From assembly GCA_015069195.1 (NCBI GenBank), contig SVJA01000007.1, forward strand, positions 45,825 through 109,824: a DNA stretch of 64,000 nt, written 5' to 3'. Positions 1 to 64,000 of this stretch are shown one piece after another; within the stretch, counting starts at the first letter, position 1; each line of letters starts with the position of its first letter. Under the pieces are notes generated by a model that searched no databases, had not been told where the DNA came from, and saw only the letters and a program-made list of their open reading frames with translations. The stretch comes from Oscillospiraceae bacterium (GTDB lineage Bacteria; Bacillota; Clostridia; UBA1212). Both the position numbers and the translations under genes were made by a program.

Positions 1-98
1 TAATATTGACCTTAAACGGAGCAGATCTGGCACACACTGTAGTAGGCAGAGCATCCGGTACCTCACAAATCGTTGGAATAGCTAAAGAACATCAAAAT

Positions 99-120
99 GA
101 CAGGAGCAAAAGCCCCTGTC
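99..120 (-). terminator. Terminator behind the spoIVB remnant
   Basis: On the minus strand nine-base arms (GACAGGGGC and GCTCCTGTC) pair around TTTT, with one G-U pair, followed by a U-rich stretch. Read on the plus strand the same position is an A-C mismatch, so the hairpin is built to stop minus-strand transcription. It starts six bases after the stop codon of the spoIVB tail fragment, as if it were that gene's original terminator. Confidence 0.7.
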
Positions 121-126
121 ATACTT

Positions 127-246
127 TTATCCCGCTGCATCCAGCATATTCTCTATAAAAATTCCGTACCCTCTCGTAGGATCATTTATCAAAACATGGG
201 TTACAGCACCTACTAATTTGCCATTTTGTATGACTGGCGACCCAGA
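127..246 (-). pseudogene. spoIVB: 3' end remnant of a second spoIVB
   Basis: On the minus strand this encodes about 39 codons beginning [10 protein letters not shown] and ending NMLDAAG-stop. They match the C-terminus of the intact SpoIVB at 13436-14530 in 31 of the first 36 residues, including the SGSP of the S55-peptidase serine motif. Upstream of SGSP the similarity stops abruptly and the frame meets a TAG stop within about 70 bases, so this is only a tail. Hand alignment of 108 bases gives about 71% DNA identity, so it is not a recent duplication. It and the intact gene's end are direct repeats bracketing the 464-13270 gene cluster. Confidence 0.9.
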
Positions 247-463
247 CACGAGTGTGTCAATATAGGACCAACAAGCTTCTGCACTTAAAATAAAAATAGC
301 AGCAAGCTATCTGCCTACTGCTATCTGTATGGTAAATTAAAATATTTTGGTCAATTTTTGGATCAAGCTCCGAAAACAAATCTCCTTTCTTTATCACTTT
401 AAAAAATTGCCGAAATATATTTTATTTCGGCAATTTAATAAACCTATTGTAATGCCGGTACCC
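247..463. other. Gene-free stretch at island edge
   Basis: No open frame with a credible start or ribosome binding site is visible. It holds the junction where spoIVB similarity ends (about 247), a short direct repeat GCTATCTG (two copies near 308-327), and the terminator hairpin at 404-436. No integrase or transposase remnant was recognised. Confidence 0.5.
404..436 (-). terminator. Terminator of the island operon
   Basis: A perfect 13-base inverted repeat (AAATTGCCGAAAT and its complement) with a seven-base loop, A/T-rich on both sides, 28 bases beyond the stop of the last gene of the minus-strand cluster. The symmetry means it could work in either direction; by position it ends the island transcript. 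Confidence 0.8.
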
Positions 464-790
464 TTATTCCTTCTCAATGGTAAACTTCAGACACCAGCTT
501 TCGTGAACTGAGTCACCGGCAACGGAATAGCTATTGCTTGCGTGTGCGATGACGGGTTCACCACCGCTGACAACCGTAACGGTATGATGGTCAACATACA
601 CTTCGGCTTTGACGATGTCACCTTCCTGTGTAACCGAGCGGATTTCAACTTTTATCTTATCTTCGTGGGGTAGAGGATACTGGGCACCCTCTACTAATTC
701 GTATCGCTTTTCGCCGTTATCCTCGTCAAACCAAGTGCTTTCCTTGTCGTATTCATAGTCCCATTTCATTACTAACAAATATTTATCCAT
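464..790 (-). CDS. Unknown small beta-rich protein, last gene of island operon
   Basis: 108 residues, no family recognised. An in-frame ATG nine codons upstream is possible, but GAGGTG stands six bases before ATG-GAT-AAA at 790, so the start MDKYLLVMKW is preferred. The protein is acidic (WDYEYDKE, WFDEDNGE) with alternating hydrophobic residues, as in an all-beta fold, and has no signal peptide or membrane segment. It lies 19 bases after the 810-1469 gene and is the most 3' member of the cluster. Its size and sequence style recall immunity-type proteins, but no motif proves that. Confidence 0.75.
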   Translation of the reverse strand: MDKYLLVMKWDYEYDKESTWFDEDNGEKRYELVEGAQYPLPHEDKIKVEIRSVTQEGDIVKAEVYVDHHTVTVVSGGEPVIAHASNSYSVAGDSVHESWCLKFTIEKE

Positions 791-809
791 AAATATCACC
801 TCATTATTA

Positions 810-1469
810 TTAATCAAAAAGAACTCGCGGATTTAATTCGGCGGGCGTATGCCACTCGATATCGTGCTCCAAAAGATAGGATTTTGTCAGCGACCATACC
901 TCAAAACAGGAGCCGTGTCCGTAGGTCGTGCGGCTCTTTTCGACTTTTTCTTCTATTTCATCAATAACCGCAAGGTATTCTTCGGTCATTTCAATAGGGT
1001 CATGTTTCAGCGAGCGACGTCGTTCTTTTCGTTCGTTTATGATCCGCCAGGCATCATCGGCATTCATAAGTTCTGTCGCAATGCCGGCAAGGTCGTCACA
1101 GTCATCATCAATATAAAAATTTCTTGCTTGCAAGGCGGCATAAAGATACCCGTCAATGCAATCGGTATCCGTGCCGTATTGCTGTTTCAGTGTCAGCGCC
1201 AATGTAAGAATTTGGTTATAAAACTTTGCTGACACAGCATAGCGCCCCAAACTATCGTAGCGGTCGGCTACGTATCCTAAAACTGCGATGCTATCAACAT
1301 AAGTAGATTCGTCAGAGTCCCCAGCCAACTGTTCCTCTACAAGTCGCACAATCTCTTTCAGCGCAGGGACATCCTTATAGGTAGCGGCGGCATATTCGTG
1401 TTCTTTGCGACCTTCTATTTTCCAAAATAATTCGGTCAGTTGCTTTTCGGTTTCTTTACTATAAGCCAT
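810..1469 (-). CDS. TPR-like helical protein, unknown function
   Basis: 219 residues starting MAYSKETEKQ. Mostly helical by composition; the segment AVLGYVADRYDSLGRYAVSAKFYNQILTL fits the helix-turn-helix pattern of tetratricopeptide repeats (small residues, then an aromatic, in each helix). The middle is acidic (NFYIDDDCDDLAG) and the C-terminal part is charged. No catalytic motif, signal peptide or membrane segment. It lies 20 bases after the LRR gene and 19 before the last gene. TPR proteins usually mediate protein contacts, so a scaffold or sensor role in the cluster is a reasonable inference, no more. Confidence 0.75.
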   Translation of the reverse strand: MAYSKETEKQLTELFWKIEGRKEHEYAAATYKDVPALKEIVRLVEEQLAGDSDESTYVDSIAVLGYVADRYDSLGRYAVSAKFYNQILTLALTLKQQYGTDTDCIDGYLYAALQARNFYIDDDCDDLAGIATELMNADDAWRIINERKERRRSLKHDPIEMTEEYLAVIDEIEEKVEKSRTTYGHGSCFEVWSLTKSYLLEHDIEWHTPAELNPRVLFD

Positions 1470-1489
1470 CCTTTATCCACCGCCCTTTC

Positions 1490-1927
1490 TTAATGCGGAT
1501 TATAATCATCATCCGACCAAAGCCTGTCATCCTCATAGCGTTCCGCAAACTTACTCGCTTTGCTGTTTTCCGGCACATCGAACCAGAGATCAGGTGAGCA
1601 TTCATAAAACGCCCATTTGCTTATCATCGTACTGCTGCCGAGAACGGTAACATCAGTAAGGCCCGTACAGCCCTGAAACGCCCAGTCTTCAACATTTTCA
1701 ACACGGGCAGGAATGGTGATTTCGGTAAGTCCCTCACAATCTTGGAACGCAGACCCTCTGATTCTCATAACGCCATCGGGGAGGGTTACGCTTTTCATTT
1801 CCCGACAGCCATAAAACGCAGACCTACCGATCTCGTACACACCGTCGGGGATCACAACATCGCCACCGTTACCAAGATATTTTCTCAAAACGCCGTCTTC
1901 AATTTCAAAAACTTTTGCGTTACTCAT
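1490..1927 (-). CDS. Small BspA-type leucine-rich repeat protein
   Basis: 145 residues made almost entirely of LRR_5 (BspA-like) repeats of about 23 residues: VVIPDGVYEIGRSAFYGC, VTLPDGVMRIRGSAFQDC, ITIPARVENVEDWAFQGC, then a degenerate copy ending WAFYEC. Each shows the family pattern I-P-x-x-V-x-x-I-x-x-x-A-F-x-x-C. No signal peptide or anchor, so it is probably cytoplasmic, unlike secreted BspA adhesins. The start ATG is preceded by GAAGG. The same repeat type ends the large fusion protein at 5399-7927, so the two may bind similar partners or each other (inference). Confidence 0.88.
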   Translation of the reverse strand: MSNAKVFEIEDGVLRKYLGNGGDVVIPDGVYEIGRSAFYGCREMKSVTLPDGVMRIRGSAFQDCEGLTEITIPARVENVEDWAFQGCTGLTDVTVLGSSTMISKWAFYECSPDLWFDVPENSKASKFAERYEDDRLWSDDDYNPH

Positions 1928-1956
1928 AACTTAACCTTCTTTCTTTTAGACACCGC

Positions 1957-2517
1957 TTATGTATATTCTTCCCTTAGCGTAACATCGCTAAGGTCTTTTT
2001 CATTTTCACCGAAGAACAAGTAAACAAATCCATCCAAAGTATCGAGGAAATCCATATCGTTATCCAGAGGATCGTATTGCATCAGAAGCTTCGGCGGCTC
2101 GTCCACGTAGTTCCAATCGCTCGGTATACCGAAAAGTCGGGTGCAGATCTCATCCTCGTCCACCTCGGAAAACTCCATTATGTACGCATGAGTGTATTTC
2201 TCATATCCTTCCACGGCAGCATTGAAATCATCGATGGCAAGCTCAGGTTCCCCATCATGATAACGCACATCTGCGCAGAGATGATATTTTCCATCTTCGG
2301 TATGTAAAAACACGTAAAGATATCCCGTATGCGGGAGTCTGTTTTCCGTGTCAAGAAGTGCTATATCGGAAAGCCTTATCTGACAGAAAAATATCTCATC
2401 ATCGTAGAAATCTCCGTCCCATACAAGGGGAACGGTGGGTGTTCCGAAGAACTTACTTGCTCCAAGGTCGTAGCCTTCTGGAGCCTTTTTTACTGTAATC
2501 TTGATTGCTTTACTCAT
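1957..2517 (-). CDS. YwqG/DUF1963-like protein
   Basis: 186 residues. Features of the YwqG (DUF1963) family: an N-terminal SKFFGTPTVPL segment (family pattern SKFGG-P-P), the FFCQIRLSDIALLD strand (family FLAQINFAEL), a GYLYVFL strand, and near the C-terminus KLLMQYD followed by GFVYLFFGENEKDLSDV, which matches the family's closing I-x-F-F-I-x-x-x-D-L pattern. YwqG proteins are often found next to polymorphic toxin, WGR and SMI1-type genes; their biochemical role is not settled. Start chosen at the second ATG (2517) because AGAGGG lies six bases upstream of it; the first ATG touches the ribosome binding site. Confidence 0.82.
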   Translation of the reverse strand: MSKAIKITVKKAPEGYDLGASKFFGTPTVPLVWDGDFYDDEIFFCQIRLSDIALLDTENRLPHTGYLYVFLHTEDGKYHLCADVRYHDGEPELAIDDFNAAVEGYEKYTHAYIMEFSEVDEDEICTRLFGIPSDWNYVDEPPKLLMQYDPLDNDMDFLDTLDGFVYLFFGENEKDLSDVTLREEYT

Positions 2518-2532
2518 ACGCATCCCTCTTTG

Positions 2533-2874
2533 TTACTCGACAATTTGAAAGTTCATCTCATCGGTTGCATACCATCCCGGGCCGTCGTCACTGGTTTCGT
2601 ACTGACTATCCTCAAAGCCAATGATACTGCCTTTTATAAGTCTTTGCGGCTCGTGATTTTTCACTCCACGGTCGGTTTTGGAAACCGCCGATATCGTGAC
2701 ACTGTTCTCGTCCATTGACAGGATTTCAAAACTGCGAAAGGCGTGGAAAATGCCAAATAGTGAAGGGGTTGAATACTCACCCAAAACGGCTTCCATCTCA
2801 ATTTCATCAGCGAAGTTCCCCGAGGAAGGTCTCCTTGCACCAAAATCACTATATCTTGTTATCTTCAGTTTCAT
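2533..2874 (-). CDS. Unknown small protein
   Basis: 113 residues, start MKLKITRYSDFGARRPSSGN. The ATG at 2874 has AAAGGA nine bases upstream; the longer frame would need a TTG. No recognised family. Short alternating hydrophobic stretches (FEILSMDENSVTISAV) suggest a beta-sandwich. The start lies two bases beyond the stop of the Sel1 gene, so translation is probably coupled. Nothing suggests secretion. Confidence 0.7.
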   Translation of the reverse strand: MKLKITRYSDFGARRPSSGNFADEIEMEAVLGEYSTPSLFGIFHAFRSFEILSMDENSVTISAVSKTDRGVKNHEPQRLIKGSIIGFEDSQYETSDDGPGWYATDEMNFQIVE

Positions 2875-2876
2875 AA

Positions 2877-3389
2877 TCAATCATCCTTTTTCTCATTGCG
2901 TTTTTGCCTTGCCGCTTCTTCACCTACACCCCGAAACACGTTCATTCCATAACGGCAGGGGTAGGCAGGCCGTAAATAATAACTGCCATCAGACCGAAAG
3001 CCCTCTTCCATTTCGCACCATTCGGGGTGATGCTCCTTGATCCAATATTCAATAGAACCATAAAGACATTCAGGCTCAACATCCGTAAAGGTTTTGCCCG
3101 ATGCAAAGGCCAGACGGCAGTAATGCTCAATTTTGTCGTGGTGTTCCTTTCTGTCCCAATTGGCATATAGGTCTGCCAACTTCCAATACGCCGTTTCCCG
3201 ACCATGCTCGGCGGCAAAAGTCAGCATTTCTATTATCTCTTCGCGGGTGGGATACATCACTTTTTGGGTGTGAAATGCCAACATTTCCATCGCTTCGGGG
3301 TCGCCGTTTTCCGCAGCTTCCTTATATTCTTTTATTTTACCCTTATGGTAATTTTCCCATTGTTCTCTTGCGCCATCAAAGCTTGACAT
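2877..3389 (-). CDS. Sel1-like repeat protein
   Basis: 170 residues. Two Sel1/TPR-like units are visible: YKEAAENGDPEAMEMLAFH and LTFAAEHGRETAYWKLADLY, matching the Sel1 pattern A-x-x-G-x-x-x-A-x-x-x-L-A-x-x-Y. A third helical unit follows (CRLAFASGKTFT). The C-terminal 60 residues carry no repeat and have several Trp, Tyr and Arg. The start at 3389 is preferred because AAGGAGG lies seven bases before it, whereas the upstream ATG at 3395 is only one base from that site. Sel1 proteins are adaptors; partner unknown. Confidence 0.8.
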   Translation of the reverse strand: MSSFDGAREQWENYHKGKIKEYKEAAENGDPEAMEMLAFHTQKVMYPTREEIIEMLTFAAEHGRETAYWKLADLYANWDRKEHHDKIEHYCRLAFASGKTFTDVEPECLYGSIEYWIKEHHPEWCEMEEGFRSDGSYYLRPAYPCRYGMNVFRGVGEEAARQKRNEKKDD

Positions 3390-3409
3390 CGCCATACCTC
3401 CTTCGATAG

Positions 3410-4042
3410 TTATACAGTAAATTTACTGACCGCGTCAATTTCTTCATCCTCGCCGTAGAAGCATTTGATATTACCGACAAAGTTATCCTCAACCACAAAA
3501 CCTATCTTTTGGGTTTCAAATGCACCAAACTCTATCTCTTTGGCAAAGTCGTAACCGATCATCACGCCGTCAATCCACACACATTCATCGTAGCTGCACC
3601 ATTTGCCGTTTGAATAGCAGGTTCGGGTGCCAACGCCGTATTCCTTGCCGCCGAGCACTTCGCCCTCGTATTCTGTCGTAAAGTTTTCGCTAATGGTATC
3701 GCTCACCGTGGATACTTTAGCCTGATCCATTTCTCTGTAGCCAGGGAATCCGAACGCCGTAAAAAAGATTTCAAGTGCTCGCTTGGCATCCATCGCATCG
3801 AGTCCATCTGACACAAGAATTCCATGCGCCTTGACAGCATATTCTTTGAAGTTGTACGCATCATTAATCATTTCAATAATTACGCTTCTTGCTTTGCCGT
3901 AAATTAAGGTTGTAAATAATTCGAAATCCTTTTTATCATCGGTAATAAAGTTCAATTTAAAATAACTTTTATTTTTGTTAAATAAATCGCGGAAGGCATT
4001 TTCACCCTCACACAATTTTCGAATAGCACTTACAATTTCCAT
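3410..4042 (-). CDS. Unknown two-part protein (helical plus beta)
   Basis: 210 residues. Residues 1 to about 100 are helical and end in DAMDAKRALEIFFTAFGFPG, which resembles a helical module I have seen in large multi-domain Firmicutes proteins but cannot name. Residues about 120-210 are beta-rich (EGEVLGGKEYGVGTRTCYSNGKWCSYDECVW), with GKEYG and GKW turns recalling MORN-like or SH3-like strands. The start ATG has AAGGTG about six bases upstream. It is separated by 14 bases from the previous gene's stop and 20 bases from the next gene's start. Confidence 0.75.
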   Translation of the reverse strand: MEIVSAIRKLCEGENAFRDLFNKNKSYFKLNFITDDKKDFELFTTLIYGKARSVIIEMINDAYNFKEYAVKAHGILVSDGLDAMDAKRALEIFFTAFGFPGYREMDQAKVSTVSDTISENFTTEYEGEVLGGKEYGVGTRTCYSNGKWCSYDECVWIDGVMIGYDFAKEIEFGAFETQKIGFVVEDNFVGNIKCFYGEDEEIDAVSKFTV

Positions 4043-4056
4043 TTCTTCACCTTCTT

Positions 4057-5319
4057 TTATACAATAGAGATAGCTTTTTCATAAAAGTCAATACACTCAT
4101 CAATGGCGATCAGAAGCTTATCCAGCATTTCATCGTAATTGGTACGGCGCACCATACCATGCTCAATTGCATAGTTCTGCCACGCCGCTGCGTCAAGCTG
4201 TCCGCCGCTCAGTCCGCCCAGATCGTAATTAGGCTCAGGTGAAGGGGACATACCAAGCGCGCCTTTTTTCTTTAGTTCTTCGGCCGCTACTTTTAATTCG
4301 TAAACGTTTGTGTTGGACTCAAGCCATTGTCTCAATTCATAACGACAGTTGCCTACGCTTCGTGCTTCATCTGCGATTTCTATACCTATGCAACCGTCAG
4401 CGTAAACCGGTTTGCCCTTTTGCACATCAACGACCGTTGTCTTTACCGGGTTACCGTTTTGGTCCACGGTCAGTGTCCAGGAATCAATCACGGTATAATC
4501 AAGTATGCCAATCTCTTTTTGCGCTTTGAACTTTCGATATTCCTCTTCCAACGCTCTTTGGTAGTAGGGAATCATTTTGAGTTCACATTCCCGCACAAAT
4601 GCTTTTTCTTCCTCACGGAACGCCCAATAGAGCAAATCCGATATGGCGGCGTAAAATTTATACTGTATAGAAAAGATGCTTTGGAGCTGCTCGTCTTGTT
4701 TAGCCAAAACCTCAAGAAACTCTTTGTATGCCTTGTTTAAGCGCTCATTATGTTCCAACATTAACTCCCTCATTTTTCTGCGGCAGGCATTTTCACGGTC
4801 TTGTATCATCTTACTGGTGGATATACCCGAATAAGCGGCTGCCGCTTCTTTAAAGTCGCCTTTTACCTCTGCCAAAACGCCTTTACGCACCAGCACACGG
4901 TCGGCATATTCCACGTAGTGTCCCGCAAAAATATCGTCCGCACATCCCGTTTGAATTTGTGCCAGTTCTTTTACCGTGAAATAAGAAGAAGCAAACGCCA
5001 TATCTTCCTCGTTGCCCAATGGGAAATCGCCGTCAAGACTATCGTTTTCCTCCTTCTTCATCTCATCCAGCCATTCATAATAAGAGTCATCGTGACTGAT
5101 GGCATCGGATACGACAGGTTCAATATGTCGGCGGATGAACAACTCTGCGACACGAATTATGCGAACAACCAAGTAATCGCATAACTCGCGTTTAGAGGAG
5201 TCCTTTTCCGCAATCTCACGGTAAGCGGCAACCCATTCATCCCGTGCCGCCTCAATTTGCTGTCGGGTGTACTTTTTAAGAATATCGTAATCAAATTTCA
5301 ACGCAATTTCCGGTTTCAT
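4057..5319 (-). CDS. Unknown helical protein, island operon
   Basis: 420 residues, strongly helical and charged. The central part (about 170-270) has long heptad-like Leu/Glu/Lys runs (RKMRELMLEHNERLNKAYKE) compatible with a coiled coil. A short beta segment around 275-310 contains VDQNGNPVKTTVVDVQKGK. The C-terminal 60 residues include GGLSGGQLDAAAWQNYA and an amphipathic helical end. No family, catalytic motif, signal peptide or membrane segment recognised. Strong ribosome binding site (AAGGAGGG, seven bases from the ATG). Confidence 0.78.
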   Translation of the reverse strand: MKPEIALKFDYDILKKYTRQQIEAARDEWVAAYREIAEKDSSKRELCDYLVVRIIRVAELFIRRHIEPVVSDAISHDDSYYEWLDEMKKEENDSLDGDFPLGNEEDMAFASSYFTVKELAQIQTGCADDIFAGHYVEYADRVLVRKGVLAEVKGDFKEAAAAYSGISTSKMIQDRENACRRKMRELMLEHNERLNKAYKEFLEVLAKQDEQLQSIFSIQYKFYAAISDLLYWAFREEEKAFVRECELKMIPYYQRALEEEYRKFKAQKEIGILDYTVIDSWTLTVDQNGNPVKTTVVDVQKGKPVYADGCIGIEIADEARSVGNCRYELRQWLESNTNVYELKVAAEELKKKGALGMSPSPEPNYDLGGLSGGQLDAAAWQNYAIEHGMVRRTNYDEMLDKLLIAIDECIDFYEKAISIV

Positions 5320-5322
5320 AGG

Positions 5323-5385
5323 TCATCCCTCCTTTTTACAGGGTATGTAATCAAATTCACCTTGACAGTATCTACATTTTCCCAT
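5323..5385 (-). CDS. Possible 20-residue Cys-rich peptide
   Basis: A 21-codon frame in the otherwise empty gap between the two large genes. It reads MGKCRYCQGEFDYIPCKKEG-stop, a CxxC pair plus a third Cys, like the first half of a zinc ribbon. Its last codons form the AAGGAGGG ribosome binding site of the 420-residue gene downstream, so it could be a leader peptide coupling translation. No good ribosome binding site precedes it (only AGAGAAAAG). It may equally be a chance frame or a relic of a zinc-ribbon gene. Confidence 0.3.
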   Translation of the reverse strand: MGKCRYCQGEFDYIPCKKEG

Positions 5386-5398
5386 AATCTTTTCTCTT

Positions 5399-7927
5399 TT
5401 ATTTTTTAAACGCTCTGCGATTTATGTCTTTGATTTTCCTAATCATATCCTTAGACATAGCCACATCACATTCTGAGAAAGCACCGTTTTCCAGTTCAAC
5501 TCCCCGTGGTGGGTCAGTTTCAAATATTACATCCCTTACACCACACATTAAGCCCCATTTTTCCACATTAATATTATTAGGCAAATAAATAGTTTTAATT
5601 TCGAAGCAAATTGAAAATGCCGAAGCTCCAATACGTCTTACACTGTTAGGAATTCTTAAAACAGGACCAATATTTTTGCACCACGAAAAAGCATCCTTAC
5701 CGATTTCCTCTAAGTCCTCATTAAAGCAAACTTTTTTCAAATTCTCGCATTTAGAGAACACATAATCTGAGATCTTTTTTACGCCATTCGGAACAACCAA
5801 CACAGGACATTTAGCGAAAAAGTTCTGCTTCTCCTGGGTATTCATATCCAACAGTCGATTCCATACCTTCTCACAATTATAATCGTAACTTAGATAACGC
5901 CCAAACTCTGCAGGGTCACCTTGCTCTCCGTTTGGTAAAACCACTGACAAAATGCGAGATAACTCACCATTCATAAAATAACCAGTAAAACTATGCCCAT
6001 CCGGATATACGCGGGTGCCTTTTCCGTTAAGAGAACCATTTATAAATTCCCCATTATCATAGTATACCAAATTAATCTTATCGTTTGGATACGCAAAATA
6101 TCCTTTGCAACCCATCGGGCGCTCCACTGTTGTATTCAGTATGTAGTCACCATTGCTATTTCGTACAAAAGCGCCATATTCCCATTTTGTGCTTTTATCA
6201 TCATATAGCCAAGCACGAAGTCCAAATTTTAATATTCCGTGTTCAAAGATGCCCTCTTCGTAATACTGGGGTTCTCTAAAAGATGTCCAAAGGCAGCACC
6301 AGCCGTGTGCCTTTAAACTATTATCAACATTACCAAAATACCACATATCACCGGAATATATGCCAAATTCTCCTGCTTCCCTACATCCAAAATCTGGCGA
6401 ACTAACACCGTTACCGTTATTATAATAAAGACTGCTTATTGGGCCTTGACCGCTAGGATAGGAAAGACTGCGGTCAAATCCACGACCGTGTAGAACTCCT
6501 TCTTTATAATTTCCTACAAAGATTGTATCTCCATCTTTGTAGATTCCAAATCCGTGCATAGAACCGTTTTTCCAAAACCCTTCATATATGCTGCCATCAG
6601 AGAAATAGGAAATTCCCCAACCATTTGGAGTGCCTTCGTCGGTGGCATAACCGATGTAAGCGTGGCCTTTTTCGGTCATAAAAGATTGGAATCCATCGTA
6701 AAAAAGTCCTTCATTCTCCTCTTCGGTCTCATTGCTTTCCTCGCACCCTTCTTCCTCTTCGTCCTCATCATACTCCGCATTTATGTACCCAAAATCCGTA
6801 TCATAGAGACGTCCTTGAACGTTTGGTGTGATATACATATCTTCCATCTCTAGAAGTTCGTCTAAAAACTCACCATAGATTTTCTCGATTTCATAATAGG
6901 ATTCCCCCTCAACAATACATGAATATTGCTGATCATTTACGAACAATCGGGCAAAATACAGGGCCCCTATATCCCACATAATGTTTTCTTCAAGTCCATA
7001 GGTTTCTAAATAGTAATCAAGATAATATTTAAACAGATCCGATGGGCAACGATCATTTAATGTAGAATATTCGTTATAAAGGTAATGCGCAAAATGAAGC
7101 ATGGCAGTTTCGGTAAGATCGTTAGGTTCAGCAAGACATTCGTTATATGCACATTTCAACGCACATTCACAGAGGTCAAAAAGCTGTACTTCTTCACCCG
7201 AAAAAATTCCTTCATCAGAAGTAGCACTATTCAAGACATTCGCATCCACCTGTACAATTTCAGCCAAAAATTCCTGTGCCGTACCGAGGTCTCTTTCTTC
7301 TAAGTTGTTCAAAACTGCCTGGAAGAATGGACCGATATTATTTACAGCATTATCCAGATTACCATATCCATCATTATACAAACTGCTTTCTTCATCCATA
7401 CAAGCGTTGTAATAGTCTGTCATGGTTTCAAATTCTTCGTCATAAGTATCCACATCCTGCTCGTATACTTCTTCTATACAGTCTTCCACTTCAATGACAG
7501 TTGCTTTCTTTGGAGTTTCAGACTGAGGCTTTATCTCATTTTTCTGTGCTTCCGCACCGAAAATAGCATCAAATTCATCATTTTTCGGCGTAGATACCTT
7601 TGCTGGAGAAGGAGTAGTCTTTTTCGTAGCGGATTTTTTTGTTGTGTTAGACTTCTTTGTTGTGGTAGTCTTTTTTTCTGCAGGAGCTTCTATTTTCAGT
7701 TCAAGACCTGGGACTGACACGGTATTGCCAAGTGAGTCCAGTTCCTTGAATAGAGCGGTCGCCTTGTCTTTGTCCAATCCTGTTGCAACAGTTGAAGGCG
7801 CTTTGTCCACCATAGCTTTAGCTGCAGCAAGACCAAGCCCTAATGCCTGGCATATGGCTCTGGTCGTCTTTAACTGTTGATTTCCAACTTTTTCTAAAAT
7901 AACATCATAATTTTTCTTATCAGCCAT
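5399..7927 (-). CDS. L7/L12 C-terminal-like domain fused to MORN and LRR repeats
   Basis: 842 residues. Residues 6-74 match the ribosomal bL12 C-terminal domain along its whole length: YDVILEKVG at the start, GLGLAAAKAMVDKAP in the centre and LDSLGNTVSVPG at the end, with the signature G-L-G-L-x-x-A-K-x-x-V-x-x-A-P. A Lys/Thr-rich linker follows (about 78-105), then an acidic helical region (to about 400), MORN repeats (about 410-660; for example GSIYEGFWKNGSMHGFG) and BspA-type LRRs (about 695-840; ISDYVFSKCENLKKV). The ATG at 7927 has GGAGG nine bases upstream and overlaps the stop of the STAND gene by eight bases. An earlier in-frame TTG is less likely. The role is inferred only: a ribosome- or GTPase-related bait or scaffold. 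Confidence 0.88.
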   Translation of the reverse strand: MADKKNYDVILEKVGNQQLKTTRAICQALGLGLAAAKAMVDKAPSTVATGLDKDKATALFKELDSLGNTVSVPGLELKIEAPAEKKTTTTKKSNTTKKSATKKTTPSPAKVSTPKNDEFDAIFGAEAQKNEIKPQSETPKKATVIEVEDCIEEVYEQDVDTYDEEFETMTDYYNACMDEESSLYNDGYGNLDNAVNNIGPFFQAVLNNLEERDLGTAQEFLAEIVQVDANVLNSATSDEGIFSGEEVQLFDLCECALKCAYNECLAEPNDLTETAMLHFAHYLYNEYSTLNDRCPSDLFKYYLDYYLETYGLEENIMWDIGALYFARLFVNDQQYSCIVEGESYYEIEKIYGEFLDELLEMEDMYITPNVQGRLYDTDFGYINAEYDEDEEEEGCEESNETEEENEGLFYDGFQSFMTEKGHAYIGYATDEGTPNGWGISYFSDGSIYEGFWKNGSMHGFGIYKDGDTIFVGNYKEGVLHGRGFDRSLSYPSGQGPISSLYYNNGNGVSSPDFGCREAGEFGIYSGDMWYFGNVDNSLKAHGWCCLWTSFREPQYYEEGIFEHGILKFGLRAWLYDDKSTKWEYGAFVRNSNGDYILNTTVERPMGCKGYFAYPNDKINLVYYDNGEFINGSLNGKGTRVYPDGHSFTGYFMNGELSRILSVVLPNGEQGDPAEFGRYLSYDYNCEKVWNRLLDMNTQEKQNFFAKCPVLVVPNGVKKISDYVFSKCENLKKVCFNEDLEEIGKDAFSWCKNIGPVLRIPNSVRRIGASAFSICFEIKTIYLPNNINVEKWGLMCGVRDVIFETDPPRGVELENGAFSECDVAMSKDMIRKIKDINRRAFKK

Positions 7928-10900
7928 TTTCAATTTCCTCCTTTAAAATCTCGCAATATGCCTCGATTGATATAGAAGCAATACGTTCTAATCCCATATA
8001 TTGGTCCTTGATCGTATTAAATTTTTCTACGATTTCTAAAAATTTATCCATATCCTCTTCAATATAATAGTACCTGATGATATCTTGTACGATGGTTTCC
8101 AATTCTCCGTCGCATTTTGCCGCTTCAAGCAATCTTTCTATGTCGTCTATGTATTGCAACACATATGCACAGTGGAGAATGTCCACATAATCTGAAACAT
8201 CTAATACCGTTTCTACCAAATACTTCGTAATGGTTATATACCAATCTACTAAATTCTCGTCAAGCTCCTCTTCTTTATCAGACAAATCAGCAAAATAAAA
8301 CAGCAATGCACGCCAAAACATGATACCATCTGACCTATGACTTGTACGTTTCCATACTTCCTCGGCTTTATGCATAAGGTCTTCATTATCAACCTCTTTG
8401 ACATCAAGATTTACCTGAATTTCTGCACGGAGCAAATCTAAATCGAAAGGATATTCCTGCTTACCAATCATAATCCAATAGTCATCTTCCATAAGCTTGG
8501 AAATATACATAAAATCTTCTTTCTTAGCTTCAAATATATCTGATTCATAAGCAATGTCGTAGGCCATATCATGATATTTTTCTCCTAATTCATCATCGAA
8601 TAAGCTAACTATTTCTGAAAACTCGGTATACACCTTCATTCTTAAAAAGATATTTTCATATTCCGAATCATATGAGAAAACATCCAGAAATTCCTCTCCC
8701 TTAATATACTGTTCAAAAAACGCAATGGATTTCGTTTTATTAACAGCCTTAAGTAAACAAAAATAGATTTTGTTGGCTAAGTTTTCATCAAACTCCATTT
8801 CATTTTTTTGAAACAAATCAAGTGTATTCGTTAGTAATATAAAAGCGTTTTTAGGTTTGATATCAATCAAACATTCAACTAACTCAATAAGTGCCTTTAT
8901 TTCGATTATAAAAAGAAGCTTGCTATCTTTGGTTAAACACTCATCACAGGCAATTGCAAGCGGCGAGTAAAAATCATATACTAAACTTTCCGAGTCCGCA
9001 TCAACATCATAGAAAGACGGTAAAAGCCTAACATTATAAAACTCCTCATTCTTTCCAATTGCAAGCAACAAATCAATCGCTTTTTGATAATATCCTCGTA
9101 TAAGCAAATAACAAATACTATCCGTAATATCTTCTATTTTAGAACGTCTCAGTACAGAAACCAAATACTCAGGTGAAGAATCTAGTATTGCCGATTTAAA
9201 CGCGTATGGACGCAGTTCTTCATTCTGTAGCATGTATTCAGCCGCCGGAATGGCATCCCAATCATTCACATATCTAGAAATGCTTTGTTCAATTGCTCTG
9301 TTTTTTATTTTATAAAAACGATGGTAAGGATTGTAGCTTAGAACATCTTCTAACATCTGTACTACAAGCGAAAACTCAAGGTCATTAAAATCCCAATTGT
9401 ATTCTGCGAAAATACCACGAATATCTTCAATGCTAAAACTGACAGGAACATGTGTGAAGAGTCCTATTATTCTCTCTACAAACACATGGTTAATACGTTC
9501 CCCTGCCTCTTCCATAAGCTCACCCAGGATCTCATATCGTTCATCGGTAGTGTTATCTACAATGGATATCATATATTTATTAATGTTATCCATACCATCT
9601 CCCATAGCACGAATAGTGGCAAAATCCTCACTATCCAGAATCAGCAGTCTCTTAATAATGCTTTTTAGATATGAACTATAACAACTGCTTTCCTTAGATA
9701 GAATACATTCTTTTACTACCTCCGAGATTTCTTTGTGATTACTTCTTACAATACTGTCAAGTACTAATTTGGACTCTTCTTTCGTCAGCCCTCTCATAAG
9801 TGCCTTATTCGAAAACTCGAAAAAAGGATAAAAAGGAAGTTCCCTTTGCATTGCTATCACAAAAACAGCCTTAAATTCCATATTTTCTTCACTACTGCGC
9901 CATGTTGTTTCCAAAAAAGCCATATTTTGCAGCAATTCTCTATCGGCATTATCGATAAAAATACCAATTGGTTCTTCCAATTTTGATAGCATACTCAAAA
10001 TTTCTGCGTATAAATCTTCATCCGTATAGACCCTGTGTTCCAATCCTAAGATATCTTCTAATTTATAGATTAGAATCTCTGGAAATGAGAGAAAATCACT
10101 ACTGAATTTATCAAGGCCAAAGGAATATGCCAGTTTTTCTCCCTTCCACTTGCAATATGAGCTAATAACTGATGTGCTTTTACCGCTGCCCTCTTCTCCG
10201 TTAACATAAATGAACATTCTATCCTCTGTGACCTCTGAGCCACAATAAGCAAAATCATAATTATCGACAGCAGCGATGGTTTTATTGATTTCTTCAAAAT
10301 AGCGTTGGGCGGCCTGCATACTACGTTCCTGCCATGGAGTATTGCTTTCTGCCTCTAAATCCCGAAGTAATACTTTACTAAGATCTGCCTCTACCTGCGA
10401 TAGGAAATTTTCAAGACCTACAACTCTTTTGTTCTTTGCATCCCAAATAGCATCATAATAGCGAATCTGATCCGGATAAATTTCTCCAATGCGTTTTTTG
10501 AGTTCATTCACCTTATTTAAATGAATTTCACTTTCTGCTTCATAATCACGACGCTCTACATCGGTCATGCCGGATTTATCAAGATTACGGAAATAGAACA
10601 AGATGCGACCTTCATATTCCGGATTCAGTAATGCACCGTAATCAATCTCTAATTCCGTTACGGAAATATCTTTGATTTTTTCAATACCCTTTAATACACA
10701 AGCCTCATCGATTAACTCCTGTGCCGGTATCCATCCATATCGCTCACCAATGAGCACAATCATATATGGCTTACAATTGTCGATTTGGTCGAGACATACT
10801 TTAAGAACCTTACGGCTTCCTTCATCCGAATCCAAATCCGTGGTGTTAACACCCCAACGCAAATCGCCGAAGTACGCTTTTTCACCGTATTCACGCAATT

Positions 10901-10991
10901 GTTCGTTAAGCGTGGGAATAGCATAGGTCTGCAACATATCCCTTTCAAACTGCATGTCTTTAAATGTTGATGAAACAAATACCAGCTTCAT
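7920..10991 (-). CDS. DUF4062-STAND P-loop NTPase
   Basis: 1023 residues. The N-terminus (1 to about 130) is a DUF4062 domain: KLVFVSSTFKDMQFERDML, then FGDLRWGVNT and VLIGERYGW, the pattern also seen at the N-terminus of eukaryotic TEP1/NPHP3-type proteins. A STAND-type NTPase follows: Walker A at 264-273 (NGEEGSGKST) and Walker B at about 343-352 (GIFIDNADRE). Residues about 560-1023 are helical, probably a TPR-like sensor. STAND proteins of this layout act as oligomerising switches, and bacterial relatives (Avs-type) sense phage proteins. No nuclease motif was seen, so the DUF4062 domain is the likeliest effector or signalling part. GGAGGTG lies four bases before the ATG; 20 bases after the RyR gene. 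Confidence 0.9.
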   Translation of the reverse strand: MKLVFVSSTFKDMQFERDMLQTYAIPTLNEQLREYGEKAYFGDLRWGVNTTDLDSDEGSRKVLKVCLDQIDNCKPYMIVLIGERYGWIPAQELIDEACVLKGIEKIKDISVTELEIDYGALLNPEYEGRILFYFRNLDKSGMTDVERRDYEAESEIHLNKVNELKKRIGEIYPDQIRYYDAIWDAKNKRVVGLENFLSQVEADLSKVLLRDLEAESNTPWQERSMQAAQRYFEEINKTIAAVDNYDFAYCGSEVTEDRMFIYVNGEEGSGKSTSVISSYCKWKGEKLAYSFGLDKFSSDFLSFPEILIYKLEDILGLEHRVYTDEDLYAEILSMLSKLEEPIGIFIDNADRELLQNMAFLETTWRSSEENMEFKAVFVIAMQRELPFYPFFEFSNKALMRGLTKEESKLVLDSIVRSNHKEISEVVKECILSKESSCYSSYLKSIIKRLLILDSEDFATIRAMGDGMDNINKYMISIVDNTTDERYEILGELMEEAGERINHVFVERIIGLFTHVPVSFSIEDIRGIFAEYNWDFNDLEFSLVVQMLEDVLSYNPYHRFYKIKNRAIEQSISRYVNDWDAIPAAEYMLQNEELRPYAFKSAILDSSPEYLVSVLRRSKIEDITDSICYLLIRGYYQKAIDLLLAIGKNEEFYNVRLLPSFYDVDADSESLVYDFYSPLAIACDECLTKDSKLLFIIEIKALIELVECLIDIKPKNAFILLTNTLDLFQKNEMEFDENLANKIYFCLLKAVNKTKSIAFFEQYIKGEEFLDVFSYDSEYENIFLRMKVYTEFSEIVSLFDDELGEKYHDMAYDIAYESDIFEAKKEDFMYISKLMEDDYWIMIGKQEYPFDLDLLRAEIQVNLDVKEVDNEDLMHKAEEVWKRTSHRSDGIMFWRALLFYFADLSDKEEELDENLVDWYITITKYLVETVLDVSDYVDILHCAYVLQYIDDIERLLEAAKCDGELETIVQDIIRYYYIEEDMDKFLEIVEKFNTIKDQYMGLERIASISIEAYCEILKEEIENG

Positions 10992-11011
10992 AGCGCACCT
11001 CCATTCATCTT

Positions 11012-13045
11012 TTATTTTTCTATTAACGAATAACCAAGAGATGTTAATAGTTCCTCGGCTGAGGTAATCAGCATTTCATCATAAATATAATAGTCATAGT
11101 CTTCGGCGGTACATCCATTTCCTGCTTTTTCTGCTAGGTAGGATGATAAATCGTTCAGACCATTATATGTCGTAAGGCAGGCATGTTTTTTAGACACGGT
11201 ATTTTTCACATTAAAGCGTACTTTCTTACCGTCTTCAGACTTGATTGTAATACCGTCTTTCCTAAGAGGAAGGTATTCCCCGAGCAGATGATACGCATTC
11301 CATCTTGCATGCTCCTGGGCAATCAATGCATTACGAACAGAAGGTGTAAAATATTCGCTGTAAGCGTATTCTCCGTTGCGTCCGTAACGTTCCCCAACAA
11401 GTGCAGTGTTTGCTCCATTGCCGTCCTTTACATAATCCAAACCAAGCAAATTGAGCTTTACTCGCAGACTCATTGCCGAATAGATGTTGGAATATAAGGT
11501 AAAATAGTCAAGGCTGTTCCAATCTTCTTCTGCTTTTTTCTGAATATACTCGGCAAAATCTGGACGTTTTCTTTCCTCTTCCCCTGCATATTGTGCGGTG
11601 TATACTTCGTTAAGCTTCTTTGCCATAACCGACAAACTATCATTAACAATAACCTCGTGATTAAACACGCTTTCACTCTTTCCAAAATATGTAGTATTCG
11701 CATTGTCCTCGGTATATGCAGCTTCGCTACGCACAAACAACTGATAATTGTCCTTATCAAATAGAGCCGTATTTATTTTTGCAGCAATCTCAATATTATG
11801 ACAATCTTCATTGGTATCCACAACAATCAATGTATAACTGTTATCCTTTTGTACCTTTGTTTTAATTGCCTTTAGCACCTCGCGTGAGGCAGGCGACTTA
11901 TCGATTGTCACGGTTTTATATGGCAATTCTGGTAATGGGAAATATTCCGCAGTATTACATTCTTCCAGTTCCTCTGCCAAACCGCCAATATCCCATTCTG
12001 CAGTATCAATATTTGTGTCGCATAAAAAATAATTTATCGGCAGGACTTTATATTCGCCATCAAAAGTAACCAGCTGATTGTTCAGAATGGATTGACGATA
12101 CCATTCTTTACAAAACTTTCCAAAACCAAGCACAAACATGTTGATTTCCGTTCCTTGCTTAACAGCAGCTTTTTCGATAAAGTTATTTGGCAGATACTTT
12201 GTAACAGGATGTTCTTCCATAAGCATACGTACTAACAGTTCATTTGTGCTGAAGGTGTCAATGTACGCTTCCATCCCATTCTTCTCAATAATTTCACGAC
12301 GAATCGTTTCGGCCTTCTCTCCCTCCATCTCTACATAGAGGTATATGTTTTTAGATTCCTGTGCCGCTTTCTTGTACGCAATGAATGTGTCTACACAATC
12401 CAGGCTCTTTTCCTCATTAATACAAATCAGGTTATAACGTGTGTTGGTGTTGAACAGGTGACCTTTTAGCAAAGTCTCTGTAAAGCCTTTGTGTAAAATT
12501 ACATACTTATCTTCGATTAATTCATTAATAGCATCTTTGCTTACGCTGTCATCCAGTAGCAATACTGCATTGTATGACTTCGCATAACGCAAGGCACGTG
12601 GACTGTTCCCCATTACCACATCACAATCTGTCTGTTTCATTGCCTTTGCAAGACGAAAGCTATTGACTATTGAATTGTGAAAAGCCTCAACAACTGTACT
12701 GATAACAGAAATGAGGGATACCAGAACCGCCAATATATAGGCATATGCAAAAATCGAAACGACTTCAGAGAAAGCAATTGCTGATTCACCGCCACCCTGG
12801 CCAATGAACATCTGAACCGCCGACATCACACAGCCGAACAACCCAAAAACATGATTTACTTTTTCCTCAAGCACTATCACGTTATACAGATACGGCACAA
12901 GATTTAACGCCAAATTCACAAGAAATACAACCGCTAAATATGGGAGCGTTTCATTGAGTTTCTTCCTGTTAAATCGTCCAATAATAAAACTAAGTAATAG
13001 CACGACTTCGACAATTAAAATAAAAATGCTAATATTGTTCCACAT
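11012..13045 (-). CDS. Membrane protein with Rossmann and RyR-like domains
   Basis: 677 residues. About four hydrophobic segments in the first 125 residues (FILIVEVVLLLSFIIG; YLAVVFLVNLALNLVPYL; a weaker GLFGCVMSAVQMFIG; AYILAVLVSLISVIS). The cytoplasmic part begins with a TrkA-N/RCK-like Rossmann unit (about 140-290: DVVMGNSPRALRYAKSYNAVLLLDD), then a second nucleotide-fold-like unit starting FVLGFGKFCKEW. The C-terminus (about 555-675) matches the bacterial RyR domain: EHARWNAYHLLGEYLP and later HACLTTYNGLNDLSSYL. RyR domains occur in predicted nucleotide-signalling conflict systems. Probable role: membrane sensor or pore gated by a bound nucleotide. AAGGAG is seven bases from the ATG; 12 bases after the XRE gene. 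Confidence 0.85.
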   Translation of the reverse strand: MWNNISIFILIVEVVLLLSFIIGRFNRKKLNETLPYLAVVFLVNLALNLVPYLYNVIVLEEKVNHVFGLFGCVMSAVQMFIGQGGGESAIAFSEVVSIFAYAYILAVLVSLISVISTVVEAFHNSIVNSFRLAKAMKQTDCDVVMGNSPRALRYAKSYNAVLLLDDSVSKDAINELIEDKYVILHKGFTETLLKGHLFNTNTRYNLICINEEKSLDCVDTFIAYKKAAQESKNIYLYVEMEGEKAETIRREIIEKNGMEAYIDTFSTNELLVRMLMEEHPVTKYLPNNFIEKAAVKQGTEINMFVLGFGKFCKEWYRQSILNNQLVTFDGEYKVLPINYFLCDTNIDTAEWDIGGLAEELEECNTAEYFPLPELPYKTVTIDKSPASREVLKAIKTKVQKDNSYTLIVVDTNEDCHNIEIAAKINTALFDKDNYQLFVRSEAAYTEDNANTTYFGKSESVFNHEVIVNDSLSVMAKKLNEVYTAQYAGEEERKRPDFAEYIQKKAEEDWNSLDYFTLYSNIYSAMSLRVKLNLLGLDYVKDGNGANTALVGERYGRNGEYAYSEYFTPSVRNALIAQEHARWNAYHLLGEYLPLRKDGITIKSEDGKKVRFNVKNTVSKKHACLTTYNGLNDLSSYLAEKAGNGCTAEDYDYYIYDEMLITSAEELLTSLGYSLIEK

Positions 13046-13057
13046 ACACGATCTCCT

Positions 13058-13270
13058 TTATGCCTCTTTAATTACATCCATCATATCACCAATGTTACAG
13101 TCTAATTTATCACAAATGCGAAGCAAAACATCAATAGACACCGGCTCATCTTTGCGCATTTTAGTCAGCGTATTAGGTGCAATTTCAGCCATTTTCCTAA
13201 GATCTGCTTTGCTCATTTTCTTATCCACTAGTAACTTCCAAAGCTTGTTATAACTTACTTTCATAGCCAT
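13058..13270 (-). CDS. XRE/Cro-type regulator (HTH_26-like), first gene of island operon
   Basis: 70 residues, essentially one helix-turn-helix domain: KADLRKMAEIAPNTLTKMRKDE is the helix 2-turn-helix 3 part, followed by SIDVLLRICDKLDCNIGDMMDV, the typical ending of YozG-like minimal regulators. No partner domain, so it probably acts as a dimer and may autoregulate the island operon from the promoter just upstream. The start at 13270 has AAAGGA about 10 bases upstream; a second ATG two codons later is possible. Only 12 bases separate it from the RyR membrane gene. Confidence 0.9.
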   Translation of the reverse strand: MAMKVSYNKLWKLLVDKKMSKADLRKMAEIAPNTLTKMRKDEPVSIDVLLRICDKLDCNIGDMMDVIKEA

Positions 13271-13310
13271 GTTAGTATATTCCTTTCTGCATATATAAGT
13301 TTACTTTTAT

Positions 13311-13339
13311 ATTATAGCACAACGGATTCATTCTTACAA
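13311..13339 (-). promoter_or_regulatory. Sigma-A-type promoter of the island operon
   Basis: Minus strand: -35 TTGTAA (13334-13339), spacer of 17 bases, -10 TATAAT (13311-13316, consensus). It lies about 40 bases upstream of the XRE start and is the only good promoter seen for the cluster down to 464. Confidence 0.75.
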
Positions 13340-13360
13340 CAAACATTACTAAAACAAAAA

Positions 13361-13390
13361 CAGACTCTCGCACAGAAATGCGAAAGTCTG
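13361..13390 (-). terminator. Terminator of spoIVB, bidirectional
   Basis: Arms CAGACTCTCGCA and TGCGAAAGTCTG pair with one mismatch around CAGAAA. On the minus strand it is followed by TTTTTGTTTT, on the plus strand by CTATTTTTC. It separates spoIVB from the island promoter, so the island is transcriptionally insulated from the sporulation gene. Confidence 0.8.
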
Positions 13391-13435
13391 CTATTTTTCA
13401 TATATATTAATTGTTTACATTTTTAAGGGGTTATA

Positions 13436-14530
13436 TCAACGATCCAACATATTCTCAATAAATATCCCATACCCCCTCGTTGGGTCATTCACTAGCACAT
13501 GCGTCACCGCACCGATTAGTTTGCCATCCTGTAATATTGGACTGCCGCTCATACCCTGAACAATTCCTCCTGTCTCTGCAAGAAGATCACGGTCAGTTAC
13601 ATAAATTGACATTCCTTTTGAAGTTTCGCTCGAATCATTTTTAATTAATTCTATTTTCACGGCATATTCTTTCGGAGTTGTTCCCGATACCGTAGAAATA
13701 ATCGTTGCGTCTCCGGAGTATATCTCACTCATCCGTGCAACCGGCATTAAAATTCCGTACTCGTCCATATCATTGACTACGCTTTCAGATATTGTTCCGT
13801 AGATACCTCTGTCACAGTTTGTTTCAACGTTTCCTATTCCGTTTTCATTTTCTGAATTCAGAAAATAACCTTGCAATTCACCGGGAGAACCCGACTTACC
13901 TTTTACACAACCGCCTATTGCAGCATCGTATAAAGTACCGTCTGACATTTCAAAAAGTCCGCAATACTCCGCACCGCCTATGCCGTGACCGAGAGCACCG
14001 TATTGATTATTTTCAGGATTTATATATGTGAGTGTACCGATACCTGCCGCATTGTCCTTTACCCACAAACCAAGCTTGTTCTGATGGCTTTCAGCCGAAA
14101 CATCCGGTGTCACTGTAATTGTACAAACTTCATCATTTCGTATGACATTTACATCACAACTGCCCGTGCTTTTGTAAATACAGTTTTGCAAATCTACCGT
14201 TGAATGAACTTCCTCTCCGGAAACCGAAACAATTCTGTCACCGACAAGTATTCCCGCATCAAAGCTCGGATTTACGAATTTATCGTTTTCATTTTTAAAA
14301 CCGATAAAACCTGTTACAATAACTCCGTCCGATTGCATCTTTATACCAATAGGAACACCGCACACATAAAGGTGCGACGGATAAGCATTCACTTCACTGT
14401 ATCCGTAAGTTTCTACAGCCGTTACGGTATCACATGTATTTATTCCGCCAAAGAAACCGCATGAAAAAATCATTAAAACAAATGACAAAAAGCAAAGATT
14501 TTTAGCAAACAGTTTCGTTTTTTCTTTCAC
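13436..14530 (-). CDS. spoIVB: Stage IV sporulation protease SpoIVB
   Basis: 364 residues. SpoIVB is a forespore-secreted S55 serine peptidase that triggers processing of pro-sigma-K by cleaving SpoIVFA. Visible: an N-terminal hydrophobic anchor (LCFLSFVLMIFSCGFFGG), a PDZ domain (about 75-140; GFIGFKNENDKF, DRIVSVSGEEV), the histidine motif LGHGIGGAEYCG, and the serine motif GMSGSPILQDG near the C-terminus. The start is a GTG at 14530 with AAGGAGG eight bases upstream. A strong terminator lies directly upstream (14556-14587), leaving no room for a promoter between it and the gene. A diverged copy of its last 36 codons sits at 127-246. Confidence 0.96.
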   Translation of the reverse strand: MKEKTKLFAKNLCFLSFVLMIFSCGFFGGINTCDTVTAVETYGYSEVNAYPSHLYVCGVPIGIKMQSDGVIVTGFIGFKNENDKFVNPSFDAGILVGDRIVSVSGEEVHSTVDLQNCIYKSTGSCDVNVIRNDEVCTITVTPDVSAESHQNKLGLWVKDNAAGIGTLTYINPENNQYGALGHGIGGAEYCGLFEMSDGTLYDAAIGGCVKGKSGSPGELQGYFLNSENENGIGNVETNCDRGIYGTISESVVNDMDEYGILMPVARMSEIYSGDATIISTVSGTTPKEYAVKIELIKNDSSETSKGMSIYVTDRDLLAETGGIVQGMSGSPILQDGKLIGAVTHVLVNDPTRGYGIFIENMLDR

Positions 14531-14555
14531 ATTTAAAACCTCCTTTACACAAAAA

Positions 14556-14587
14556 AATCGGACGCAGATTTTTTCTGCCGTCCGATT
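14556..14587 (-). terminator. Terminator between recN and spoIVB
   Basis: Minus-strand hairpin with arms AATCGGACGGCAG and CTGCGTCCGATT (one bulged base), followed by seven U. It lies about 90 bases beyond the recN stop and only about 20 bases before the spoIVB GTG. It would end the recN transcript, but also sits in the leader of any transcript reaching spoIVB. Confidence 0.85.
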
Positions 14588-14678
14588 ATAAATTGTCCTG
14601 AGAAAGGTTTTGATATGCTGTCAAATGACACATTAAAAACCATTATACGGAATGATATTTTTTACAATTTTTTGTAAA

Positions 14679-16382
14679 TTATTTACTAAGCCTTTGTATC
14701 AATTCTTTCGCGTGACCGATTGTAGTTTCTGTAATTTCACCGCCGTCCAAAAGCCGGCAGATTTCCAATACTTTCTCGTCGCCATTCAAAACTTTTACGG
14801 AAGTTCTTGTCTGTTCATCCAGCGAAACTTTGCTTACAAAAATATTGTGATTTGCAATCGCTGCTATCTGAGCAAGATGAGTTACACAGATAACCTGATG
14901 ATTTTTTGACAATTTTTTAAATTTTGTTCCGACGCTTATCGCGGTCTGACCGCTTATACCGGTGTCTATCTCATCAAATATAAGGGTCGGTGTATTGTCA
15001 ATTTCGGCAAGTACACACTTTATCGCAAGCATTATACGCGAAAGTTCACCGCCGGAAGCAATTTTAGCTAAAGGTCTCGGCGGCTCGCCGGGATTTGTCG
15101 AAACCAAAAATTCTACACTGTCAAGACCATTCTTTCCGAAACTAATCTCCTCTCCGTCATCAGTATTCTCATAGTCTATCTTTGCTTTAAACTTTACTTT
15201 ACTCATATCCATATCTGAAAGCTCGCCCGATATGTTTGATTCAAGAATTAACGCAGCCTTTGCTCGCATAAAATTCAAGTCCTCGCAAAGGTCTTTCAAA
15301 ATTTCACACACAGATGCTCTCTCTTTTAATGCCGCATCATAACGCTCCGCACTGTTTTCTATAGCAGAAAGTTTCTCCGCAGCTTCATCGCAGAATTTCA
15401 GTATCTCTTTTATCGTTGCTCCGTATTTTCTTTTTAACTTAAATATCAATTCAAGTCTTTCGTCAATTTCGTCGGCTTCTTCTTTGTTGTAAAGATCTTC
15501 GTCTTTTTCTCTTCTGAGTACTGATGTAACATCTTCGAGTGCATACACCGCATCATTTATTTTCTCCAGAAGTTCCGAATATTTTTCGCTGTATTCAGAA
15601 ATTTTTTCAAAATCAGACTGAATGTCATAGAGAGCATCGCAAACAGAGCCGTGCATACCGTCACTTTCAGTCAGACGCGCGTATGTACCGTTCAGGCATA
15701 CAGATATATCCTCGGCATTTGCAAGAACTTTTCTTCTGTCTTCGAGTTCTTCTTCCTCACCGATTTTAAACTCTGCACTTTTTATTTCTTCAATCTGAAA
15801 TGACAAAAGATCAATCTTCGCCTGTCGCTCTTCCGGATCTCCCGACAACGATTTTATCTCTGCATCTATTTCGTGCAGATGTGCATATGCACTTTTATAA
15901 CGAGTTTTTACGGCAGTGATCTCTTCGCCGCCGAATGCATCAAGTATATCTATGTGTGAAGCAGGCATTAAAAGCGCATGACTGTCGTGCTGTCCGTGAA
16001 TATCAATCAACGTTTCACCGAGTTTTTTGAGCATAGAAAGTGTAACTGCCTGTCCGTTTATTCTGCAGATATTTTTTCCGGAAACACCGTATTCTCTGAA
16101 CAATATCAATGTACCGTCATCTTCTACATCTATTCCAAATTCTTCCAGAAGATCGAGAACAGCCTCTGATTCGTCATAAAATACACCCTGAACGGAAGCA
16201 CTTTCGCAGCCATTTCTTATATTTTCACGCGATGAACGTTCTCCTAAAAGACAACAAATCGAATCGATGATAATCGACTTTCCGGCACCGGTTTCACCGC
16301 TCAGGCAGTTAAGACCTTCTCCGAACTCGACTGTCAATTTATCTATTATCGCAGTATTTTTTATAGTAAGTGACTGAATCAT
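14679..16382 (-). CDS. recN: DNA repair protein RecN
   Basis: 567 residues, normal RecN length. SMC-like ATPase that gathers DNA ends early in double-strand-break repair. Walker A near the N-terminus (GETGAGKSIIID, about 30-41), long coiled-coil arms in the middle (about 150-365), then the C-terminal ABC half with the signature-region ASGGELSRIMLAIK and Walker B LIFDEIDTGISG, followed by CVTHLAQIAA. Starts 10 bases after nadK and is probably cotranscribed with it. The nadK-recN-spoIVB order is conserved in Firmicutes. Confidence 0.97.
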   Translation of the reverse strand: MIQSLTIKNTAIIDKLTVEFGEGLNCLSGETGAGKSIIIDSICCLLGERSSRENIRNGCESASVQGVFYDESEAVLDLLEEFGIDVEDDGTLILFREYGVSGKNICRINGQAVTLSMLKKLGETLIDIHGQHDSHALLMPASHIDILDAFGGEEITAVKTRYKSAYAHLHEIDAEIKSLSGDPEERQAKIDLLSFQIEEIKSAEFKIGEEEELEDRRKVLANAEDISVCLNGTYARLTESDGMHGSVCDALYDIQSDFEKISEYSEKYSELLEKINDAVYALEDVTSVLRREKDEDLYNKEEADEIDERLELIFKLKRKYGATIKEILKFCDEAAEKLSAIENSAERYDAALKERASVCEILKDLCEDLNFMRAKAALILESNISGELSDMDMSKVKFKAKIDYENTDDGEEISFGKNGLDSVEFLVSTNPGEPPRPLAKIASGGELSRIMLAIKCVLAEIDNTPTLIFDEIDTGISGQTAISVGTKFKKLSKNHQVICVTHLAQIAAIANHNIFVSKVSLDEQTRTSVKVLNGDEKVLEICRLLDGGEITETTIGHAKELIQRLSK

Positions 16383-16392
16383 AAAATATTAC

Positions 16393-17235
16393 TCACACTC
16401 CCGAAACTTTTCCGTTTCTGTCAGTAAACTTAGAACGAAGCGCCGTATAGAAGTTCGGCGGATCTATTCTTACAATCCTCAGACTCTTATCACTTGCTCT
16501 GCACTCTATAGTATCTTTTCCGTAAATAGTATGGCTGATTCTGCTGTCTAAAATCACGTGCATACCGTCGTGTTCACGGCAAAGTTCAAGTCTAACGGTG
16601 CTTGTAGGTTTTGCGACAAAAGATCTTGCGAACAAAGTATGCGGGCAAATAGATGTGATAATATTTACATCATTTCCCGGCTCCACAATAGGACCTCCTG
16701 CAGACATAGAATATGCAGTCGAACCGGTTTGTGTCGCAACAATAAATCCGTCACACGGATACATATCTACAAAAACGTCATCTATATACAAATTCACATA
16801 CGCTATGCCGGAAAGGACATCTCGTGTATACACACAATCATTAAGAGCTATACCCAAAAACTCATCATGTCCTTTTCTGTCAACAGTATATACGTCAATA
16901 ACTCTTCTCTGCTCTATGTCGTACTCGCCTGATGCAATTTTGGCAATTTTACTGTCAATATCGTCTTTTTCAAACTCAGTCAAAAGGCCCAGAGTACCTA
17001 AATTAAATCCAAGAACAGGAATATCTTTCTCAACAGCAGAAGCCGCCGCACTCAAAAAAGTACCGTCTCCGCCTACACTTATAACCATATCCGAGCCATC
17101 ATATGCAGTCGTCATATCACCGTCACAATCCGCAACAACGGCAACACCGCCGTGTTTCTCTATCGCACGAACGATTTTCTCAACATATATATCGCAATTT
17201 TCCTTAGTTTTATTTTGGATAATACCTATTTTCAT
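16393..17235 (-). CDS. nadK: NAD kinase
   Basis: 280 residues. Phosphorylates NAD to NADP in the cytoplasm. Family motifs: SVGGDGTFLSAA (the GGDG phosphate loop), GFNLGTLGLLTEF, and GSTAYSMSAGGPIV in the C-terminal beta domain. The frame is open 18 codons further upstream, but MKIGIIQNKTKE at 17235 is the usual NadK start and is preceded by AGAGGTG. First gene of a nadK-recN unit; a 12-base palindrome (17325-17336) lies about 90 bases upstream, just before the likely -35 region. Confidence 0.96.
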   Translation of the reverse strand: MKIGIIQNKTKENCDIYVEKIVRAIEKHGGVAVVADCDGDMTTAYDGSDMVISVGGDGTFLSAAASAVEKDIPVLGFNLGTLGLLTEFEKDDIDSKIAKIASGEYDIEQRRVIDVYTVDRKGHDEFLGIALNDCVYTRDVLSGIAYVNLYIDDVFVDMYPCDGFIVATQTGSTAYSMSAGGPIVEPGNDVNIITSICPHTLFARSFVAKPTSTVRLELCREHDGMHVILDSRISHTIYGKDTIECRASDKSLRIVRIDPPNFYTALRSKFTDRNGKVSGV

Positions 17236-17324
17236 AAGCACGGCACCTCTTTTTTGAGAAATCAAAATGAAATATCCATCAAGTTCCAATATTTTACCAT
17301 ACTATACGAAAAATTTAAAGAACA

Positions 17325-17336
17325 TTTCCCGGGAAA
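17325..17336. promoter_or_regulatory. Palindrome TTTCCCGGGAAA upstream of nadK
   Basis: A perfect 12-base palindrome in the gap between nadK (minus) and the SRP RNA (plus). On the minus strand it is followed by a possible -35/-10 pair (TTTAAA, then TAAAAT). The identical 12 bases occur upstream of the lipoprotein gene at 37097-37108 in the same relation to that gene's likely promoter. A shared regulator site is inferred; the regulator is unknown. Confidence 0.45.
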
Positions 17337-17445
17337 GTTACGGAAGAACAAGTCAGATTAAAAACATTAAAAGTACTTCGACACAAAAAATACCTTTACA
17401 TTAAATATAAAATATTGTAAACTTTGATAGTCGAATTTATTCGCC

Positions 17446-17583
17446 GGGGCAAGCCTCTATGGGTGCAGCCGGGTCTCATGCAACGGAACTTTGTGAACCC
17501 CGCCAGGTTCGGAAGGAAGCAACGGTAAGCAAACCCTTTCGTGTGACATGAACAGCCCGGTTGTTGCCATAGAGGCTTGTTTT
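17446..17583 (+). ncRNA. ffs: Signal recognition particle RNA
   Basis: Contains the conserved domain IV core GTGAACCCCGCCAGG followed by TCGGAAGGAAGCAACGGTAAG, with the GGAA-type loop and the symmetric and asymmetric internal loops that bind Ffh. The ends pair over 13 bases (CAAGCCTCTATGG at 17450 with its complement at 17567-17579), closing the rod, and TTTTGATTT follows as a U-tail. Ends are approximate. SRP RNA directly upstream of dnaX is a familiar Firmicutes arrangement. Confidence 0.93.
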
Positions 17584-17611
17584 GATTTATTTTTTTCGAA
17601 GGAGATTTCTG

Positions 17612-19453
17612 ATGGATTACGTAGCCCTTTACAGAAAATGGAGACCTGTCACTTTTGATGAAGTTGTAGAACAGGATAGTGTTGTGACTATACTGAAAAA
17701 TACCGTTAAATCCAGACGTATTGCACATGCATACCTTTTCTGCGGAACTCGCGGTACGGGTAAAACCACTATGGCAAAAATATTTGCACGTGCTATAAAT
17801 TGTCAGTCACCGATTGACGGAAACCCCTGTAATCAGTGCGAAATCTGTAAGGCCATTATGTCTGACCAACTCCTTGATATATCGGAAATCGACGCAGCTT
17901 CAAATAACGGCGTGGAAAATATCCGTCAGATTATTGAAAATTCAGCATATGCTTCGTCACGTACAGAGTACAAAGTATTTATCATCGACGAGGTTCATAT
18001 GCTATCTACAGGTGCATTTAATGCTCTTTTGAAAACATTGGAAGAGCCTCCGGCAAACGTTGTATTTATACTTGCAACGACCGAACCTCACAAATTGCCT
18101 ATCACTATTCTTTCCAGATGCCAGAGATATGATTTTAAACGAATTTCACGTGACGGTATCGCCGGCAGACTTGAAGAAATCTGCAGAAGTATAGGCATTG
18201 ACTATGAGGAAAACGCTATAAAATATATTGCCCAGAAAGCAGACGGAGCTCTTCGTGACGGTATCAGCCTGCTCGACCAGACAATTGCCGCGGTAAAAGA
18301 GACAATAACATTAAAAGATGCGAGAAGTGCCGCAGGCGCACTAGACCGCGATTGTGTAGAAAAATTTGCAGAAGCCCTGCTCCTTTCAGACAGTGCAGAA
18401 CTTTTGAAACTTACTGACGATATCTTTGTCCAGGGACGCGACCCGTCAAACTTTATCACGGAAGTTATAGAGATATTCAGAAATATTCTTGTAGTTCTTA
18501 ACGTCAGAAATCCGGGTACTCTCATCTGTGAAACAGGCGAAGAACTTGAAACCATAAGAAAACTTTCAGGTCTTACAAATGTAAAAGAAGCGATTTTCAT
18601 AATCAGAGAACTCGCCATACTTGATAATACATTAAAATGGGCCGTTCAGAGAAAAATACTTTTCGAAGCAGGCGTTCTTGCTATCGCAGACAGAAATTGG
18701 AGTGCGGAAAACGGTGATGTAAATTCGCGGCTCAAATATCTCGAAGAAAGGGTTTCAGACCTTACTGCAAACGGACTTAAAGTTGCTGCTGTTATGGCAC
18801 CTACCGGAGTTGCATCTTCAGTATCGTCAGAAAATATTCCTTCTACTCCTACCGCTCCCGAAATTCCCGGAGATTTACCGGATGACAGAGCAGAATACAA
18901 TATAAAAGCAGAGAAAAAAGATGACATCCGTAAAAATTTGAAACAAGCAGAAGAACTTGATTGGAATGACTTCATCGCGGCACTTTCTGACAAGAAAAAA
19001 GGCGGTATCGCAGGAAACATCAGAGTAAACAGCAAAGGTTATATGCTTCCGGGTAGCAATCTTTACATCGTTTTCAACAGCACTGCTATGAAGAATCTTT
19101 TGATAAAGCAAAACTGCACTGCACTTTTAGAAGAATGTGCATCGTCTGCATTCGGTAAAAAAGTAAATGTCCATATCGTTGACAAAAATGATTTTGCAGA
19201 ACTTGACATCACAGTGTTTGAGGAAAAGAAAAAAACTGTCGATAGTGAAAAACCTGCCGAAAAAAAAATGACTGCAGAAGAATTCGGTACATCTGTAAAC
19301 CTTCTAAAGCAACTTTCCGCAGAAACCGGTTTTGAGATAAGCGGAACCGATGTTATTACGGCGAGTGGCGAAAACTTTGACGAGCGCGATTCAGACGACG
19401 AAAACAGCAGTATGTACTCAGAGGAGTTCAAAGATGAAAACGAATCTTGGTAA
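17612..19453 (+). CDS. dnaX: DNA polymerase III subunits gamma/tau
   Basis: 613 residues. Clamp-loader ATPase. Starts MDYVALYRKWRPVTFDEV with AAGGAG eight bases upstream; the longer open frame runs into the SRP RNA. Walker A is GTRGTGKTTMAK, a four-Cys zinc module follows (CQSPIDGNPCNQCEICKA), then EIDAASNNGVENIR, Walker B FIIDEVHML and the sensor region TTEPHKLPITILSRCQ. The C-terminal 230 residues are tau-like and poorly conserved, with an acidic tail. No slippery A-run frameshift site was evident. Its end overlaps the next gene by 20 bases. Confidence 0.97.
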   Translation: MDYVALYRKWRPVTFDEVVEQDSVVTILKNTVKSRRIAHAYLFCGTRGTGKTTMAKIFARAINCQSPIDGNPCNQCEICKAIMSDQLLDISEIDAASNNGVENIRQIIENSAYASSRTEYKVFIIDEVHMLSTGAFNALLKTLEEPPANVVFILATTEPHKLPITILSRCQRYDFKRISRDGIAGRLEEICRSIGIDYEENAIKYIAQKADGALRDGISLLDQTIAAVKETITLKDARSAAGALDRDCVEKFAEALLLSDSAELLKLTDDIFVQGRDPSNFITEVIEIFRNILVVLNVRNPGTLICETGEELETIRKLSGLTNVKEAIFIIRELAILDNTLKWAVQRKILFEAGVLAIADRNWSAENGDVNSRLKYLEERVSDLTANGLKVAAVMAPTGVASSVSSENIPSTPTAPEIPGDLPDDRAEYNIKAEKKDDIRKNLKQAEELDWNDFIAALSDKKKGGIAGNIRVNSKGYMLPGSNLYIVFNSTAMKNLLIKQNCTALLEECASSAFGKKVNVHIVDKNDFAELDITVFEEKKKTVDSEKPAEKKMTAEEFGTSVNLLKQLSAETGFEISGTDVITASGENFDERDSDDENSSMYSEEFKDENESW

Positions 19454-20978
19454 TGACGAAAAACTTATTTCGGATATAAAGATTTATTTTGATAACATAA
19501 AAGATAATATTTTAAAAGATATATGTGAACTCGTCGGTATAAAAAGCGTACGTGACGAGTCTACTCCTTGTATGCCTTTCGGAGCAGATACTGCTAAGGC
19601 ACTGGACAAAGGATTAAGAATTGCCGAAAAACTCGGATTTATAGTAAAAAACGGTGAAAACTATGTCGGAATAGCAGATTATGGGGCAGATTCTGAAATT
19701 GATGTTCACGAATTAAAAGCACACCTCGGAATACTTGCACACCTTGATGTAGTTCCCGAGGGTTCCGGCTGGAGCCATGATCCCTTTGATTGCATTATAA
19801 AAGACGGAAAGATTTACGGCAGAGGTACCGCAGATGACAAAGGACCTGCCGTTGTATCAATGTACGCCGTAAAAGCCGCAAATGACATCACAGGCAGACT
19901 AAAAAAGCCTGTAAGAGTCATCTTAGGCACTTGTGAAGAAACAGGTTCGGAAGATTTAGATTATTACAAAAAAAATTACAAAATGCCCGATATGGTGTTC
20001 TCTCCTGATGCGGAGTTTCCACTTATAAATGTCGAAAAAGGTCGAATTGCACTTAGATTTACCGCAAAAGTAAAACCTACGGCAAATATGTGCCCCGAAG
20101 TTATTTATTTTTACGGCGGTGATACACAAAACATTGTTCCTCAAGAAGCGACATGCTGTGTGAGATTTGTAAACCACGATGCTTTTGAATTATTAAATGA
20201 CTTTGCAAACAGAACTTCAGCTTACACAAATGTAAAATTTGAAATCACAGAAGGAACATCTGAAAACACATTTATCATTCATGCAGAAGGTATAGGTGCA
20301 CACGCATCCACACCGGAAAAAGGTAATAATGCACAAACGGCTCTGCTCTGCCTTTTAGTTGCACTGTATAACAAATTCAGAGACGGACTTTGCTCGGAAA
20401 ACCGTTGTAGCGAATGTCAGATGTGTGACACAGCAAACTTTTTCTACTACTCAAAAGTTCTTCTCCAGCTTTTCCCGCACGGGGATACATCCGGAAGAAG
20501 TATCGGAATTGACTTTACAGACGAGAAAACAGGAGCACTCACACTTAACTTCGGTGTTTTATATTATGATGTCGGCAAACCATTGGAATGTGGAATAGAT
20601 ATAAGATACCCCGGTATTGCTCTGTTTGAGGATAATAATTATGAAGTGCTCCGAAATACGATAAAAACAACACTTACAAGATTTGATTTCGAAATATCGG
20701 GAGAAAGTTTCACACTTCCCCACGCTACCGACGAAAACTCCGATTTGGTACAAATATTGCTCGATTCTTACGAAAAATTCACAGGTAACGAAAAGAAATG
20801 TATCGCTATCGGCGGCGGCACTTATGTACACGATATTCCCGGCGGAGTTGCATTTGGATGTGCTATGCCCGGAACGGACAACAGAATGCATGGAGCTGAC
20901 GAATTTGCGGTTATAGATGAGCTTATCACCAGTGCAGAAATTTTCACTTATTCAATAATAAAAATATGCAACGGATAA
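19434..20978 (+). CDS. M20 family dipeptidase (PepV/Sapep type)
   Basis: 514 residues. Zinc metallopeptidase of the M20A group that cleaves dipeptides in the cytoplasm. Metal-site motifs: ILAHLDVVPEGSGW, GRGTADDKGPAV and GTCEETGSEDLDYY; a dimerisation lid lies between about 200 and 370; AIGGGTYVHDIPGGVAFG and MHGADEF close the catalytic domain. Start set at ATG 19434, preceded by GAGGAG inside the dnaX end. Oddity: an insert around residues 318-331 has four Cys in a row of short spacings (GLCSENRCSECQMCD), not typical of the family and perhaps a metal or redox site. Confidence 0.92.
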   Translation: MKTNLGNDEKLISDIKIYFDNIKDNILKDICELVGIKSVRDESTPCMPFGADTAKALDKGLRIAEKLGFIVKNGENYVGIADYGADSEIDVHELKAHLGILAHLDVVPEGSGWSHDPFDCIIKDGKIYGRGTADDKGPAVVSMYAVKAANDITGRLKKPVRVILGTCEETGSEDLDYYKKNYKMPDMVFSPDAEFPLINVEKGRIALRFTAKVKPTANMCPEVIYFYGGDTQNIVPQEATCCVRFVNHDAFELLNDFANRTSAYTNVKFEITEGTSENTFIIHAEGIGAHASTPEKGNNAQTALLCLLVALYNKFRDGLCSENRCSECQMCDTANFFYYSKVLLQLFPHGDTSGRSIGIDFTDEKTGALTLNFGVLYYDVGKPLECGIDIRYPGIALFEDNNYEVLRNTIKTTLTRFDFEISGESFTLPHATDENSDLVQILLDSYEKFTGNEKKCIAIGGGTYVHDIPGGVAFGCAMPGTDNRMHGADEFAVIDELITSAEIFTYSIIKICNG

Positions 20979-21016
20979 ATTGAAATAACATTTATATTGT
21001 GATATATTACAAGTTA

Positions 21017-21031
21017 CGGTAAACATTACCG
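21017..21031. promoter_or_regulatory. Inverted repeat upstream of sufC
   Basis: CGGTAA-ACA-TTACCG, a perfect six-base inverted repeat 25 bases before the sufC start, in the only gap upstream of the suf pair. It could be an operator for an iron or redox regulator; no family consensus was recognised. Confidence 0.35.
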
Positions 21032-21055
21032 ATAAAAAGAAAGAAAGCGATTTTT

Positions 21056-21769
21056 ATGTTAGAATTCAGAAATGTAAGTTACACGGTAGAAGGTAACATT
21101 GATATACTAAAAGATGTAAGTTTTACAATAAATGAGCGCTTTGTCGCAGTCACCGGCCCCAACGGCAGCGGTAAGTCTACTATTGCAAAATTGATTGCGG
21201 GTATCATCACCCCTACTTCCGGTCAGATATTCTTCAACGGTGAAGACATCACCGATATGAGCATCACAGACCGTTCAAAGGCAGGTATCAGCTACGCATT
21301 CCAGCAGCCTGTCCGTTTCAAAGGCATCACAGTACGCGACCTTATAAGCCTTGCCGCAGGGAAAGATGTCACAAAATCTCAGGTTTGTCAGTACCTTTCA
21401 GCAGTCGGACTCTGCGCAAATGACTATATAAACAGAGAAGTAAATGCAAGTCTTTCGGGAGGCGAGCTTAAACGTATCGAAATTGCCATGACTATGGCAC
21501 GCGGTACACAGCTCACCGTATTTGATGAACCGGAAGCCGGCATCGACCTCTGGAGTTTTAATAACTTAATTAAAGTTTTCGAAGAAATGCACGAAAAGAA
21601 CAACGGTTCTATCATAATCATTTCACACCAGGAAAAAATTCTCAACATAGCTGACAAGATATTGGTCATTGCAGACGGAAAAGTTACGTCAGAAGGTAAA
21701 AAGGACGAAATACTCCCCGGACTTCTGAATTCTTCTTACAACTGCAAATTCTTCAAAGGAGGCAACTGA
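21056..21769 (+). CDS. sufC: Suf-type ABC ATPase SufC
   Basis: 237 residues. ATPase of the SUF iron-sulfur cluster scaffold. Walker A GPNGSGKSTIAK (about 35-46), Q-loop AFQQPVRF, signature LSGGELKRIEIAM, Walker B LTVFDEPEAGID and the switch His in IIISHQEK. Like SufC, and unlike transport ABC ATPases, it is followed at once by a SufB/D-type partner; the stop lies one base before that start, whose GGAGG is inside the sufC end. The ribosome binding site of sufC itself is weak. Confidence 0.93.
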   Translation: MLEFRNVSYTVEGNIDILKDVSFTINERFVAVTGPNGSGKSTIAKLIAGIITPTSGQIFFNGEDITDMSITDRSKAGISYAFQQPVRFKGITVRDLISLAAGKDVTKSQVCQYLSAVGLCANDYINREVNASLSGGELKRIEIAMTMARGTQLTVFDEPEAGIDLWSFNNLIKVFEEMHEKNNGSIIIISHQEKILNIADKILVIADGKVTSEGKKDEILPGLLNSSYNCKFFKGGN

Positions 21770-21770
21770 T

Positions 21771-22691
21771 ATGGAATTTACTACAGAAGATCTTCTCGAA
21801 CAGATAACAGGTATCAGAGCCTTTCCCGAAGACGGTGCATATAACTTCCGCCTCGACAGCCAAGGCGCAGGCAGAAAAGTTACCGAAAATATTGATATTG
21901 TGACCAAAACGGACAGATCCGGTATCGATATCTATATAAAAGCTGATACAAAGAAAGAAACTGTGCATATCCCTGTAATCATCAGCCAGAGCGGTCTTCA
22001 GGAAACCGTATTCAATGATTTCTACATCGGAGATAACGCAGATGTTACGATTATGGCAGGTTGCGGTATCCACAACTGCGGAAACGGCACATCAGCCCAC
22101 AGCGGTATCCACACGTTCTATGTAGGCAAAAATGCACACGTAAAATATATAGAAAAGCATTACGGCGAAACAGAAAGTTCCGGAAAAAATGTTATGAATC
22201 CCACTACCGTCGTTTACATTGCAGACGGCGGCTATATGGAGATGGACACCGTCCAGATAAAAGGCGTCGATGACACCACAAGAAAAACAACCGCTACCCT
22301 TGCGGACAATGCTACACTCGTCGTATATGAGAAAATAATGACTCACAACGACCAGCAGGCAAAGACCGAATTCGTTGTAGAGCTTAACGGTGAGAACTCC
22401 GGCACTCACGTAGTATCGCGTTCCGTTGCAAAGGACAACTCCTATCAATTGTTCCTCTCAAATGTAAAAGGAAACAACAAATGCTCCGGTCATACCGAAT
22501 GTGATGCGATTGTTATGGACAATGCCAAAGTCAGCGCAATTCCTGAAATTTCTGCAAATCATATTGATGCAAGCCTTATTCACGAAGCAGCCATCGGCAA
22601 AATCGCCGGTGAGCAACTCACAAAACTTATGACTCTCGGGCTCACCGAAAAAGAGGCAGAAGAACAGATAATAAACGGATTTTTGAAATAA
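21771..22691 (+). CDS. Short SufB/SufD-type scaffold protein
   Basis: 306 residues, shorter than typical SufB (about 470) or SufD (about 420). The core is the right-handed beta-helix of this family: FYIGDNADVTIMAGCGIHN, HTFYVGKNAHVKYIEKHYGE, and later CDAIVMDNAKVSAIPEISA and the motif HEAAIGKI that ends SufB/D proteins. With the adjacent SufC it makes a two-gene set and no SufS, SufU or SufE is near. This is the layout of the minimal SmsC-SmsB type system. Cys in AGCGIHNCG are candidate cluster ligands. Confidence 0.88.
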   Translation: MEFTTEDLLEQITGIRAFPEDGAYNFRLDSQGAGRKVTENIDIVTKTDRSGIDIYIKADTKKETVHIPVIISQSGLQETVFNDFYIGDNADVTIMAGCGIHNCGNGTSAHSGIHTFYVGKNAHVKYIEKHYGETESSGKNVMNPTTVVYIADGGYMEMDTVQIKGVDDTTRKTTATLADNATLVVYEKIMTHNDQQAKTEFVVELNGENSGTHVVSRSVAKDNSYQLFLSNVKGNNKCSGHTECDAIVMDNAKVSAIPEISANHIDASLIHEAAIGKIAGEQLTKLMTLGLTEKEAEEQIINGFLK

Positions 22692-22701
22692 TATTTTCTA
22701 C

Positions 22702-22730
22702 TTGACCGTTTCGGCACTTAGTGGTAGAAT
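22702..22730 (+). promoter_or_regulatory. Promoter of tRNA-Pro
   Basis: -35 TTGACC (22702-22707), 17-base spacer, -10 TAGAAT (22725-22730), 11 bases before the tRNA. Confidence 0.8.
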
Positions 22731-22741
22731 ACAATCCGTTG

Positions 22742-22815
22742 CGAGATGTGGCTCAGTTTGGTAGAGCGCTGCGTTCGGGACGCAGAAGCCGCAGGTTCAA
22801 ATCCTGTCATCTCGA
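22742..22815 (+). tRNA. tRNA-Pro (anticodon CGG)
   Basis: 74 bases folding as a cloverleaf: acceptor CGAGATG/CATCTCG, anticodon arm CTGCG-TTCGGGA-CGCAG with anticodon CGG, T arm GCAGG-TTCAAAT-CCTGT, discriminator A. The 3' CCA is not encoded, so it must be added by the CCA enzyme. Own promoter before it and terminator after it make it a single-gene unit. Confidence 0.95.
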
Positions 22816-22820
22816 TATAG

Positions 22821-22847
22821 AAAGACTCCCTTTTGACAGGGAGTCTT
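22821..22847 (+). terminator. Terminator of tRNA-Pro
   Basis: AAAGACTCCC pairs with GGGAGTCTTT around TTTTGAC and A, followed by TTT; six bases after the tRNA. Confidence 0.9.
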
Positions 22848-22884
22848 TTTTGACGTAAAAACGATAATATTCAAATGATTCAGT

Positions 22885-23445
22885 TTAAAGCATAAACTTC
22901 TTTCCATCCGAAAAAGCATTGCCGACACGCTCGCCTATCACATGATATCCGTGGTTTGCACTATCATAGGTAATTGCACGAAGTTTCATCGGATCAATTT
23001 TACCGTTTGTAAGTATACTTTCGTCGGCACATACATTTACAATTTCACCGACCAGCCTGCACGACTCTTCGTCATAGCTTTTTAATTTACATTCAAGAGC
23101 CATAGGAAGTTCCTCAATTATCGGAGCGTCAACAAACTCACTTTTTACCGTGTGAAAACCGCACTTTGCGAGTTTATCAGGCACCTTGTTACCCGAAACA
23201 ATGCCTACATAGTCACACTCTTTGACATAATCGGCTGTCGCAACGCTCACCGTAAATGCTTTCTTCAAAAGCAAATTGGCAGTGGTTTTGTGGTTATCGC
23301 TGACACAAATTGATATTTCGTTTTCCTCACTGATACCGCCCCAAGCGGCATTCATAGCATCCGGCACGCCGTTTTCATCATAAGTTCCGATTATAAAGAC
23401 CGGCATCGGATAAACCATAGGTTTTGAGCCAAAATTTTTACGCAT
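22885..23445 (-). CDS. Flavin reductase-like FMN-binding protein
   Basis: 186 residues of the split-barrel FMN-binding group (DIM6/NTAB, flavin reductase-like). Visible: YPMPVFIIGTYDENGVPDAMNAAWGG at the N-terminus, where the family binds FMN, HKTTANLLLKKAFTVSVAT, then the conserved VSGNKVPDKLAKCGF and the closing IDPMKLRAITYD. Such proteins reduce FMN or small electron acceptors, or store flavin; the substrate cannot be told. The ATG at 23445 has AAGGAG nine bases upstream; the longer frame begins with TTG. Single gene. Confidence 0.9.
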   Translation of the reverse strand: MRKNFGSKPMVYPMPVFIIGTYDENGVPDAMNAAWGGISEENEISICVSDNHKTTANLLLKKAFTVSVATADYVKECDYVGIVSGNKVPDKLAKCGFHTVKSEFVDAPIIEELPMALECKLKSYDEESCRLVGEIVNVCADESILTNGKIDPMKLRAITYDSANHGYHVIGERVGNAFSDGKKFML

Positions 23446-23515
23446 ATAAAACAACTCCTTTTATGTCTTTTAGTATAGCAAAAACAGCAAAATTATCAAG
23501 TTAATAACTCACACA

Positions 23516-23541
23516 AAAGCCCGTTCACACGAACGGGCTTT
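23516..23541 (-). terminator. Terminator of the zinc-ribbon/acyltransferase pair
   Basis: AAAGCCCGTTC pairs perfectly with GAACGGGCTTT around ACAC, followed by TTG on the minus strand; 22 bases after the stop of the 23563-24258 gene. Confidence 0.85.
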
Positions 23542-23562
23542 CATATATCTAAATCTGTAAAA

Positions 23563-24258
23563 TCATATAAACAACTTCTTCTTGAGCGATACTCGGAGAG
23601 GCTTGCAGATTGCAATAACAATCAAAGCCATACCAAACAAAAAACCTACAACCGCAGGATAAATCCACCACGCAAACCATGTATTAAGGTCGAATGTTAT
23701 ATAGCTGAAAAATTCCACGAGAATCGTAGATAATCCCGAAGCGATCAAAGCCCCGCCAAAGATGTATAAATAGCCTTTTCTGACGTATTTGACCAAAGTA
23801 ACAACAGTAGTCACAATTATGCACGAAATGCCTACAACAGGCAATGCAAATGTTAAAAACCAATTTCCACCGACAGCATAATTAATATAACACAAAAACA
23901 AAGCTATCACCGCAAAGTCAACAGGTACAAACACCACAGGATTCGGATTTTTGAGCCATGACGGAAGTATCGGCAGAACATACATCAAAATCAACGATGT
24001 CACAACATACCCGGACCACGAAACCGTGCCTGTAACTTTCAAATCACACAATACCGAAACGATTGCTGCAACAGCATACGCAACGCTGAACAAAAATAAT
24101 ATGCCCTTTTTGTTTACCGCTTTAAATTCAGGCTCTTCCGTAGGGAATAAACCTTCCGTTTTCTCTGCTAAAACACCATTGTAATATACAGGAGTCTCAC
24201 ACAGAGGACAAATATTTTCACTTTCGGCAAGCTCTACGCCACATTTAACACAATACAT
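23563..24258 (-). CDS. Zinc-ribbon membrane protein (DUF6320-like)
   Basis: 231 residues. The N-terminus is a zinc ribbon, MYCVKCGVEL then NICPLCETP (two CxxC pairs). After a short linker come about six membrane segments (GILFLFSVAYAVAAIVSVLC through GFLFGMALIVIAIC). The layout matches DUF6320 membrane proteins often found next to a condensation-type acyltransferase, as here: the start ATG shares one base with the stop of the upstream gene (TAATG), so the two are translationally coupled. Function unknown; a membrane partner of the acyltransferase is inferred. Confidence 0.82.
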   Translation of the reverse strand: MYCVKCGVELAESENICPLCETPVYYNGVLAEKTEGLFPTEEPEFKAVNKKGILFLFSVAYAVAAIVSVLCDLKVTGTVSWSGYVVTSLILMYVLPILPSWLKNPNPVVFVPVDFAVIALFLCYINYAVGGNWFLTFALPVVGISCIIVTTVVTLVKYVRKGYLYIFGGALIASGLSTILVEFFSYITFDLNTWFAWWIYPAVVGFLFGMALIVIAICKPLRVSLKKKLFI

Positions 24259-25541
24259 TATCTATCTCTCCTATTACTCTCAATTTTAACATTCAATCCG
24301 AGTTTTCGCAGATAGCAGAAAAACTCTCTTTCCAATTCAGCATCCTTTATCGTTCGTGTAATATTTATATAAAGATTTTCACCGTACGACAACACACCGC
24401 AGTTGTTCGGATTTTCCGAAGGAGCGCCGAGAACAAAATCCAAACGAGAAACATATTTACGCCATTCGTCCGGTGCAGAAACGTTTCCGAGATTTGAAAT
24501 TGTGATACATGATTTTCTCTCGCCGTTAAGGTTATAAACGGTTTTGATAACAAAATTTTTAATAAATAGCGGCATTATCTTAACAATAAATACTTTTTCG
24601 ATGCCTACATTTTTCGCAATCTTCGCCGCCATATTTTGCTTTGTAATGCCGAGTCCCATCTGGTGATGAACTGACTTTAAAATTTCCTCGAATGAATATT
24701 CTCCGAGTCGCGTGTCGATGCCGGGCGTGATATACAAAACAAAATTTCTGACGGTCTTACTGTCGAACATCTTGCGAAGGTTTATCGGAATGAGTACCTT
24801 TACACGCTTTTGTCTGCGTTTATTCGGAACCTGCCTGTTTTGGATATTTATAAGGCTCGCAATCATAACCGAAGCAATAAACGTCGTCAGTGTAACACCG
24901 TGTTTTTTCGCAAGTTTTAAAATCTCATCTGTTTTTATCAAACCGGTTATAAGATTGTTGTATCCGTCAAATTCTTTTACACCCTCCAATTGGAAAGCAT
25001 CATCGTCTTTTCTGGGAGCTTTTACCGGACCGTCATTTTTAAAGAAGCTATCCTCAAGTTCCGCTGGGTCGGGATCTTCTTCCACATCAAAAACACCGTC
25101 TGTACAAGGAATATTCTCACCGTACTTCAATCTCAAATATTCGGCTGTAAGAGATTTCAAGAAAATCAATCCGCCGTTTCCATCTGTAATCGCATGGAAG
25201 AATTCGCAGGCAATTCTGTTTTTATAGCAAATAACTCTTATCGCACACTTTCTGATATCATCAAAAGGCATTCTACTGAGCGGATGACTCTTTTCGTCCT
25301 GCACAACCGGAGGTTCTTTTAACTCTTCGATATAGTACCAGAACATACCGCGTCTTATACGAACAACCATGGAAGGAAAACGCCTTGCGGTTTTATTAAG
25401 CGCACGTTGCAAAACCTCCCTGTCAACCTCTTCGGTCAACGTAGCGGAAAGTCTGAAAATATTGCTCCAATTTCTTCTTTTGGCTGCCGGATATATTTTC
25501 GCGGCGTTATCAAGCCGCATCCAACGCAACTGTCTGTTCAT
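24258..25541 (-). CDS. Condensation/alcohol acetyltransferase-like protein
   Basis: 427 residues in the CoA-dependent acyltransferase superfamily (condensation-domain fold). The active-site motif HxxxDG is in CEFFHAITDGNGGL (His about 130). The N-terminus LRWMRLDNAAKIYPAA resembles alcohol O-acetyltransferase-like proteins. The C-terminal half has VKVLIPINLRKMFDSKTVRNF and SCITISNLGNV, which match the floor loop and latch area of the fold. Substrate unknown: an ester or lipid-linked product is possible. It is coupled to the zinc-ribbon membrane gene and divergent from relQ. Confidence 0.83.
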   Translation of the reverse strand: MNRQLRWMRLDNAAKIYPAAKRRNWSNIFRLSATLTEEVDREVLQRALNKTARRFPSMVVRIRRGMFWYYIEELKEPPVVQDEKSHPLSRMPFDDIRKCAIRVICYKNRIACEFFHAITDGNGGLIFLKSLTAEYLRLKYGENIPCTDGVFDVEEDPDPAELEDSFFKNDGPVKAPRKDDDAFQLEGVKEFDGYNNLITGLIKTDEILKLAKKHGVTLTTFIASVMIASLINIQNRQVPNKRRQKRVKVLIPINLRKMFDSKTVRNFVLYITPGIDTRLGEYSFEEILKSVHHQMGLGITKQNMAAKIAKNVGIEKVFIVKIMPLFIKNFVIKTVYNLNGERKSCITISNLGNVSAPDEWRKYVSRLDFVLGAPSENPNNCGVLSYGENLYINITRTIKDAELEREFFCYLRKLGLNVKIESNRRDR

Positions 25542-25614
25542 ATCGAATTTGTCCTTTAATTAAATTTCAATTCATTATATTTGTTTATTGTTGAGAAATC
25601 AACGATTTTTTACA

Positions 25615-25643
25615 TTGAATACAGTCGAAATTTTTGTTAATAT
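25615..25643 (+). promoter_or_regulatory. Promoter of the alarmone synthetase gene
   Basis: -35 TTGAAT (25615-25620), 17-base spacer, -10 TAATAT (25638-25643), giving a leader of about 28 bases. Confidence 0.55.
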
Positions 25644-25677
25644 TGTCGTATATTTAAACTACAAAAGGAAATGCAAA

Positions 25678-26364
25678 ATGAGTAAAGGCATTATAAAAGA
25701 AGAATATTTAAAAGACCCTCGACTTAAAGACTTTTTTGATGGAGAAACATCCGACTGGGCAAAGCAAAAAATACAGGAATACTCAAAGCTTATGGCATAT
25801 TACAAGTGTGCAATGATGGAAATAGAAACCAAGTTTAACGTTCTGAACGAAGATTACAGCTTAAAACATGAGCGTAACCCCATAAGCAGCATAAAATATC
25901 GTCTCAAAACACCATTCAGCATAAAAGAAAAGATGGAAAGAAAAGGTTTCCCCTTCTCTCTCGAGTCTATCGAGAAAAATCTTAACGATATCGCCGGAGT
26001 TCGTGTTGTATGCTCTTTCCCGCACGATGTTTACGCGCTTGCAGATGCGCTTTTGAGTCAGGATGACATTGTCCTTATCGAAAAAAAGGACTACATAGCA
26101 AATCCGAAAAAAAACGGCTACCGAAGCCTACATCTTATCGTGTCGGTACCGATTTTCCTTGCACACGAAAAAAGACGTATGAAAGTCGAAATACAGCTCA
26201 GAACTATCGCTATGGACTTCTGGGCAACTCTCGAACATCAGCTCTACTACAAAAAAGATACGACTTTTACCACAGAAATGATGGAAGAACTTGCAACCTG
26301 CGCCCACATGAGCGCAGAACTTGATGCACGAATGGACGCTCTGAGAGAACGGGCACAAGTGTGA
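25678..26364 (+). CDS. relQ: Small alarmone synthetase, RelQ type
   Basis: 228 residues, the size of single-domain (p)ppGpp synthetases. It transfers pyrophosphate from ATP to GDP/GTP under stress. The synthetase core is visible: NPISSIKYRLKTPFSIKEKM, then NLNDIAGVRVVCSFPHDVY, KKDYIANPKKNGYRSLHLIV (G-loop and substrate-binding Tyr) and VEIQLRTIAMDFWATLEHQLYYKK. No hydrolase, TGS or ACT domain, so not a full Rel. Start at 25678, where AAAAGG lies upstream; the longer frame includes promoter sequence. Divergent from the acyltransferase, convergent with hemW. Confidence 0.93.
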   Translation: MSKGIIKEEYLKDPRLKDFFDGETSDWAKQKIQEYSKLMAYYKCAMMEIETKFNVLNEDYSLKHERNPISSIKYRLKTPFSIKEKMERKGFPFSLESIEKNLNDIAGVRVVCSFPHDVYALADALLSQDDIVLIEKKDYIANPKKNGYRSLHLIVSVPIFLAHEKRRMKVEIQLRTIAMDFWATLEHQLYYKKDTTFTTEMMEELATCAHMSAELDARMDALRERAQV

Positions 26365-26392
26365 TTCTATTATAAAGACTATAACAATAACC

Positions 26393-26424
26393 CCTCCCTG
26401 CAAAGATTATCTTTTGCAAGGAGG
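26393..26424 (-). terminator. Terminator between relQ and hemW
   Basis: Arms CCTCCTTGCAAA and TTTGCAGGGAGG on the minus strand pair with one G-U pair around AGATAATC. On the plus strand that pair becomes a C-A mismatch, so it favours ending the hemW transcript. It also lies just beyond the relQ stop. Confidence 0.7.
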
Positions 26425-26453
26425 AGAAATTTATTCATGTTTGCTGATTAAAT

Positions 26454-27593
26454 TTATATAAATTCACGAAAAACATCATTTCCGAAGTCAAGACCTTTTT
26501 CGGTCAAAGCAAAATTGCCGATTTCATTTTCTTCGACAAGACCTTGATCTTTCAGACGCTTTAAATTCTCCCAAAAAACGTCTATATAATCACAACCGAA
26601 TCTCTCATAAAACAATTCTCTTGACAGACCGTCAGCCATTCTGAAACCGAGCATCATAAATTCGTTCATCATATCATCTTTAGTCAACACGATTTCATCG
26701 CAAATTTTATTGTTACCTTTTATGTATTCGCAAAAATCATCTGTATTATTAAAACGTTTTCCGCCGTATAGAGAAGCCGCACCGAGACCGAATCCCAGAT
26801 ATTCCCCGCCTACCCAATAACGGATATTGTGCTGACACTCTTTGCCTTCTTTGGCAAAGTTTGACAGTTCGTACTGCTTGTAACCTTTTTTGGCAAGATA
26901 CTCTCTGCAAAGTTTATACATTGCCCTGTCATCTGCATCGGAAGGTTCGTTTATATCTCCCCTTGAAATCATTTCTTCAAGTTTCGTATCAGGCTCAATT
27001 ATAAGGCTGTATGCAGAAATATGACTCGGTTTTAAATCTGTTACAACGCTTAAAGTGTCCTCAAACTGCTCTTTTGTCTGTCCGGGAATGCCGAATATCA
27101 AATCCACATTAGTATTGTCAAAACCGGCATTTTTTGCATTCTTATACGCATCTTTGAATTCTTCGAACGTATGAATTCTTCCCATACTCTTCAAAAGTCC
27201 ATTATCGGCTGATTGCAATCCGAAACTTATTCGATTAATACCGGCATTTTTGTAACCGATAAAATCCTCGGCACATGCCGTTCCGGGATTAATTTCTATG
27301 GACACTTCGGCATCCTGCCGGATACCGAAGTGTCGCCGCAGATGCTGCATAAGCTGTTCAATACGCGCAGCACCTGCGAGTGACGGCGTACCGCCACCGA
27401 TAAATACTGAGCGCACCGGTACGCCGTCACACTTTGCGGCGCTCTTTTCTATCTCGTCAAAAAGCGCCGCAAAGTACGCATCAAAATGCGATTCCCTGCC
27501 TGAAAAGGACAGAAAATCGCAATAAATACATTTTGATTTGCAAAACGGTATATGAATATATAAAGCTAAATCACGTATCGAGTTTGAGTACAC
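26454..27593 (-). CDS. hemW: HemW-type radical SAM protein
   Basis: 379 residues. HemW is a radical SAM heme chaperone related to coproporphyrinogen III oxidase HemN. The cluster motif is [15 protein letters not shown] (CxxxCxxC) near the N-terminus, followed by [28 protein letters not shown] and [14 protein letters not shown]. The start is a GTG at 27593, nine bases after AGGAGG, both inside the last codons of lepA (23-base overlap). The lepA-hemW order is conserved in Firmicutes. Confidence 0.93.
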
Positions 27594-29379
27594 TTAAGAA
27601 AGCCTCCTGGGGAACTTCTACGCTGCCGAACTGGCGCATACGTTTCTTACCTTCCTTCTGCTTTTCGAGAAGTTTCTTTTTACGGGTAATATCTCCGCCG
27701 TAACACTTCGCCAAAACGTCTTTACGGTAAGCACGAACGGTTTCACGTGCAATGACTTTGCCACCGATACAAGCCTGAATCGGAACTTCAAACTGATGTC
27801 TCGGAATTGTCTCCTTGAGTTTTTCCGCAATGCGTCTGCCACGCGAATATGCCTTGTCCTCATGCACAATAAACGAAAGTGCATCGACAATTTCGTTATT
27901 TAGCATTATGTCAAGTTTTACAAGTTTTGACTTTTTGTATCCTGCAAGCTCGTAGTCCAAAGAAGCATAACCTCTTGTACGTGATTTCAGCGCGTCAAAG
28001 TAGTCGTATATGACTTCGTTCAGAGGAATTTCGTATGTGATAACAACACGTGTATCCTCGATGTAGTCCATATTTATAAATGTACCGCGACGCTCTGTAG
28101 TAAGCTCCATGATATTTCCGACATACTCTGTAGGAGTCATTATGGACGCTTTCACTATCGGTTCTTCGATGTAGTCTATCTCAGCAGGATTCGGCATATT
28201 TGTCGGATTGTCCAGAGTCACAACATCGCCGTTCATTTTGTATATTTTGTAAATAACACTCGGGGTTGTTGCGATAAGGTCAATGTTATATTCTCTTGAA
28301 AGTCTCTCCTGAATGATTTCCATGTGGAGAAGTCCCAAGAAACCGCAACGGAAACCAAAGCCGAGTGCCTGTGATGTTTCAGGTTCAAATTCGAGTGCCG
28401 CATCGTTTAATTTAAGTTTAAACAAAGCATCTCTTAAATCTTCGTAGTCTCCACCGTCAATAGGATACACACCGCAGTAAACCATCGGTTGAACGTCTTT
28501 GTATCCCGGGAGAGGTTCTGCTGCCGGATTTTCTGCCAATGTTACCGTATCACCGACTTTTGCATCGTGAATATCTTTTATACTTGCTGCGATATAACCT
28601 ACCTCACCTGCATAAAGCGCATCGCTTTGTACAAACGAACCTGGCTTAAGCCATCCGAGTTCCGTTATCGGATACTCTTTTCCGGTAGACATAAGGCGTA
28701 TTGTGTCGCCTTTTTTCACGCATCCGTCAACGACTCTCATATAGATAATTACGCCTTTGTATGCATCATAGTAAGAGTCGAAAATAAGTCCTTTGAGAGG
28801 TCCGTCAGGATTTCCCGAAGGTGCGGGAACATTCTTTGCTACGGCTTCCAAAACGTCCTCTATACCGATACCTACTTTTGCCGATATAAGCGGTGCATCA
28901 TCTGCCGGGAGACCTATGATGTCTTCTATTTCTCTTTTAACGACATCAGGCTGAGCCGACGGAAGGTCTATTTTGTTTATTACAGGAACAACTTCAAGGT
29001 TGCTGTCTACCGCCTGGTAGACATTTGCAAGTGTCTGCGCCTCTATACCCTGAGCCGCATCCACTACCAACACAGCGCCTTCGCAGGCAGCCAAAGCTCT
29101 CGACACCTCATAGTTAAAGTCAACGTGACCGGGAGTGTCTATCAGGTTGAAAACATATTCCTGACCGTCTTTAGCTTTGTAATTAAGTCTTACCGATTGG
29201 GCTTTTATCGTGATGCCCCTTTCACGTTCAATGTCCATATTGTCAAGAACTTGCTCTTCCATCTCGCGTTTTGTAAGTACACCGGTAAGCTCAAGTATTC
29301 TGTCCGCCAAAGTGGACTTACCGTGGTCAATATGAGCTATAATACAAAAATTTCTTATATTTTTCTGTTTATCGTGCAT
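27571..29379 (-). CDS. lepA: Elongation factor 4 (LepA)
   Basis: 602 residues, standard LepA length from this start. Ribosome-bound translational GTPase that acts on stalled or mistranslocated ribosomes. G1 [16 protein letters not shown]2 [12 protein letters not shown]3 DTPGHVDF, G4 NKIDLP, G5 SAKVGIGI. The LepA-specific C-terminal domain follows ([21 protein letters not shown] and later [22 protein letters not shown]). ATG 29379 lies within the last codons of spoIIP (11-base overlap); the frame is open 22 codons further upstream. Confidence 0.98.
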
Positions 29380-30664
29380 TATGTCCGTATACCTCTCCCA
29401 ATGCTTCGGCAAATACCGAGGCTGTATTTTCTGCTTCTGTGACATAGTTTCCGCTGAAACCTATCTCTACAAGCAATCCTTTGTTTGCATAATCAGACAA
29501 ATAGTTGTCCTTTCTGAGCGTCATATATCTCGTTATACCCGGAACCTTTTGTTCCATCTTTTCAATCAACAACATAGCAAGTTTCATATTATCTTCTCTG
29601 TTGTCATTATCTACATAACAACCTGTCCCCATTACAAATGTTATCGGGGCATAAGACTTACCCTCGCAAGACACTGTCGGTCCGCTCTTTTTACCGCCTT
29701 CGTTATATGAGTCACGGTGTATATCGACAACAAGATCCACGGTCGGATTTTCAGCCAATTTCTTTTTAAGCAACGATTCAGATGCGGTATATGCATTATT
29801 ATAATCGACATCGTTTTTGGTTATATCGTTAAGAACACTTACTCCGTATTTATTTTTAAGTATATCCGTTATCTTGTTTCCGCAGGCAATTACGTTTTTC
29901 GAACTGTCATCGGTATTATTCTGCTTTAACGCATACTTGTCATTTTCGGTCACACAGTAACTTTCGGAAGTATGTGTATAATAAAGCATTACAGTCGGTG
30001 AATTATCCTCGTACATAGGAATAGCCAGTGGGGTTTTAAGGTACTCCTTCAAATCAAACTCCGGAACTTTTGACGGATTCTGTATCAAAAGCGGTCCGTA
30101 TCTAAAGTCCTCAGAAGCTTTTACTATCATCTTACCGCTGTATTGGTCAATCAGTACACCGGCAGGCACGGAATCAGCTCCGTCTATCAACAACTCCGAG
30201 TGATAACTGTCACCGTTGAGCACAAACTGGTAATATTTGTAGTTTACACTGTCCTTTTTGTCATCTGTCGGAACTTTGTTATCAGAAACCGGCGTTTCTG
30301 TTTCCGTACTTTTGCCTTGAATATAATTCTTCACGTTGTATTCGTGATTTATATATCCTGCAAGAGACGGCGATATGGATGACATCATCATATTGTCACC
30401 GGCAATATATTTAGATACAAATGTTTCAAGTTCGCCGTCATCAGTCGCACCCGAATATATTTCGGAATATTGTGTCGACGATGCGGCGCCTGCGTTCGAG
30501 AGAATGTCTCTCAATGCATAAGAACCTTCTTTCTGTACACTGCTTCGTCCGGCAAAGCAAAAAAGTACTGCAAGCATTACAAATTCAGCAACAAATGCAA
30601 CTATTATCAGTTTTGTATTAAAGTGTGATTTTAAATCCTTTAATAATTCATTTTTATCTTTCAA
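29369..30664 (-). CDS. spoIIP: Stage II sporulation protein P
   Basis: 431 residues. SpoIIP is the amidase/endopeptidase of the DMP machine that thins septal peptidoglycan during engulfment. One N-terminal membrane anchor ([21 protein letters not shown]), an extracytoplasmic linker, then the amidase domain: [14 protein letters not shown] (zinc His and Glu region), [28 protein letters not shown], and [12 protein letters not shown] with the catalytic Glu. The start is a TTG with GAGGAG eight bases upstream; TTGA overlaps the stop of the upstream activase gene. Confidence 0.93.
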
Positions 30665-33600
30665 GATTGACTCTCCTCTTTGATTTTATCGAAAGCAGAT
30701 GAAAGCATAAGTCTTATACGGTTAAGCTGATTTACTTCGCTCGCACCCGGATCATAGTCCACAGCCACGATATTTGACTCAGGATATTTTCTTCTGAGTG
30801 CTTTTATCATACCCTTACCTGTAACGTGATTAGGTAAGCATGCAAACGGCTGCATACAAATAATATTCGGTGCACCCGAGTGAATGAGCTCTATCATCTC
30901 TGCAGTAAGGAGCCAGCCTTCACCTGTACAGTTACCTAAATCAAGAACTTCGCTTGCCATCTCCGCCATTTTATATATATTACACGGAGGTTCAAATCTT
31001 TCACTCTTTTCGAGTGCATCACGCATCGGTTTTCTGTAAAGCTCTATTGCCTTTATTATAGCCGTAGAAATAACCGAACTTTTCTTTGTTCCGGCAAGCT
31101 TTTTATGCTTATATATATTATCGTATGCCGAATACATAAAGAAGTCTGCCATATCAGGCATAACTGCCTCCGCGCCTTCGGATTCTACGATATCTACCGC
31201 AAAATTATTTGCCGTAGGATGGAATTTCACAAGAATTTCCCCTACCAGACCTACACGCGGCTTCTTTATGTTAAGTATCGGAAGTCTGTCAAAATCTCTT
31301 ACAATGAGTTTTACATTTCTTCTGAACTCAGAGAAACTACCCTTTGCAACAGCCTTTTTACAAATATCTCTCCACTTTGAATGGAGCGCATTTGCACTTC
31401 CAGGGTCTGCCTCATAAGGACGAACTCTGTAAAGAACTCGCATAAACAAATCACCGTAGCATATCGCCATAACGGCTTTGTTCAACAACTTCGCAGTTAC
31501 TTTAAATCCGGAGTTTGATTCAAGTCCGGATGCACTGAGCGATATTACGGGAATATGTCCGTAACCCATATCTTTCAAAGCTTTTCGTATGAATGCTATG
31601 TAGTTTGTCGCACGACAACCTCCGCCTGTCTGTGTTATCAGCAAAGCAAGATTATCAAGGTCATATTTACCGGATTTTATAGCTTCAACAAACTGTCCGA
31701 CTACAAGTATAGACGGATAACAAGCGTCGTTATTTACGTATTTAAGGCCTTCCTCCACGGCTCCTCTGTCGTTTGAAGGAAGTACGACCATATTGTAGCC
31801 TTCACTGGTAAATGCATCTACAAGCATATCAAAATGAATCGGTGACATCTGCGGTGCAAGAATTGTATATTTCTTTTTCATATCCGTCGTAAACTCGACC
31901 TTCGGAAGTGCGTAACCCTTATCCTCGGTCTGCGTTCTGCCGCTTGCGTCTCGCTCTTCAAGTGCAGCCTTCAAAGAACGTATTCTGATTCTGACCGCAC
32001 CTAAGTTTGTACCCTCGTCGATTTTAAGACAAGTGTAGATGTTGTTATTCGATTCAAGTATTTCATTCACCTGATCTGTTGTAACGGCATCAAGTCCGCA
32101 ACCGAACGAGTTTAGCTGTATAAGCTCTGTATTCGGTGTATGTTTTACATAATCTGCCGCGCGGTAAAGTCTCGAGTGGTACGCCCACTGGTTTACTACT
32201 CTGATAGGTGTTTCGAGTTCGCCGAGCATTGATACACTATCCTCGGTAAGAACTGCGATATTGTATGATGTAATAAGCTCCGGAATTCCGTGATTTATCT
32301 CAGGGTCAAGGTGATACGGACGTCCTGCAAGTACTACTGTTCTGATGTTATGTTCTTTTGCATAAGCAATAGCCCCCTGAGCCTCTGCTGCTACGTCGTT
32401 ATGGAACTTTTCATCTTCGGCATAGGCTTTCTCCGATGCCGCAAGTATCTCTTTTTTAGTGATTCCGAGCGACGCCAATTCTTCACAGAGTCTTTCTTCA
32501 AGACGTTTTCTGTCATCATACGGCAGGAACGGATTCATATAGTTTATTTTCTTTTCCTCAAGTATATCCATATTTGCACGGATAACTTCCGGGTAAGAAG
32601 TTACGATAGGACAGTTGTAATGATTATTTGCCTTTTCGTCTTTGTACCTCTCATAAGGTATACAGGGATAGAAAATGTTCTCTACACCCTTTTCTACAAG
32701 ATTCATTATGTGTCCGTGAACAAGCTTTCCGGGATAACACACAGACTCGGACGGCATTGTTTCCATACCGAGTTTAAATATATCCTTTGAACTCTGGTCA
32801 GACAATACTACTCTGTAACCGAGAACAGTAAAGAACGTAAACCAGAACGGATAGTTTTCGTACATATTGAGAACGCGGGGAATACCTATTGTACCTCTTG
32901 CCTTATCCGCAGCAATAGGCTCATAATCAAACAATCTCTTATATTTGTACGCAAAAAGATTCGGGACATCGCTCTTCTTTTCACTCTTTATGCCCCCCTC
33001 GCCTCTTTCGCAACGGTTACCCGTTATGAAGCTCTTACCGTTTGAGAATTTGTTTATAGTGAGCAAGCAGTTATTAGCGCATCTTCCGCAACGAGCCTTT
33101 ACAATATTTGTAGTTATCATCGATGCGTCTTCAATTGACAGGAGTGTTGTTTTCTTATCCTCGCTGTAACGCTGTTTTGCAATAAGCGCACAGCCGTACG
33201 CACCCATAAGTCCTGCAACATCAGGTCTTACAGCCTCTCTGCCGGATATAATTTCGAAACATCTGAGAACCGCATCATTATAGAATGTACCGCCTTGTAC
33301 GATTATCTTGCTTCCCATCTCAGCCGGGTCTTTTATTTTAATAACCTTAGTAAGTGCATTCTTTATTACAGAGTACGACAAACCGGCTGAAATATCGGCA
33401 ACCGAAGCGCCTTCTTTCTGAGCCTGCTTTACTCTTGAATTCATAAATACCGTGCATCGAGAACCGAGGTCAACCGGTTTTTCACCGTGCAATGCCTCTT
33501 TTGCAAACGATGTAACGTCCATTCCGAGTGATGTCGCAAATGCCTCAATAAAAGAACCGCAACCCGAAGAACAAGCCTCGTTAAGCATAATGCTCTGGAT

Positions 33601-34935
33601 AACGCCGTCACGGACTTTAAGACATTTCATATCCTGACCGCCGATATCAAGTATGAACTCAACACCGGGAAGGAATTTTTCAGCAGCTCTGTAATGCGCA
33701 ATAGTCTCAATCTCGCCCTCATCGACACCGAGTGAAGATTTTATGAGACCCTCACCGTAACCGGTTACGGCACTGTAAACAATCTCAGCACCCTCGGGAA
33801 GTCTTGAATAAGCGTCCTTTAATATTGACAAAGCGGAATTGAACGGGCTGCCGTAATTGCTACCGTACCATGAGTGAAGTATCTCGTCATTTTCACCCAT
33901 AAGCACAGCCTTTGTCGTGGTAGAACCGGCGTCTATTCCGAAGAAACATTTTCCTTTGTATGTGGAAATATCGCCTCTCGGAGCTTTCTCCGCATCGTGT
34001 CTTTCTTTAAACTCTTTGTAATCCTCTTCGTTTTCAAAAAGCGGTGCAAGTCTGACAACTTCTTCGCTCTTTGTTTCAAATATTTTAGGAAGTCTTGTTA
34101 TGACTTCTGCAATCGGTAAAGCTCTGTACTTCTCAGAAACAAAAGCACAACCCATAGCAACAAAAAGATGTGAATTTTTAGGAAATACTACATCATCGTC
34201 TGTAAGTTTAAGAGTATCAATAAATCTTGCACGAAGCTCTGACAAATAATTAAGAGGTCCACCTAAAAAAGCAACCTTTCCTTTTATCTGACGACCGCAC
34301 GCAAGACCGCTTATCGTCTGGTTTACAACAGACTGGAATATCGATGCCGCAATATCCTCTTTAGCCGCACCCTCATTGAGAAGAGGCTGGATATCAGTTT
34401 TCGCAAAAACACCGCAACGAGCTGCAATCGGATATATTGTCGTATGCTTTTTAGCAAACTCATTAAGTCCCATAGCATCTGTCTTAAGAAGGATAGCCAT
34501 CTGGTCAACAAATGCACCTGTACCGCCTGCGCAAGTACCATTCATACGTTGCTCGACAGGATTATCAAAGAACGTAATCTTTGCATCCTCTCCGCCGAGC
34601 TCTATGGCAACATTTGTCTCGGGGATCAAGCACTTTACAGCCTCTGCAGATGCGATAACTTCCTGAACAAAAGGAAGAACAAGCCAATCAGCAACAAGCA
34701 TACCGCCGGAACCCGTAACGGCAAATGTAGCATCATAATCTTTGTATATCTCAAGGGCATCTCCCAATATTTCGTAAATCGTCTTTCTTATATCAGAAAA
34801 ATGTCTTTGGTACTTACTGTAAATCAAATTACCGTCATCGTCAATAACTGCAATTTTTACAGTGGTTGAGCCGACATCAAGACCTATATGTAAAACAGAT
34901 TTTTTGTTTTCTTTTATCAAATCATCCTGTCCCAT
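30661..34935 (-). CDS. Giant BcrA/D-type activase with DUF2229
   Basis: 1424 residues, two tandem ASKHA ATPase modules plus a 2-hydroxyacyl-CoA dehydratase-like half. Module 1 begins [17 protein letters not shown], with [16 protein letters not shown]; module 2 begins [16 protein letters not shown], with [15 protein letters not shown]. The Cys in these two loops correspond to the [4Fe-4S] ligands of HgdC-type activators. A Cys cluster ([10 protein letters not shown]) precedes a DUF2229 region (about 690-900), and the C-terminal part has [21 protein letters not shown]. Such proteins drive ATP-dependent, oxygen-sensitive electron transfer; the acceptor is unknown. Start at 34935 with GGAGG six bases upstream. 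First gene of the spoIIP-lepA-hemW chain. Confidence 0.93.
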
Positions 34936-35092
34936 CAATTGCCTCCGTAATATTAAAAACATCTATTGTATATCAATTTCATCAAAAAACATAACACGCC
35001 AATTTAACTTATTCATTATAAAATTTTTATATGTAAAAGTCAAAAATTTTAATGTGCTTTTTTATTAATTTTCTGAAAATTATTACATAAAA

Positions 35093-35122
35093 AAGCGCGT
35101 GAAACCATATTGTTCCACACGC
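35093..35122 (-). terminator. Terminator of the beta-helix lipoprotein gene
   Basis: Minus strand: GCGTG and CACGC form the base, with imperfect G-U pairing above, followed by GCTTTTTTATG. Seven bases after the stop at 35129. Confidence 0.65.
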
Positions 35123-35128
35123 CTGTTT

Positions 35129-36988
35129 TTACCAATAACGGTTGCCTCCCGGGCGTCCGCCTCCACCGGGCATTCCGCCACCAGGCACACCTCCGCCCAT
35201 GCCGCCGGATGCACCATACACAATGCTTGATAATGTTATATTTTGCGAATACGAACCTGCCGTAACAGTGTAATTTCCGCCGACACTCAGTCCGGGGCAG
35301 GTTATCACAACAGAAGAATATATCTTTTCCGGTGAATACTCTGCCAAAACTTTGCCATTACTGTCACTCACGGTAATTTTGCTTCCGGCTGATTGATTTC
35401 CGACATTGAGAAGCATCGCTCCTTGTGTGGAAGAATTTCCGAATCCTGCAGCCATACCGCTGCTACCTGCCGCTATGCATATACCACCTGTCGCCACAGC
35501 CGAGGTTCCGTAATCAAAAGCTCCGTTTCCGCTGTTTGTCGGGCCCGAAACATAGACCGCTCCTCCGCTTACGATAATACTTCCGTTTGAGTCTATTCCG
35601 TCACCGCTTGCATTCACATTTACAGTTCCGCCTGTAAATTTTATGTAGGCACTGCCATCTGCATCAAAGGCACCGCCCATACCGCCGAATCCGCTTGCAT
35701 CATTTCCGCCCGCTGCATTGAGGCCGTCATCACTTGCAGTAACACTTACCGTTCCGCCGCTTATATCTATTGTCAGACCTTCCAGACCTTCGTAGCTCTG
35801 TTCAATTTTAAGAGTTCCGCCTTTTACGATGAACGCATTGTCACAATGAACGCCGTCATCACCTGACTTTATCTCTGCGGTGCAATTTTCTATTGTTATA
35901 TTTGAATTTGAATGTATGGCATCATCTTGCGAATCGATACTGAATACACCGGATGTTATCACAAGATTTCCGCCTGCCTTTACCCCTTTCGTACTGACAG
36001 TATCGGTTTCGACCTGACTGCTGTCGCCCCATGGATTACGACCGCCGAAAGAATCTCCGCCGTTTGATGTCGCATTTTTACTTCCGCTGCCTGTCGTAAT
36101 ATTAAACTCTCCGCCCGAAATTTGCATATACGCAGAAGCACTGATGCCATCGCCCTCTGTATCAAGAGTAAACTTTCCACCCGTTATACACATATATCCG
36201 AGAGTCGTGTCGTCCGAATTTTCCGCGTGGACGGCGTCCTTTCCCGACTTTATATTAAACTCACCGCCGCCTATATTTACGGAATCTTTACCTGCAATAC
36301 CGTGGCTCGCGGCTTCTATATTGTACTTTCCGTTCACAATCGAAAGCGTATCTTTAGAAACGATTCCGTGTCCTGCAGACGCATCTATATCAAGCGTTCC
36401 GGAGCCTGTAAAAACCAAATCACCTTTTGAGAAAATTACTGAATCAATGTTATTCTCATCAATTGCAGTATACGTACCACCGTTTTTCAGCACATTCCGA
36501 CTTAATTCATCAAGTGAAACAGTCACTTCCGCAGCCTTTCTCACATACAGTGCCGCCGATGTCTTGGATGTGACGGATGCGTTTTTCAAAACAATGTTTA
36601 CATCCTGTTTTGCAGCTTCGACAATTATCATACCGTTATCAAGACTTCCGGAAACTACATAAGTTCCGCCTGCGCAAATTACCGCACGACATCCGTCTAC
36701 CGTAACTACATTGCTGTCACAGACGATCTCAGTATTTTTAAGCAATATTTCGACAATTTCGTCAGGATTATAAACAATCTCGTCAGGCACATCACCAAAA
36801 AGCTCATCTTCACCCAAAACCGACTCAAATGTCGCATCAGGAGTAGCAGATATGTCAACGCTCTGCTGTGGTAAATCAGGTTTACCTTTGTCAGGCGCAT
36901 CGCCTTTATCAGTCTTATCACCACAACCTCCGAAAATCAACGCACATATAATTAAGATTGCAATGATATATTTAGTTTTTCTTTTCAT
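35129..36988 (-). CDS. Lipoprotein with carbohydrate-binding beta-helix (DUF4353-like)
   Basis: 619 residues. A lipoprotein signal (IIAILIICALIFGGCG; Cys in an FGGC lipobox) anchors it outside the membrane. An acidic linker is followed by a long repeat domain in which units of about 20 residues carry GxxD/SG turns (GGEFNIKSGKDAVHAENS, GGKFTLDTEGDGISASAY), typical of the carbohydrate-binding domain-containing/DUF4353 proteins. The C-terminal tail is Gly/Pro/Met-rich (GGGVPGGGMPGGGGRPGG) and ends NRYW. In other Firmicutes such proteins accompany CotH kinases; none is near. Start set at ATG 36988, where the signal peptide begins; the upstream frame is A/T-rich leader. Confidence 0.87.
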   Translation of the reverse strand: MKRKTKYIIAILIICALIFGGCGDKTDKGDAPDKGKPDLPQQSVDISATPDATFESVLGEDELFGDVPDEIVYNPDEIVEILLKNTEIVCDSNVVTVDGCRAVICAGGTYVVSGSLDNGMIIVEAAKQDVNIVLKNASVTSKTSAALYVRKAAEVTVSLDELSRNVLKNGGTYTAIDENNIDSVIFSKGDLVFTGSGTLDIDASAGHGIVSKDTLSIVNGKYNIEAASHGIAGKDSVNIGGGEFNIKSGKDAVHAENSDDTTLGYMCITGGKFTLDTEGDGISASAYMQISGGEFNITTGSGSKNATSNGGDSFGGRNPWGDSSQVETDTVSTKGVKAGGNLVITSGVFSIDSQDDAIHSNSNITIENCTAEIKSGDDGVHCDNAFIVKGGTLKIEQSYEGLEGLTIDISGGTVSVTASDDGLNAAGGNDASGFGGMGGAFDADGSAYIKFTGGTVNVNASGDGIDSNGSIIVSGGAVYVSGPTNSGNGAFDYGTSAVATGGICIAAGSSGMAAGFGNSSTQGAMLLNVGNQSAGSKITVSDSNGKVLAEYSPEKIYSSVVITCPGLSVGGNYTVTAGSYSQNITLSSIVYGASGGMGGGVPGGGMPGGGGRPGGNRYW

Positions 36989-37096
36989 AAGAACACTTCG
37001 CTTTCTTATCCCCACAACAAAAGAATACACGAATATGCTTAATTTTATCTTAAAATATATAAAAACGAATTTACTTTTTTGTAAAATATAAAATAA

Positions 37097-37108
37097 TTTC
37101 CCGGGAAA
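37097..37108. promoter_or_regulatory. Palindrome TTTCCCGGGAAA upstream of the lipoprotein gene
   Basis: Identical to the palindrome at 17325-17336 and about 110 bases upstream of the lipoprotein start, just before a likely minus-strand -35 (TTTACA). Its right half also forms the base of the hairpin at 37106-37171. Confidence 0.45.
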
Positions 37109-37171
37109 ATCTATACACAACCCTTTCAAAATTACCGATACCGATTTATGAAAGAATTGTGTATAGATTTT
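37106..37171 (+). repeat. Long hairpin
   Basis: Fifteen-base arms (AAAATCTATACACAA at 37106 and its complement at 37157-37171) around a 36-base centre that has a further CTTTCA/TGAAAG pair. On the plus strand it is followed by TTAG. It could be a terminator-like or recombination-type structure; no gene ends just before it. Confidence 0.5.
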
Positions 37172-37268
37172 TAGTTAATATTGTATCAACCATTCGGGCT
37201 TATTCAAAATCGTCGATACCGATTGTTGGAAAGAATTATGCAGAGTTTTTAGATAATATTAAATTCAA
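37126..37268. repeat. Two imperfect direct repeats of about 64 bases
   Basis: 37126-37189 and 37204-37268 both begin TCAAAAT, share CGATACCGATT, GGAAAGAATT/TGAAAGAATT and TTTTTAG(T/A)TAATATT, and end TCAA. Identity by eye is about three quarters with one indel. The first copy overlaps the hairpin's right arm. No coding frame. Confidence 0.6.
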
Positions 37269-37410
37269 TTTTTGGGAAATAGTAAAAAGCTTCTATATCT
37301 GTTAACATCCCCTTGGGTGTTGCCCAAGCGGTGGCGGTTATTCTCCTCCGTTTCTCTAGTGTAGTACCGGCGCGTTTTAACGCGACCTTACATAAGAGAA
37401 GGGAGGTGTG

Positions 37411-37494
37411 GTGCTTGTGTCAGACTATGAGCTACTTATTATAGTTCTAACTATTATTAGTTTAATCCTGAACAATAAAAAGCAAAAAAAGTAA
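37411..37494 (+). CDS. Small hydrophobic toxin, type I (holin-like, TxpA type)
   Basis: 27 residues: starts MLVSDYELL, then a stretch of Ile/Leu/Val/Thr long enough for one membrane span, and ends NNKKQKK. This is the plan of the putative holin-like type I toxins of Firmicutes (short N-terminal YE segment, one helix, Lys tail). GGGAGGTG lies just upstream of the GTG start; the second GTG, two codons on, is an alternative. Such peptides insert into the cell membrane when not silenced. The stop codon lies inside the terminator hairpin, and an antisense promoter faces the gene from the 3' side. Confidence 0.75.
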   Translation: MLVSDYELLIIVLTIISLILNNKKQKK

Positions 37495-37574
37495 CTGCCC
37501 CAACCCCAATGGCTCAGTTACTTTTTAACTTGAACTAAGAGGAGTATAACCGCTATCGGCAACACCCTCTTTAT
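37484..37574 (-). ncRNA. Antisense antitoxin RNA
   Basis: Predicted from a strong minus-strand promoter (37581-37609) and the shared terminator (37486-37525), giving an RNA of about 90 bases. It overlaps the 3' end of the toxin transcript, the convergent design of txpA/RatA. Ends are estimates. Confidence 0.6.
37486..37525. terminator. Bidirectional terminator shared by toxin and antisense RNA
   Basis: AAAAAGTAACTG (37487-37498) pairs with CAGTTACTTTTT (37515-37526) over 12 bases around 16. U-runs follow on both strands. The toxin stop TAA is within the left arm. Confidence 0.85.
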
Positions 37575-37580
37575 ATTATT

Positions 37581-37609
37581 ATATTACTTTAGTTTTGAAT
37601 TGATGTCAA
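37581..37609 (-). promoter_or_regulatory. Promoter of the antisense RNA
   Basis: -35 TTGACA (perfect, 37604-37609), 17-base spacer, -10 TAATAT (37581-37586). The toxin side has only a weak candidate (TTTGGG at 37271, TATATC at 37294), fitting antitoxin excess. Confidence 0.7.
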
Positions 37610-37642
37610 TACGACATCTCATTATACATTATCCCAACATAA

Positions 37643-37683
37643 AAAACTGCCCCGAAAACTATACAGAATTCGGGATAGTTTTT
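37643..37683 (-). terminator. Terminator of tyrS
   Basis: Minus strand: AAACT, two mismatched bases, CCCGAA, then the loop, TTCGGG, two mismatched bases, AGTTT, followed by TTT. 30 bases after the tyrS stop. Confidence 0.75.
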
Positions 37684-37713
37684 TATACTATTATTCAAAT
37701 TCAATCAATCTCA

Positions 37714-38943
37714 TCAAGCCTTCAAAATCGCCTTGTGGAACGTCTTTTTACCTTTACGGATTTTTACTCCGTTTTTGAGAGCGTCTGCCGAAATTGTCGC
37801 ATTTACCGCTGCAACTTTTTCTTCGTCAACGTATACACCGCCCTGCTGAACGAGACGTCTCGCCTCACTCTTTGTCGGTGCTAAGCCGCATACAACGAGC
37901 AAGTCCATAATGCCGATCTTACCGTCTGTAAGCGCACTTTCGTCAAGTTCTGTTGTAGGCATATTAGAATCATCACTTCCGCCTGCAAAAAGCGCCATAG
38001 AAGCCTCTTTTGCCTTTTTAGCTTCTTCCTCTCCGTGAACCAAAGCAGTAAGTTCATAAGCAAGAATATCTTTTGCCTTGTTAAGTTCAGCGCCTTCCCA
38101 CTTATCCATTTTGTCGATTTCCTCAACAGGAATAAATGTGAGCATTCTGATACATTTAAGAACGTCAGCGTCGGAAACATTTCTCCAATACTGATAGAAC
38201 TCAAACGGAGAAGTTTTGTTCGGATCAAGCCATACAGCACCGCTTGCAGTCTTACCCATCTTTTTACCCTCGGAATTCATAAGGAGCGTGATAGTCATAG
38301 CATACGCGTCTTTTCCGAGTTTCTTACGGATAAGCTCTGTACCACCGAGCATATTTGACCACTGGTCATCACCACCGAACTGCATATTACAGCCGTACTC
38401 TTTAAACAAATGATAAAAGTCATAAGACTGCATAATCATATAGTTAAACTCAAGGAATGAAAGTCCTCTCTCCATTCTCTGCTTGTAGCACTCTGCACGA
38501 AGCATATTATTTACAGAGAAGCAAGCACCTACCTCACGGAGAAGCTCTACATAGTTGAGTTTCAAAAGCCAATCAGCGTTATTTACTGCGATAGCAGCAT
38601 TTTCTCCCTCAAAGTCGATAAAACGTGACATCTGCTTTTTAAAGCACTCGCAGTTGTGCTGAATAGTCTCAGGAGTGAGCATAGAACGCATATCTGTTCT
38701 GCCGGAAGGGTCTCCGATATAGCCTGTACCGCCGCCGAGAAGAACAACGGGCTTGTTACCTGCAATCTGAAGTCTTTTCATAAGGCAAAGTGCCATAAAA
38801 TGACCTACATGGAGTGAATCTGCGGTCGGGTCAAATCCGATATAGAATGTCGCCTTACCGTTATTCACCAATTCTTTTATCTCGGGCTCGTCCGTAACCT
38901 GTGCAATCAAGCCTCTTGCTACCAATTCATCGTAAATTTTCAT
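37714..38943 (-). CDS. tyrS: Tyrosyl-tRNA synthetase
   Basis: 409 residues. Class I synthetase charging tRNA-Tyr. The N-terminal catalytic domain has IGFDPTADSLHVGHFMAL (HIGH-like HVGH) and GGGTGYIGDPSGR; the KMSKS loop is NSEGKKMGKTASGAVWLD. The C-terminal S4 RNA-binding domain is seen in KSEARRLVQQGGVYVDEEKV. The 110-base leader shows no T-box hairpins or antiterminator sequence, so T-box control is not supported here. Preceded by the alpha/beta hydrolase gene but separated from it by about 110 bases. Confidence 0.97.
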   Translation of the reverse strand: MKIYDELVARGLIAQVTDEPEIKELVNNGKATFYIGFDPTADSLHVGHFMALCLMKRLQIAGNKPVVLLGGGTGYIGDPSGRTDMRSMLTPETIQHNCECFKKQMSRFIDFEGENAAIAVNNADWLLKLNYVELLREVGACFSVNNMLRAECYKQRMERGLSFLEFNYMIMQSYDFYHLFKEYGCNMQFGGDDQWSNMLGGTELIRKKLGKDAYAMTITLLMNSEGKKMGKTASGAVWLDPNKTSPFEFYQYWRNVSDADVLKCIRMLTFIPVEEIDKMDKWEGAELNKAKDILAYELTALVHGEEEAKKAKEASMALFAGGSDDSNMPTTELDESALTDGKIGIMDLLVVCGLAPTKSEARRLVQQGGVYVDEEKVAAVNATISADALKNGVKIRKGKKTFHKAILKA

Positions 38944-39053
38944 TATAAAAACACTCTTTTCATTAAGATTTATTATCTAAAAAATACCAACAAAGTATAT
39001 CATTTAAACAACTTTATGTAAAGCCGTTGTGAAATGCAAAGTCCACCCTTTTG

Positions 39054-40052
39054 TTATGCTGAAATACGCTCTCTTTCCTCAACCTCTTGTATGAAAGTTA
39101 TTATCGCACTGTCATACTTTTCCGAGTCAAGCGGTCTGAGCAATGAATGTTCTCCGTTTTCAAACCATATTATATTTTTGTTTTCGGAGCCGCACTTATC
39201 GTACAGACACTCCGCTTTTTCGGGAAGCGAGTACAAATCAGCTGTTCCGTGGAGCATCAATATCGGAGTCGTAAGCTCGTCAATAACTTCTATCGGGCCG
39301 TTTTTCATTGAATGTCCTGTATGTAATACCATCATCATATTTATCATAGCCATTCCGGGGAATACCGGTTTTTTGAGTTCTATCATATGATTTTTAAAGG
39401 ACTCATAGAAATTCGGATACATACCCTCTGCGACAAATCCTCTCACACAATCCGGCTTGTTTTGAGCGGTCAACGCAAACAGACAACACGATGCACCAAT
39501 ACAGCAACCATGCAAATAAACAGCTTCTGTATGATGATTTTTCTGCAGATATTCTATCCACGCTATCAGATCTTTGTGTTCTTCAAATCCGATGGTGTTG
39601 TACTCACCGTCGCTTAATCCGTGAGCACGCTGGTCGATAAATAACACATTACAACCTGCAAGTATGTACGGTCTTGAAAAATAATACGAATATTCAAGTG
39701 CCTCTGTTCTGCCTGAAACCAATATCGCAGTCTTTGTCGCACCCAAATCGTAAAATTCTCCGTAGAGATTTAATCCTTCATTTACTATATGTACATCAAC
39801 TTTTTTGTCAGCAAACTGAGAAATCCACTCTTTTCCCTCGTTATACATTCTTACGTGAGTAGGGTCATCGCAAGAGCATTCTCTTGCCCACTTTTCTTTT
39901 TTGGTGCGTTTGAGATGCATGATATACATTATTTCAGACACTATAAGATTCGGACAAAGAAACAAAAACACAAGCGCAATAACGGTAACTATCGCACTTA
40001 CTCTCAATATTCCAGGCAAAATTTCAGCTAAAAATGGTGGAATTAAAATCAT
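39054..40052 (-). CDS. Membrane-anchored alpha/beta hydrolase with Cys at the nucleophile elbow
   Basis: 332 residues. One N-terminal membrane segment (VSAIVTVIALVFLFLCPNLIVS), then an alpha/beta hydrolase fold: strand AILVSGRTEALEYSYYF, oxyanion-type FIDQRAHGLSDG, nucleophile elbow VYLHGCCIGASCC, Asp region MLHGTADLYSLPEK and His in ENGEHSLL. The elbow reads G-C-C-I-G where relatives have G-x-S-x-G, so the serine is replaced by cysteine. Start ATG overlaps the PlsC stop by four bases (ATGA). Last gene of the operon running from the GPH transporter; an acyl-ester or lipid substrate is inferred from context. Confidence 0.85.
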   Translation of the reverse strand: MILIPPFLAEILPGILRVSAIVTVIALVFLFLCPNLIVSEIMYIMHLKRTKKEKWARECSCDDPTHVRMYNEGKEWISQFADKKVDVHIVNEGLNLYGEFYDLGATKTAILVSGRTEALEYSYYFSRPYILAGCNVLFIDQRAHGLSDGEYNTIGFEEHKDLIAWIEYLQKNHHTEAVYLHGCCIGASCCLFALTAQNKPDCVRGFVAEGMYPNFYESFKNHMIELKKPVFPGMAMINMMMVLHTGHSMKNGPIEVIDELTTPILMLHGTADLYSLPEKAECLYDKCGSENKNIIWFENGEHSLLRPLDSEKYDSAIITFIQEVEERERISA

Positions 40053-40720
40053 TGCGCGGTTCCTTTCTTTGTAGTTCTGCCGAATTTTTTATCTTCGGCT
40101 ATTCTGCGATCGAGTTCTGCTTTAAGTTCAACACACTTATTGTATACAATACTGTTCAATTCGGCAATATCTTCTTTTGACGGATATGCAAGCGGACAGT
40201 AATCAGAAAGAATTATCGGTTTTCCTATTATTATATGAGTTCTTTTGAGCCAACCGTAATTTCCGTCGCTTATTATCGGAATTATCGGTTTGTCAGCTCG
40301 TTGAGCGATAATTATATATCCGTACTTAAAATCTCTCATATTTCCGTCCGTTGTTATATATGCTTCGGGAAAAATCTGTACTACACGACCTTTTCTGAGC
40401 AAAGAAACACTTTCATCAACAAACTTCATACCGTTTACATCACGGTCAGAAAGAATTCCTCCGAATATACTCATGATCCATTTTTTGAAAGGTGTTTGGG
40501 CAACGTCACTTCGCATCACAACATAAAGTTTGCGAAATATCACCGCATACGCCGTCATCATATAGTCAAACACATGAAAATGATTTGATACAACGAGTGC
40601 ACCGCCTTTTATGTATCTGCCTTGCACCGATTTATCTTCGTAATAAGTTTTTCTTTTAAAAAATGCAAGTTGCAAAATCCATGCGTTCAGCATTCCGTAC
40701 CATCGTAAAAACTCTCTCAT
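40049..40720 (-). CDS. PlsC-like 1-acylglycerol-phosphate acyltransferase
   Basis: 223 residues. Membrane-associated acyltransferase of the LPLAT family: block I VVSNHFHVFDYMM (His-x4-Asp), block III FPEAYITTDG (FPE motif), block IV KPIIPIISDG. Near the N-terminus AWILQLAFF may lie along the membrane. It most likely acylates lysophosphatidic acid or a related glycerol lipid. Its ends touch both neighbours (one-base overlap with the AMP-ligase stop, four bases with the hydrolase), so the three are translated together. Confidence 0.87.
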   Translation of the reverse strand: MREFLRWYGMLNAWILQLAFFKRKTYYEDKSVQGRYIKGGALVVSNHFHVFDYMMTAYAVIFRKLYVVMRSDVAQTPFKKWIMSIFGGILSDRDVNGMKFVDESVSLLRKGRVVQIFPEAYITTDGNMRDFKYGYIIIAQRADKPIIPIISDGNYGWLKRTHIIIGKPIILSDYCPLAYPSKEDIAELNSIVYNKCVELKAELDRRIAEDKKFGRTTKKGTAQ

Positions 40721-42645
40721 CAGCCTAACCTCTCCGATAAAACGCGTTCAATATCATCAATCGAATACCTGAAATTCTCCGGTTCAAAATCAAGCTTTAT
40801 TCCGTAAACTTCGTCGATTTTTCCGAGCAGGCAGAAATAATCAAGACTCGAACCGCCAAGTTCGTTGAAGAAGTGAGCATTGTTTGAAATACTCTTTTCA
40901 TCGATATCCAATATATCCGCAACAAGCACGCGAAGTTCTGATTTAAGTTTTGTGTCGGCACTTTCAGAAGTTTCTTTTTCTGCCTTGTCTATACTGTCAA
41001 ACAGCTTTATTCTGCCTTCATCAAGAGCTTTTCTTACATAAGCCCTACTGACTTTTATACCGTTTGAACCGTTTAATGCATCATATGTAAAATACGTTTT
41101 GTAAATATTGTACGCAGCGGGAAGCTTTGAATAACCCTTTTCAATATCTGACATCAAATCAATCTTTTGCTCATCGGTAATATTTTCCGGAAGTTCAACT
41201 ATCATCATCAATCGGGAATTCTCGCTGTCACCCATTACAACATAATTTTTAGCACCGGGCAATGTAAATATTTGCTCCGCAAAATCCGGATTAAGATTTT
41301 CCCCGTCTGCACCGAAAACTATATCAGATGAACGACCTTTTATAAAAAATCTTCCGTCACAATCAACACTCATTATATCACCGGTATCAAAATATCCGTC
41401 ATTTTTCTCAAGCTGACCGTCAATTATCATTTTCTTGCAGACAGACTCGCCCTTTACACACAATTGTCCGTTTTCACCGATTTTATATTCGGCAGTCCTC
41501 ACAGGGCGACCAATAGAAGCTTCCAATCTTTTGTTTATTTTTTTAGAAAGTTCAACGGAAGTTATTCCGAGTTCGGTCATTCCGTATCCGTTTACAAGCG
41601 GATAGCCTATCGCATTGAAAAATTTTAAAGTATCTTTTTTTACTGCACTACCGCCGGTAATACAAAGAACTATACTTTCACCGAAAAGTACCTGCCTGAT
41701 ATTAGCAAATGCTCTCTTTGCAAAAAATCTTCCCAAAGGCGCACAAACACTCTGTAATCCCACGGAATTCCTTACTGCTTTTTCAAATTTATTTTTCAAG
41801 TTTTCGTTGGAATTTAATTTTTTTCTTACCGACTTTTCTATATTCTCCCAAAACAGAGGAACCGAATATATATGTGTCACTCTGCAATCTCTTATAGTTG
41901 ACAGAATATGTTCAGGTGACATATCAGGAGGAAATATAAAAACAGATTGCCACATCGAATACCAAAGGAATACTGCCTCAAGTCCGAAAATGTGATACAG
42001 CGGCAAAAATACAAGTTGCCTCGGTACACTTCCGCGTTTTTCACCCGTTACAAGGGAAGAATTTTCCTGCATTATATGTACGGCATTTGTTATCTGCGCA
42101 GTTATCTCACGACCCGTATAAATACATATTTTCTTTTTAAGTGTCGTTCCGCTTGTCGATAATGCAAAAGAATCACCAAATGTAACATCGGGAAGAATAC
42201 TTTCACACGAAACAAGCGCATCGTATGAAATCACCTTGGCAGCTGTTTTCGGTGCAACACCTAAATATATCGTATACTCTCCGCCGAGCTGAAAAAGCAT
42301 CTCATCGGAGAATGATATCGGTTGACGAAGATTTATAAGATACGGATAATTACCGCTCATCAAAATCCCCCAGAACATAGAAAACCACTCAGGTCTGTTT
42401 TCTGCGTACAAGCCTATATATTGTCCTGCGGACTTTGTCTTTTCATAAATACCGGCAGCTACTTTCTCTGCCTCTTCTCGAACCCGTCCGTATGTTTTAT
42501 AACGTCTTTTGCCGACATAAAAAGCATCCTCAACCATTATTTTTTCAGGGCATGAAAAAATAACGTCAAAAACGTCCTTAAGACGCTTTTGACTGTTATT
42601 TAAAAAGTATACATTTTTCTTAATCGTTTTTTTAACAGAAGACAT
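40720..42645 (-). CDS. AMP-dependent acyl ligase fused to a carrier domain
   Basis: 641 residues. Adenylate-forming domain (about 1-545): phosphate loop ALSTSGTTLKKK, VNGYGMTELG, GYFDTGDIMSVDCDG, IKGRSSDIVFGADGENLNP, and a late KVSRAYVRKAL in the lid. A carrier domain follows (about 565-641) with the phosphopantetheine site NELGGSSLDYFCL (Ser in GGSS). So it probably activates a fatty or other carboxylic acid and loads its own carrier. Next in the operon are PlsC and a hydrolase, which suggests delivery of the acyl group to a glycerolipid (inference). GGAG lies eight bases before the ATG. Confidence 0.88.
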   Translation of the reverse strand: MSSVKKTIKKNVYFLNNSQKRLKDVFDVIFSCPEKIMVEDAFYVGKRRYKTYGRVREEAEKVAAGIYEKTKSAGQYIGLYAENRPEWFSMFWGILMSGNYPYLINLRQPISFSDEMLFQLGGEYTIYLGVAPKTAAKVISYDALVSCESILPDVTFGDSFALSTSGTTLKKKICIYTGREITAQITNAVHIMQENSSLVTGEKRGSVPRQLVFLPLYHIFGLEAVFLWYSMWQSVFIFPPDMSPEHILSTIRDCRVTHIYSVPLFWENIEKSVRKKLNSNENLKNKFEKAVRNSVGLQSVCAPLGRFFAKRAFANIRQVLFGESIVLCITGGSAVKKDTLKFFNAIGYPLVNGYGMTELGITSVELSKKINKRLEASIGRPVRTAEYKIGENGQLCVKGESVCKKMIIDGQLEKNDGYFDTGDIMSVDCDGRFFIKGRSSDIVFGADGENLNPDFAEQIFTLPGAKNYVVMGDSENSRLMMIVELPENITDEQKIDLMSDIEKGYSKLPAAYNIYKTYFTYDALNGSNGIKVSRAYVRKALDEGRIKLFDSIDKAEKETSESADTKLKSELRVLVADILDIDEKSISNNAHFFNELGGSSLDYFCLLGKIDEVYGIKLDFEPENFRYSIDDIERVLSERLG

Positions 42646-42665
42646 TAAGAGAACTCCGAATATTT

Positions 42666-44009
42666 TTATTTATTTTCTTTACCCATCAGTGCGATTGACT
42701 TAGGTAAGAAAATAGCCAATACAAATGCGAGCATACACAAAGTTGCAATTATCAGTGTCATATACGGAACAAATCCGCTCTGCTTGAGGAACACCAAAAT
42801 CACACCGGAAGCAATACCTGCCGCAATACCCTCGAAAAGTCCCTGTACTGCAAAGTACATTGAAGATACACAAATACCTGTACGTTCATTTTCGGAAGCT
42901 GCAAGCTGTGAAGGAATTGTATATGCGACTGAGAAGAATGCACCGATAGCAAAAGATGCTATGACGGCACACACGATAGCACCTATAAGAAGAGATGTGC
43001 CGGTGAACAATTCCGCACAGATAAACATTCCGACCATTGCACATGAAAATGTAACCAATATGTACTGCAAACCGAACTTTATACCAAATTTCTTCACAAA
43101 CTTATTGTAAAGCTGTAATGTGAACGGCACCGGTGCAAAAGATGATGCCATTACAAAAGTCATATTAAGACCCGATGTTGAGAAGAATTCATTAATTCCG
43201 CTGAGGAACAACTGTAATCCCATATTCATTACGGAAATAACAAACAACCAATAGAGGAAGGCTTTATTTGAAAAAGATGTTTTAAGTGCAAGTATGAAGT
43301 TTACACCTTTTGCATCTTTCGGAAGTTCATTCTCTTCGAGTTTCGCTAAATCAGCCTTTCTGTTTGAAGGTTCTTTTATCAGGAAGAAAGGAATAAGCAT
43401 TGTGAGAGCCAAAGGCATAAATATAAGTGCTACTATTCTGATATTTATACCCATTCCAACAAATACAGGAACAAGTGCAAAGCTCAACGAGAAGTATACT
43501 ACATCGCATATTGACTTTACATTTGAAAGAAATACTCTGTCCTTGTCATTATCAACAATCTCAGCAAATGTCGCGTAGTAAGTGAGCATTGTGAGAGTAT
43601 ATGCAGCATAGAAAACAGCAAGTAATCCTGCAAACCAAAGTGTATTAGCAAGACCTTTTTCGGAACTTAACGGAAAAAGGAACAACACATAAGCAACAAG
43701 CATCGGAATAAATCCGATAGCTATCGCAGGACGTCTTCTGCCCCATCTTGTACGCAGATTGTCAGTTACCGATGACAACGGAATATCAATAATACCGTCA
43801 ATCGCCTTCGTTACCAGAATCAATGTTCCCCAAAGCGCAGCTATTACAAGATCTTTCCCGAGGTAAGTCCAATTCGCAACATTATCTACAAAACCTCCGA
43901 CCAAAAGAGCGCTGCAAAGATATGTACCCACTATCATATTGAGCATATTTACGCCCAATCCGGAACATCCGTATAATATCAGTTTCCATTTCTTCGAAAT
44001 TTTCTTCAT
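42666..44009 (-). CDS. GPH-family cation symporter
   Basis: 447 residues, 12 membrane segments. Member of the glycoside-pentoside-hexuronide:cation group of the MFS: the signature DGIIDIPLSSVTDNLRTRWG followed by RRRPAIAIGFIPM is clear, as is the N-terminal NMIVGTYLCSALLVGG. Substrates of close relatives are sugars or glycosides, but a position ahead of an acyl ligase, PlsC and hydrolase suggests another solute, possibly a lipid precursor, as MFSD2-like relatives carry lysolipids. First gene of that operon, AGGTGAG seven bases before the ATG. Confidence 0.87.
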   Translation of the reverse strand: MKKISKKWKLILYGCSGLGVNMLNMIVGTYLCSALLVGGFVDNVANWTYLGKDLVIAALWGTLILVTKAIDGIIDIPLSSVTDNLRTRWGRRRPAIAIGFIPMLVAYVLFLFPLSSEKGLANTLWFAGLLAVFYAAYTLTMLTYYATFAEIVDNDKDRVFLSNVKSICDVVYFSLSFALVPVFVGMGINIRIVALIFMPLALTMLIPFFLIKEPSNRKADLAKLEENELPKDAKGVNFILALKTSFSNKAFLYWLFVISVMNMGLQLFLSGINEFFSTSGLNMTFVMASSFAPVPFTLQLYNKFVKKFGIKFGLQYILVTFSCAMVGMFICAELFTGTSLLIGAIVCAVIASFAIGAFFSVAYTIPSQLAASENERTGICVSSMYFAVQGLFEGIAAGIASGVILVFLKQSGFVPYMTLIIATLCMLAFVLAIFLPKSIALMGKENK

Positions 44010-44045
44010 ATTCTCACCTTTTTAAATTTATTTTATTGCTATATA

Positions 44046-45692
44046 TCATTCAAAAGAAATCAATGTCGCAAAATTTTTACTATTCGTTTCAACGGCATCT
44101 GTTTCAATACCGCTGTACTTATTCCCTGTAATTTTCCGGATATTCTCTATCTCCGACAATTCCGCATCTCCCGCAAAGAATGTTATAACGTCCCAATCTT
44201 TTGATCGGCACACATTATCTATTACTTCTTCGCAGCAATCCGAAAAATCATCTCTGCACGAAAGCACCTCATCACCGTAAACACCGATATAATCGCCCTC
44301 GTTTATGCGTACTTCACCATACTTAGAATCCTTTACGGCTTTTATAATCTTTACAGAGTAAATGTTTTCTATAACACATCTTACAGTTTCTTCTACAATC
44401 GAAATATCACTCTCGTCAAAATCTATCATTGAAAGTGCCGCATAGCACTCCGCATCAGATTTTGTATCAAAAATGATTACATTTCTGTTATACAAATCCT
44501 TTGCTTTTAGTGCGGCCAATGTTGAATTTTTGCTGTTAGGAAATACTAAAATATTCTCCGTATCCGCGCATTCAAACGCTTTAAGATAATCAGTAACGGC
44601 AGGCTGTACATTTCCGTGAGAATATATGACAATGTCAGAACCCATATTTACAAAAATATCCTTCATATTATCATCAGAGGTCACCGAAATTACCGAAAAT
44701 TCACCGAAACGCTCCTCTTTTAATATCTCCACACCAGGTTGTTTATTTTGGCTTTGCAACAAAGTGTGTTGAACACTCATATTCTCTATTTTTATACTCA
44801 GAAATTCTCCGTATCTATGAGCGAAAGCCATCACCTTCTCGGGACTGTCCGTATGCACGTGAACCTTTATTTTGTCACCCTCAAAAACAGTTACAACAGA
44901 AGTTCCGATTTTTTCAAGTTCTGCGGTAAATGATTGCTCGTCAGGCTCATCATAGGCTTCAAGTAACTGCAACAAAAACTCGGTGCAATAACCTTCCGTA
45001 AACTCACTGTTTTTATCAAATGAAGAATAATCCACAAAGCCATCGTTATCAAGTTCCGTAGTATCAGATTCTATAGGCGTACCGTCTATATATTTCTTCA
45101 CACCTTCAAAAAAGTATACAAACCCCGCAGCACCGCTGTCACAAACACCGGCAGCTTTCAACACAGGCAAAAGTTCAGGAGTTCTCGCAAGAGAAACCCT
45201 TGCCTTCTCAAGAAATAATTCTATTATGTCGTCGATGTACTCTACACCCGACTCATACTTAGCCTGTACGTATTCAGACGCCTCACGCATAACTGTCAGA
45301 ACAGTACCCTCTACGGGATTGGCAACAGCTTTGTAAGCATAAGAAGTGCCTACTCGAAGTGCATTTACAAAGTTGCCGCAATCAGCAACAGCCTTATCAA
45401 AAAAGCATTTGGAAAAGCCGTAAAAGAATTGCGAAACTATAACGCCGGAATTACCGCGTGCACCGAATGTAACAGCCTTTGCATAAGCCTTTGATAACTC
45501 GGAAAGTTCTCCCGGATTATTTTCGATAGCTTTGTAGCCGTTATGCAAAGTGCTGACCATATTTGTTCCGGTATCTCCGTCAGGCACCGGAAAAACATTC
45601 AGATCATTAACCTCCGCAATATGAAGTTTCAGGTTTTTTATACCGCTCACTATTAAATTTTTGTAGTTATATCCGTTTAGTGTATCAAACAT
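44046..45692 (-). CDS. fakA: DhaL-domain fatty acid kinase subunit, FakA-like (YloV)
   Basis: 548 residues, the size of FakA/YloV. ATP-binding DhaL domain at the N-terminus with FPVPDGDTGTNMVSTL (metal-binding Asp) and ARGNSGVIVSQFFYGF; central and C-terminal domains follow (VVTVFEGDKIKVHVHTDSPEKV; ILVFPNSKNSTLAA). FakA phosphorylates fatty acid held by a FakB protein, so host or medium fatty acids can enter phospholipids. A DegV/FakB-like gene is directly upstream. Runs in the same direction as the acyl ligase-PlsC operon. Confidence 0.88.
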   Translation of the reverse strand: MFDTLNGYNYKNLIVSGIKNLKLHIAEVNDLNVFPVPDGDTGTNMVSTLHNGYKAIENNPGELSELSKAYAKAVTFGARGNSGVIVSQFFYGFSKCFFDKAVADCGNFVNALRVGTSYAYKAVANPVEGTVLTVMREASEYVQAKYESGVEYIDDIIELFLEKARVSLARTPELLPVLKAAGVCDSGAAGFVYFFEGVKKYIDGTPIESDTTELDNDGFVDYSSFDKNSEFTEGYCTEFLLQLLEAYDEPDEQSFTAELEKIGTSVVTVFEGDKIKVHVHTDSPEKVMAFAHRYGEFLSIKIENMSVQHTLLQSQNKQPGVEILKEERFGEFSVISVTSDDNMKDIFVNMGSDIVIYSHGNVQPAVTDYLKAFECADTENILVFPNSKNSTLAALKAKDLYNRNVIIFDTKSDAECYAALSMIDFDESDISIVEETVRCVIENIYSVKIIKAVKDSKYGEVRINEGDYIGVYGDEVLSCRDDFSDCCEEVIDNVCRSKDWDVITFFAGDAELSEIENIRKITGNKYSGIETDAVETNSKNFATLISFE

Positions 45693-45719
45693 ATACTAAC
45701 AATACCTCTTTGCGGTTTA

Positions 45720-46652
45720 TCACTTGCCCGTAATACGTGCAATAACTTCTTTTTCTGCTGACATATCATCAGAAACAGGATTTCCGAAATAATATGCGGC
45801 TATCATACCGGGGCCTATATTTGCTCCGCAACCACTGAACACATCTGTCATAAAGACTTTTTTAGGTTTTAACTCTTTTTCAATCATAGCTTTGAGAGTT
45901 TCACCGTATTCGCGGCGATCAGACTGTGAAATGATAACGTAATTATTTTCTATATCGACCGCTGTTAATCTCATATAAGCAACCGTAAGTTCGAGCGCCT
46001 TCTTTATGCCTTTTGTTTTTGTCAACGTCGAAACATATCCGTCAGCATTACAGTCACCCATCGGTTTTACTCCTGCAAAAGACCCCATAATAGCCTTTCC
46101 CATGGTTATCCTTCCGCGACGTGCAACAAACATCAAGTCATCAATGGGACCCATCTGATGCACGCAATTCTTATTATCCTCAAGCCATGCGACGATTTCT
46201 TCTATCGACTTTCCGGAACGCTTCAAATCACACGCGTAGCATACAAGTAAACCGAAAGCGCCTGACATTCTGTAAGTGTCAATATTGTATATAACAGCAT
46301 CAGGATAAGATTCTTTTATACGATCCGCTGCCGTGCATGAAATACTGTATGTAGAAGAAATCTTAGAAGAAATAGACATACTCAATATAGCATAACCATC
46401 TTTTACATAATGTTCAAAAGCAGCATAGTACTCGTCAATATTCGGAGGAGCTGTCGTTATCTTTCTTTTCTTATCAGACAAAATTCTGTAAAAATCTTCG
46501 CAAGCTATAAGCGACCAATCAAGGCGCGTATCAATCTCGTTTTCACCATCAATATTTATATGACCGCACAAATAATCCTCAAGTCCGAAATAAGACCTTA
46601 TCTCTTCTGAAATATCACATGTTATATCCGGTAAAATGACAAATTTATTCAT
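45720..46652 (-). CDS. DegV-family lipid-binding protein, FakB-like
   Basis: 310 residues. DegV/FakB proteins bind one fatty acid in a two-domain pocket and present it to FakA. Visible: VILPDITCDISEEI at the start (family ITDSTSDL), the SISSKISSTYSISCTAAD segment (family S-S-x-L-S-G-T-Y), GPIDDLMFVARRGRITMGKA and KPMGDCNADG. Start ATG 46652 has GGAGG eight bases upstream; the frame upstream is leader. 27 bases from fakA, so probably one transcript. Divergent from the phosphatidylserine decarboxylase gene. Confidence 0.88.
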   Translation of the reverse strand: MNKFVILPDITCDISEEIRSYFGLEDYLCGHINIDGENEIDTRLDWSLIACEDFYRILSDKKRKITTAPPNIDEYYAAFEHYVKDGYAILSMSISSKISSTYSISCTAADRIKESYPDAVIYNIDTYRMSGAFGLLVCYACDLKRSGKSIEEIVAWLEDNKNCVHQMGPIDDLMFVARRGRITMGKAIMGSFAGVKPMGDCNADGYVSTLTKTKGIKKALELTVAYMRLTAVDIENNYVIISQSDRREYGETLKAMIEKELKPKKVFMTDVFSGCGANIGPGMIAAYYFGNPVSDDMSAEKEVIARITGK

Positions 46653-46840
46653 ATTGAAATCCTCCGCTTCTGGGTTTGCAAAATTAAAATTTATACCGTC
46701 GAATTTTAACATAATATGACGTACAAAGCAACAATTCATATATTCCATTGACAAACATCCGATGTGTTATTTACAATTATATTGTCTATACATAGTCGGT
46801 ACTGCCATTACATAACAAAGTTGACGGGATGGTTACATAT

Positions 46841-47704
46841 ATGATTGAAACAGAAAACAAATACGAAGCAATTGATATATGCGAAAAAGACACACTCTCC
46901 GTAAGATTTCTATATAACACTTCTGTCGGCAGAGCGTTTCTGAAATTGCTTATAAAACCGTCATTGTCGAAATTTGTCGGAAAATATATGAATTCAAAAT
47001 TATCATGCGTATGGATAAAGGGATTTATAAAGCGAAACAGCATAGATATGTCGCAGTATGAGGACAGAAAATACGGTTCATTTAATGACTTTTTTATCCG
47101 AAAAATCCTTCCGGACAAAAGATCTGTTGAACTTAATCCTAACGCACTTATTGCGCCCTGCGACAGTAAACTTTCAGTATACAAAATAAATTCTGATAGT
47201 GTGTTTTCGATAAAACATTCATCATACACAATAAATGATCTTCTTCAGAACGAGGAAATTTCAAAAGAATACGAAAACGGATATTGCTTTATTTACCGTC
47301 TGACGACCGACGATTATCACAGATATTCACACATCGACGACGGGAAAATTATATATATAAAATACATTAACGGTGTACTTCACACCGTCCGCCCGATTGC
47401 ACAAAACCGCTACCCTATTTTCGCTCAAAATTCAAGGGAATATACGATTATCGAAACTGAAAATTTCGGAAAAATCGTACAAATTGAAATCGGAGCGCTC
47501 CTCATAGGTAAAATTTCAAACAACAAAGAGCAAACCGTTGTAAAGCGCGGTGAAGAAAAAGGAATGTTCGAATTCGGCGGGTCAACAATCGTTGTGCTTT
47601 TCAAAGACGGCACAATAGCACCTGACAGTCAGATACTTGCAAACACCGAAAACGACAAAGAAACCGTTGTAAAGTTAGGTATGAAAATCGGTGAAAAACT
47701 TTAA
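46841..47704 (+). CDS. psd: Phosphatidylserine decarboxylase proenzyme
   Basis: 287 residues. Makes phosphatidylethanolamine from phosphatidylserine; membrane associated. Family marks: YGSFNDFFIRKILPDKR, LIAPCDSKLSVY, the HRYSHIDDG active region (DYHRYSHIDDGK), and near the C-terminus FEFGGSTIVVLF, the GGST self-cleavage site that gives the pyruvoyl group. Two close ATG codons are possible: 46829, and 46841 with GGGATGG upstream; the second is chosen. Divergent from fakB-fakA; its stop is three bases from the convergent transporter gene. Confidence 0.92.
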   Translation: MIETENKYEAIDICEKDTLSVRFLYNTSVGRAFLKLLIKPSLSKFVGKYMNSKLSCVWIKGFIKRNSIDMSQYEDRKYGSFNDFFIRKILPDKRSVELNPNALIAPCDSKLSVYKINSDSVFSIKHSSYTINDLLQNEEISKEYENGYCFIYRLTTDDYHRYSHIDDGKIIYIKYINGVLHTVRPIAQNRYPIFAQNSREYTIIETENFGKIVQIEIGALLIGKISNNKEQTVVKRGEEKGMFEFGGSTIVVLFKDGTIAPDSQILANTENDKETVVKLGMKIGEKL

Positions 47705-47707
47705 ATT

Positions 47708-48820
47708 TTACAAGAACTTTAAAGCAAATGCGAAAGCCGTAAGAACAATAAGGAATAAGAAACTATAAACCGAGAAAACTTTTATATAATATCTGGTATG
47801 ACCCGGATTGTGTTTTGTATACTCTCTGAAAGTAATAAGACTTGCAAGCGACGATATCAAAGTACCGACGCCGCCTATATTAACACCAAGCAACAAATCA
47901 GTATAATTTTCCGTAAACTGCGACAAAAGTATTGCAGACGGCACATTGCTCATGACCTGACAACTGAGGATACTGAAAAGCAACGTGCTTTTATCCATGA
48001 GCGTTGAAAAGAATTCTTTTACAATGTCTATTCTCGCAACATTTCCCGCAAAAATAAAAAAGAAAACAAACGTAAAAAGAAGCGGATAATCTACCTTCTT
48101 CAGTGCACTTCTGTCAGCAATCAGAAGCACAATCGTTATAACTATAAGACCTATCCAGTAAGGTATCCATCTGAAAACAATGATTATCGACAACGCAAAA
48201 AGAACCAGATACAAAACAGTCTTTGCACGAGGGAGTCTCACAATATCGTATTTCATCGTAAGCGGCTCCGGCTTTACAAAAATCATACAGCAAACAGTAA
48301 TCATTGCTATGGACAACATAAAAGGAATCACCATAATCTGAATAAACTCAAGATTAGGAATGTGAAATTTGTTATACAAATATAGATTTTGCGGATTTCC
48401 GAAAGGAGTCAGCATACCGCCTAAATTTGCGGCAATATTCTGCATAATAAATGTAAACGCCATATATTTTTCTTTGCCGGTTTCGGAAAGAACAAAATAT
48501 CCGAGCGGCAGAAAAGTAAGCAGTGCCATATCGTTTGCAATGAGCATCGAACCTATAAATGTTATATACACTAATGCAAGTACACTCATCCTGGCATTTT
48601 TAAACTTCTGGACTACCTTCTTTGCAAGCGTATAAAAAAACTTTATATTCTTAAGAGCACAGACAACAGCAAGAACGCAGAAAAGACAAGTCAATGTCTT
48701 AAAATCAAAATATCCCAAATACTCTTTGTCGAACGGTACAAAAACACATGACAAAGTAGCCGCCGCAAAGGCGATCAACATTACCGTATTCTTTTTTACA
48801 AACTCCTTTATTGCAACCAT
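47708..48820 (-). CDS. SLC13/ArsB-superfamily anion transporter
   Basis: 370 residues, about 10 membrane segments. Ion-transporter superfamily marks: IANDMALLTFLPLGYFVL in the first half, IAANLGGMLTPFGNPQNLYLYNK (N-P-x-N motif of the CitMHS/SLC13/ArsB group), and MSNVPSAILLSQFTENY in the second half (the matching inverted repeat). Substrate could be a dicarboxylate, citrate or other anion. The start at 48820 gives MVAIKEFVKKN; the frame is open 18 codons further and the ribosome binding site is weak, so the start is uncertain. Confidence 0.83.
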   Translation of the reverse strand: MVAIKEFVKKNTVMLIAFAAATLSCVFVPFDKEYLGYFDFKTLTCLFCVLAVVCALKNIKFFYTLAKKVVQKFKNARMSVLALVYITFIGSMLIANDMALLTFLPLGYFVLSETGKEKYMAFTFIMQNIAANLGGMLTPFGNPQNLYLYNKFHIPNLEFIQIMVIPFMLSIAMITVCCMIFVKPEPLTMKYDIVRLPRAKTVLYLVLFALSIIIVFRWIPYWIGLIVITIVLLIADRSALKKVDYPLLFTFVFFFIFAGNVARIDIVKEFFSTLMDKSTLLFSILSCQVMSNVPSAILLSQFTENYTDLLLGVNIGGVGTLISSLASLITFREYTKHNPGHTRYYIKVFSVYSFLFLIVLTAFAFALKFL

Positions 48821-48859
48821 TGCTGTAAATCTCACTAAAAAAATATTATCCGCAAAAAA

Positions 48860-48894
48860 TTGCAAGGCACTCACAAAAACGGAATGCCTTGCAA
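48860..48894 (-). terminator. Terminator of the YegP-like gene
   Basis: TTGCAAGGCA pairs with TGCCTTGCAA; on the minus strand TTTTTT follows. 27 bases after the stop. Confidence 0.85.
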
Positions 48895-48920
48895 AAATTA
48901 TCTCTTACAAGTAAAAACTA

Positions 48921-49289
48921 TTATTCAGCCTCTACAACATCAGCATCGGGAGCGTTTTTCTTAACACTTGCGATACCGTTCTCGCAACTTGCTTTTGCCT
49001 TGTAACCTTCGGATGTAGCGATAACTTCTCCGTTTTTAGCTTTGAGTCTGAAACGGAACTCGCCTGCCTTGTCTGTATAAAGTTCGAACTTAGGATGCTT
49101 AACTGTCTCAATGTTCTCAACTGTCTGATCCTCGATATCACCTACACAGTTAGCCTTTACACTGTCTACACCTTTGAGACAAGCAGCCTTTGTTGTGTAA
49201 ACTTCTGAAGTAGCAATAACTTCACCATTACCTGCCTTAAGGTCAAACTTAAAACCTGTAGCAGTTTCTTTAATTACAAATTTTCCCAT
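48921..49289 (-). CDS. YegP-like protein, two DUF1508 repeats
   Basis: 122 residues with two copies of the DUF1508 repeat: GFKFDLKAGNGEVIATSEVY with TTKAACLKGVDSVKANC, and EFRFRLKAKNGEVIATSEGY with KAKASCENGIASVKKNA. Each unit is a small beta-alpha fold; the two-repeat form is common. Function not established. ATG 49289 has AAGGA about 10 bases upstream. Stand-alone gene with its own terminator. Confidence 0.93.
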   Translation of the reverse strand: MGKFVIKETATGFKFDLKAGNGEVIATSEVYTTKAACLKGVDSVKANCVGDIEDQTVENIETVKHPKFELYTDKAGEFRFRLKAKNGEVIATSEGYKAKASCENGIASVKKNAPDADVVEAE

Positions 49290-49368
49290 TACTATCAATT
49301 CCTTTCAAAATAATTTTGGAAATATATTAGTATTTTAACACAAATTTTACTTATTGCAAATATATACT

Positions 49369-50982
49369 TTAAACCCAACTCGGTTCAAACACTGACGGAT
49401 TTTTCTCTATATATCTGTCTAATGCTTCGTACGCATTACTTCTGGCAATACTGTACTCGCCTATGTCATCGTATGTCTTGCCTCTTATAAAATATTTACC
49501 TAATTCGAAATCGACTTCATAATATCCGTATTTTATCGCATCAGATAAATGACGTTTTGATTTTGCAGACACAGTACTGTTAGAATCACCCGCAAGCTGT
49601 ACAAGGTACGGTATGCCCTCGTCACCGAGTTCTGCGATTGTATCCACATCAATATTTATAAGGTCTTTGCTCTTGTAAGCCTCATAATTGTACATAGCGA
49701 CCACTGAATTTACATTTACCGTTCCGAGAACCACCAATATGATTCCTGCAGTAACAAGTGCAGTGCGTAGAACTCTGACCTTAGACATAAACAATCTGAA
49801 CATTATACTTATAAATACAATTGCAAGGAATACCATAAATGCACTGGTAGTTATTCTGAGTCTTGTCATACCGAAACTATCAATGTACAAAATCATTTTT
49901 GACAAAGCAGTCGATATTATAACCAGTGTAAATATTCCTATAAAGAGACAAAGAATTCTCGATGCAACACAGATTTTGTTGTTCTTTTTACGAGAGAGCA
50001 AAAGAACTAAAAAGATTATTAACAAATTTATGGCAGCAATTACGCTCATCTCGAAGAAACCTCTTCTGGCATAAGCTGCAACGGTGAATGAATAATCATC
50101 CGGCAAAAATCCGCTGAAGGCACTGAAGAAATATGCAAGCTGCGAGAAAAGATATGTAAGATAGCAAAGTGATAAAACCGACAAGAATGAAATAACAACT
50201 GTATTCTCTATTCCTTTGAAACTACTCTCTTTTTCCTCAGGAGCTTTTATCTTTTTAAGCGCAAAGCAATAAGCAAGTACGAACGGCGCAATCATCAATC
50301 CGATTATTATCTGGAATATTGTAAGTGACATATTTTCGGTTATTTTACTTGCCAGTCCGCTGAACGCCGCATCTGATGATATAAGAAGCGGTAATACAAC
50401 AAAAAGAACCGGCATCGAACAAAGTATACCAATCATAACTTTTCCGACACTTACACGCTTTTCGCCTTTTGATGCAAATAATGATGCAAGCGACTTGGGC
50501 ATAGACCCAAAAGAACCTTTGAAAATCGCACGGCAAATACGGCCGATTATACCAAGGTCACCTTTGTCCGGATTGGAATTTACAAGAGAATCAAACCAAA
50601 CCGTAGAAAGCATCAGAACAGAAACAAAACTCCAAAATCGAACCTCACCGTTCGAAGTAACACCGAAAACCAACGATACCAGACAAGACAGAATCCCGCA
50701 CACAAATGGAAAAAATCTTATTTTTGTATTTTTACCGGCAAAGTATATGGTCATCAAAACAAATCCGAGCAATGCTACAGCAGAAAAACCTGCCTGAAAA
50801 CCACCCCACAAACCGAAAATCGTAAACAGAATCGTTAATACAAAAAACAACAATCCGAACAAACTATCCTTGCGACTCATATCAAACAAATTTGATACAA
50901 CCGGCGGTTTCGGATTCGGATACTCAACTTTTTTCATACCGCTGTCATCGGTAACCACAAACGAAGTAAACATTTCATCCAT
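49369..50982 (-). CDS. DUF4173 membrane protein
   Basis: 537 residues with about 12 membrane segments (SLFGLLFFVLTILFTIFGLWG onward) and a soluble C-terminal tail of about 110 residues (NYEAYKSKDLINIDVDTIAELGDEGIPYL). Matches the DUF4173/DUF4153 group. It follows an XRE regulator and a DUF2975 protein in one unit, a recurrent Firmicutes trio; the regulator's GAAGGAG end serves as its ribosome binding site. ATG 50982 preferred over an earlier GTG. Function unknown; a sensed membrane state is often suggested. Confidence 0.85.
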   Translation of the reverse strand: MDEMFTSFVVTDDSGMKKVEYPNPKPPVVSNLFDMSRKDSLFGLLFFVLTILFTIFGLWGGFQAGFSAVALLGFVLMTIYFAGKNTKIRFFPFVCGILSCLVSLVFGVTSNGEVRFWSFVSVLMLSTVWFDSLVNSNPDKGDLGIIGRICRAIFKGSFGSMPKSLASLFASKGEKRVSVGKVMIGILCSMPVLFVVLPLLISSDAAFSGLASKITENMSLTIFQIIIGLMIAPFVLAYCFALKKIKAPEEKESSFKGIENTVVISFLSVLSLCYLTYLFSQLAYFFSAFSGFLPDDYSFTVAAYARRGFFEMSVIAAINLLIIFLVLLLSRKKNNKICVASRILCLFIGIFTLVIISTALSKMILYIDSFGMTRLRITTSAFMVFLAIVFISIMFRLFMSKVRVLRTALVTAGIILVVLGTVNVNSVVAMYNYEAYKSKDLINIDVDTIAELGDEGIPYLVQLAGDSNSTVSAKSKRHLSDAIKYGYYEVDFELGKYFIRGKTYDDIGEYSIARSNAYEALDRYIEKNPSVFEPSWV

Positions 50983-50987
50983 TCTAA

Positions 50988-51200
50988 TCACTCCTTCTCA
51001 TCAGGTATATATTTCAAAATATCACCGGGCTGACAATCCAGCACCTTACAAATACTTTCAAGGGTCGAAAAACGCACTGCCTTCGCCTTTCCTGTTTTAA
51101 GGACGGAAAGGTTTGCCTGCGTAATTCCGATTCTTTCTGCAAGTTCTGCCGAAGTCATACGACGAGTCGCCAGAACTATATCAAGATTAACTTCTATCAT
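50988..51200 (-). CDS. XRE-family regulator (YozG-like)
   Basis: 70 residues, a single helix-turn-helix: TSAELAERIGITQANLSVLKTG with the recognition helix QANLSVLKTGKAK, then FSTLESICKVLDCQPGDILKY, the usual ending. AAGGAAAG lies just upstream of the ATG. Located between DUF2975 (13 bases) and DUF4173; probably controls this unit. Confidence 0.92.
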   Translation of the reverse strand: MIEVNLDIVLATRRMTSAELAERIGITQANLSVLKTGKAKAVRFSTLESICKVLDCQPGDILKYIPDEKE

Positions 51201-51213
51201 TCAGACTTTCCTT

Positions 51214-51681
51214 TCATATTGTAAGATCATTTTCCGCTCTGAGCTCAACGGCACTTTCCATAACATTTTTAAGCACTCGCAGAAGCATACCGGTAAAACC
51301 GCCTGCAGCTGCTATCGCAAAAAACGGCAAATAGAAAAATCCGCTTATCAACGTGATTATACCTATCGCAAAACAACACCACGATACAGCCTTTAAAAGC
51401 ATCACATTCCGGGAAATAAAAACATTGTCCGCTTTTATATTAAAAAGCAATTTCAATAGTGCACCGATTATAATTACCGCAAAAAAAGCAGAAGGATAAA
51501 ACGCCCACGCAAAAATCTTACCTATACGCGTAATCGCTTCCCCGCCGGCAGACAATCCTCGGAAAGCAATCATATAAATTTCAAACAATTTAGGTCCGAA
51601 AAATACCAGCACTAAAAGCATCGCCGCAACGACAAAACATACACATATCGAAAGAACGATTGATCTTTTATTACTCCACAT
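51214..51681 (-). CDS. DUF2975 membrane protein
   Basis: 155 residues, four membrane segments (SIVLSICVCFVVAAMLLVLVFFG; FYPSAFFAVIIIGALLKLLF; AVSWCCFAIGIITLISGFFY; FFAIAAAGGFTGMLLRVL). DUF2975 proteins are nearly always next to a YozG-type regulator, as here. The ATG at 51681 is preceded by GGAGAGG; an in-frame TTG five codons up is less likely. Confidence 0.88.
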   Translation of the reverse strand: MWSNKRSIVLSICVCFVVAAMLLVLVFFGPKLFEIYMIAFRGLSAGGEAITRIGKIFAWAFYPSAFFAVIIIGALLKLLFNIKADNVFISRNVMLLKAVSWCCFAIGIITLISGFFYLPFFAIAAAGGFTGMLLRVLKNVMESAVELRAENDLTI

Positions 51682-51713
51682 ACGACACCTCTCCAAACAA
51701 AATTTAACAATTA

Positions 51714-51908
51714 TTACTCCATCAAAATATCACACTTTTTATTGTTTGTCAATAAATTGTTACCGTTTTTCGATAAATATATAATTTTGGAATATATAAC
51801 CCTCACTACTCCGGCAGCAAAAGCGTCTAACTTTTGGTCGTACATCATTTCAACGACATTCTGATAAGACGGCATAGGCGGTACTTCATATGGTACCTCA
51901 TATGGCAT
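51714..51908 (-). pseudogene. Truncated small-protein remnant
   Basis: 64 codons. The first 40 residues (MPSYQNVVEMMYDQKLDAFA, VVRVIYSK) recall the N-terminus of a short, otherwise uncharacterised Clostridia protein, which normally continues for about 60 more residues. Here the frame turns to low-complexity Asn/Lys-rich sequence and stops. The start repeats YEVPYEV. No strong ribosome binding site. Probably a broken gene. Confidence 0.4.
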
Positions 51909-51952
51909 TTCTTTTTGAATAAGGACTTAATTTTTGCAAGGAAATTCATAAG

Positions 51953-52246
51953 TTACTTTTCTCCCCAAATAGCAATTATCGTTCCGTCTGATTTTATAAT
52001 CACATCATACGCTCCGCCTGCTATGAGAGGATTGACATAATATGTTCTGACATAATACAAATCATTTTCTCTATCATAACAAACATCGCAACTCATCCAT
52101 TCAAATATATTTCCGTTTGAATTTTCAAAATGTTCGGCTATAGCATTCTTACCAGCCTTCGCAGCGGTTTTGTAATTTTTTGAAAACCATTTGACACAAA
52201 TCGCAAAGCCTTTGTTAGAATAATATCTTCTGTTTCGCGCTTTCAA
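51953..52246 (-). CDS. Small unknown protein after the glycosidase gene
   Basis: 97 residues beginning with a TTG (AAAGGA five bases upstream, inside the end of the glycosidase gene, 32-base overlap). Helix-rich N-terminus (KGFAICVKWFSKNYKTAAKAG), then strands ending YDVIIKSDGTIIAIWGEK, the layout of small cystatin- or NTF2-like domains. No family recognised. The overlap implies translation coupled to the glycosidase. Confidence 0.6.
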   Translation of the reverse strand: MKARNRRYYSNKGFAICVKWFSKNYKTAAKAGKNAIAEHFENSNGNIFEWMSCDVCYDRENDLYYVRTYYVNPLIAGGAYDVIIKSDGTIIAIWGEK

Positions 52247-53501
52247 TTATTTCCTTTGGAACACGATAATATTTAACTATCGGAGCTAAATTCATACCAT
52301 CAACAGAAACAATTTCTTCAGCGTACGGTAAAAGTGATTCATCAGGCAAAGCGTAAATTATATCTCCGTCACAATAAACGCCGTCTGCGTTTTTGGTAAC
52401 ATTCCCGAAAGTTTCAGCATATAAAAGCTTCACATTTTCGTTTATATACCACAATCCTTCCGACAATCTCATAGTGCAGCAAAAGAAAGCTTCATACATC
52501 TGTGCGCCAAGATAATCCCATGAGCTGTCAGCAGTTACAAGTGTATCAGTACCTGCACCACCGTTCTCTCTCTGCAATGTAGCAAAGCCATTATGATAAA
52601 TTCTCGCAGCAGTTTTTCGATAATCTGCATCACCGGTAATCTTATACAGCTCTAACGCAATCATAAGTGAATCAACGATTGCACACGGCTCTGTCCAAGT
52701 GTCAGGACGATTCCACCAATTTAGATTCTGGTAAGTATATGTCATACCACCGCCGTTTACATATAAATCGTATATTTCTTTTGCACCGTTTATGTATTTT
52801 TCTTCCGATGTAACAGCGAACATACGAAGCATTCCTCTTGCGGCAGTCAAAGTGCAATGAGTCTGCACACGAAGTTCGACCTTATCAATCGACAGGTATA
52901 CATCTATCATTTCATCAATCAATTTCTTTAGTTCTTCGTTTTTTGTAATTTTATATGTATGAGAAAGTCCGTCAATACTCATAAAAGCACAGCCGACATC
53001 AGTAGACAAAAGCCAATTATCACAGTAACCGATTTCACTTCCGCTGACACCGCCTGACTCAGATTCAGAACGATCAATCGGATAAGTAGAATAACTGCCT
53101 TTGGTTCGCATAAAAAGATTCTCAGTTATATTTTTTATAAAATCAAGAATAGAATCTCCGGAAAACTGTTCATAATATTCACACAATCCTCTGAGAAGCC
53201 ATGAATGACCGGAAAGCTGTTGTTCTACAATAACATCAGTTCTGGTAGTACCCATATACCCTTTTTCGTTCAGTTTAGATGGAAATTTTTCAAGCATTTC
53301 TTCCATGCAAGGTATTTTTTTACCATTTATTTTGTAGTGTGATACAAAGCTTAACAAAGCACGACCTTCTTTATCTGCAGGCCACGAATAATCTTCGGGC
53401 GCAAACACCTCATCTATCTGATAGTAAGAAGACTCTGCAAGTCTTTTATAATTTAAAAATATTCGTGTACTTAATTCTTTTTCGTCAATATGTTTTATCA
53501 T
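52215..53501 (-). CDS. GH127-like glycosidase (DUF1680 type)
   Basis: 428 residues, shorter than GH127 enzymes of about 650, matching only the (alpha/alpha)6-barrel. Zinc-site motifs of beta-L-arabinofuranosidases are present: WTEPCAIVDSL (Glu271, Cys273) and FFCCTMR (Cys341-Cys342). SGHSWLLRGLCEYYE and GDADYRKTAARIYHNGF are also family-like. No signal peptide, so it would act in the cytoplasm on imported sugars. A transporter gene precedes it by about 50 bases. Exact sugar unknown. Confidence 0.8.
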   Translation of the reverse strand: MIKHIDEKELSTRIFLNYKRLAESSYYQIDEVFAPEDYSWPADKEGRALLSFVSHYKINGKKIPCMEEMLEKFPSKLNEKGYMGTTRTDVIVEQQLSGHSWLLRGLCEYYEQFSGDSILDFIKNITENLFMRTKGSYSTYPIDRSESESGGVSGSEIGYCDNWLLSTDVGCAFMSIDGLSHTYKITKNEELKKLIDEMIDVYLSIDKVELRVQTHCTLTAARGMLRMFAVTSEEKYINGAKEIYDLYVNGGGMTYTYQNLNWWNRPDTWTEPCAIVDSLMIALELYKITGDADYRKTAARIYHNGFATLQRENGGAGTDTLVTADSSWDYLGAQMYEAFFCCTMRLSEGLWYINENVKLLYAETFGNVTKNADGVYCDGDIIYALPDESLLPYAEEIVSVDGMNLAPIVKYYRVPKEIIESAKQKILF

Positions 53502-53552
53502 AATTACATTGCACCTGCTTTCGGGATTTCAGTTACAAAAAGAGTTATATTC

Positions 53553-54776
53553 TTACGGTTTTCTGATAAATAAATTCAATACCAAAGCTACAAATGTCAA
53601 AGCAAGCAGCATTACAAATGTATATGTGTATCCGCCGGTTGCTTCCAACACCTTATTTGACGCCGTAGCCACGAATGAACCGACCATAACTGTAAATGTC
53701 ATAAGCGCCATATTGTTGGAAAAATTCTTCATGCCAAAGAATGACGAAGTAAAAGCCGCTGTAATAGTCGGGCAAGCACCGTATGACATTCCTGTAAGAC
53801 ACACACCGACAATGCACAAAGGCAAAGAATTTATACACACAGCCAAAAGAGTAACAGCCGCTGCACCGATAGTAAGAACATTAGCACACACCATTGTTTT
53901 ACGGCATCCTATCACATCAAATACTGCACCTGTAATAATACGACCAAGACCGTTACATACAGAAAGTACACCGACCAGAGTTACAGCCAAAGTTTCCGGA
54001 GCATTAACCGAAATGACCAGATCTTTAGCAAAACTGATAACGGAGTTACCTACTGCTGCTAAAAATGATATGCATATAAATGCCATCCAGAACGACAAAC
54101 GACAAAGCATCTGTTTAGATGTAAATTCCTGTTTTTCAGAGGTTTCCGTACCCACACTCCTTGAGCGTTCAGCCTTAGGGAAAACAACTTCCGAGCCGGG
54201 CTTTTTAAGTATAACGGCAGCCAACGTAAGAACAGCAAAAATAGCAACGCCCAATGCTATATACGTTGTACGCCATCCGATGCTGCTTTTAAACATAGCA
54301 TCAGCAACATTTCCCAAAACAAGCGCCGAAGCACCAAATCCCATCATCAGACAACCTGAACAGAGTCCTTTTTTGTCCGGAAACCAAGAACTTACTGTTG
54401 CAATAACTACATTATAGGAAATACCGATGCCCAATCCTGCCAGAACGCCGTATGTAACATACAACAACACCACAGAAACATTATTTAAGAGCGCCGTCAG
54501 AATAAAACCAGCAGCAGACAAAACACCTGATGAAATAATAGCAACTCTGTGACCCAAACGTTTAGATATCTGCGCTCCCAAAAGACCGCCTATACAAAAG
54601 AATGTCATTGCCAGTGTAAAATTCAAAGCAAGCGCTGACGTACCCCAACCGAATTCAGCAGACAAGGGAGACTTCAATATAGACCATGCATATAAAACGC
54701 CTGCAAACAACATAGCTATAACGCCAACCACCATATAGAACCATCGTATAGATAACTTTTGATTAACCTTATCCAT
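53553..54776 (-). CDS. OFA-type MFS transporter
   Basis: 407 residues, 12 membrane segments. Matches the oxalate/formate antiporter (OFA) group: WFYMVVGVIAMLFAGVLYAWSILK at the start, GLGIGISYNVVIATVSSWFPDKKGL between segments 4 and 5, and a second-half NGLGRIITGAVFDVIGCRK. ATG 54776 has AGGAG about eight bases upstream; the longer frame is leader. With the GH127-like gene following, the substrate could be an acid or sugar derivative, not necessarily oxalate. Confidence 0.87.
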   Translation of the reverse strand: MDKVNQKLSIRWFYMVVGVIAMLFAGVLYAWSILKSPLSAEFGWGTSALALNFTLAMTFFCIGGLLGAQISKRLGHRVAIISSGVLSAAGFILTALLNNVSVVLLYVTYGVLAGLGIGISYNVVIATVSSWFPDKKGLCSGCLMMGFGASALVLGNVADAMFKSSIGWRTTYIALGVAIFAVLTLAAVILKKPGSEVVFPKAERSRSVGTETSEKQEFTSKQMLCRLSFWMAFICISFLAAVGNSVISFAKDLVISVNAPETLAVTLVGVLSVCNGLGRIITGAVFDVIGCRKTMVCANVLTIGAAAVTLLAVCINSLPLCIVGVCLTGMSYGACPTITAAFTSSFFGMKNFSNNMALMTFTVMVGSFVATASNKVLEATGGYTYTFVMLLALTFVALVLNLFIRKP

Positions 54777-54919
54777 TATAACACTCCTATTATGTAAAAT
54801 TTCCTGTGCATAGCCTTTCGGGCAATACACACTTACAACACAGCATAATTATAACATAAATTAATGTTTTTCTGCCACCAAATAATATAAATTTTTAGCT
54901 TCTGCAAGGCAATAAACAT

Positions 54920-54953
54920 AAAACATCCCAAGTTTTTCGACTTGAGATGTTTT
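54920..54953. terminator. Hairpin after the 55031 gene
   Basis: AAACATCCCAAGT pairs with ACTTGAGATGTTT (two mismatches) around TTTTCG, with TTTTG after it on the plus strand. It is the second hairpin after the stop of the gene at 55031-55465. Confidence 0.6.
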
Positions 54954-54975
54954 TGTAATCCTTTTTCCGTGCAAA

Positions 54976-55001
54976 AAAGCCGAGTCTATCGACTCGGCTT
55001 T
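54976..55001 (-). terminator. Terminator of the 55031 gene
   Basis: AAAGCCGAGTC pairs perfectly with GACTCGGCTTT around TATC; on the minus strand TTTTTT follows. Confidence 0.85.
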
Positions 55002-55013
55002 GTGGCTCGTTGC

Positions 55014-55032
55014 ACCGAAAAAGATATCGGTT
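55014..55032 (+). repeat. 19-base repeat, copy 1
   Basis: ACCGAAAAAGATATCGGTT, identical to the inverted copy at 55647-55665. It overlaps the stop codon of the gene at 55031. Itself an imperfect palindrome (ACCGA/TCGGT). Confidence 0.6.
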
Positions 55033-55465
55033 AATCGAAGTTCTCTTGTATGTATGCTTTTAATTGTCTACAGTTCTTTATTCCGCCAAATGCAAAAACA
55101 GTGTTTTTTATCATAAGGCTACAATAATCTGGCTTTATTTCATTTTTAGATTGGTTAATAACCAAATCCGAAGCCGGTATATCATAAACACAAAATTCTT
55201 CTTTAGTAGTAAGATTCGTAATTGTTATTACAGCATCATTGAATTCCAGTTTCCAACTATGACCCTTGCTTCTTTTTTGAAAGAACACAACGGCACAAGA
55301 AATTAAAATAATGCTCTCAAAAAAAGCAAATGTCTGCCACGCAACAAGGAAACCCAAACACGCAAAAAGTGATAAAACGAAAAAAGTAATTAATAGCGCT
55401 TTGCTTGATTGAAGTCTTACATATTTTGCATCCGTTTCAGTAACGAAAGCATTAGCGTTGTTCAT
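55031..55465 (-). CDS. Two-TM protein with beta-rich domain, unknown
   Basis: 144 residues. Two membrane segments (ALLITFFVLSLFACLGFLVA and FAFFESIILISCAVVFF) followed by a beta-rich domain of about 80 residues (SWKLEFNDAVITITNLTTKEEFCVYDIPASDLVI) similar in plan to PH-like domains of YcxB/bPH2 proteins. Strong ribosome binding site (AAAGGAG). Terminated at 54976-55001. Bracketed by the 19-base inverted repeats. No function assigned. Confidence 0.7.
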   Translation of the reverse strand: MNNANAFVTETDAKYVRLQSSKALLITFFVLSLFACLGFLVAWQTFAFFESIILISCAVVFFQKRSKGHSWKLEFNDAVITITNLTTKEEFCVYDIPASDLVINQSKNEIKPDYCSLMIKNTVFAFGGIKNCRQLKAYIQENFD

Positions 55466-55610
55466 TTATAAGGCACTCCTTTGTTTCGTTTTCTAATTGT
55501 GTTATATCAAAAATCCAATCTGTTTGCAATATGTTTTAGTTCAAGTCCTCCCCAAAGGGCATTTTAGGGAAATGATATCTTTTGGATTGCACCTTGAAAA
55601 ATGGCACGAA

Positions 55611-55643
55611 AAAACCCAGAAACCGTTGTGGTTTCTGGGTTTT
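55611..55643 (-). terminator. Terminator of the initiator tRNA
   Basis: AAAACCCAGAAACC pairs perfectly with GGTTTCTGGGTTTT around GTTGT; TT follows on the minus strand. Confidence 0.9.
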
Positions 55644-55646
55644 CCG

Positions 55647-55665
55647 AACCGATATCTTTTTCGGT
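55647..55665 (-). repeat. 19-base repeat, copy 2 (inverted)
   Basis: The reverse complement of 55014-55032, between the tRNA and its terminator. Confidence 0.6.
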
Positions 55666-55674
55666 TCGCATTGT

Positions 55675-55750
<76 letters not shown>

Positions 55751-55914
55751 ATATGTTTCTTGCGAACAGATACTATTATACACATTTAAAAGAATAATGC
55801 AATACCTAAAATCAAGAAATCATACAAAAACGCAAACAAATTAAATCTTGCACATTTCTATTATATTTCAAAAGAATAAAAATATGAAAAATCATTAATA
55901 TTTTCAAAAAACAC

Positions 55915-55944
55915 TTGAAATATCTTCATATGCAGAACTATATT
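55915..55944 (+). promoter_or_regulatory. Promoter of the lipoprotein gene
   Basis: -35 TTGAAA (55915-55920), 18-base spacer, -10 TATATT (55939-55944). Confidence 0.5.
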
Positions 55945-55977
55945 ATGTATAGACACTTCACTAAATGGGAGGTAAAT

Positions 55978-56835
55978 ATGAAAAAGATTGTTACATTAAT
56001 ATTAGTTTTAATAATGGCATTGTCTATGACTGTACTTTCAGGCTGCGGTGACGATAAATCTACCGAATCAAAAAAGCCTGCACCGACAGTAGAACCTTCG
56101 AGTTCAGCAACGGTGTCTGCAACGACAGAATCTGCTACACAGAAACCTGCCACAACAACATCTGCTGAAACAACCGCTACAACAAATGTACCAGCCACAA
56201 CAGCACCTGTTATGACAACGGCAACTGAAAATCCGAGTCCATCAGCGACACAAAAGCCAAGTACGCCTAAACCCACAGCTACAACAGTTGTAAAAACTGA
56301 TGCGGAGCTCATAATAGGAAAATGGGAAACTATTATAGATTTCGGTTTAGCCACAAAAAAAATTTATGAATCTAATCCTCAGACAATGGCTTATGCCGAA
56401 TTTGTTGACAGTTTGATGTTAAAAAATTACTACGAATTCAATCCGGACGGTTCTTATACGGACTATTTTGAAGATGATTATAAATCCAAATTAGAAGTCT
56501 TTTATGCAAACATTTACAAAAAAATATTAGTAGCCGACGCAGAAGCTAATAATATATCGGTTGAGCAAGCGCTTTCGCTAAGAGGATATACGAAAATGGA
56601 AAACTATATTGCAGATCTGCTTGTAGCAGCCGACATAGAAAACAACTTTCCTAAAATGACACAAGGCACATACACCATTGCTAATAAAAAATTAACTTGT
56701 TCATACGAGTTTTGCGGAGAAAAAATCACAGAAACACTGTCTTATACGCTTACATCATCAAAACTTACAGTTACTGACATAGATAGTGACGTGTCCGATG
56801 TTGTTGATTCTATAATATATAACAAAATATCATAG
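55978..56835 (+). CDS. Secreted lipoprotein with Thr/Pro-rich linker
   Basis: 285 residues. Lipoprotein signal MKKIVTLILVLIMALSMTVL with lipobox LSGC, then about 85 residues rich in Thr, Ala, Pro and Ser (TTTSAETTATT, KPSTPKPTATT), a cell-wall-spanning type linker. The C-terminal domain (about 105-285) has IIGKWETIIDFGL and later GTYTIANKKLTCSYEF, a lipocalin-like or DUF-type beta fold of the kind 'IxGxWxx...' common in Clostridia surface proteins. GGGAGG is five bases before the ATG. Function unknown. Confidence 0.82.
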   Translation: MKKIVTLILVLIMALSMTVLSGCGDDKSTESKKPAPTVEPSSSATVSATTESATQKPATTTSAETTATTNVPATTAPVMTTATENPSPSATQKPSTPKPTATTVVKTDAELIIGKWETIIDFGLATKKIYESNPQTMAYAEFVDSLMLKNYYEFNPDGSYTDYFEDDYKSKLEVFYANIYKKILVADAEANNISVEQALSLRGYTKMENYIADLLVAADIENNFPKMTQGTYTIANKKLTCSYEFCGEKITETLSYTLTSSKLTVTDIDSDVSDVVDSIIYNKIS

Positions 56836-56848
56836 CGCAAAACTTTTT

Positions 56849-56873
56849 AACTGTAAGGGGTTACTTCACAGTT
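56849..56873 (+). terminator. Terminator of the lipoprotein gene
   Basis: AACTGTAAG pairs with CTTCACAGTT (one bulge), then TGTTTTA. 13 bases after the stop. Confidence 0.65.
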
Positions 56874-56898
56874 TGTTTTAAGGGGATTGAACGGTTCT

Positions 56899-57420
56899 AT
56901 GCACATTTTCAAACATTTTCACACAATTACAAAACACAGACACTTGGTTATGCTTCATTGTTTCAAGGCAGGTATTTTCAAAAGAGGCCTTTTACATGAC
57001 CTTTCCAAATACAGTCCGGCTGAGTTTTGCGCAGGTGCCAAGTATTATCAAGGCACGAGAAGCCCGAATGCCAAAGAGAGGGAACTCTACGGATACTCTA
57101 CCGCGTGGATGCATCACAAGGGACGCAACCGTCACCATTTTGAGTATTGGAACGATTATAACCCGAAGACGCGCCGTACACAGCCTGTTGAAATGCCTCT
57201 TGAATTTTTGAAAGAAATGATTTGCGATCGGATTGCCGCAAGCAAAGTTTACAAAGGAAAGAAATATAAGGACAGTGATGCTCTTGATTATTATAACGGC
57301 GAGAAGCACAGATTGCACGAAATCCACCCAAAAACAGCGGAGATGACAGAATACATACTCACGATGCTTGCCGAAAAGGGCGAAAAAGAAACATTTAAAT
57401 ACTTGAGAAGTTTAAAATAA
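56899..57420 (+). CDS. DUF5662 protein (HD-like)
   Basis: 173 residues. His-rich N-terminus (HIFKHFHTITKHRHLVMLHCF) followed by RGLLHDLSKYSPAEF, the HD-type metal motif of DUF5662 proteins, then AWMHHKGRNRHHFEYWND and the conserved ICDRIAASKVYKGKKY. A metal-dependent phosphohydrolase activity is suggested by the HD motif, but no substrate is known. ATG 56899 chosen; an in-frame TTG at 56887 abuts the AAGGGG. Convergent with the EamA gene. Confidence 0.85.
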   Translation: MHIFKHFHTITKHRHLVMLHCFKAGIFKRGLLHDLSKYSPAEFCAGAKYYQGTRSPNAKERELYGYSTAWMHHKGRNRHHFEYWNDYNPKTRRTQPVEMPLEFLKEMICDRIAASKVYKGKKYKDSDALDYYNGEKHRLHEIHPKTAEMTEYILTMLAEKGEKETFKYLRSLK

Positions 57421-57430
57421 TATATATATA

Positions 57431-57500
57431 AGCTGACTGACAACATAAAAATCCCTTTTAGACGCAGTCTAAACCGGGATTTTTATGTTGTCAGTCAGCT
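57431..57500. terminator. Very long perfect hairpin between convergent genes
   Basis: Arms of 25 bases (57431-57455 and 57476-57500) match perfectly; the 20-base centre holds a further TTTAGAC/GTCTAAA pair. The right arm includes the last 10 bases of the EamA coding sequence (stop at 57491). Likely a bidirectional terminator, unusually long. Confidence 0.8.
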
Positions 57501-58402
57501 TTTATCTGCGCTACCAGAACCGCAACAAATACAAAAGCACATCCGATAAGTTCTTTAGCACCTAATGAATTACCAGATATCAGCCATCCGCCGAGTGCAG
57601 CGAAAACGCTTTCGAGACTCATTGAAAGTGTGGCAACAGATGGTTCTGCATACTTCTGACCGATTATCTGAAGTGTGTACGCTACTCCGCTGGATAAAAT
57701 ACCCACATAAAGAATCTGAGGCATTGCTGATAACAGAGTCTGAAAATTCGTAGATTCAAAAGCCAATGCAGGTACAAGTGAAAGTACTCCACACACAAGA
57801 AATTGTATTGCAGAAAGTTTTATTCCGTTTACACCATCACCAAATTTTGATATTGCCATTATGTGTACAGAAAATCCTGCGGCACAAAGTATCAGCATTA
57901 TATCACCAAGGTGGAAACCACCCTGCCCGGCCCCGATACAAAGCAAATAAGTTCCGGCAATAGCTAAAACAACCGCAATCCACACAACTATTCCCGGTTT
58001 TTTTTTCATAAAGAGCGATAAAACCGGTACGATTATTATGTAAAGTGCAGTCAGAAATCCGCCCCTTGCCTCTGCGGCGACACCTTCGGGATACACTGTC
58101 AAACCGAACTGTTGGAGATTTGTGGCAACAAAAAGCAATACACCGCATATAATTCCTGCTTTGAACATTTTTTTGCAATCGGTTTTATCAGCCGGCAAGA
58201 ATTTTGTACCGTCGCCAAACTTTATTATACTACCGACTACAAACAGAAACACGGCTGCAATAAAAGCACGCATACCGTTAAATGTAAAAAGCGGTATTTT
58301 ACTGCCCGCATCGGTCTGGGCCACGAAGGCAAAACCCCATATCATTGCCGCAATGCACAGCAACAAGCTTCCTTTCAGATTGTTCTTTGCAGATTTCTCC
58401 AT
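57491..58402 (-). CDS. EamA/DMT family transporter
   Basis: 303 residues, ten membrane segments in two EamA repeats: GSLLLCIAAMIWGFAFVAQ through GTYLLCIGAG, and LGDIMLILCAAGFSVHIMAI through ELIGCAFVFVAVLVAQI. Each ends in the SLESVFAALGGWLISGNSLGAKELIG-type loop seen in the second repeat. Probably exports metabolites; substrate unknown. The ATG lies six bases beyond the SulP stop, weak ribosome binding site, so it depends on the upstream gene's transcript. Confidence 0.9.
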   Translation of the reverse strand: MEKSAKNNLKGSLLLCIAAMIWGFAFVAQTDAGSKIPLFTFNGMRAFIAAVFLFVVGSIIKFGDGTKFLPADKTDCKKMFKAGIICGVLLFVATNLQQFGLTVYPEGVAAEARGGFLTALYIIIVPVLSLFMKKKPGIVVWIAVVLAIAGTYLLCIGAGQGGFHLGDIMLILCAAGFSVHIMAISKFGDGVNGIKLSAIQFLVCGVLSLVPALAFESTNFQTLLSAMPQILYVGILSSGVAYTLQIIGQKYAEPSVATLSMSLESVFAALGGWLISGNSLGAKELIGCAFVFVAVLVAQIKAD

Positions 58403-58408
58403 CTTGGG

Positions 58409-60064
58409 TCAATCACTTTCTTTTACAATGTTCTGTGCTCGCTCTATTGCCGAATCTATATCAGAAGTAAAGTTATCCTCTCCGACTCTCGCGAAGAAAC
58501 CGTCCTTTTTCATAACTTTTAATGGTTGCTCGTTCACATGAGACATAATAATTTTTATTGAGCGTTTCTCGGCTCTGTCCCAAAGGCCGTTCATTGTACG
58601 CATTGCACTAGCGTCGATTGACGGAACGCCGTTCATTCGGATTATTATTACTTTTGCTTTGTCTGCAAAACTTATTGTTGCAATTTTGTCAGAGGCAGCA
58701 AAGAAAAGCGGTCCGCTTATTTCGAATACTCTTATTGACTCGGGAAGTTCATTAATTTTCTTTGAATCGTCATCGCTTACGGAATCATCATTAACGTCAT
58801 TACCTTTTACATCTGTAACAGTTGCCATCCGGTACATAAGAAGGATTGCAGAGGCAACAATACCGACTTCGATTGCCACGACAAGGTCAAATACTACTGT
58901 CAGAACAAATGTCATCACAGCTATCAGCACATCGCTTTTAGGGGACGTTTTTATAAGTTTAATAAATGATTTCCAACCGCACATATTCCAAGCTACAACT
59001 AAGAGTACCGCCGCGAGTGTTGTCATAGGTATGAGTGACACAAGGGGCATAAGAAGCAACGTTATCAGAAGAAGTGTTATGCTGTGAACTATTCCTGCGA
59101 TAGGTGTACGGCCGCCGTTTGCTACATTTGCGGCAGTTCTTGCGATTGCACCGGTCGCCGGAATTCCGCCAAAAAGGCCTGAAAAAATATTACCTAGGCC
59201 TTGACCTATAAGTTCTGCGTTCGGATTGTGTTTGTCATTGACCATCGAATCAGACACGACACACGAAAGAAGTGATTCGATTGCTGCAAGTATTGCTATT
59301 GTAAAGGCAGGAGATATCAAATCTTTTACTGTTTTCAAATCAACCTTCGGAATTGAAAGTTTAGGAAGCGACGATGAAAGTTCGCCGAAAACACTTCCGA
59401 TTGTCGGCACTGCATCAAGTTTGAATCCCCACACTACAAGTGTTGTAACTATAATTGCTATGATGGACGCAGGAATTGTTTTGTTTATTTTAGGAAAAAC
59501 TATGAGTATCACAAGAGCCAATGCACCGATACCGAGTGCCCAAAAATTCACGGTATCTATATTTTTTGCATAGGCTACAATTTTCGGGATAAACTCTGAC
59601 GGTACGGAGTCAATTTTCAGACCAAAGAAATCTTTTAACTGACCGACCAGTAATGTAACACCGATACCGCACGTAAAGCCTGCAGTTATTGTATGAGGAA
59701 TGTATTTTATGAGCGAACCGAGTTTGAATACACCCATAAGTACAAGAAATATTCCGGCAAGAATTGTCGCTAATATGAGTCCGGACAATCCATTGTCCGC
59801 AACAATGCCCGCTACTATTACAACAAACGCCGCTGTCGGACCGCCTATCTGCACACGGCTGCCTCCTGCAAAAGATATGAAGAAACCAGCAATCACGGCA
59901 GTGAAAAGTCCGACTTCAGGACTCACACCCGATGCGATGGCAAGTGCAATGGATAACGGCAATGCGATTATCGCTACGATTATTCCGGCAACAAGGTCTT
60001 TTACAAATTGCGCCTTAGTATAACCTTTCATACATTCAAACAGTTTAGGTTTCAAATATTTCAT
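58409..60064 (-). CDS. SulP-family anion transporter with STAS domain
   Basis: 551 residues. N-terminal transporter domain (AQFVKDLVAGIIVAIIALPLSIALAIASGV, PEVGLFTAVIAGFF) with the family signature around VQIGGPTAAFVVIV; C-terminal STAS domain (about 430-551) with RVFEISGPLFFAASDKI and IIRMNGVPSIDASAMRTM. Transports sulfate, bicarbonate or another anion, likely with H+ or Na+. ATG 60064 has AGGAG seven bases upstream. Followed by the EamA gene in one unit, divergent from pflB. Confidence 0.93.
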   Translation of the reverse strand: MKYLKPKLFECMKGYTKAQFVKDLVAGIIVAIIALPLSIALAIASGVSPEVGLFTAVIAGFFISFAGGSRVQIGGPTAAFVVIVAGIVADNGLSGLILATILAGIFLVLMGVFKLGSLIKYIPHTITAGFTCGIGVTLLVGQLKDFFGLKIDSVPSEFIPKIVAYAKNIDTVNFWALGIGALALVILIVFPKINKTIPASIIAIIVTTLVVWGFKLDAVPTIGSVFGELSSSLPKLSIPKVDLKTVKDLISPAFTIAILAAIESLLSCVVSDSMVNDKHNPNAELIGQGLGNIFSGLFGGIPATGAIARTAANVANGGRTPIAGIVHSITLLLITLLLMPLVSLIPMTTLAAVLLVVAWNMCGWKSFIKLIKTSPKSDVLIAVMTFVLTVVFDLVVAIEVGIVASAILLMYRMATVTDVKGNDVNDDSVSDDDSKKINELPESIRVFEISGPLFFAASDKIATISFADKAKVIIIRMNGVPSIDASAMRTMNGLWDRAEKRSIKIIMSHVNEQPLKVMKKDGFFARVGEDNFTSDIDSAIERAQNIVKESD

Positions 60065-60200
60065 AATGTGCTCCTGAAAATGCTCTGTTTTAATAATAAA
60101 ACCCCGTTGCTTTTGCAAGGGGTAAAATACGTTTGCGATTTTAACACATCTATAATGTTAAAACAAGTTTAAAAATGTAAAAAACCGGGCAAAATACACA

Positions 60201-60229
60201 TTGACAGCCACACACTATATTGTTATACT
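60201..60229 (+). promoter_or_regulatory. Promoter of pflB-pflA
   Basis: -35 TTGACA (60201-60206, consensus), 17-base spacer, -10 TATACT (60224-60229). Leader of about 40 bases. Confidence 0.8.
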
Positions 60230-60277
60230 TTAATGTACTCAGCACAACATTTAGTTTTACAGAAAGGAATGAGCCAT

Positions 60278-62494
60278 ATGAAAGAATTTAAAAAAGGTGC
60301 ATGGTGCGATTCTATAAATGTTTCCGACTTTATTCGCCTTAATTATACACAGTATAACGGCGGTGCAGAGTTTCTCAGCGGTCCTACACAGCGTACGGAA
60401 CGTGTTAATAAACGAGTTAATGAGCTTTTGGTTGCCGAAAACGAAAAAGGCGGTGTCCTTGACGTTGACAACGAAAATGTTTTGTCCATACTCTCTCACG
60501 AGCCCGGTTATGTGAGCCGTGAGGATGATATCATCGTAGGACTCCAGACAGACAGCCCTCTCAAAAGAGGTGTCAGTCCGTTCTCAGGTTTTCGTAATGC
60601 AGTTGCTGCGTGTGAAGCATACGGCTACAAACTCGGTGATGAGATAGTAAAAGAATTTAAGTACCGCACAACACACAACACAGGTGTTTTCCGTGTATAC
60701 AATGATACTATGAAAAAAGCACGTCACGCAGGTATCCTCACAGGACTTCCGGATGCTTATGCCAGAGGACGTATCATAGGTGACTACCGCCGTGTAGCAC
60801 TCTACGGTATGGACAGGCTTATTGCCGAAAAGAAAGCTGACAAGGCAATGCTCGGCGAGCGCGATATGAGTGAAGAAAATATCCATTTGATGGAGGATGT
60901 CGCAAGACAGCTTGAGTTTATGGCAGAGCTCAAGATTCTCGCTTCACAGTATGGTTTTGACATTTCAAGGCCTGCAGAAAACGCAAGAGAGGCTGTTCAG
61001 TGGCTCTACTTCGGCTACCTCGGTGCCGTAAAGGAGCAAAATGGTGCGGCAAACAGTATCGGCAGAATTTCAGCTTTTCTTGACATATATATCGAAAGAG
61101 ATATTGAAAACGGTATTCTCACCGAATCAGGTGCACAGGAGCTTATCGACGACCTCGTAATAAAACTCAGACTTGTACGTCATCTCCGTACACCTGAGTA
61201 TAACGAGCTTTTCGCAGGCGATCCGGTATGGGTTACTGTATCACTTGCAGGTGTTACTGAAGACGGCAGATCTATGGTCACCAAAAATGACTTCAGATTC
61301 TTACAGACACTTTACAATCTCGGATCATCCGCAGAGCCGAATATCACAGTCCTTTGGGCACAAACACTTCCTCAGGGCTTCAAAGACTTCTGTGCAAAGG
61401 TATCCATCGACACAGACTCTATACAGTATGAGAATGATGACCTTATGAGAAAGTCATACGGCGATGACTATGCTATCGCTTGTTGCGTGTCTGCTATGAA
61501 GGTCGGAAAGCAGATGCAGTTCTTCGGTGCTCGTTGTAATATGGCAAAAGTTCTCCTTATGGCATTAAACGGCGGCCGTGACGAAATCGGCGGCACACAG
61601 ATTGCTCCCGAAGGTAAGAGTTTTGAAGAAAAGCCGCTCGATTATGATGAAGTTATCGAAGCATACAAATACTACTTATCTTGGATGGCAAAACTTTATG
61701 TAAATACGATGAATGTCATTCACTTTATGCACGACAAATACGCTTACGAAAGACTTATGATGAGTCTCCACGATACAGAGGTTGAAAGACTTATGGCTTT
61801 CGGTATAAGCGGTATGAGCGTTGCAACAGACAGTTTGTCCGCTATAAAGTATGCGAAAGTTACTCCTATAAAGGATGAAAGAGGTATAATCGTAGACTTC
61901 AAAGTTGAGGGTGACTTCCCGAAATACGGAAACGACGATGACAGGGTTGACGAAATCGGTGCAAACCTTGTTAAATTCTTCTACGAAGAACTTTGCAAGA
62001 CTCCAACCTACCGTGGTGCTATCCACACACTTTCTATCCTTACAATCACCTCAAACGTAATGTACGGAAAGAAAACAGGGGCTACACCTGACGGAAGAAA
62101 AGCAGGCGAAGCATTTGCCCCAGGTGCAAACCCGATGCACGGAAGAGATGCGGAAGGTGCTCTTGCGAGCCTTAACTCCGTAGCAAAGCTTGATTACGAA
62201 TGTTGCCGTGACGGTATTTCAAATACATTCTCAATCACTCCCGACGCACTCGGCGCAGACGAAGCAGACAGAATAAAGAATCTTACAACGGTTCTTGACG
62301 GGTACTTCGCACAGGAGGCACACCACCTCAATGTAAACGTACTCAACAGACAGAAACTCATTGATGCCATGAATAACCCATCACTCTACCCAAGTCTCAC
62401 AATCCGTGTCAGCGGATACGCAGTAAACTTCAACAAGCTTACGAGAGACAAACAGGAAGAAGTTATTTCAAGAACATTCCATGAGCACATGTAA
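60278..62494 (+). CDS. pflB: Pyruvate formate-lyase
   Basis: 738 residues. Glycyl-radical enzyme making acetyl-CoA and formate from pyruvate in anaerobic metabolism. Catalytic Cys pair in [13 protein letters not shown]; Gly-radical loop [14 protein letters not shown] close to the C-terminus; [18 protein letters not shown] and [11 protein letters not shown] are family typical. ATG 60278 has AGAAAGGA nine bases upstream; earlier starts in frame abut that site. Its 3' end overlaps pflA by 14 bases. Consensus promoter fits high constitutive expression. Confidence 0.97.
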
Positions 62495-63200
62495 TATTCA
62501 TTCTATAGAGAGTTTAGCAGCGCGCGACGGTGACGGAGTGCGCTGCGCTGTTTTTTTCTGCGGTTGTCCTCTTCGTTGTGTATACTGTCACAACCCCGAC
62601 ACCTGGCATCAAAGCGGCACCGAGATGACCGCAGAAAAACTTGCAAACAAACTTGTACGCTACAAACCCTATTTCAAAACCGACGGCGGAGTCACATTCT
62701 CCGGCGGCGAACCTCTTTTACACGCTTCGTACATCAACGAAGTTGCATCTATTCTCAAAGAAAAAGATGTAAACTATATGCTCGACACAAGCGGTTGTGT
62801 CGAACTCACCGACGACGTAAAAACTGCCCTGCAAAACGCCCAAGGCATATTACTCGACCTGAAATTTTATGACGCTGAAAAGTTTCAAAAATACTGCAAA
62901 GGTGATTTTGCTAAATTACAAAAATTCATTGAATATTGTAAAGAAATCGGTGTACGGATAACGCTCAGAACGGTTATCGTTCCCGGAATTAACGACTCCG
63001 AAGAGGAAATTGCAAAGTACGCAGAAGTTGCCAAATATATAAATCCCGTAAAATACGAATTGCTCCCCTTTCACACAATGGGTTTCTTTAAGTACAAAGA
63101 GCTCGGCATAGAAAACCCTCTTGAACACCTTAAGGCACTCTCTCCGGAGAGGAAGGACGAATTGCAGAAGTATTTGGATGGATTGATGGCAGGGAAATGA
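62481..63200 (+). CDS. pflA: Pyruvate formate-lyase activating enzyme
   Basis: 239 residues. Radical SAM enzyme that installs the glycyl radical on PflB. Cluster motif [18 protein letters not shown] (CxxxCxxC), [16 protein letters not shown] and [15 protein letters not shown] are clear; [15 protein letters not shown] and [16 protein letters not shown] follow. It starts inside the end of pflB, so the two are cotranslated. Confidence 0.96.
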
Positions 63201-63261
63201 TTGTAAAGAAAATTTTGTTTTTCGATGTTATAAAGTATTCGATAAATAAGAATTTGGCGAG

Positions 63262-63864
63262 ATGAAATACATGAAAATATTATGGATTATTATTTTGGTA
63301 GCAGATAATCTACTACCATTGTTGCTGGCGCATTTTTATCCAAACTATAAGCATAAAGAAATGGCACTCTCAGTACTGGGCTCACGGCAAAGCCCTGTAA
63401 AATGGATATACAATGTGTGGTGTATCATATCCGGAATTGTTTTTTGCATTGTTCCTTATGAGTTGTACAAAGAAAATAGTAGTGGTTTGATGATAGCAAT
63501 ATGGGTATTGCTTGCAATATACGGCATTGGATGTGAAATTATATCTGGGTTATGTCCGTTAAACGAAAGCAGGGAGGACGAAGATGTTGTTACTAAAATT
63601 CACGGAGGAACTTCTGCTATTGGTTTTATGACATTACTCGTTGTACCGTTACTCTTGGCAATACTGCAGTTTCAAGCGACAAATATAATTATGGGAGCGA
63701 TCTCACTTGTGAGCTTTATTGTGGCTTTCGCGTTCTTCTGCTTTTTCATTATGGGAGAGAAAGAAAAGTTTGCGAATACGATTTTACGATACGGCGGTCT
63801 TTGGCAAAGACTCGTTTTGGTGAGTTGCTATATACCATTAGCTGTTTGGTGTATTATAAAATGA
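63262..63864 (+). CDS. DUF998-like membrane protein
   Basis: 200 residues, six membrane segments. After the first span comes MALSVLGSRQSPVKWIYNVW, matching the DUF998 pattern S-x-L-G-x-x-x-x-P-x-x-x-x-x-N; GYIGCE-like YGIGCEIISGLCPLNE and KIHGGTSAIGF (the family H-x-x-x-x) are also present. Two starts (63262 or 63271) are possible; neither has a strong ribosome binding site. Downstream of pflA by 61 bases, perhaps independent. Confidence 0.8.
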   Translation: MKYMKILWIIILVADNLLPLLLAHFYPNYKHKEMALSVLGSRQSPVKWIYNVWCIISGIVFCIVPYELYKENSSGLMIAIWVLLAIYGIGCEIISGLCPLNESREDEDVVTKIHGGTSAIGFMTLLVVPLLLAILQFQATNIIMGAISLVSFIVAFAFFCFFIMGEKEKFANTILRYGGLWQRLVLVSCYIPLAVWCIIK

Positions 63865-64000
63865 CAAATTCCAATTTGACAACTAATATTATGTGAATTA
63901 TTATCAATAATTGTTAGGTGTTAATAAAATTCTCTAAAAGTCCTGTAAATATAGGGTTTTTCGCAAACAACTCGTTTCAACTTGTTATGACTTATTATTT
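63865..64000. other. Window end, no feature seen
   Basis: A/T-rich sequence with no frame, hairpin or RNA recognised. Confidence 0.5.

Follow-up and report, generated by a model that had tools for sequence, protein, structure and literature searches.

The window, a stretch of 64,000 nucleotides, contains an operon in which a gene for a receptor with a predicted TIR-like NADase domain lies next to a gene for a predicted nucleotide-gated RCK-RyR channel. We lean towards the view that the two form a two-part alarm against invaders: the receptor would produce a signal of the ADP-ribose type, and this signal would open the predicted channel. In the list of open reading frames the operon comprises 12 minus-strand genes, running from 13270 to 464. 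Adjacent frames overlap by at most 14 bases or are spaced by at most 29 bases, a gap of 79 bases being the single exception. The features of the locus, in descending order of position, are:

13436..14530, minus strand, intact spoIVB, the upstream neighbour outside the system (Peptidase_S55, E 3e-77)
13311..13339, minus strand, promoter-like site TTGTAA-17-TATAAT with extended -10 (10/12 matches), 5' of the XRE gene
13058..13270, minus strand, XRE/Cro-type regulator, 70 aa (Pfam HTH_26, E 1e-19)
11012..13045, minus strand, predicted RCK-RyR channel (AF2, Foldseek, ligand residues, TrkA_N and RyR in relatives)
7920..10991, minus strand, DUF4062-STAND receptor, 1023 aa (Pfam DUF4062, STAND folds, E115)
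5399..7933, minus strand, fusion of L7/L12-CTD, MORN and LRR_5, 844 aa (Pfam; start more likely at 7927)
4057..5319, minus strand, 420-aa protein, faint TPR signals below cut-off, 91% identical in SVRY01000042.1
3410..4042, minus strand, 210-aa protein without Pfam match, 74% identical in SVRY01000042.1
2877..3395, minus strand, 172-aa protein, resembling Sel1 by eye only, without counterpart in SVRY01000042.1
2533..2880, minus strand, 115-aa protein without Pfam match, 77% identical in SVRY01000042.1
1957..2523, minus strand, 188-aa protein, weak DUF1963 (YwqG) signal below cut-off, 87% identical in SVRY01000042.1
1490..1927, minus strand, 145-aa LRR_5 protein (Pfam E 9e-23), 89% identical in SVRY01000042.1
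810..1469, minus strand, 219-aa protein without Pfam match, 91% identical in SVRY01000042.1
464..817, minus strand, last gene, frame of 117 aa with 790 as its more likely start, 89% identical in SVRY01000042.1
about 400..436, minus strand, A+T-rich hairpin with T-run, terminator-like, 3' of the last gene, read by eye
250..273, minus strand, 24-base boundary motif TGTTGGTCCTATATTGACACACTC, immediately preceding the spoIVB remnant
139..249, minus strand, divergent spoIVB remnant (3' end), at the protein level 84% identical to SpoIVB residues 327-363

The predicted channel consists of a transmembrane part (residues ~1-136), two RCK-type Rossmann domains (~140-470) and a RyR domain (~545-677). Tandem RCK Rossmann domains after transmembrane helices are a feature of RCK-gated channels, and the AF2 model of the protein (mean pLDDT 90) has its best fold matches in GsuK, TrkA and CASTOR (Foldseek, VIA). 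A direct sequence search of solved structures with the close set of relatives gave none at E<=1; with the distant set, faint matches to RyR1 (0.13) and MthK (0.3) are among the 8 listed. A pattern search of residues 1-140 found no K+ selectivity filter TxG[YF]G, and the pore is therefore unproven. Pfam RyR (PF02026) does not match the window protein at E<=1, so that the RyR assignment derives from relatives, profile comparison and fold. TrkA_N and RyR are both detected in relatives; PF02026 exceeds the Pfam cut-off in L119 and L120 (E 4e-18 and 6e-16) and remains below it in L053 (E 0.01). The profile comparison yields a probability of 91% (E 1e-6) with the distant set and only 28% with the close set, and a RyR3 repeat domain is found at Foldseek rank 21 (E 0.02, probability 0.97). 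SLOG and macro domains have no Pfam match in the protein. Four residues of the RyR domain, H579, W582, H621 and D656, are kept in 27, 28, 28 and 28 of 28 close relatives and in 14, 15, 15 and 14 of 15 distant relatives, respectively. They correspond to H75, W78, H100 and D117 of RyDEP, with which, according to a 2026 preprint, phage RyR proteins hold ADP-ribose signals (PMC13232231). The first-pass annotation had proposed a membrane-Rossmann-RyR protein acting as a nucleotide-gated effector, and the RCK and RyR folds together with the ligand residues support this as a prediction. A viral origin of the channel was considered and rejected: 27 stretches in viral contigs matched a pattern, 0 were confirmed, and no channel relative occurred in phage records.

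The receptor consists of a DUF4062 domain, an NTPase core with the Walker A motif GEEGSGKS (265-272) and helical repeats. The DUF4062 match (PF13271, E 5.8e-13) reaches 49 bits against a cut-off of 24.7; AAA_22 stays below its cut-off (E 9e-5). The P-loop is present and the fold search gives STAND folds, so that the STAND receptor expected from the first reading is borne out. E115, the candidate catalytic glutamate, is invariant in 20 of 20 sequences. Model confidence is lower across the DUF4062 part (pLDDT 48-83), and the plant TIR-NLR RPP1 matches the whole model with an rmsd of 20. None of the 10 operon proteins scanned matches TIR, and TIR_2 has no match in the genome that contains the window. 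In a further 2026 preprint, DUF4062 is reported as a TIR-like NADase and antiphage domain (PMC13174449), and the first domain of the receptor is predicted to be such an NADase.

In the alarm that we favour, the STAND protein would bind a product of the invader with its variable tail of helical repeats, its NTPase core would drive assembly, and the clustered DUF4062 domains, judged by their family, would then cut NAD+ through E115. The resulting compound, either as such or cyclised, may then bind the RyR pocket formed by the conserved residues H579, W582, H621 and D656. The RCK ring would relay ligand binding to the transmembrane pore, and the ion leak might cause growth arrest or death before the invader multiplies. 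The earlier suggestion of a STAND receptor with a predicted RyR effector is thus retained in sharper form, with a predicted TIR-like NADase and residues for an ADP-ribose-type ligand. The published DUF4062 enzyme is reported to yield plain ADP-ribose and no cyclic signal (PMC13174449). It is conceivable, though we consider it unlikely, that the DUF4062-STAND protein is itself an executioner that empties the NAD+ pool, and that the RCK-RyR protein, in the role of a safety device or amplifier, detects or soaks up the ADP-ribose released. Swarozyc is reported to hydrolyse NAD+ to plain ADP-ribose and to need no second gene (PMC13174449), RyR proteins can reportedly serve as sponges or glycosidases (PMC13232231), and the catalytic pair H75/D117 of RyDEP, equivalent to H579/D656, is kept in the window protein. 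However, a membrane protein bearing an RCK gating ring would be an odd sponge, and the fact that channel-family proteins recur as partners of TIR or DUF4062 proteins suggests that the channel is the output.

RyR genes lie next to TIR or DUF4062 genes much more often than chance would predict. In the class scan, a TIR_2 gene lies within 3 kb at 9 of 26 RyR loci, against 0.12 expected from random placement with rounded genome sizes and with only TIR_2 counted, an excess of about 70-fold; as the 9 loci fall in 6 families (f2, f16, f25, f31, f44 and f56), they are not 9 independent events. The linked gene is often the immediate neighbour on the same strand. At 17 of the 26 loci there is no TIR_2 gene within 5 kb. 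The scan covers 23 of the 24 channel genomes (G399 is left out, as is the RyR locus of G246), and some contigs stop near the gene. The phylum scan covers 8 RyR genomes, and in 7 of them a TIR or DUF4062 gene is found no more than 1.2 kb away. Among these is G140, which like the unlinked G055 was already in the class scan; G527, G690 and G727 had been inspected beforehand, so that only G500, G611 and G705 are fresh.

Most channel relatives stand without a TIR or DUF4062 neighbour, which is present at only 5 of the 23 channel loci inspected in the class scan, the window included. Channel-family proteins adjoin TIR genes at L064, L065, L066, L067, L071 and L115, the last on a named plasmid. A second pair of DUF4062-STAND and RCK-RyR genes is found in another family, at L119; in L120, of the same family as L119 and with a channel 80% identical to it, the RCK-RyR channel shares an operon with a TIR-STAND gene. 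TIR neighbours were initially chosen by eye from translations and later confirmed by Pfam; those of L075 and L089 are based on the TIR_2 scan. The neighbour of L085, TIR-like by eye, has no Pfam match and was not counted. L079 and L080 encode long RyR proteins that look channel-like by eye; these are not counted as channels because they lack a channel-profile match at E<=1. We note that a channel relative in family f12 adjoins a radical-SAM gene, and that L013 is located near a DUF362 gene.

It is improbable, in our estimate, that the RyR/RCK protein is an ion- or redox-balance channel that senses ordinary adenine nucleotides and owes its NADase neighbour to shared regulation or defence-island clustering. 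Such a role would suit the many channel relatives that occur alone in housekeeping settings (as in f12 and L013) and the ATP bound by animal RyR repeats (6uhh), but it stands against the strength and frequent immediacy of the RyR-TIR linkage. The alarm reading may extend to a broad class, which we put forward tentatively, as slightly short of an even chance: TIR or DUF4062 NADase receptors would signal to RyR proteins, with the RCK-RyR channel as a principal effector and the RyR domain as a bacterial receptor for TIR-made ADP-ribose signals, the link between cADPR and the animal ryanodine receptor being a descendant or a parallel.

The operon as a whole is conserved: a second genome (SVRY01000042.1) has 11 of its 12 genes in unchanged order and at 67-96% identity, except for the fusion gene, which aligns in pieces of 34-74% identity. 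The order XRE-channel-STAND is also present in L012, and the XRE regulator is 96% identical in L012 and L014. It is very improbable that unrelated genes, or those of a toxin-immunity island, came to share an orientation here by accident, as the kept gene order largely refutes this and no toxin domain was found in the operon proteins scanned, even though the families of the downstream genes (LRR, DUF1963-like, TPR-like) are weakly defined and the SIG655 copy of the operon has one gene missing and one inserted. The single co-oriented cluster described by the first-pass annotation is therefore confirmed, its alternative of a chance mosaic without conserved order falls away, and the three large genes, which it allowed might never be neighbours elsewhere, all adjoin in SVRY01000042.1. 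Co-occurrence within the class is narrow: among 391 genomes, only the window's own has both the channel and this STAND subtype. One promoter and one terminator had also been claimed. Both sites are visible in the sequence, but promoter-like sites are not in excess over shuffles (33 against 40.4), so that the one at 13311..13339 is by itself no evidence; the hairpin at ~436-400 is missing from the computed site list and was seen by reading the letters only. Rfam has no match within 1-15000 of the window. Of the 12 operon proteins, 10 were compared with PADLOC; none matched a catalogued system protein (best E 0.018), and neither the channel nor the STAND protein gave a match.

The XRE protein probably controls expression of the operon, and the L7/L12-MORN-LRR protein and eight smaller proteins are conserved companions of the receptor-channel pair. 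The fusion protein matches L7/L12 CTD (E 1.4e-12), MORN (4e-7) and LRR_5 (2e-18) in Pfam. The L7/L12 domain is thus real, and a link to translation had been proposed from it. The genome's own bL12 carries the stretch ANKMAVIK, which we take to be the binding region for translation factors. At this position, all 14 L7/L12-bearing proteins among the 18 fusion relatives listed have a stretch of the type NQQLKTT, NQPLKTT, NQPLMTT or NQPMLTT, and we abandoned the proposal. Among the smaller genes, the suggested YwqG protein retains a weak signal (DUF1963, E 0.003) below the Pfam cut-off, and the suggested Sel1 protein has no Pfam match, only a weak ExoR hint.

At spoIVB the locus shows signs of horizontal transfer, and the operon is apparently mobile. 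The boundary motif TGTTGGTCCTATATTGACACACTC, considered as a repeated element end, is a single site in its own genome. The SpoIVB proteins of relatives, aligned over most of their length, are at most 46% identical, too distant to tell the native 3' end of spoIVB.

Among the literature matches listed (titles and abstract starts), none describes a bacterial RyR-TIR or RyR-DUF4062 operon; a 2015 'nucleotide-centric' survey, outside this scope, may mention bacterial RyR domains. Phage RyR proteins are reported to bind or destroy TIR-made signals (PMC13232231). The 2026 reports on the DUF4062 NADase and on phage RyR proteins are separate, and the missing piece is the host protein that the phage RyR proteins resemble. 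In the window a predicted host channel with RyDEP-type ligand residues adjoins a predicted NADase gene, and RyR-TIR neighbourhoods recur across the phylum. If the alarm reading is true, an ion channel joins the outputs of NAD-derived immune signals, and the direct action of cyclic ADP-ribose on the RyR domain becomes a binding question for small bacterial proteins.

Several known systems share parts of this arrangement. Like Thoeris, the window places a predicted NAD-cleaving sensor beside a distinct effector that has a domain for nucleotides derived from NAD; unlike Thoeris, it has a DUF4062-STAND protein in place of the canonical TIR protein and an RCK-RyR effector in place of the reported SLOG or macro-domain effectors (PMC11204291). 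With Swarozyc it shares a DUF4062 domain and a patchy spread, E115 being the candidate counterpart of the conserved glutamate, whereas the DUF4062 domain here heads a STAND NTPase and helical repeats, where Swarozyc has a winged-helix auxiliary domain reported to bind the phage portal (PMC13174449), and its gene adjoins a channel gene. The RyDEP phage RyR proteins and repeat R12 of the animal RyR have the same fold and, as reported, the same four ligand residues (PMC13232231); RyDEP is a soluble phage counter-defence protein, whereas the RyR domain of the window ends a predicted host membrane channel beside a predicted NADase gene. GsuK, MthK, CASTOR and TrkA likewise have two tandem Rossmann domains following transmembrane helices, and the window protein differs from them in lacking the K+ filter motif and in its additional C-terminal RyR domain. 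TEP1, NWD1 and other eukaryotic DUF4062-STAND proteins are reported with the same succession of DUF4062, STAND-type NTPase and repeat sensor (PMC13174449); the window protein is bacterial, is encoded in an operon with a predicted channel and has helical repeats in place of WD40.

The operon comprises 12 minus-strand genes, bearing out the co-oriented cluster proposed in the first-pass annotation. It lies among the following elements.

13436..14530, intact spoIVB (Peptidase_S55)
13270..464, minus strand, the operon, beginning with the XRE regulator gene
13045..11012, minus strand, predicted RCK-RyR membrane protein (channel)
10991..7920, minus strand, DUF4062-STAND protein (receptor)
7933..5399, minus strand, fusion of L7/L12 CTD, MORN and LRR_5
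250..273, 24-base motif
139..249, divergent 3' remnant of spoIVB

Adjacent reading frames share at most 14 bases or are separated by gaps of up to 79 bases, the widest preceding the 420-aa gene. A promoter-like site lies upstream of the XRE gene, although shuffled sequence contains such sites at least as often; the last gene is followed by a hairpin with a T-run. Pfam recovers XRE, DUF4062, L7/L12 CTD, MORN and LRR_5; the P-loop match of the STAND protein is under the cut-off. In scans of 10 of the 12 operon proteins, the core proteins have no match over the cut-off in PADLOC or NCBIfam. A DUF4062 protein of another genome, P0177, also carries MORN repeats and thereby ties the MORN part of the fusion gene to the receptor.

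The large genes, first proposed as a candidate system from this locus, recur together elsewhere: SVRY01000042.1, a metagenome-assembled contig of Oscillospiraceae bacterium SIG655 (L014; whole contig L077), keeps 11 of the 12 operon genes in unchanged order. Identities are 96% for XRE, 70% for the channel, 67% for the STAND protein, 34-74% for the piecewise aligned fusion and, for the smaller genes in turn, 91, 74, 77, 87, 89, 91 and 89%; the 172-aa gene is absent, and this copy has an inserted 756-aa gene encoding NPCBM domains. Divergence is uneven, with the channel, the STAND protein and two small genes at 67-77% (a figure excluding the fusion, which has also diverged), and XRE and the other small genes at 87-96%. 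A scan of genome contigs yielded eight loci (L011-L018). In JAFQAP010000002.1 (L012) the XRE, channel and STAND genes adjoin up to the contig end; no STAND homologue was found in the fetched stretches of six loci (L011, L013, L015, L016, L017 and L018).

The operon is flanked by the intact spoIVB on one side and by the spoIVB remnant, with 84% amino acid identity to SpoIVB 327-363, on the other; the 24-base motif abuts the remnant. The last gene and flank share 91% DNA identity (445/491) with L011 (JAFQWA010000035.1, 1-750), ending at a variant of the motif. About 125 bases further, an exact motif copy in L011 adjoins a spoIVB remnant, and the codon at which they meet is that of the window; motif and remnant are 77% identical (101/131). 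Beyond this junction follow a lone channel gene and spo0A. Such a junction would be expected where a sharply bounded block was acquired horizontally, and its presence in both genomes suggests site-specific arrival at spoIVB. No recombinase gene was found within the operon, and a tyrosine integrase occurs nearby only in the SIG655 contig. A BclA_C-like spore-coat fragment (E 2e-5, under cut-off) at 1329-1658 of the fetched stretch L001 (approximately 1-158 of the window, plus strand) continues into the remnant.

DUF4062 occupies receptor residues 4-117 (Pfam). According to a preprint (PMC13174449), both bacterial DUF4062 and that of TEP1 are TIR-like NADases, and the bacterial members block phages. 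All 20 aligned relatives keep E115, which lies within the motif SVTxLEIxYG. In the structure model, which is less confident over the DUF4062 part, fold comparison identifies the core as a STAND NTPase with helical repeats. A Pfam TIR_2 scan of the window's own genome found no TIR_2 gene.

TIR genes adjoin channel-family genes at five loci (L064, L065, L066, L067 and L071), and on the Butyrivibrio fibrisolvens plasmid pNP243 the gene upstream of the channel, itself annotated as hypothetical, is annotated as a TIR protein. DUF4062 neighbours the channel in the window, L012, L014 and L119, the last from a different family of the phylum. The most telling pair of channel loci is L119 and L120, from different genera of family f99, whose channels are 80% identical (475/592). 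In L119 a DUF4062-STAND-TPR gene lies at a distance of 181 bases from the channel. In L120 a third gene is followed by a TIR-STAND-TPR gene, and a second TIR gene lies 1.1 kb upstream. Judged from these two genomes, DUF4062 and TIR thus look interchangeable as partners of a single channel. The third gene (L119 6486-8273, L120 9670-11472; 83% identical) has weak DUF4231 and SLATT-type membrane matches, under the cut-off.

Among 391 genomes of the class scan, the channel occurs in 24 and this STAND subtype in eight; the two are found together in the window's genome alone. Of 23 inspected channel loci, the window counted, 5 have a TIR or DUF4062 neighbour and the majority have none. Many unlinked relatives are orphans of family f12 adjoining a radical-SAM gene, and are possibly domesticated; these orphans include L053-L060 and L068, with a radical-SAM/SPASM gene adjoining in L053.

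The RyR domain itself (PF02026) gave 28 matches in 23 of 341 genomes of the class, merged into 26 loci, and none in 14 control genomes. TIR_2 lies within 3 kb at nine loci and within 1 kb at eight, against 0.12 and 0.05 expected if the 40 TIR genes that these genomes carry were placed at random, an approximately 70-fold excess; the nominal probability of 1e-15 makes the case look stronger than it is, the nine linked loci coming from six families. The other 17 loci have no TIR_2 within 5 kb. Eight of 348 genomes in the phylum scan carry PF02026, seven with a TIR or DUF4062 gene at most 1.2 kb from the RyR gene; near that of G055 neither was found.

Linked genomes of the phylum scan (neighbours by Pfam/TIR_2)
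New to the analysis: G500, G611, G705
Others: G140, G527, G690, G727

In G705, as on a plasmid of Priestia, a cyclase and TIR accompany the RyR protein; a SIR2 gene lies near an RyR gene in Methylobacterium, and a kinase accompanies the RyR protein in G259. The cyclase, stand-alone RyR and TIR genes cluster in G705 (L118 6527-10178) and, together with a Pycsar effector, in Priestia aryabhattai (L116). Proteins of 575-592 aa that end in an RyR domain form a family (L073, L074, L075, L089 and L090) found beside TIR genes (with LRR repeats in L074 and L090) or near a DUF4062 gene. In L084 and L072, stand-alone RyR genes cluster with a protein kinase gene (recognised by Pfam in the former, by eye in the latter), a PP2C-like gene (by eye) and a TIR gene. 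Consecutive genes in L065, L079 and L080 encode long RyR, stand-alone RyR (98-103 aa) and TIR proteins; of the long ones, those of L079 and L080 have no match to the channel profile.

The analysis shows how the genes are arranged, their domains and which residues are conserved; the enzyme product, ligand, gating and defence role are inferred as follows: the receptor NADase would produce an ADP-ribose-type signal that opens the RyR-gated channel, resulting in membrane leak. No such system was among the matches listed by searches of a single open-access library. As proposed, the system resembles Thoeris in its mode of working, but it lacks a canonical TIR and any effector of the SLOG or macro type; in architecture its receptor is unlike Swarozyc. 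We therefore class the operon as a variant of NAD-signal immunity, and call it a novel form.
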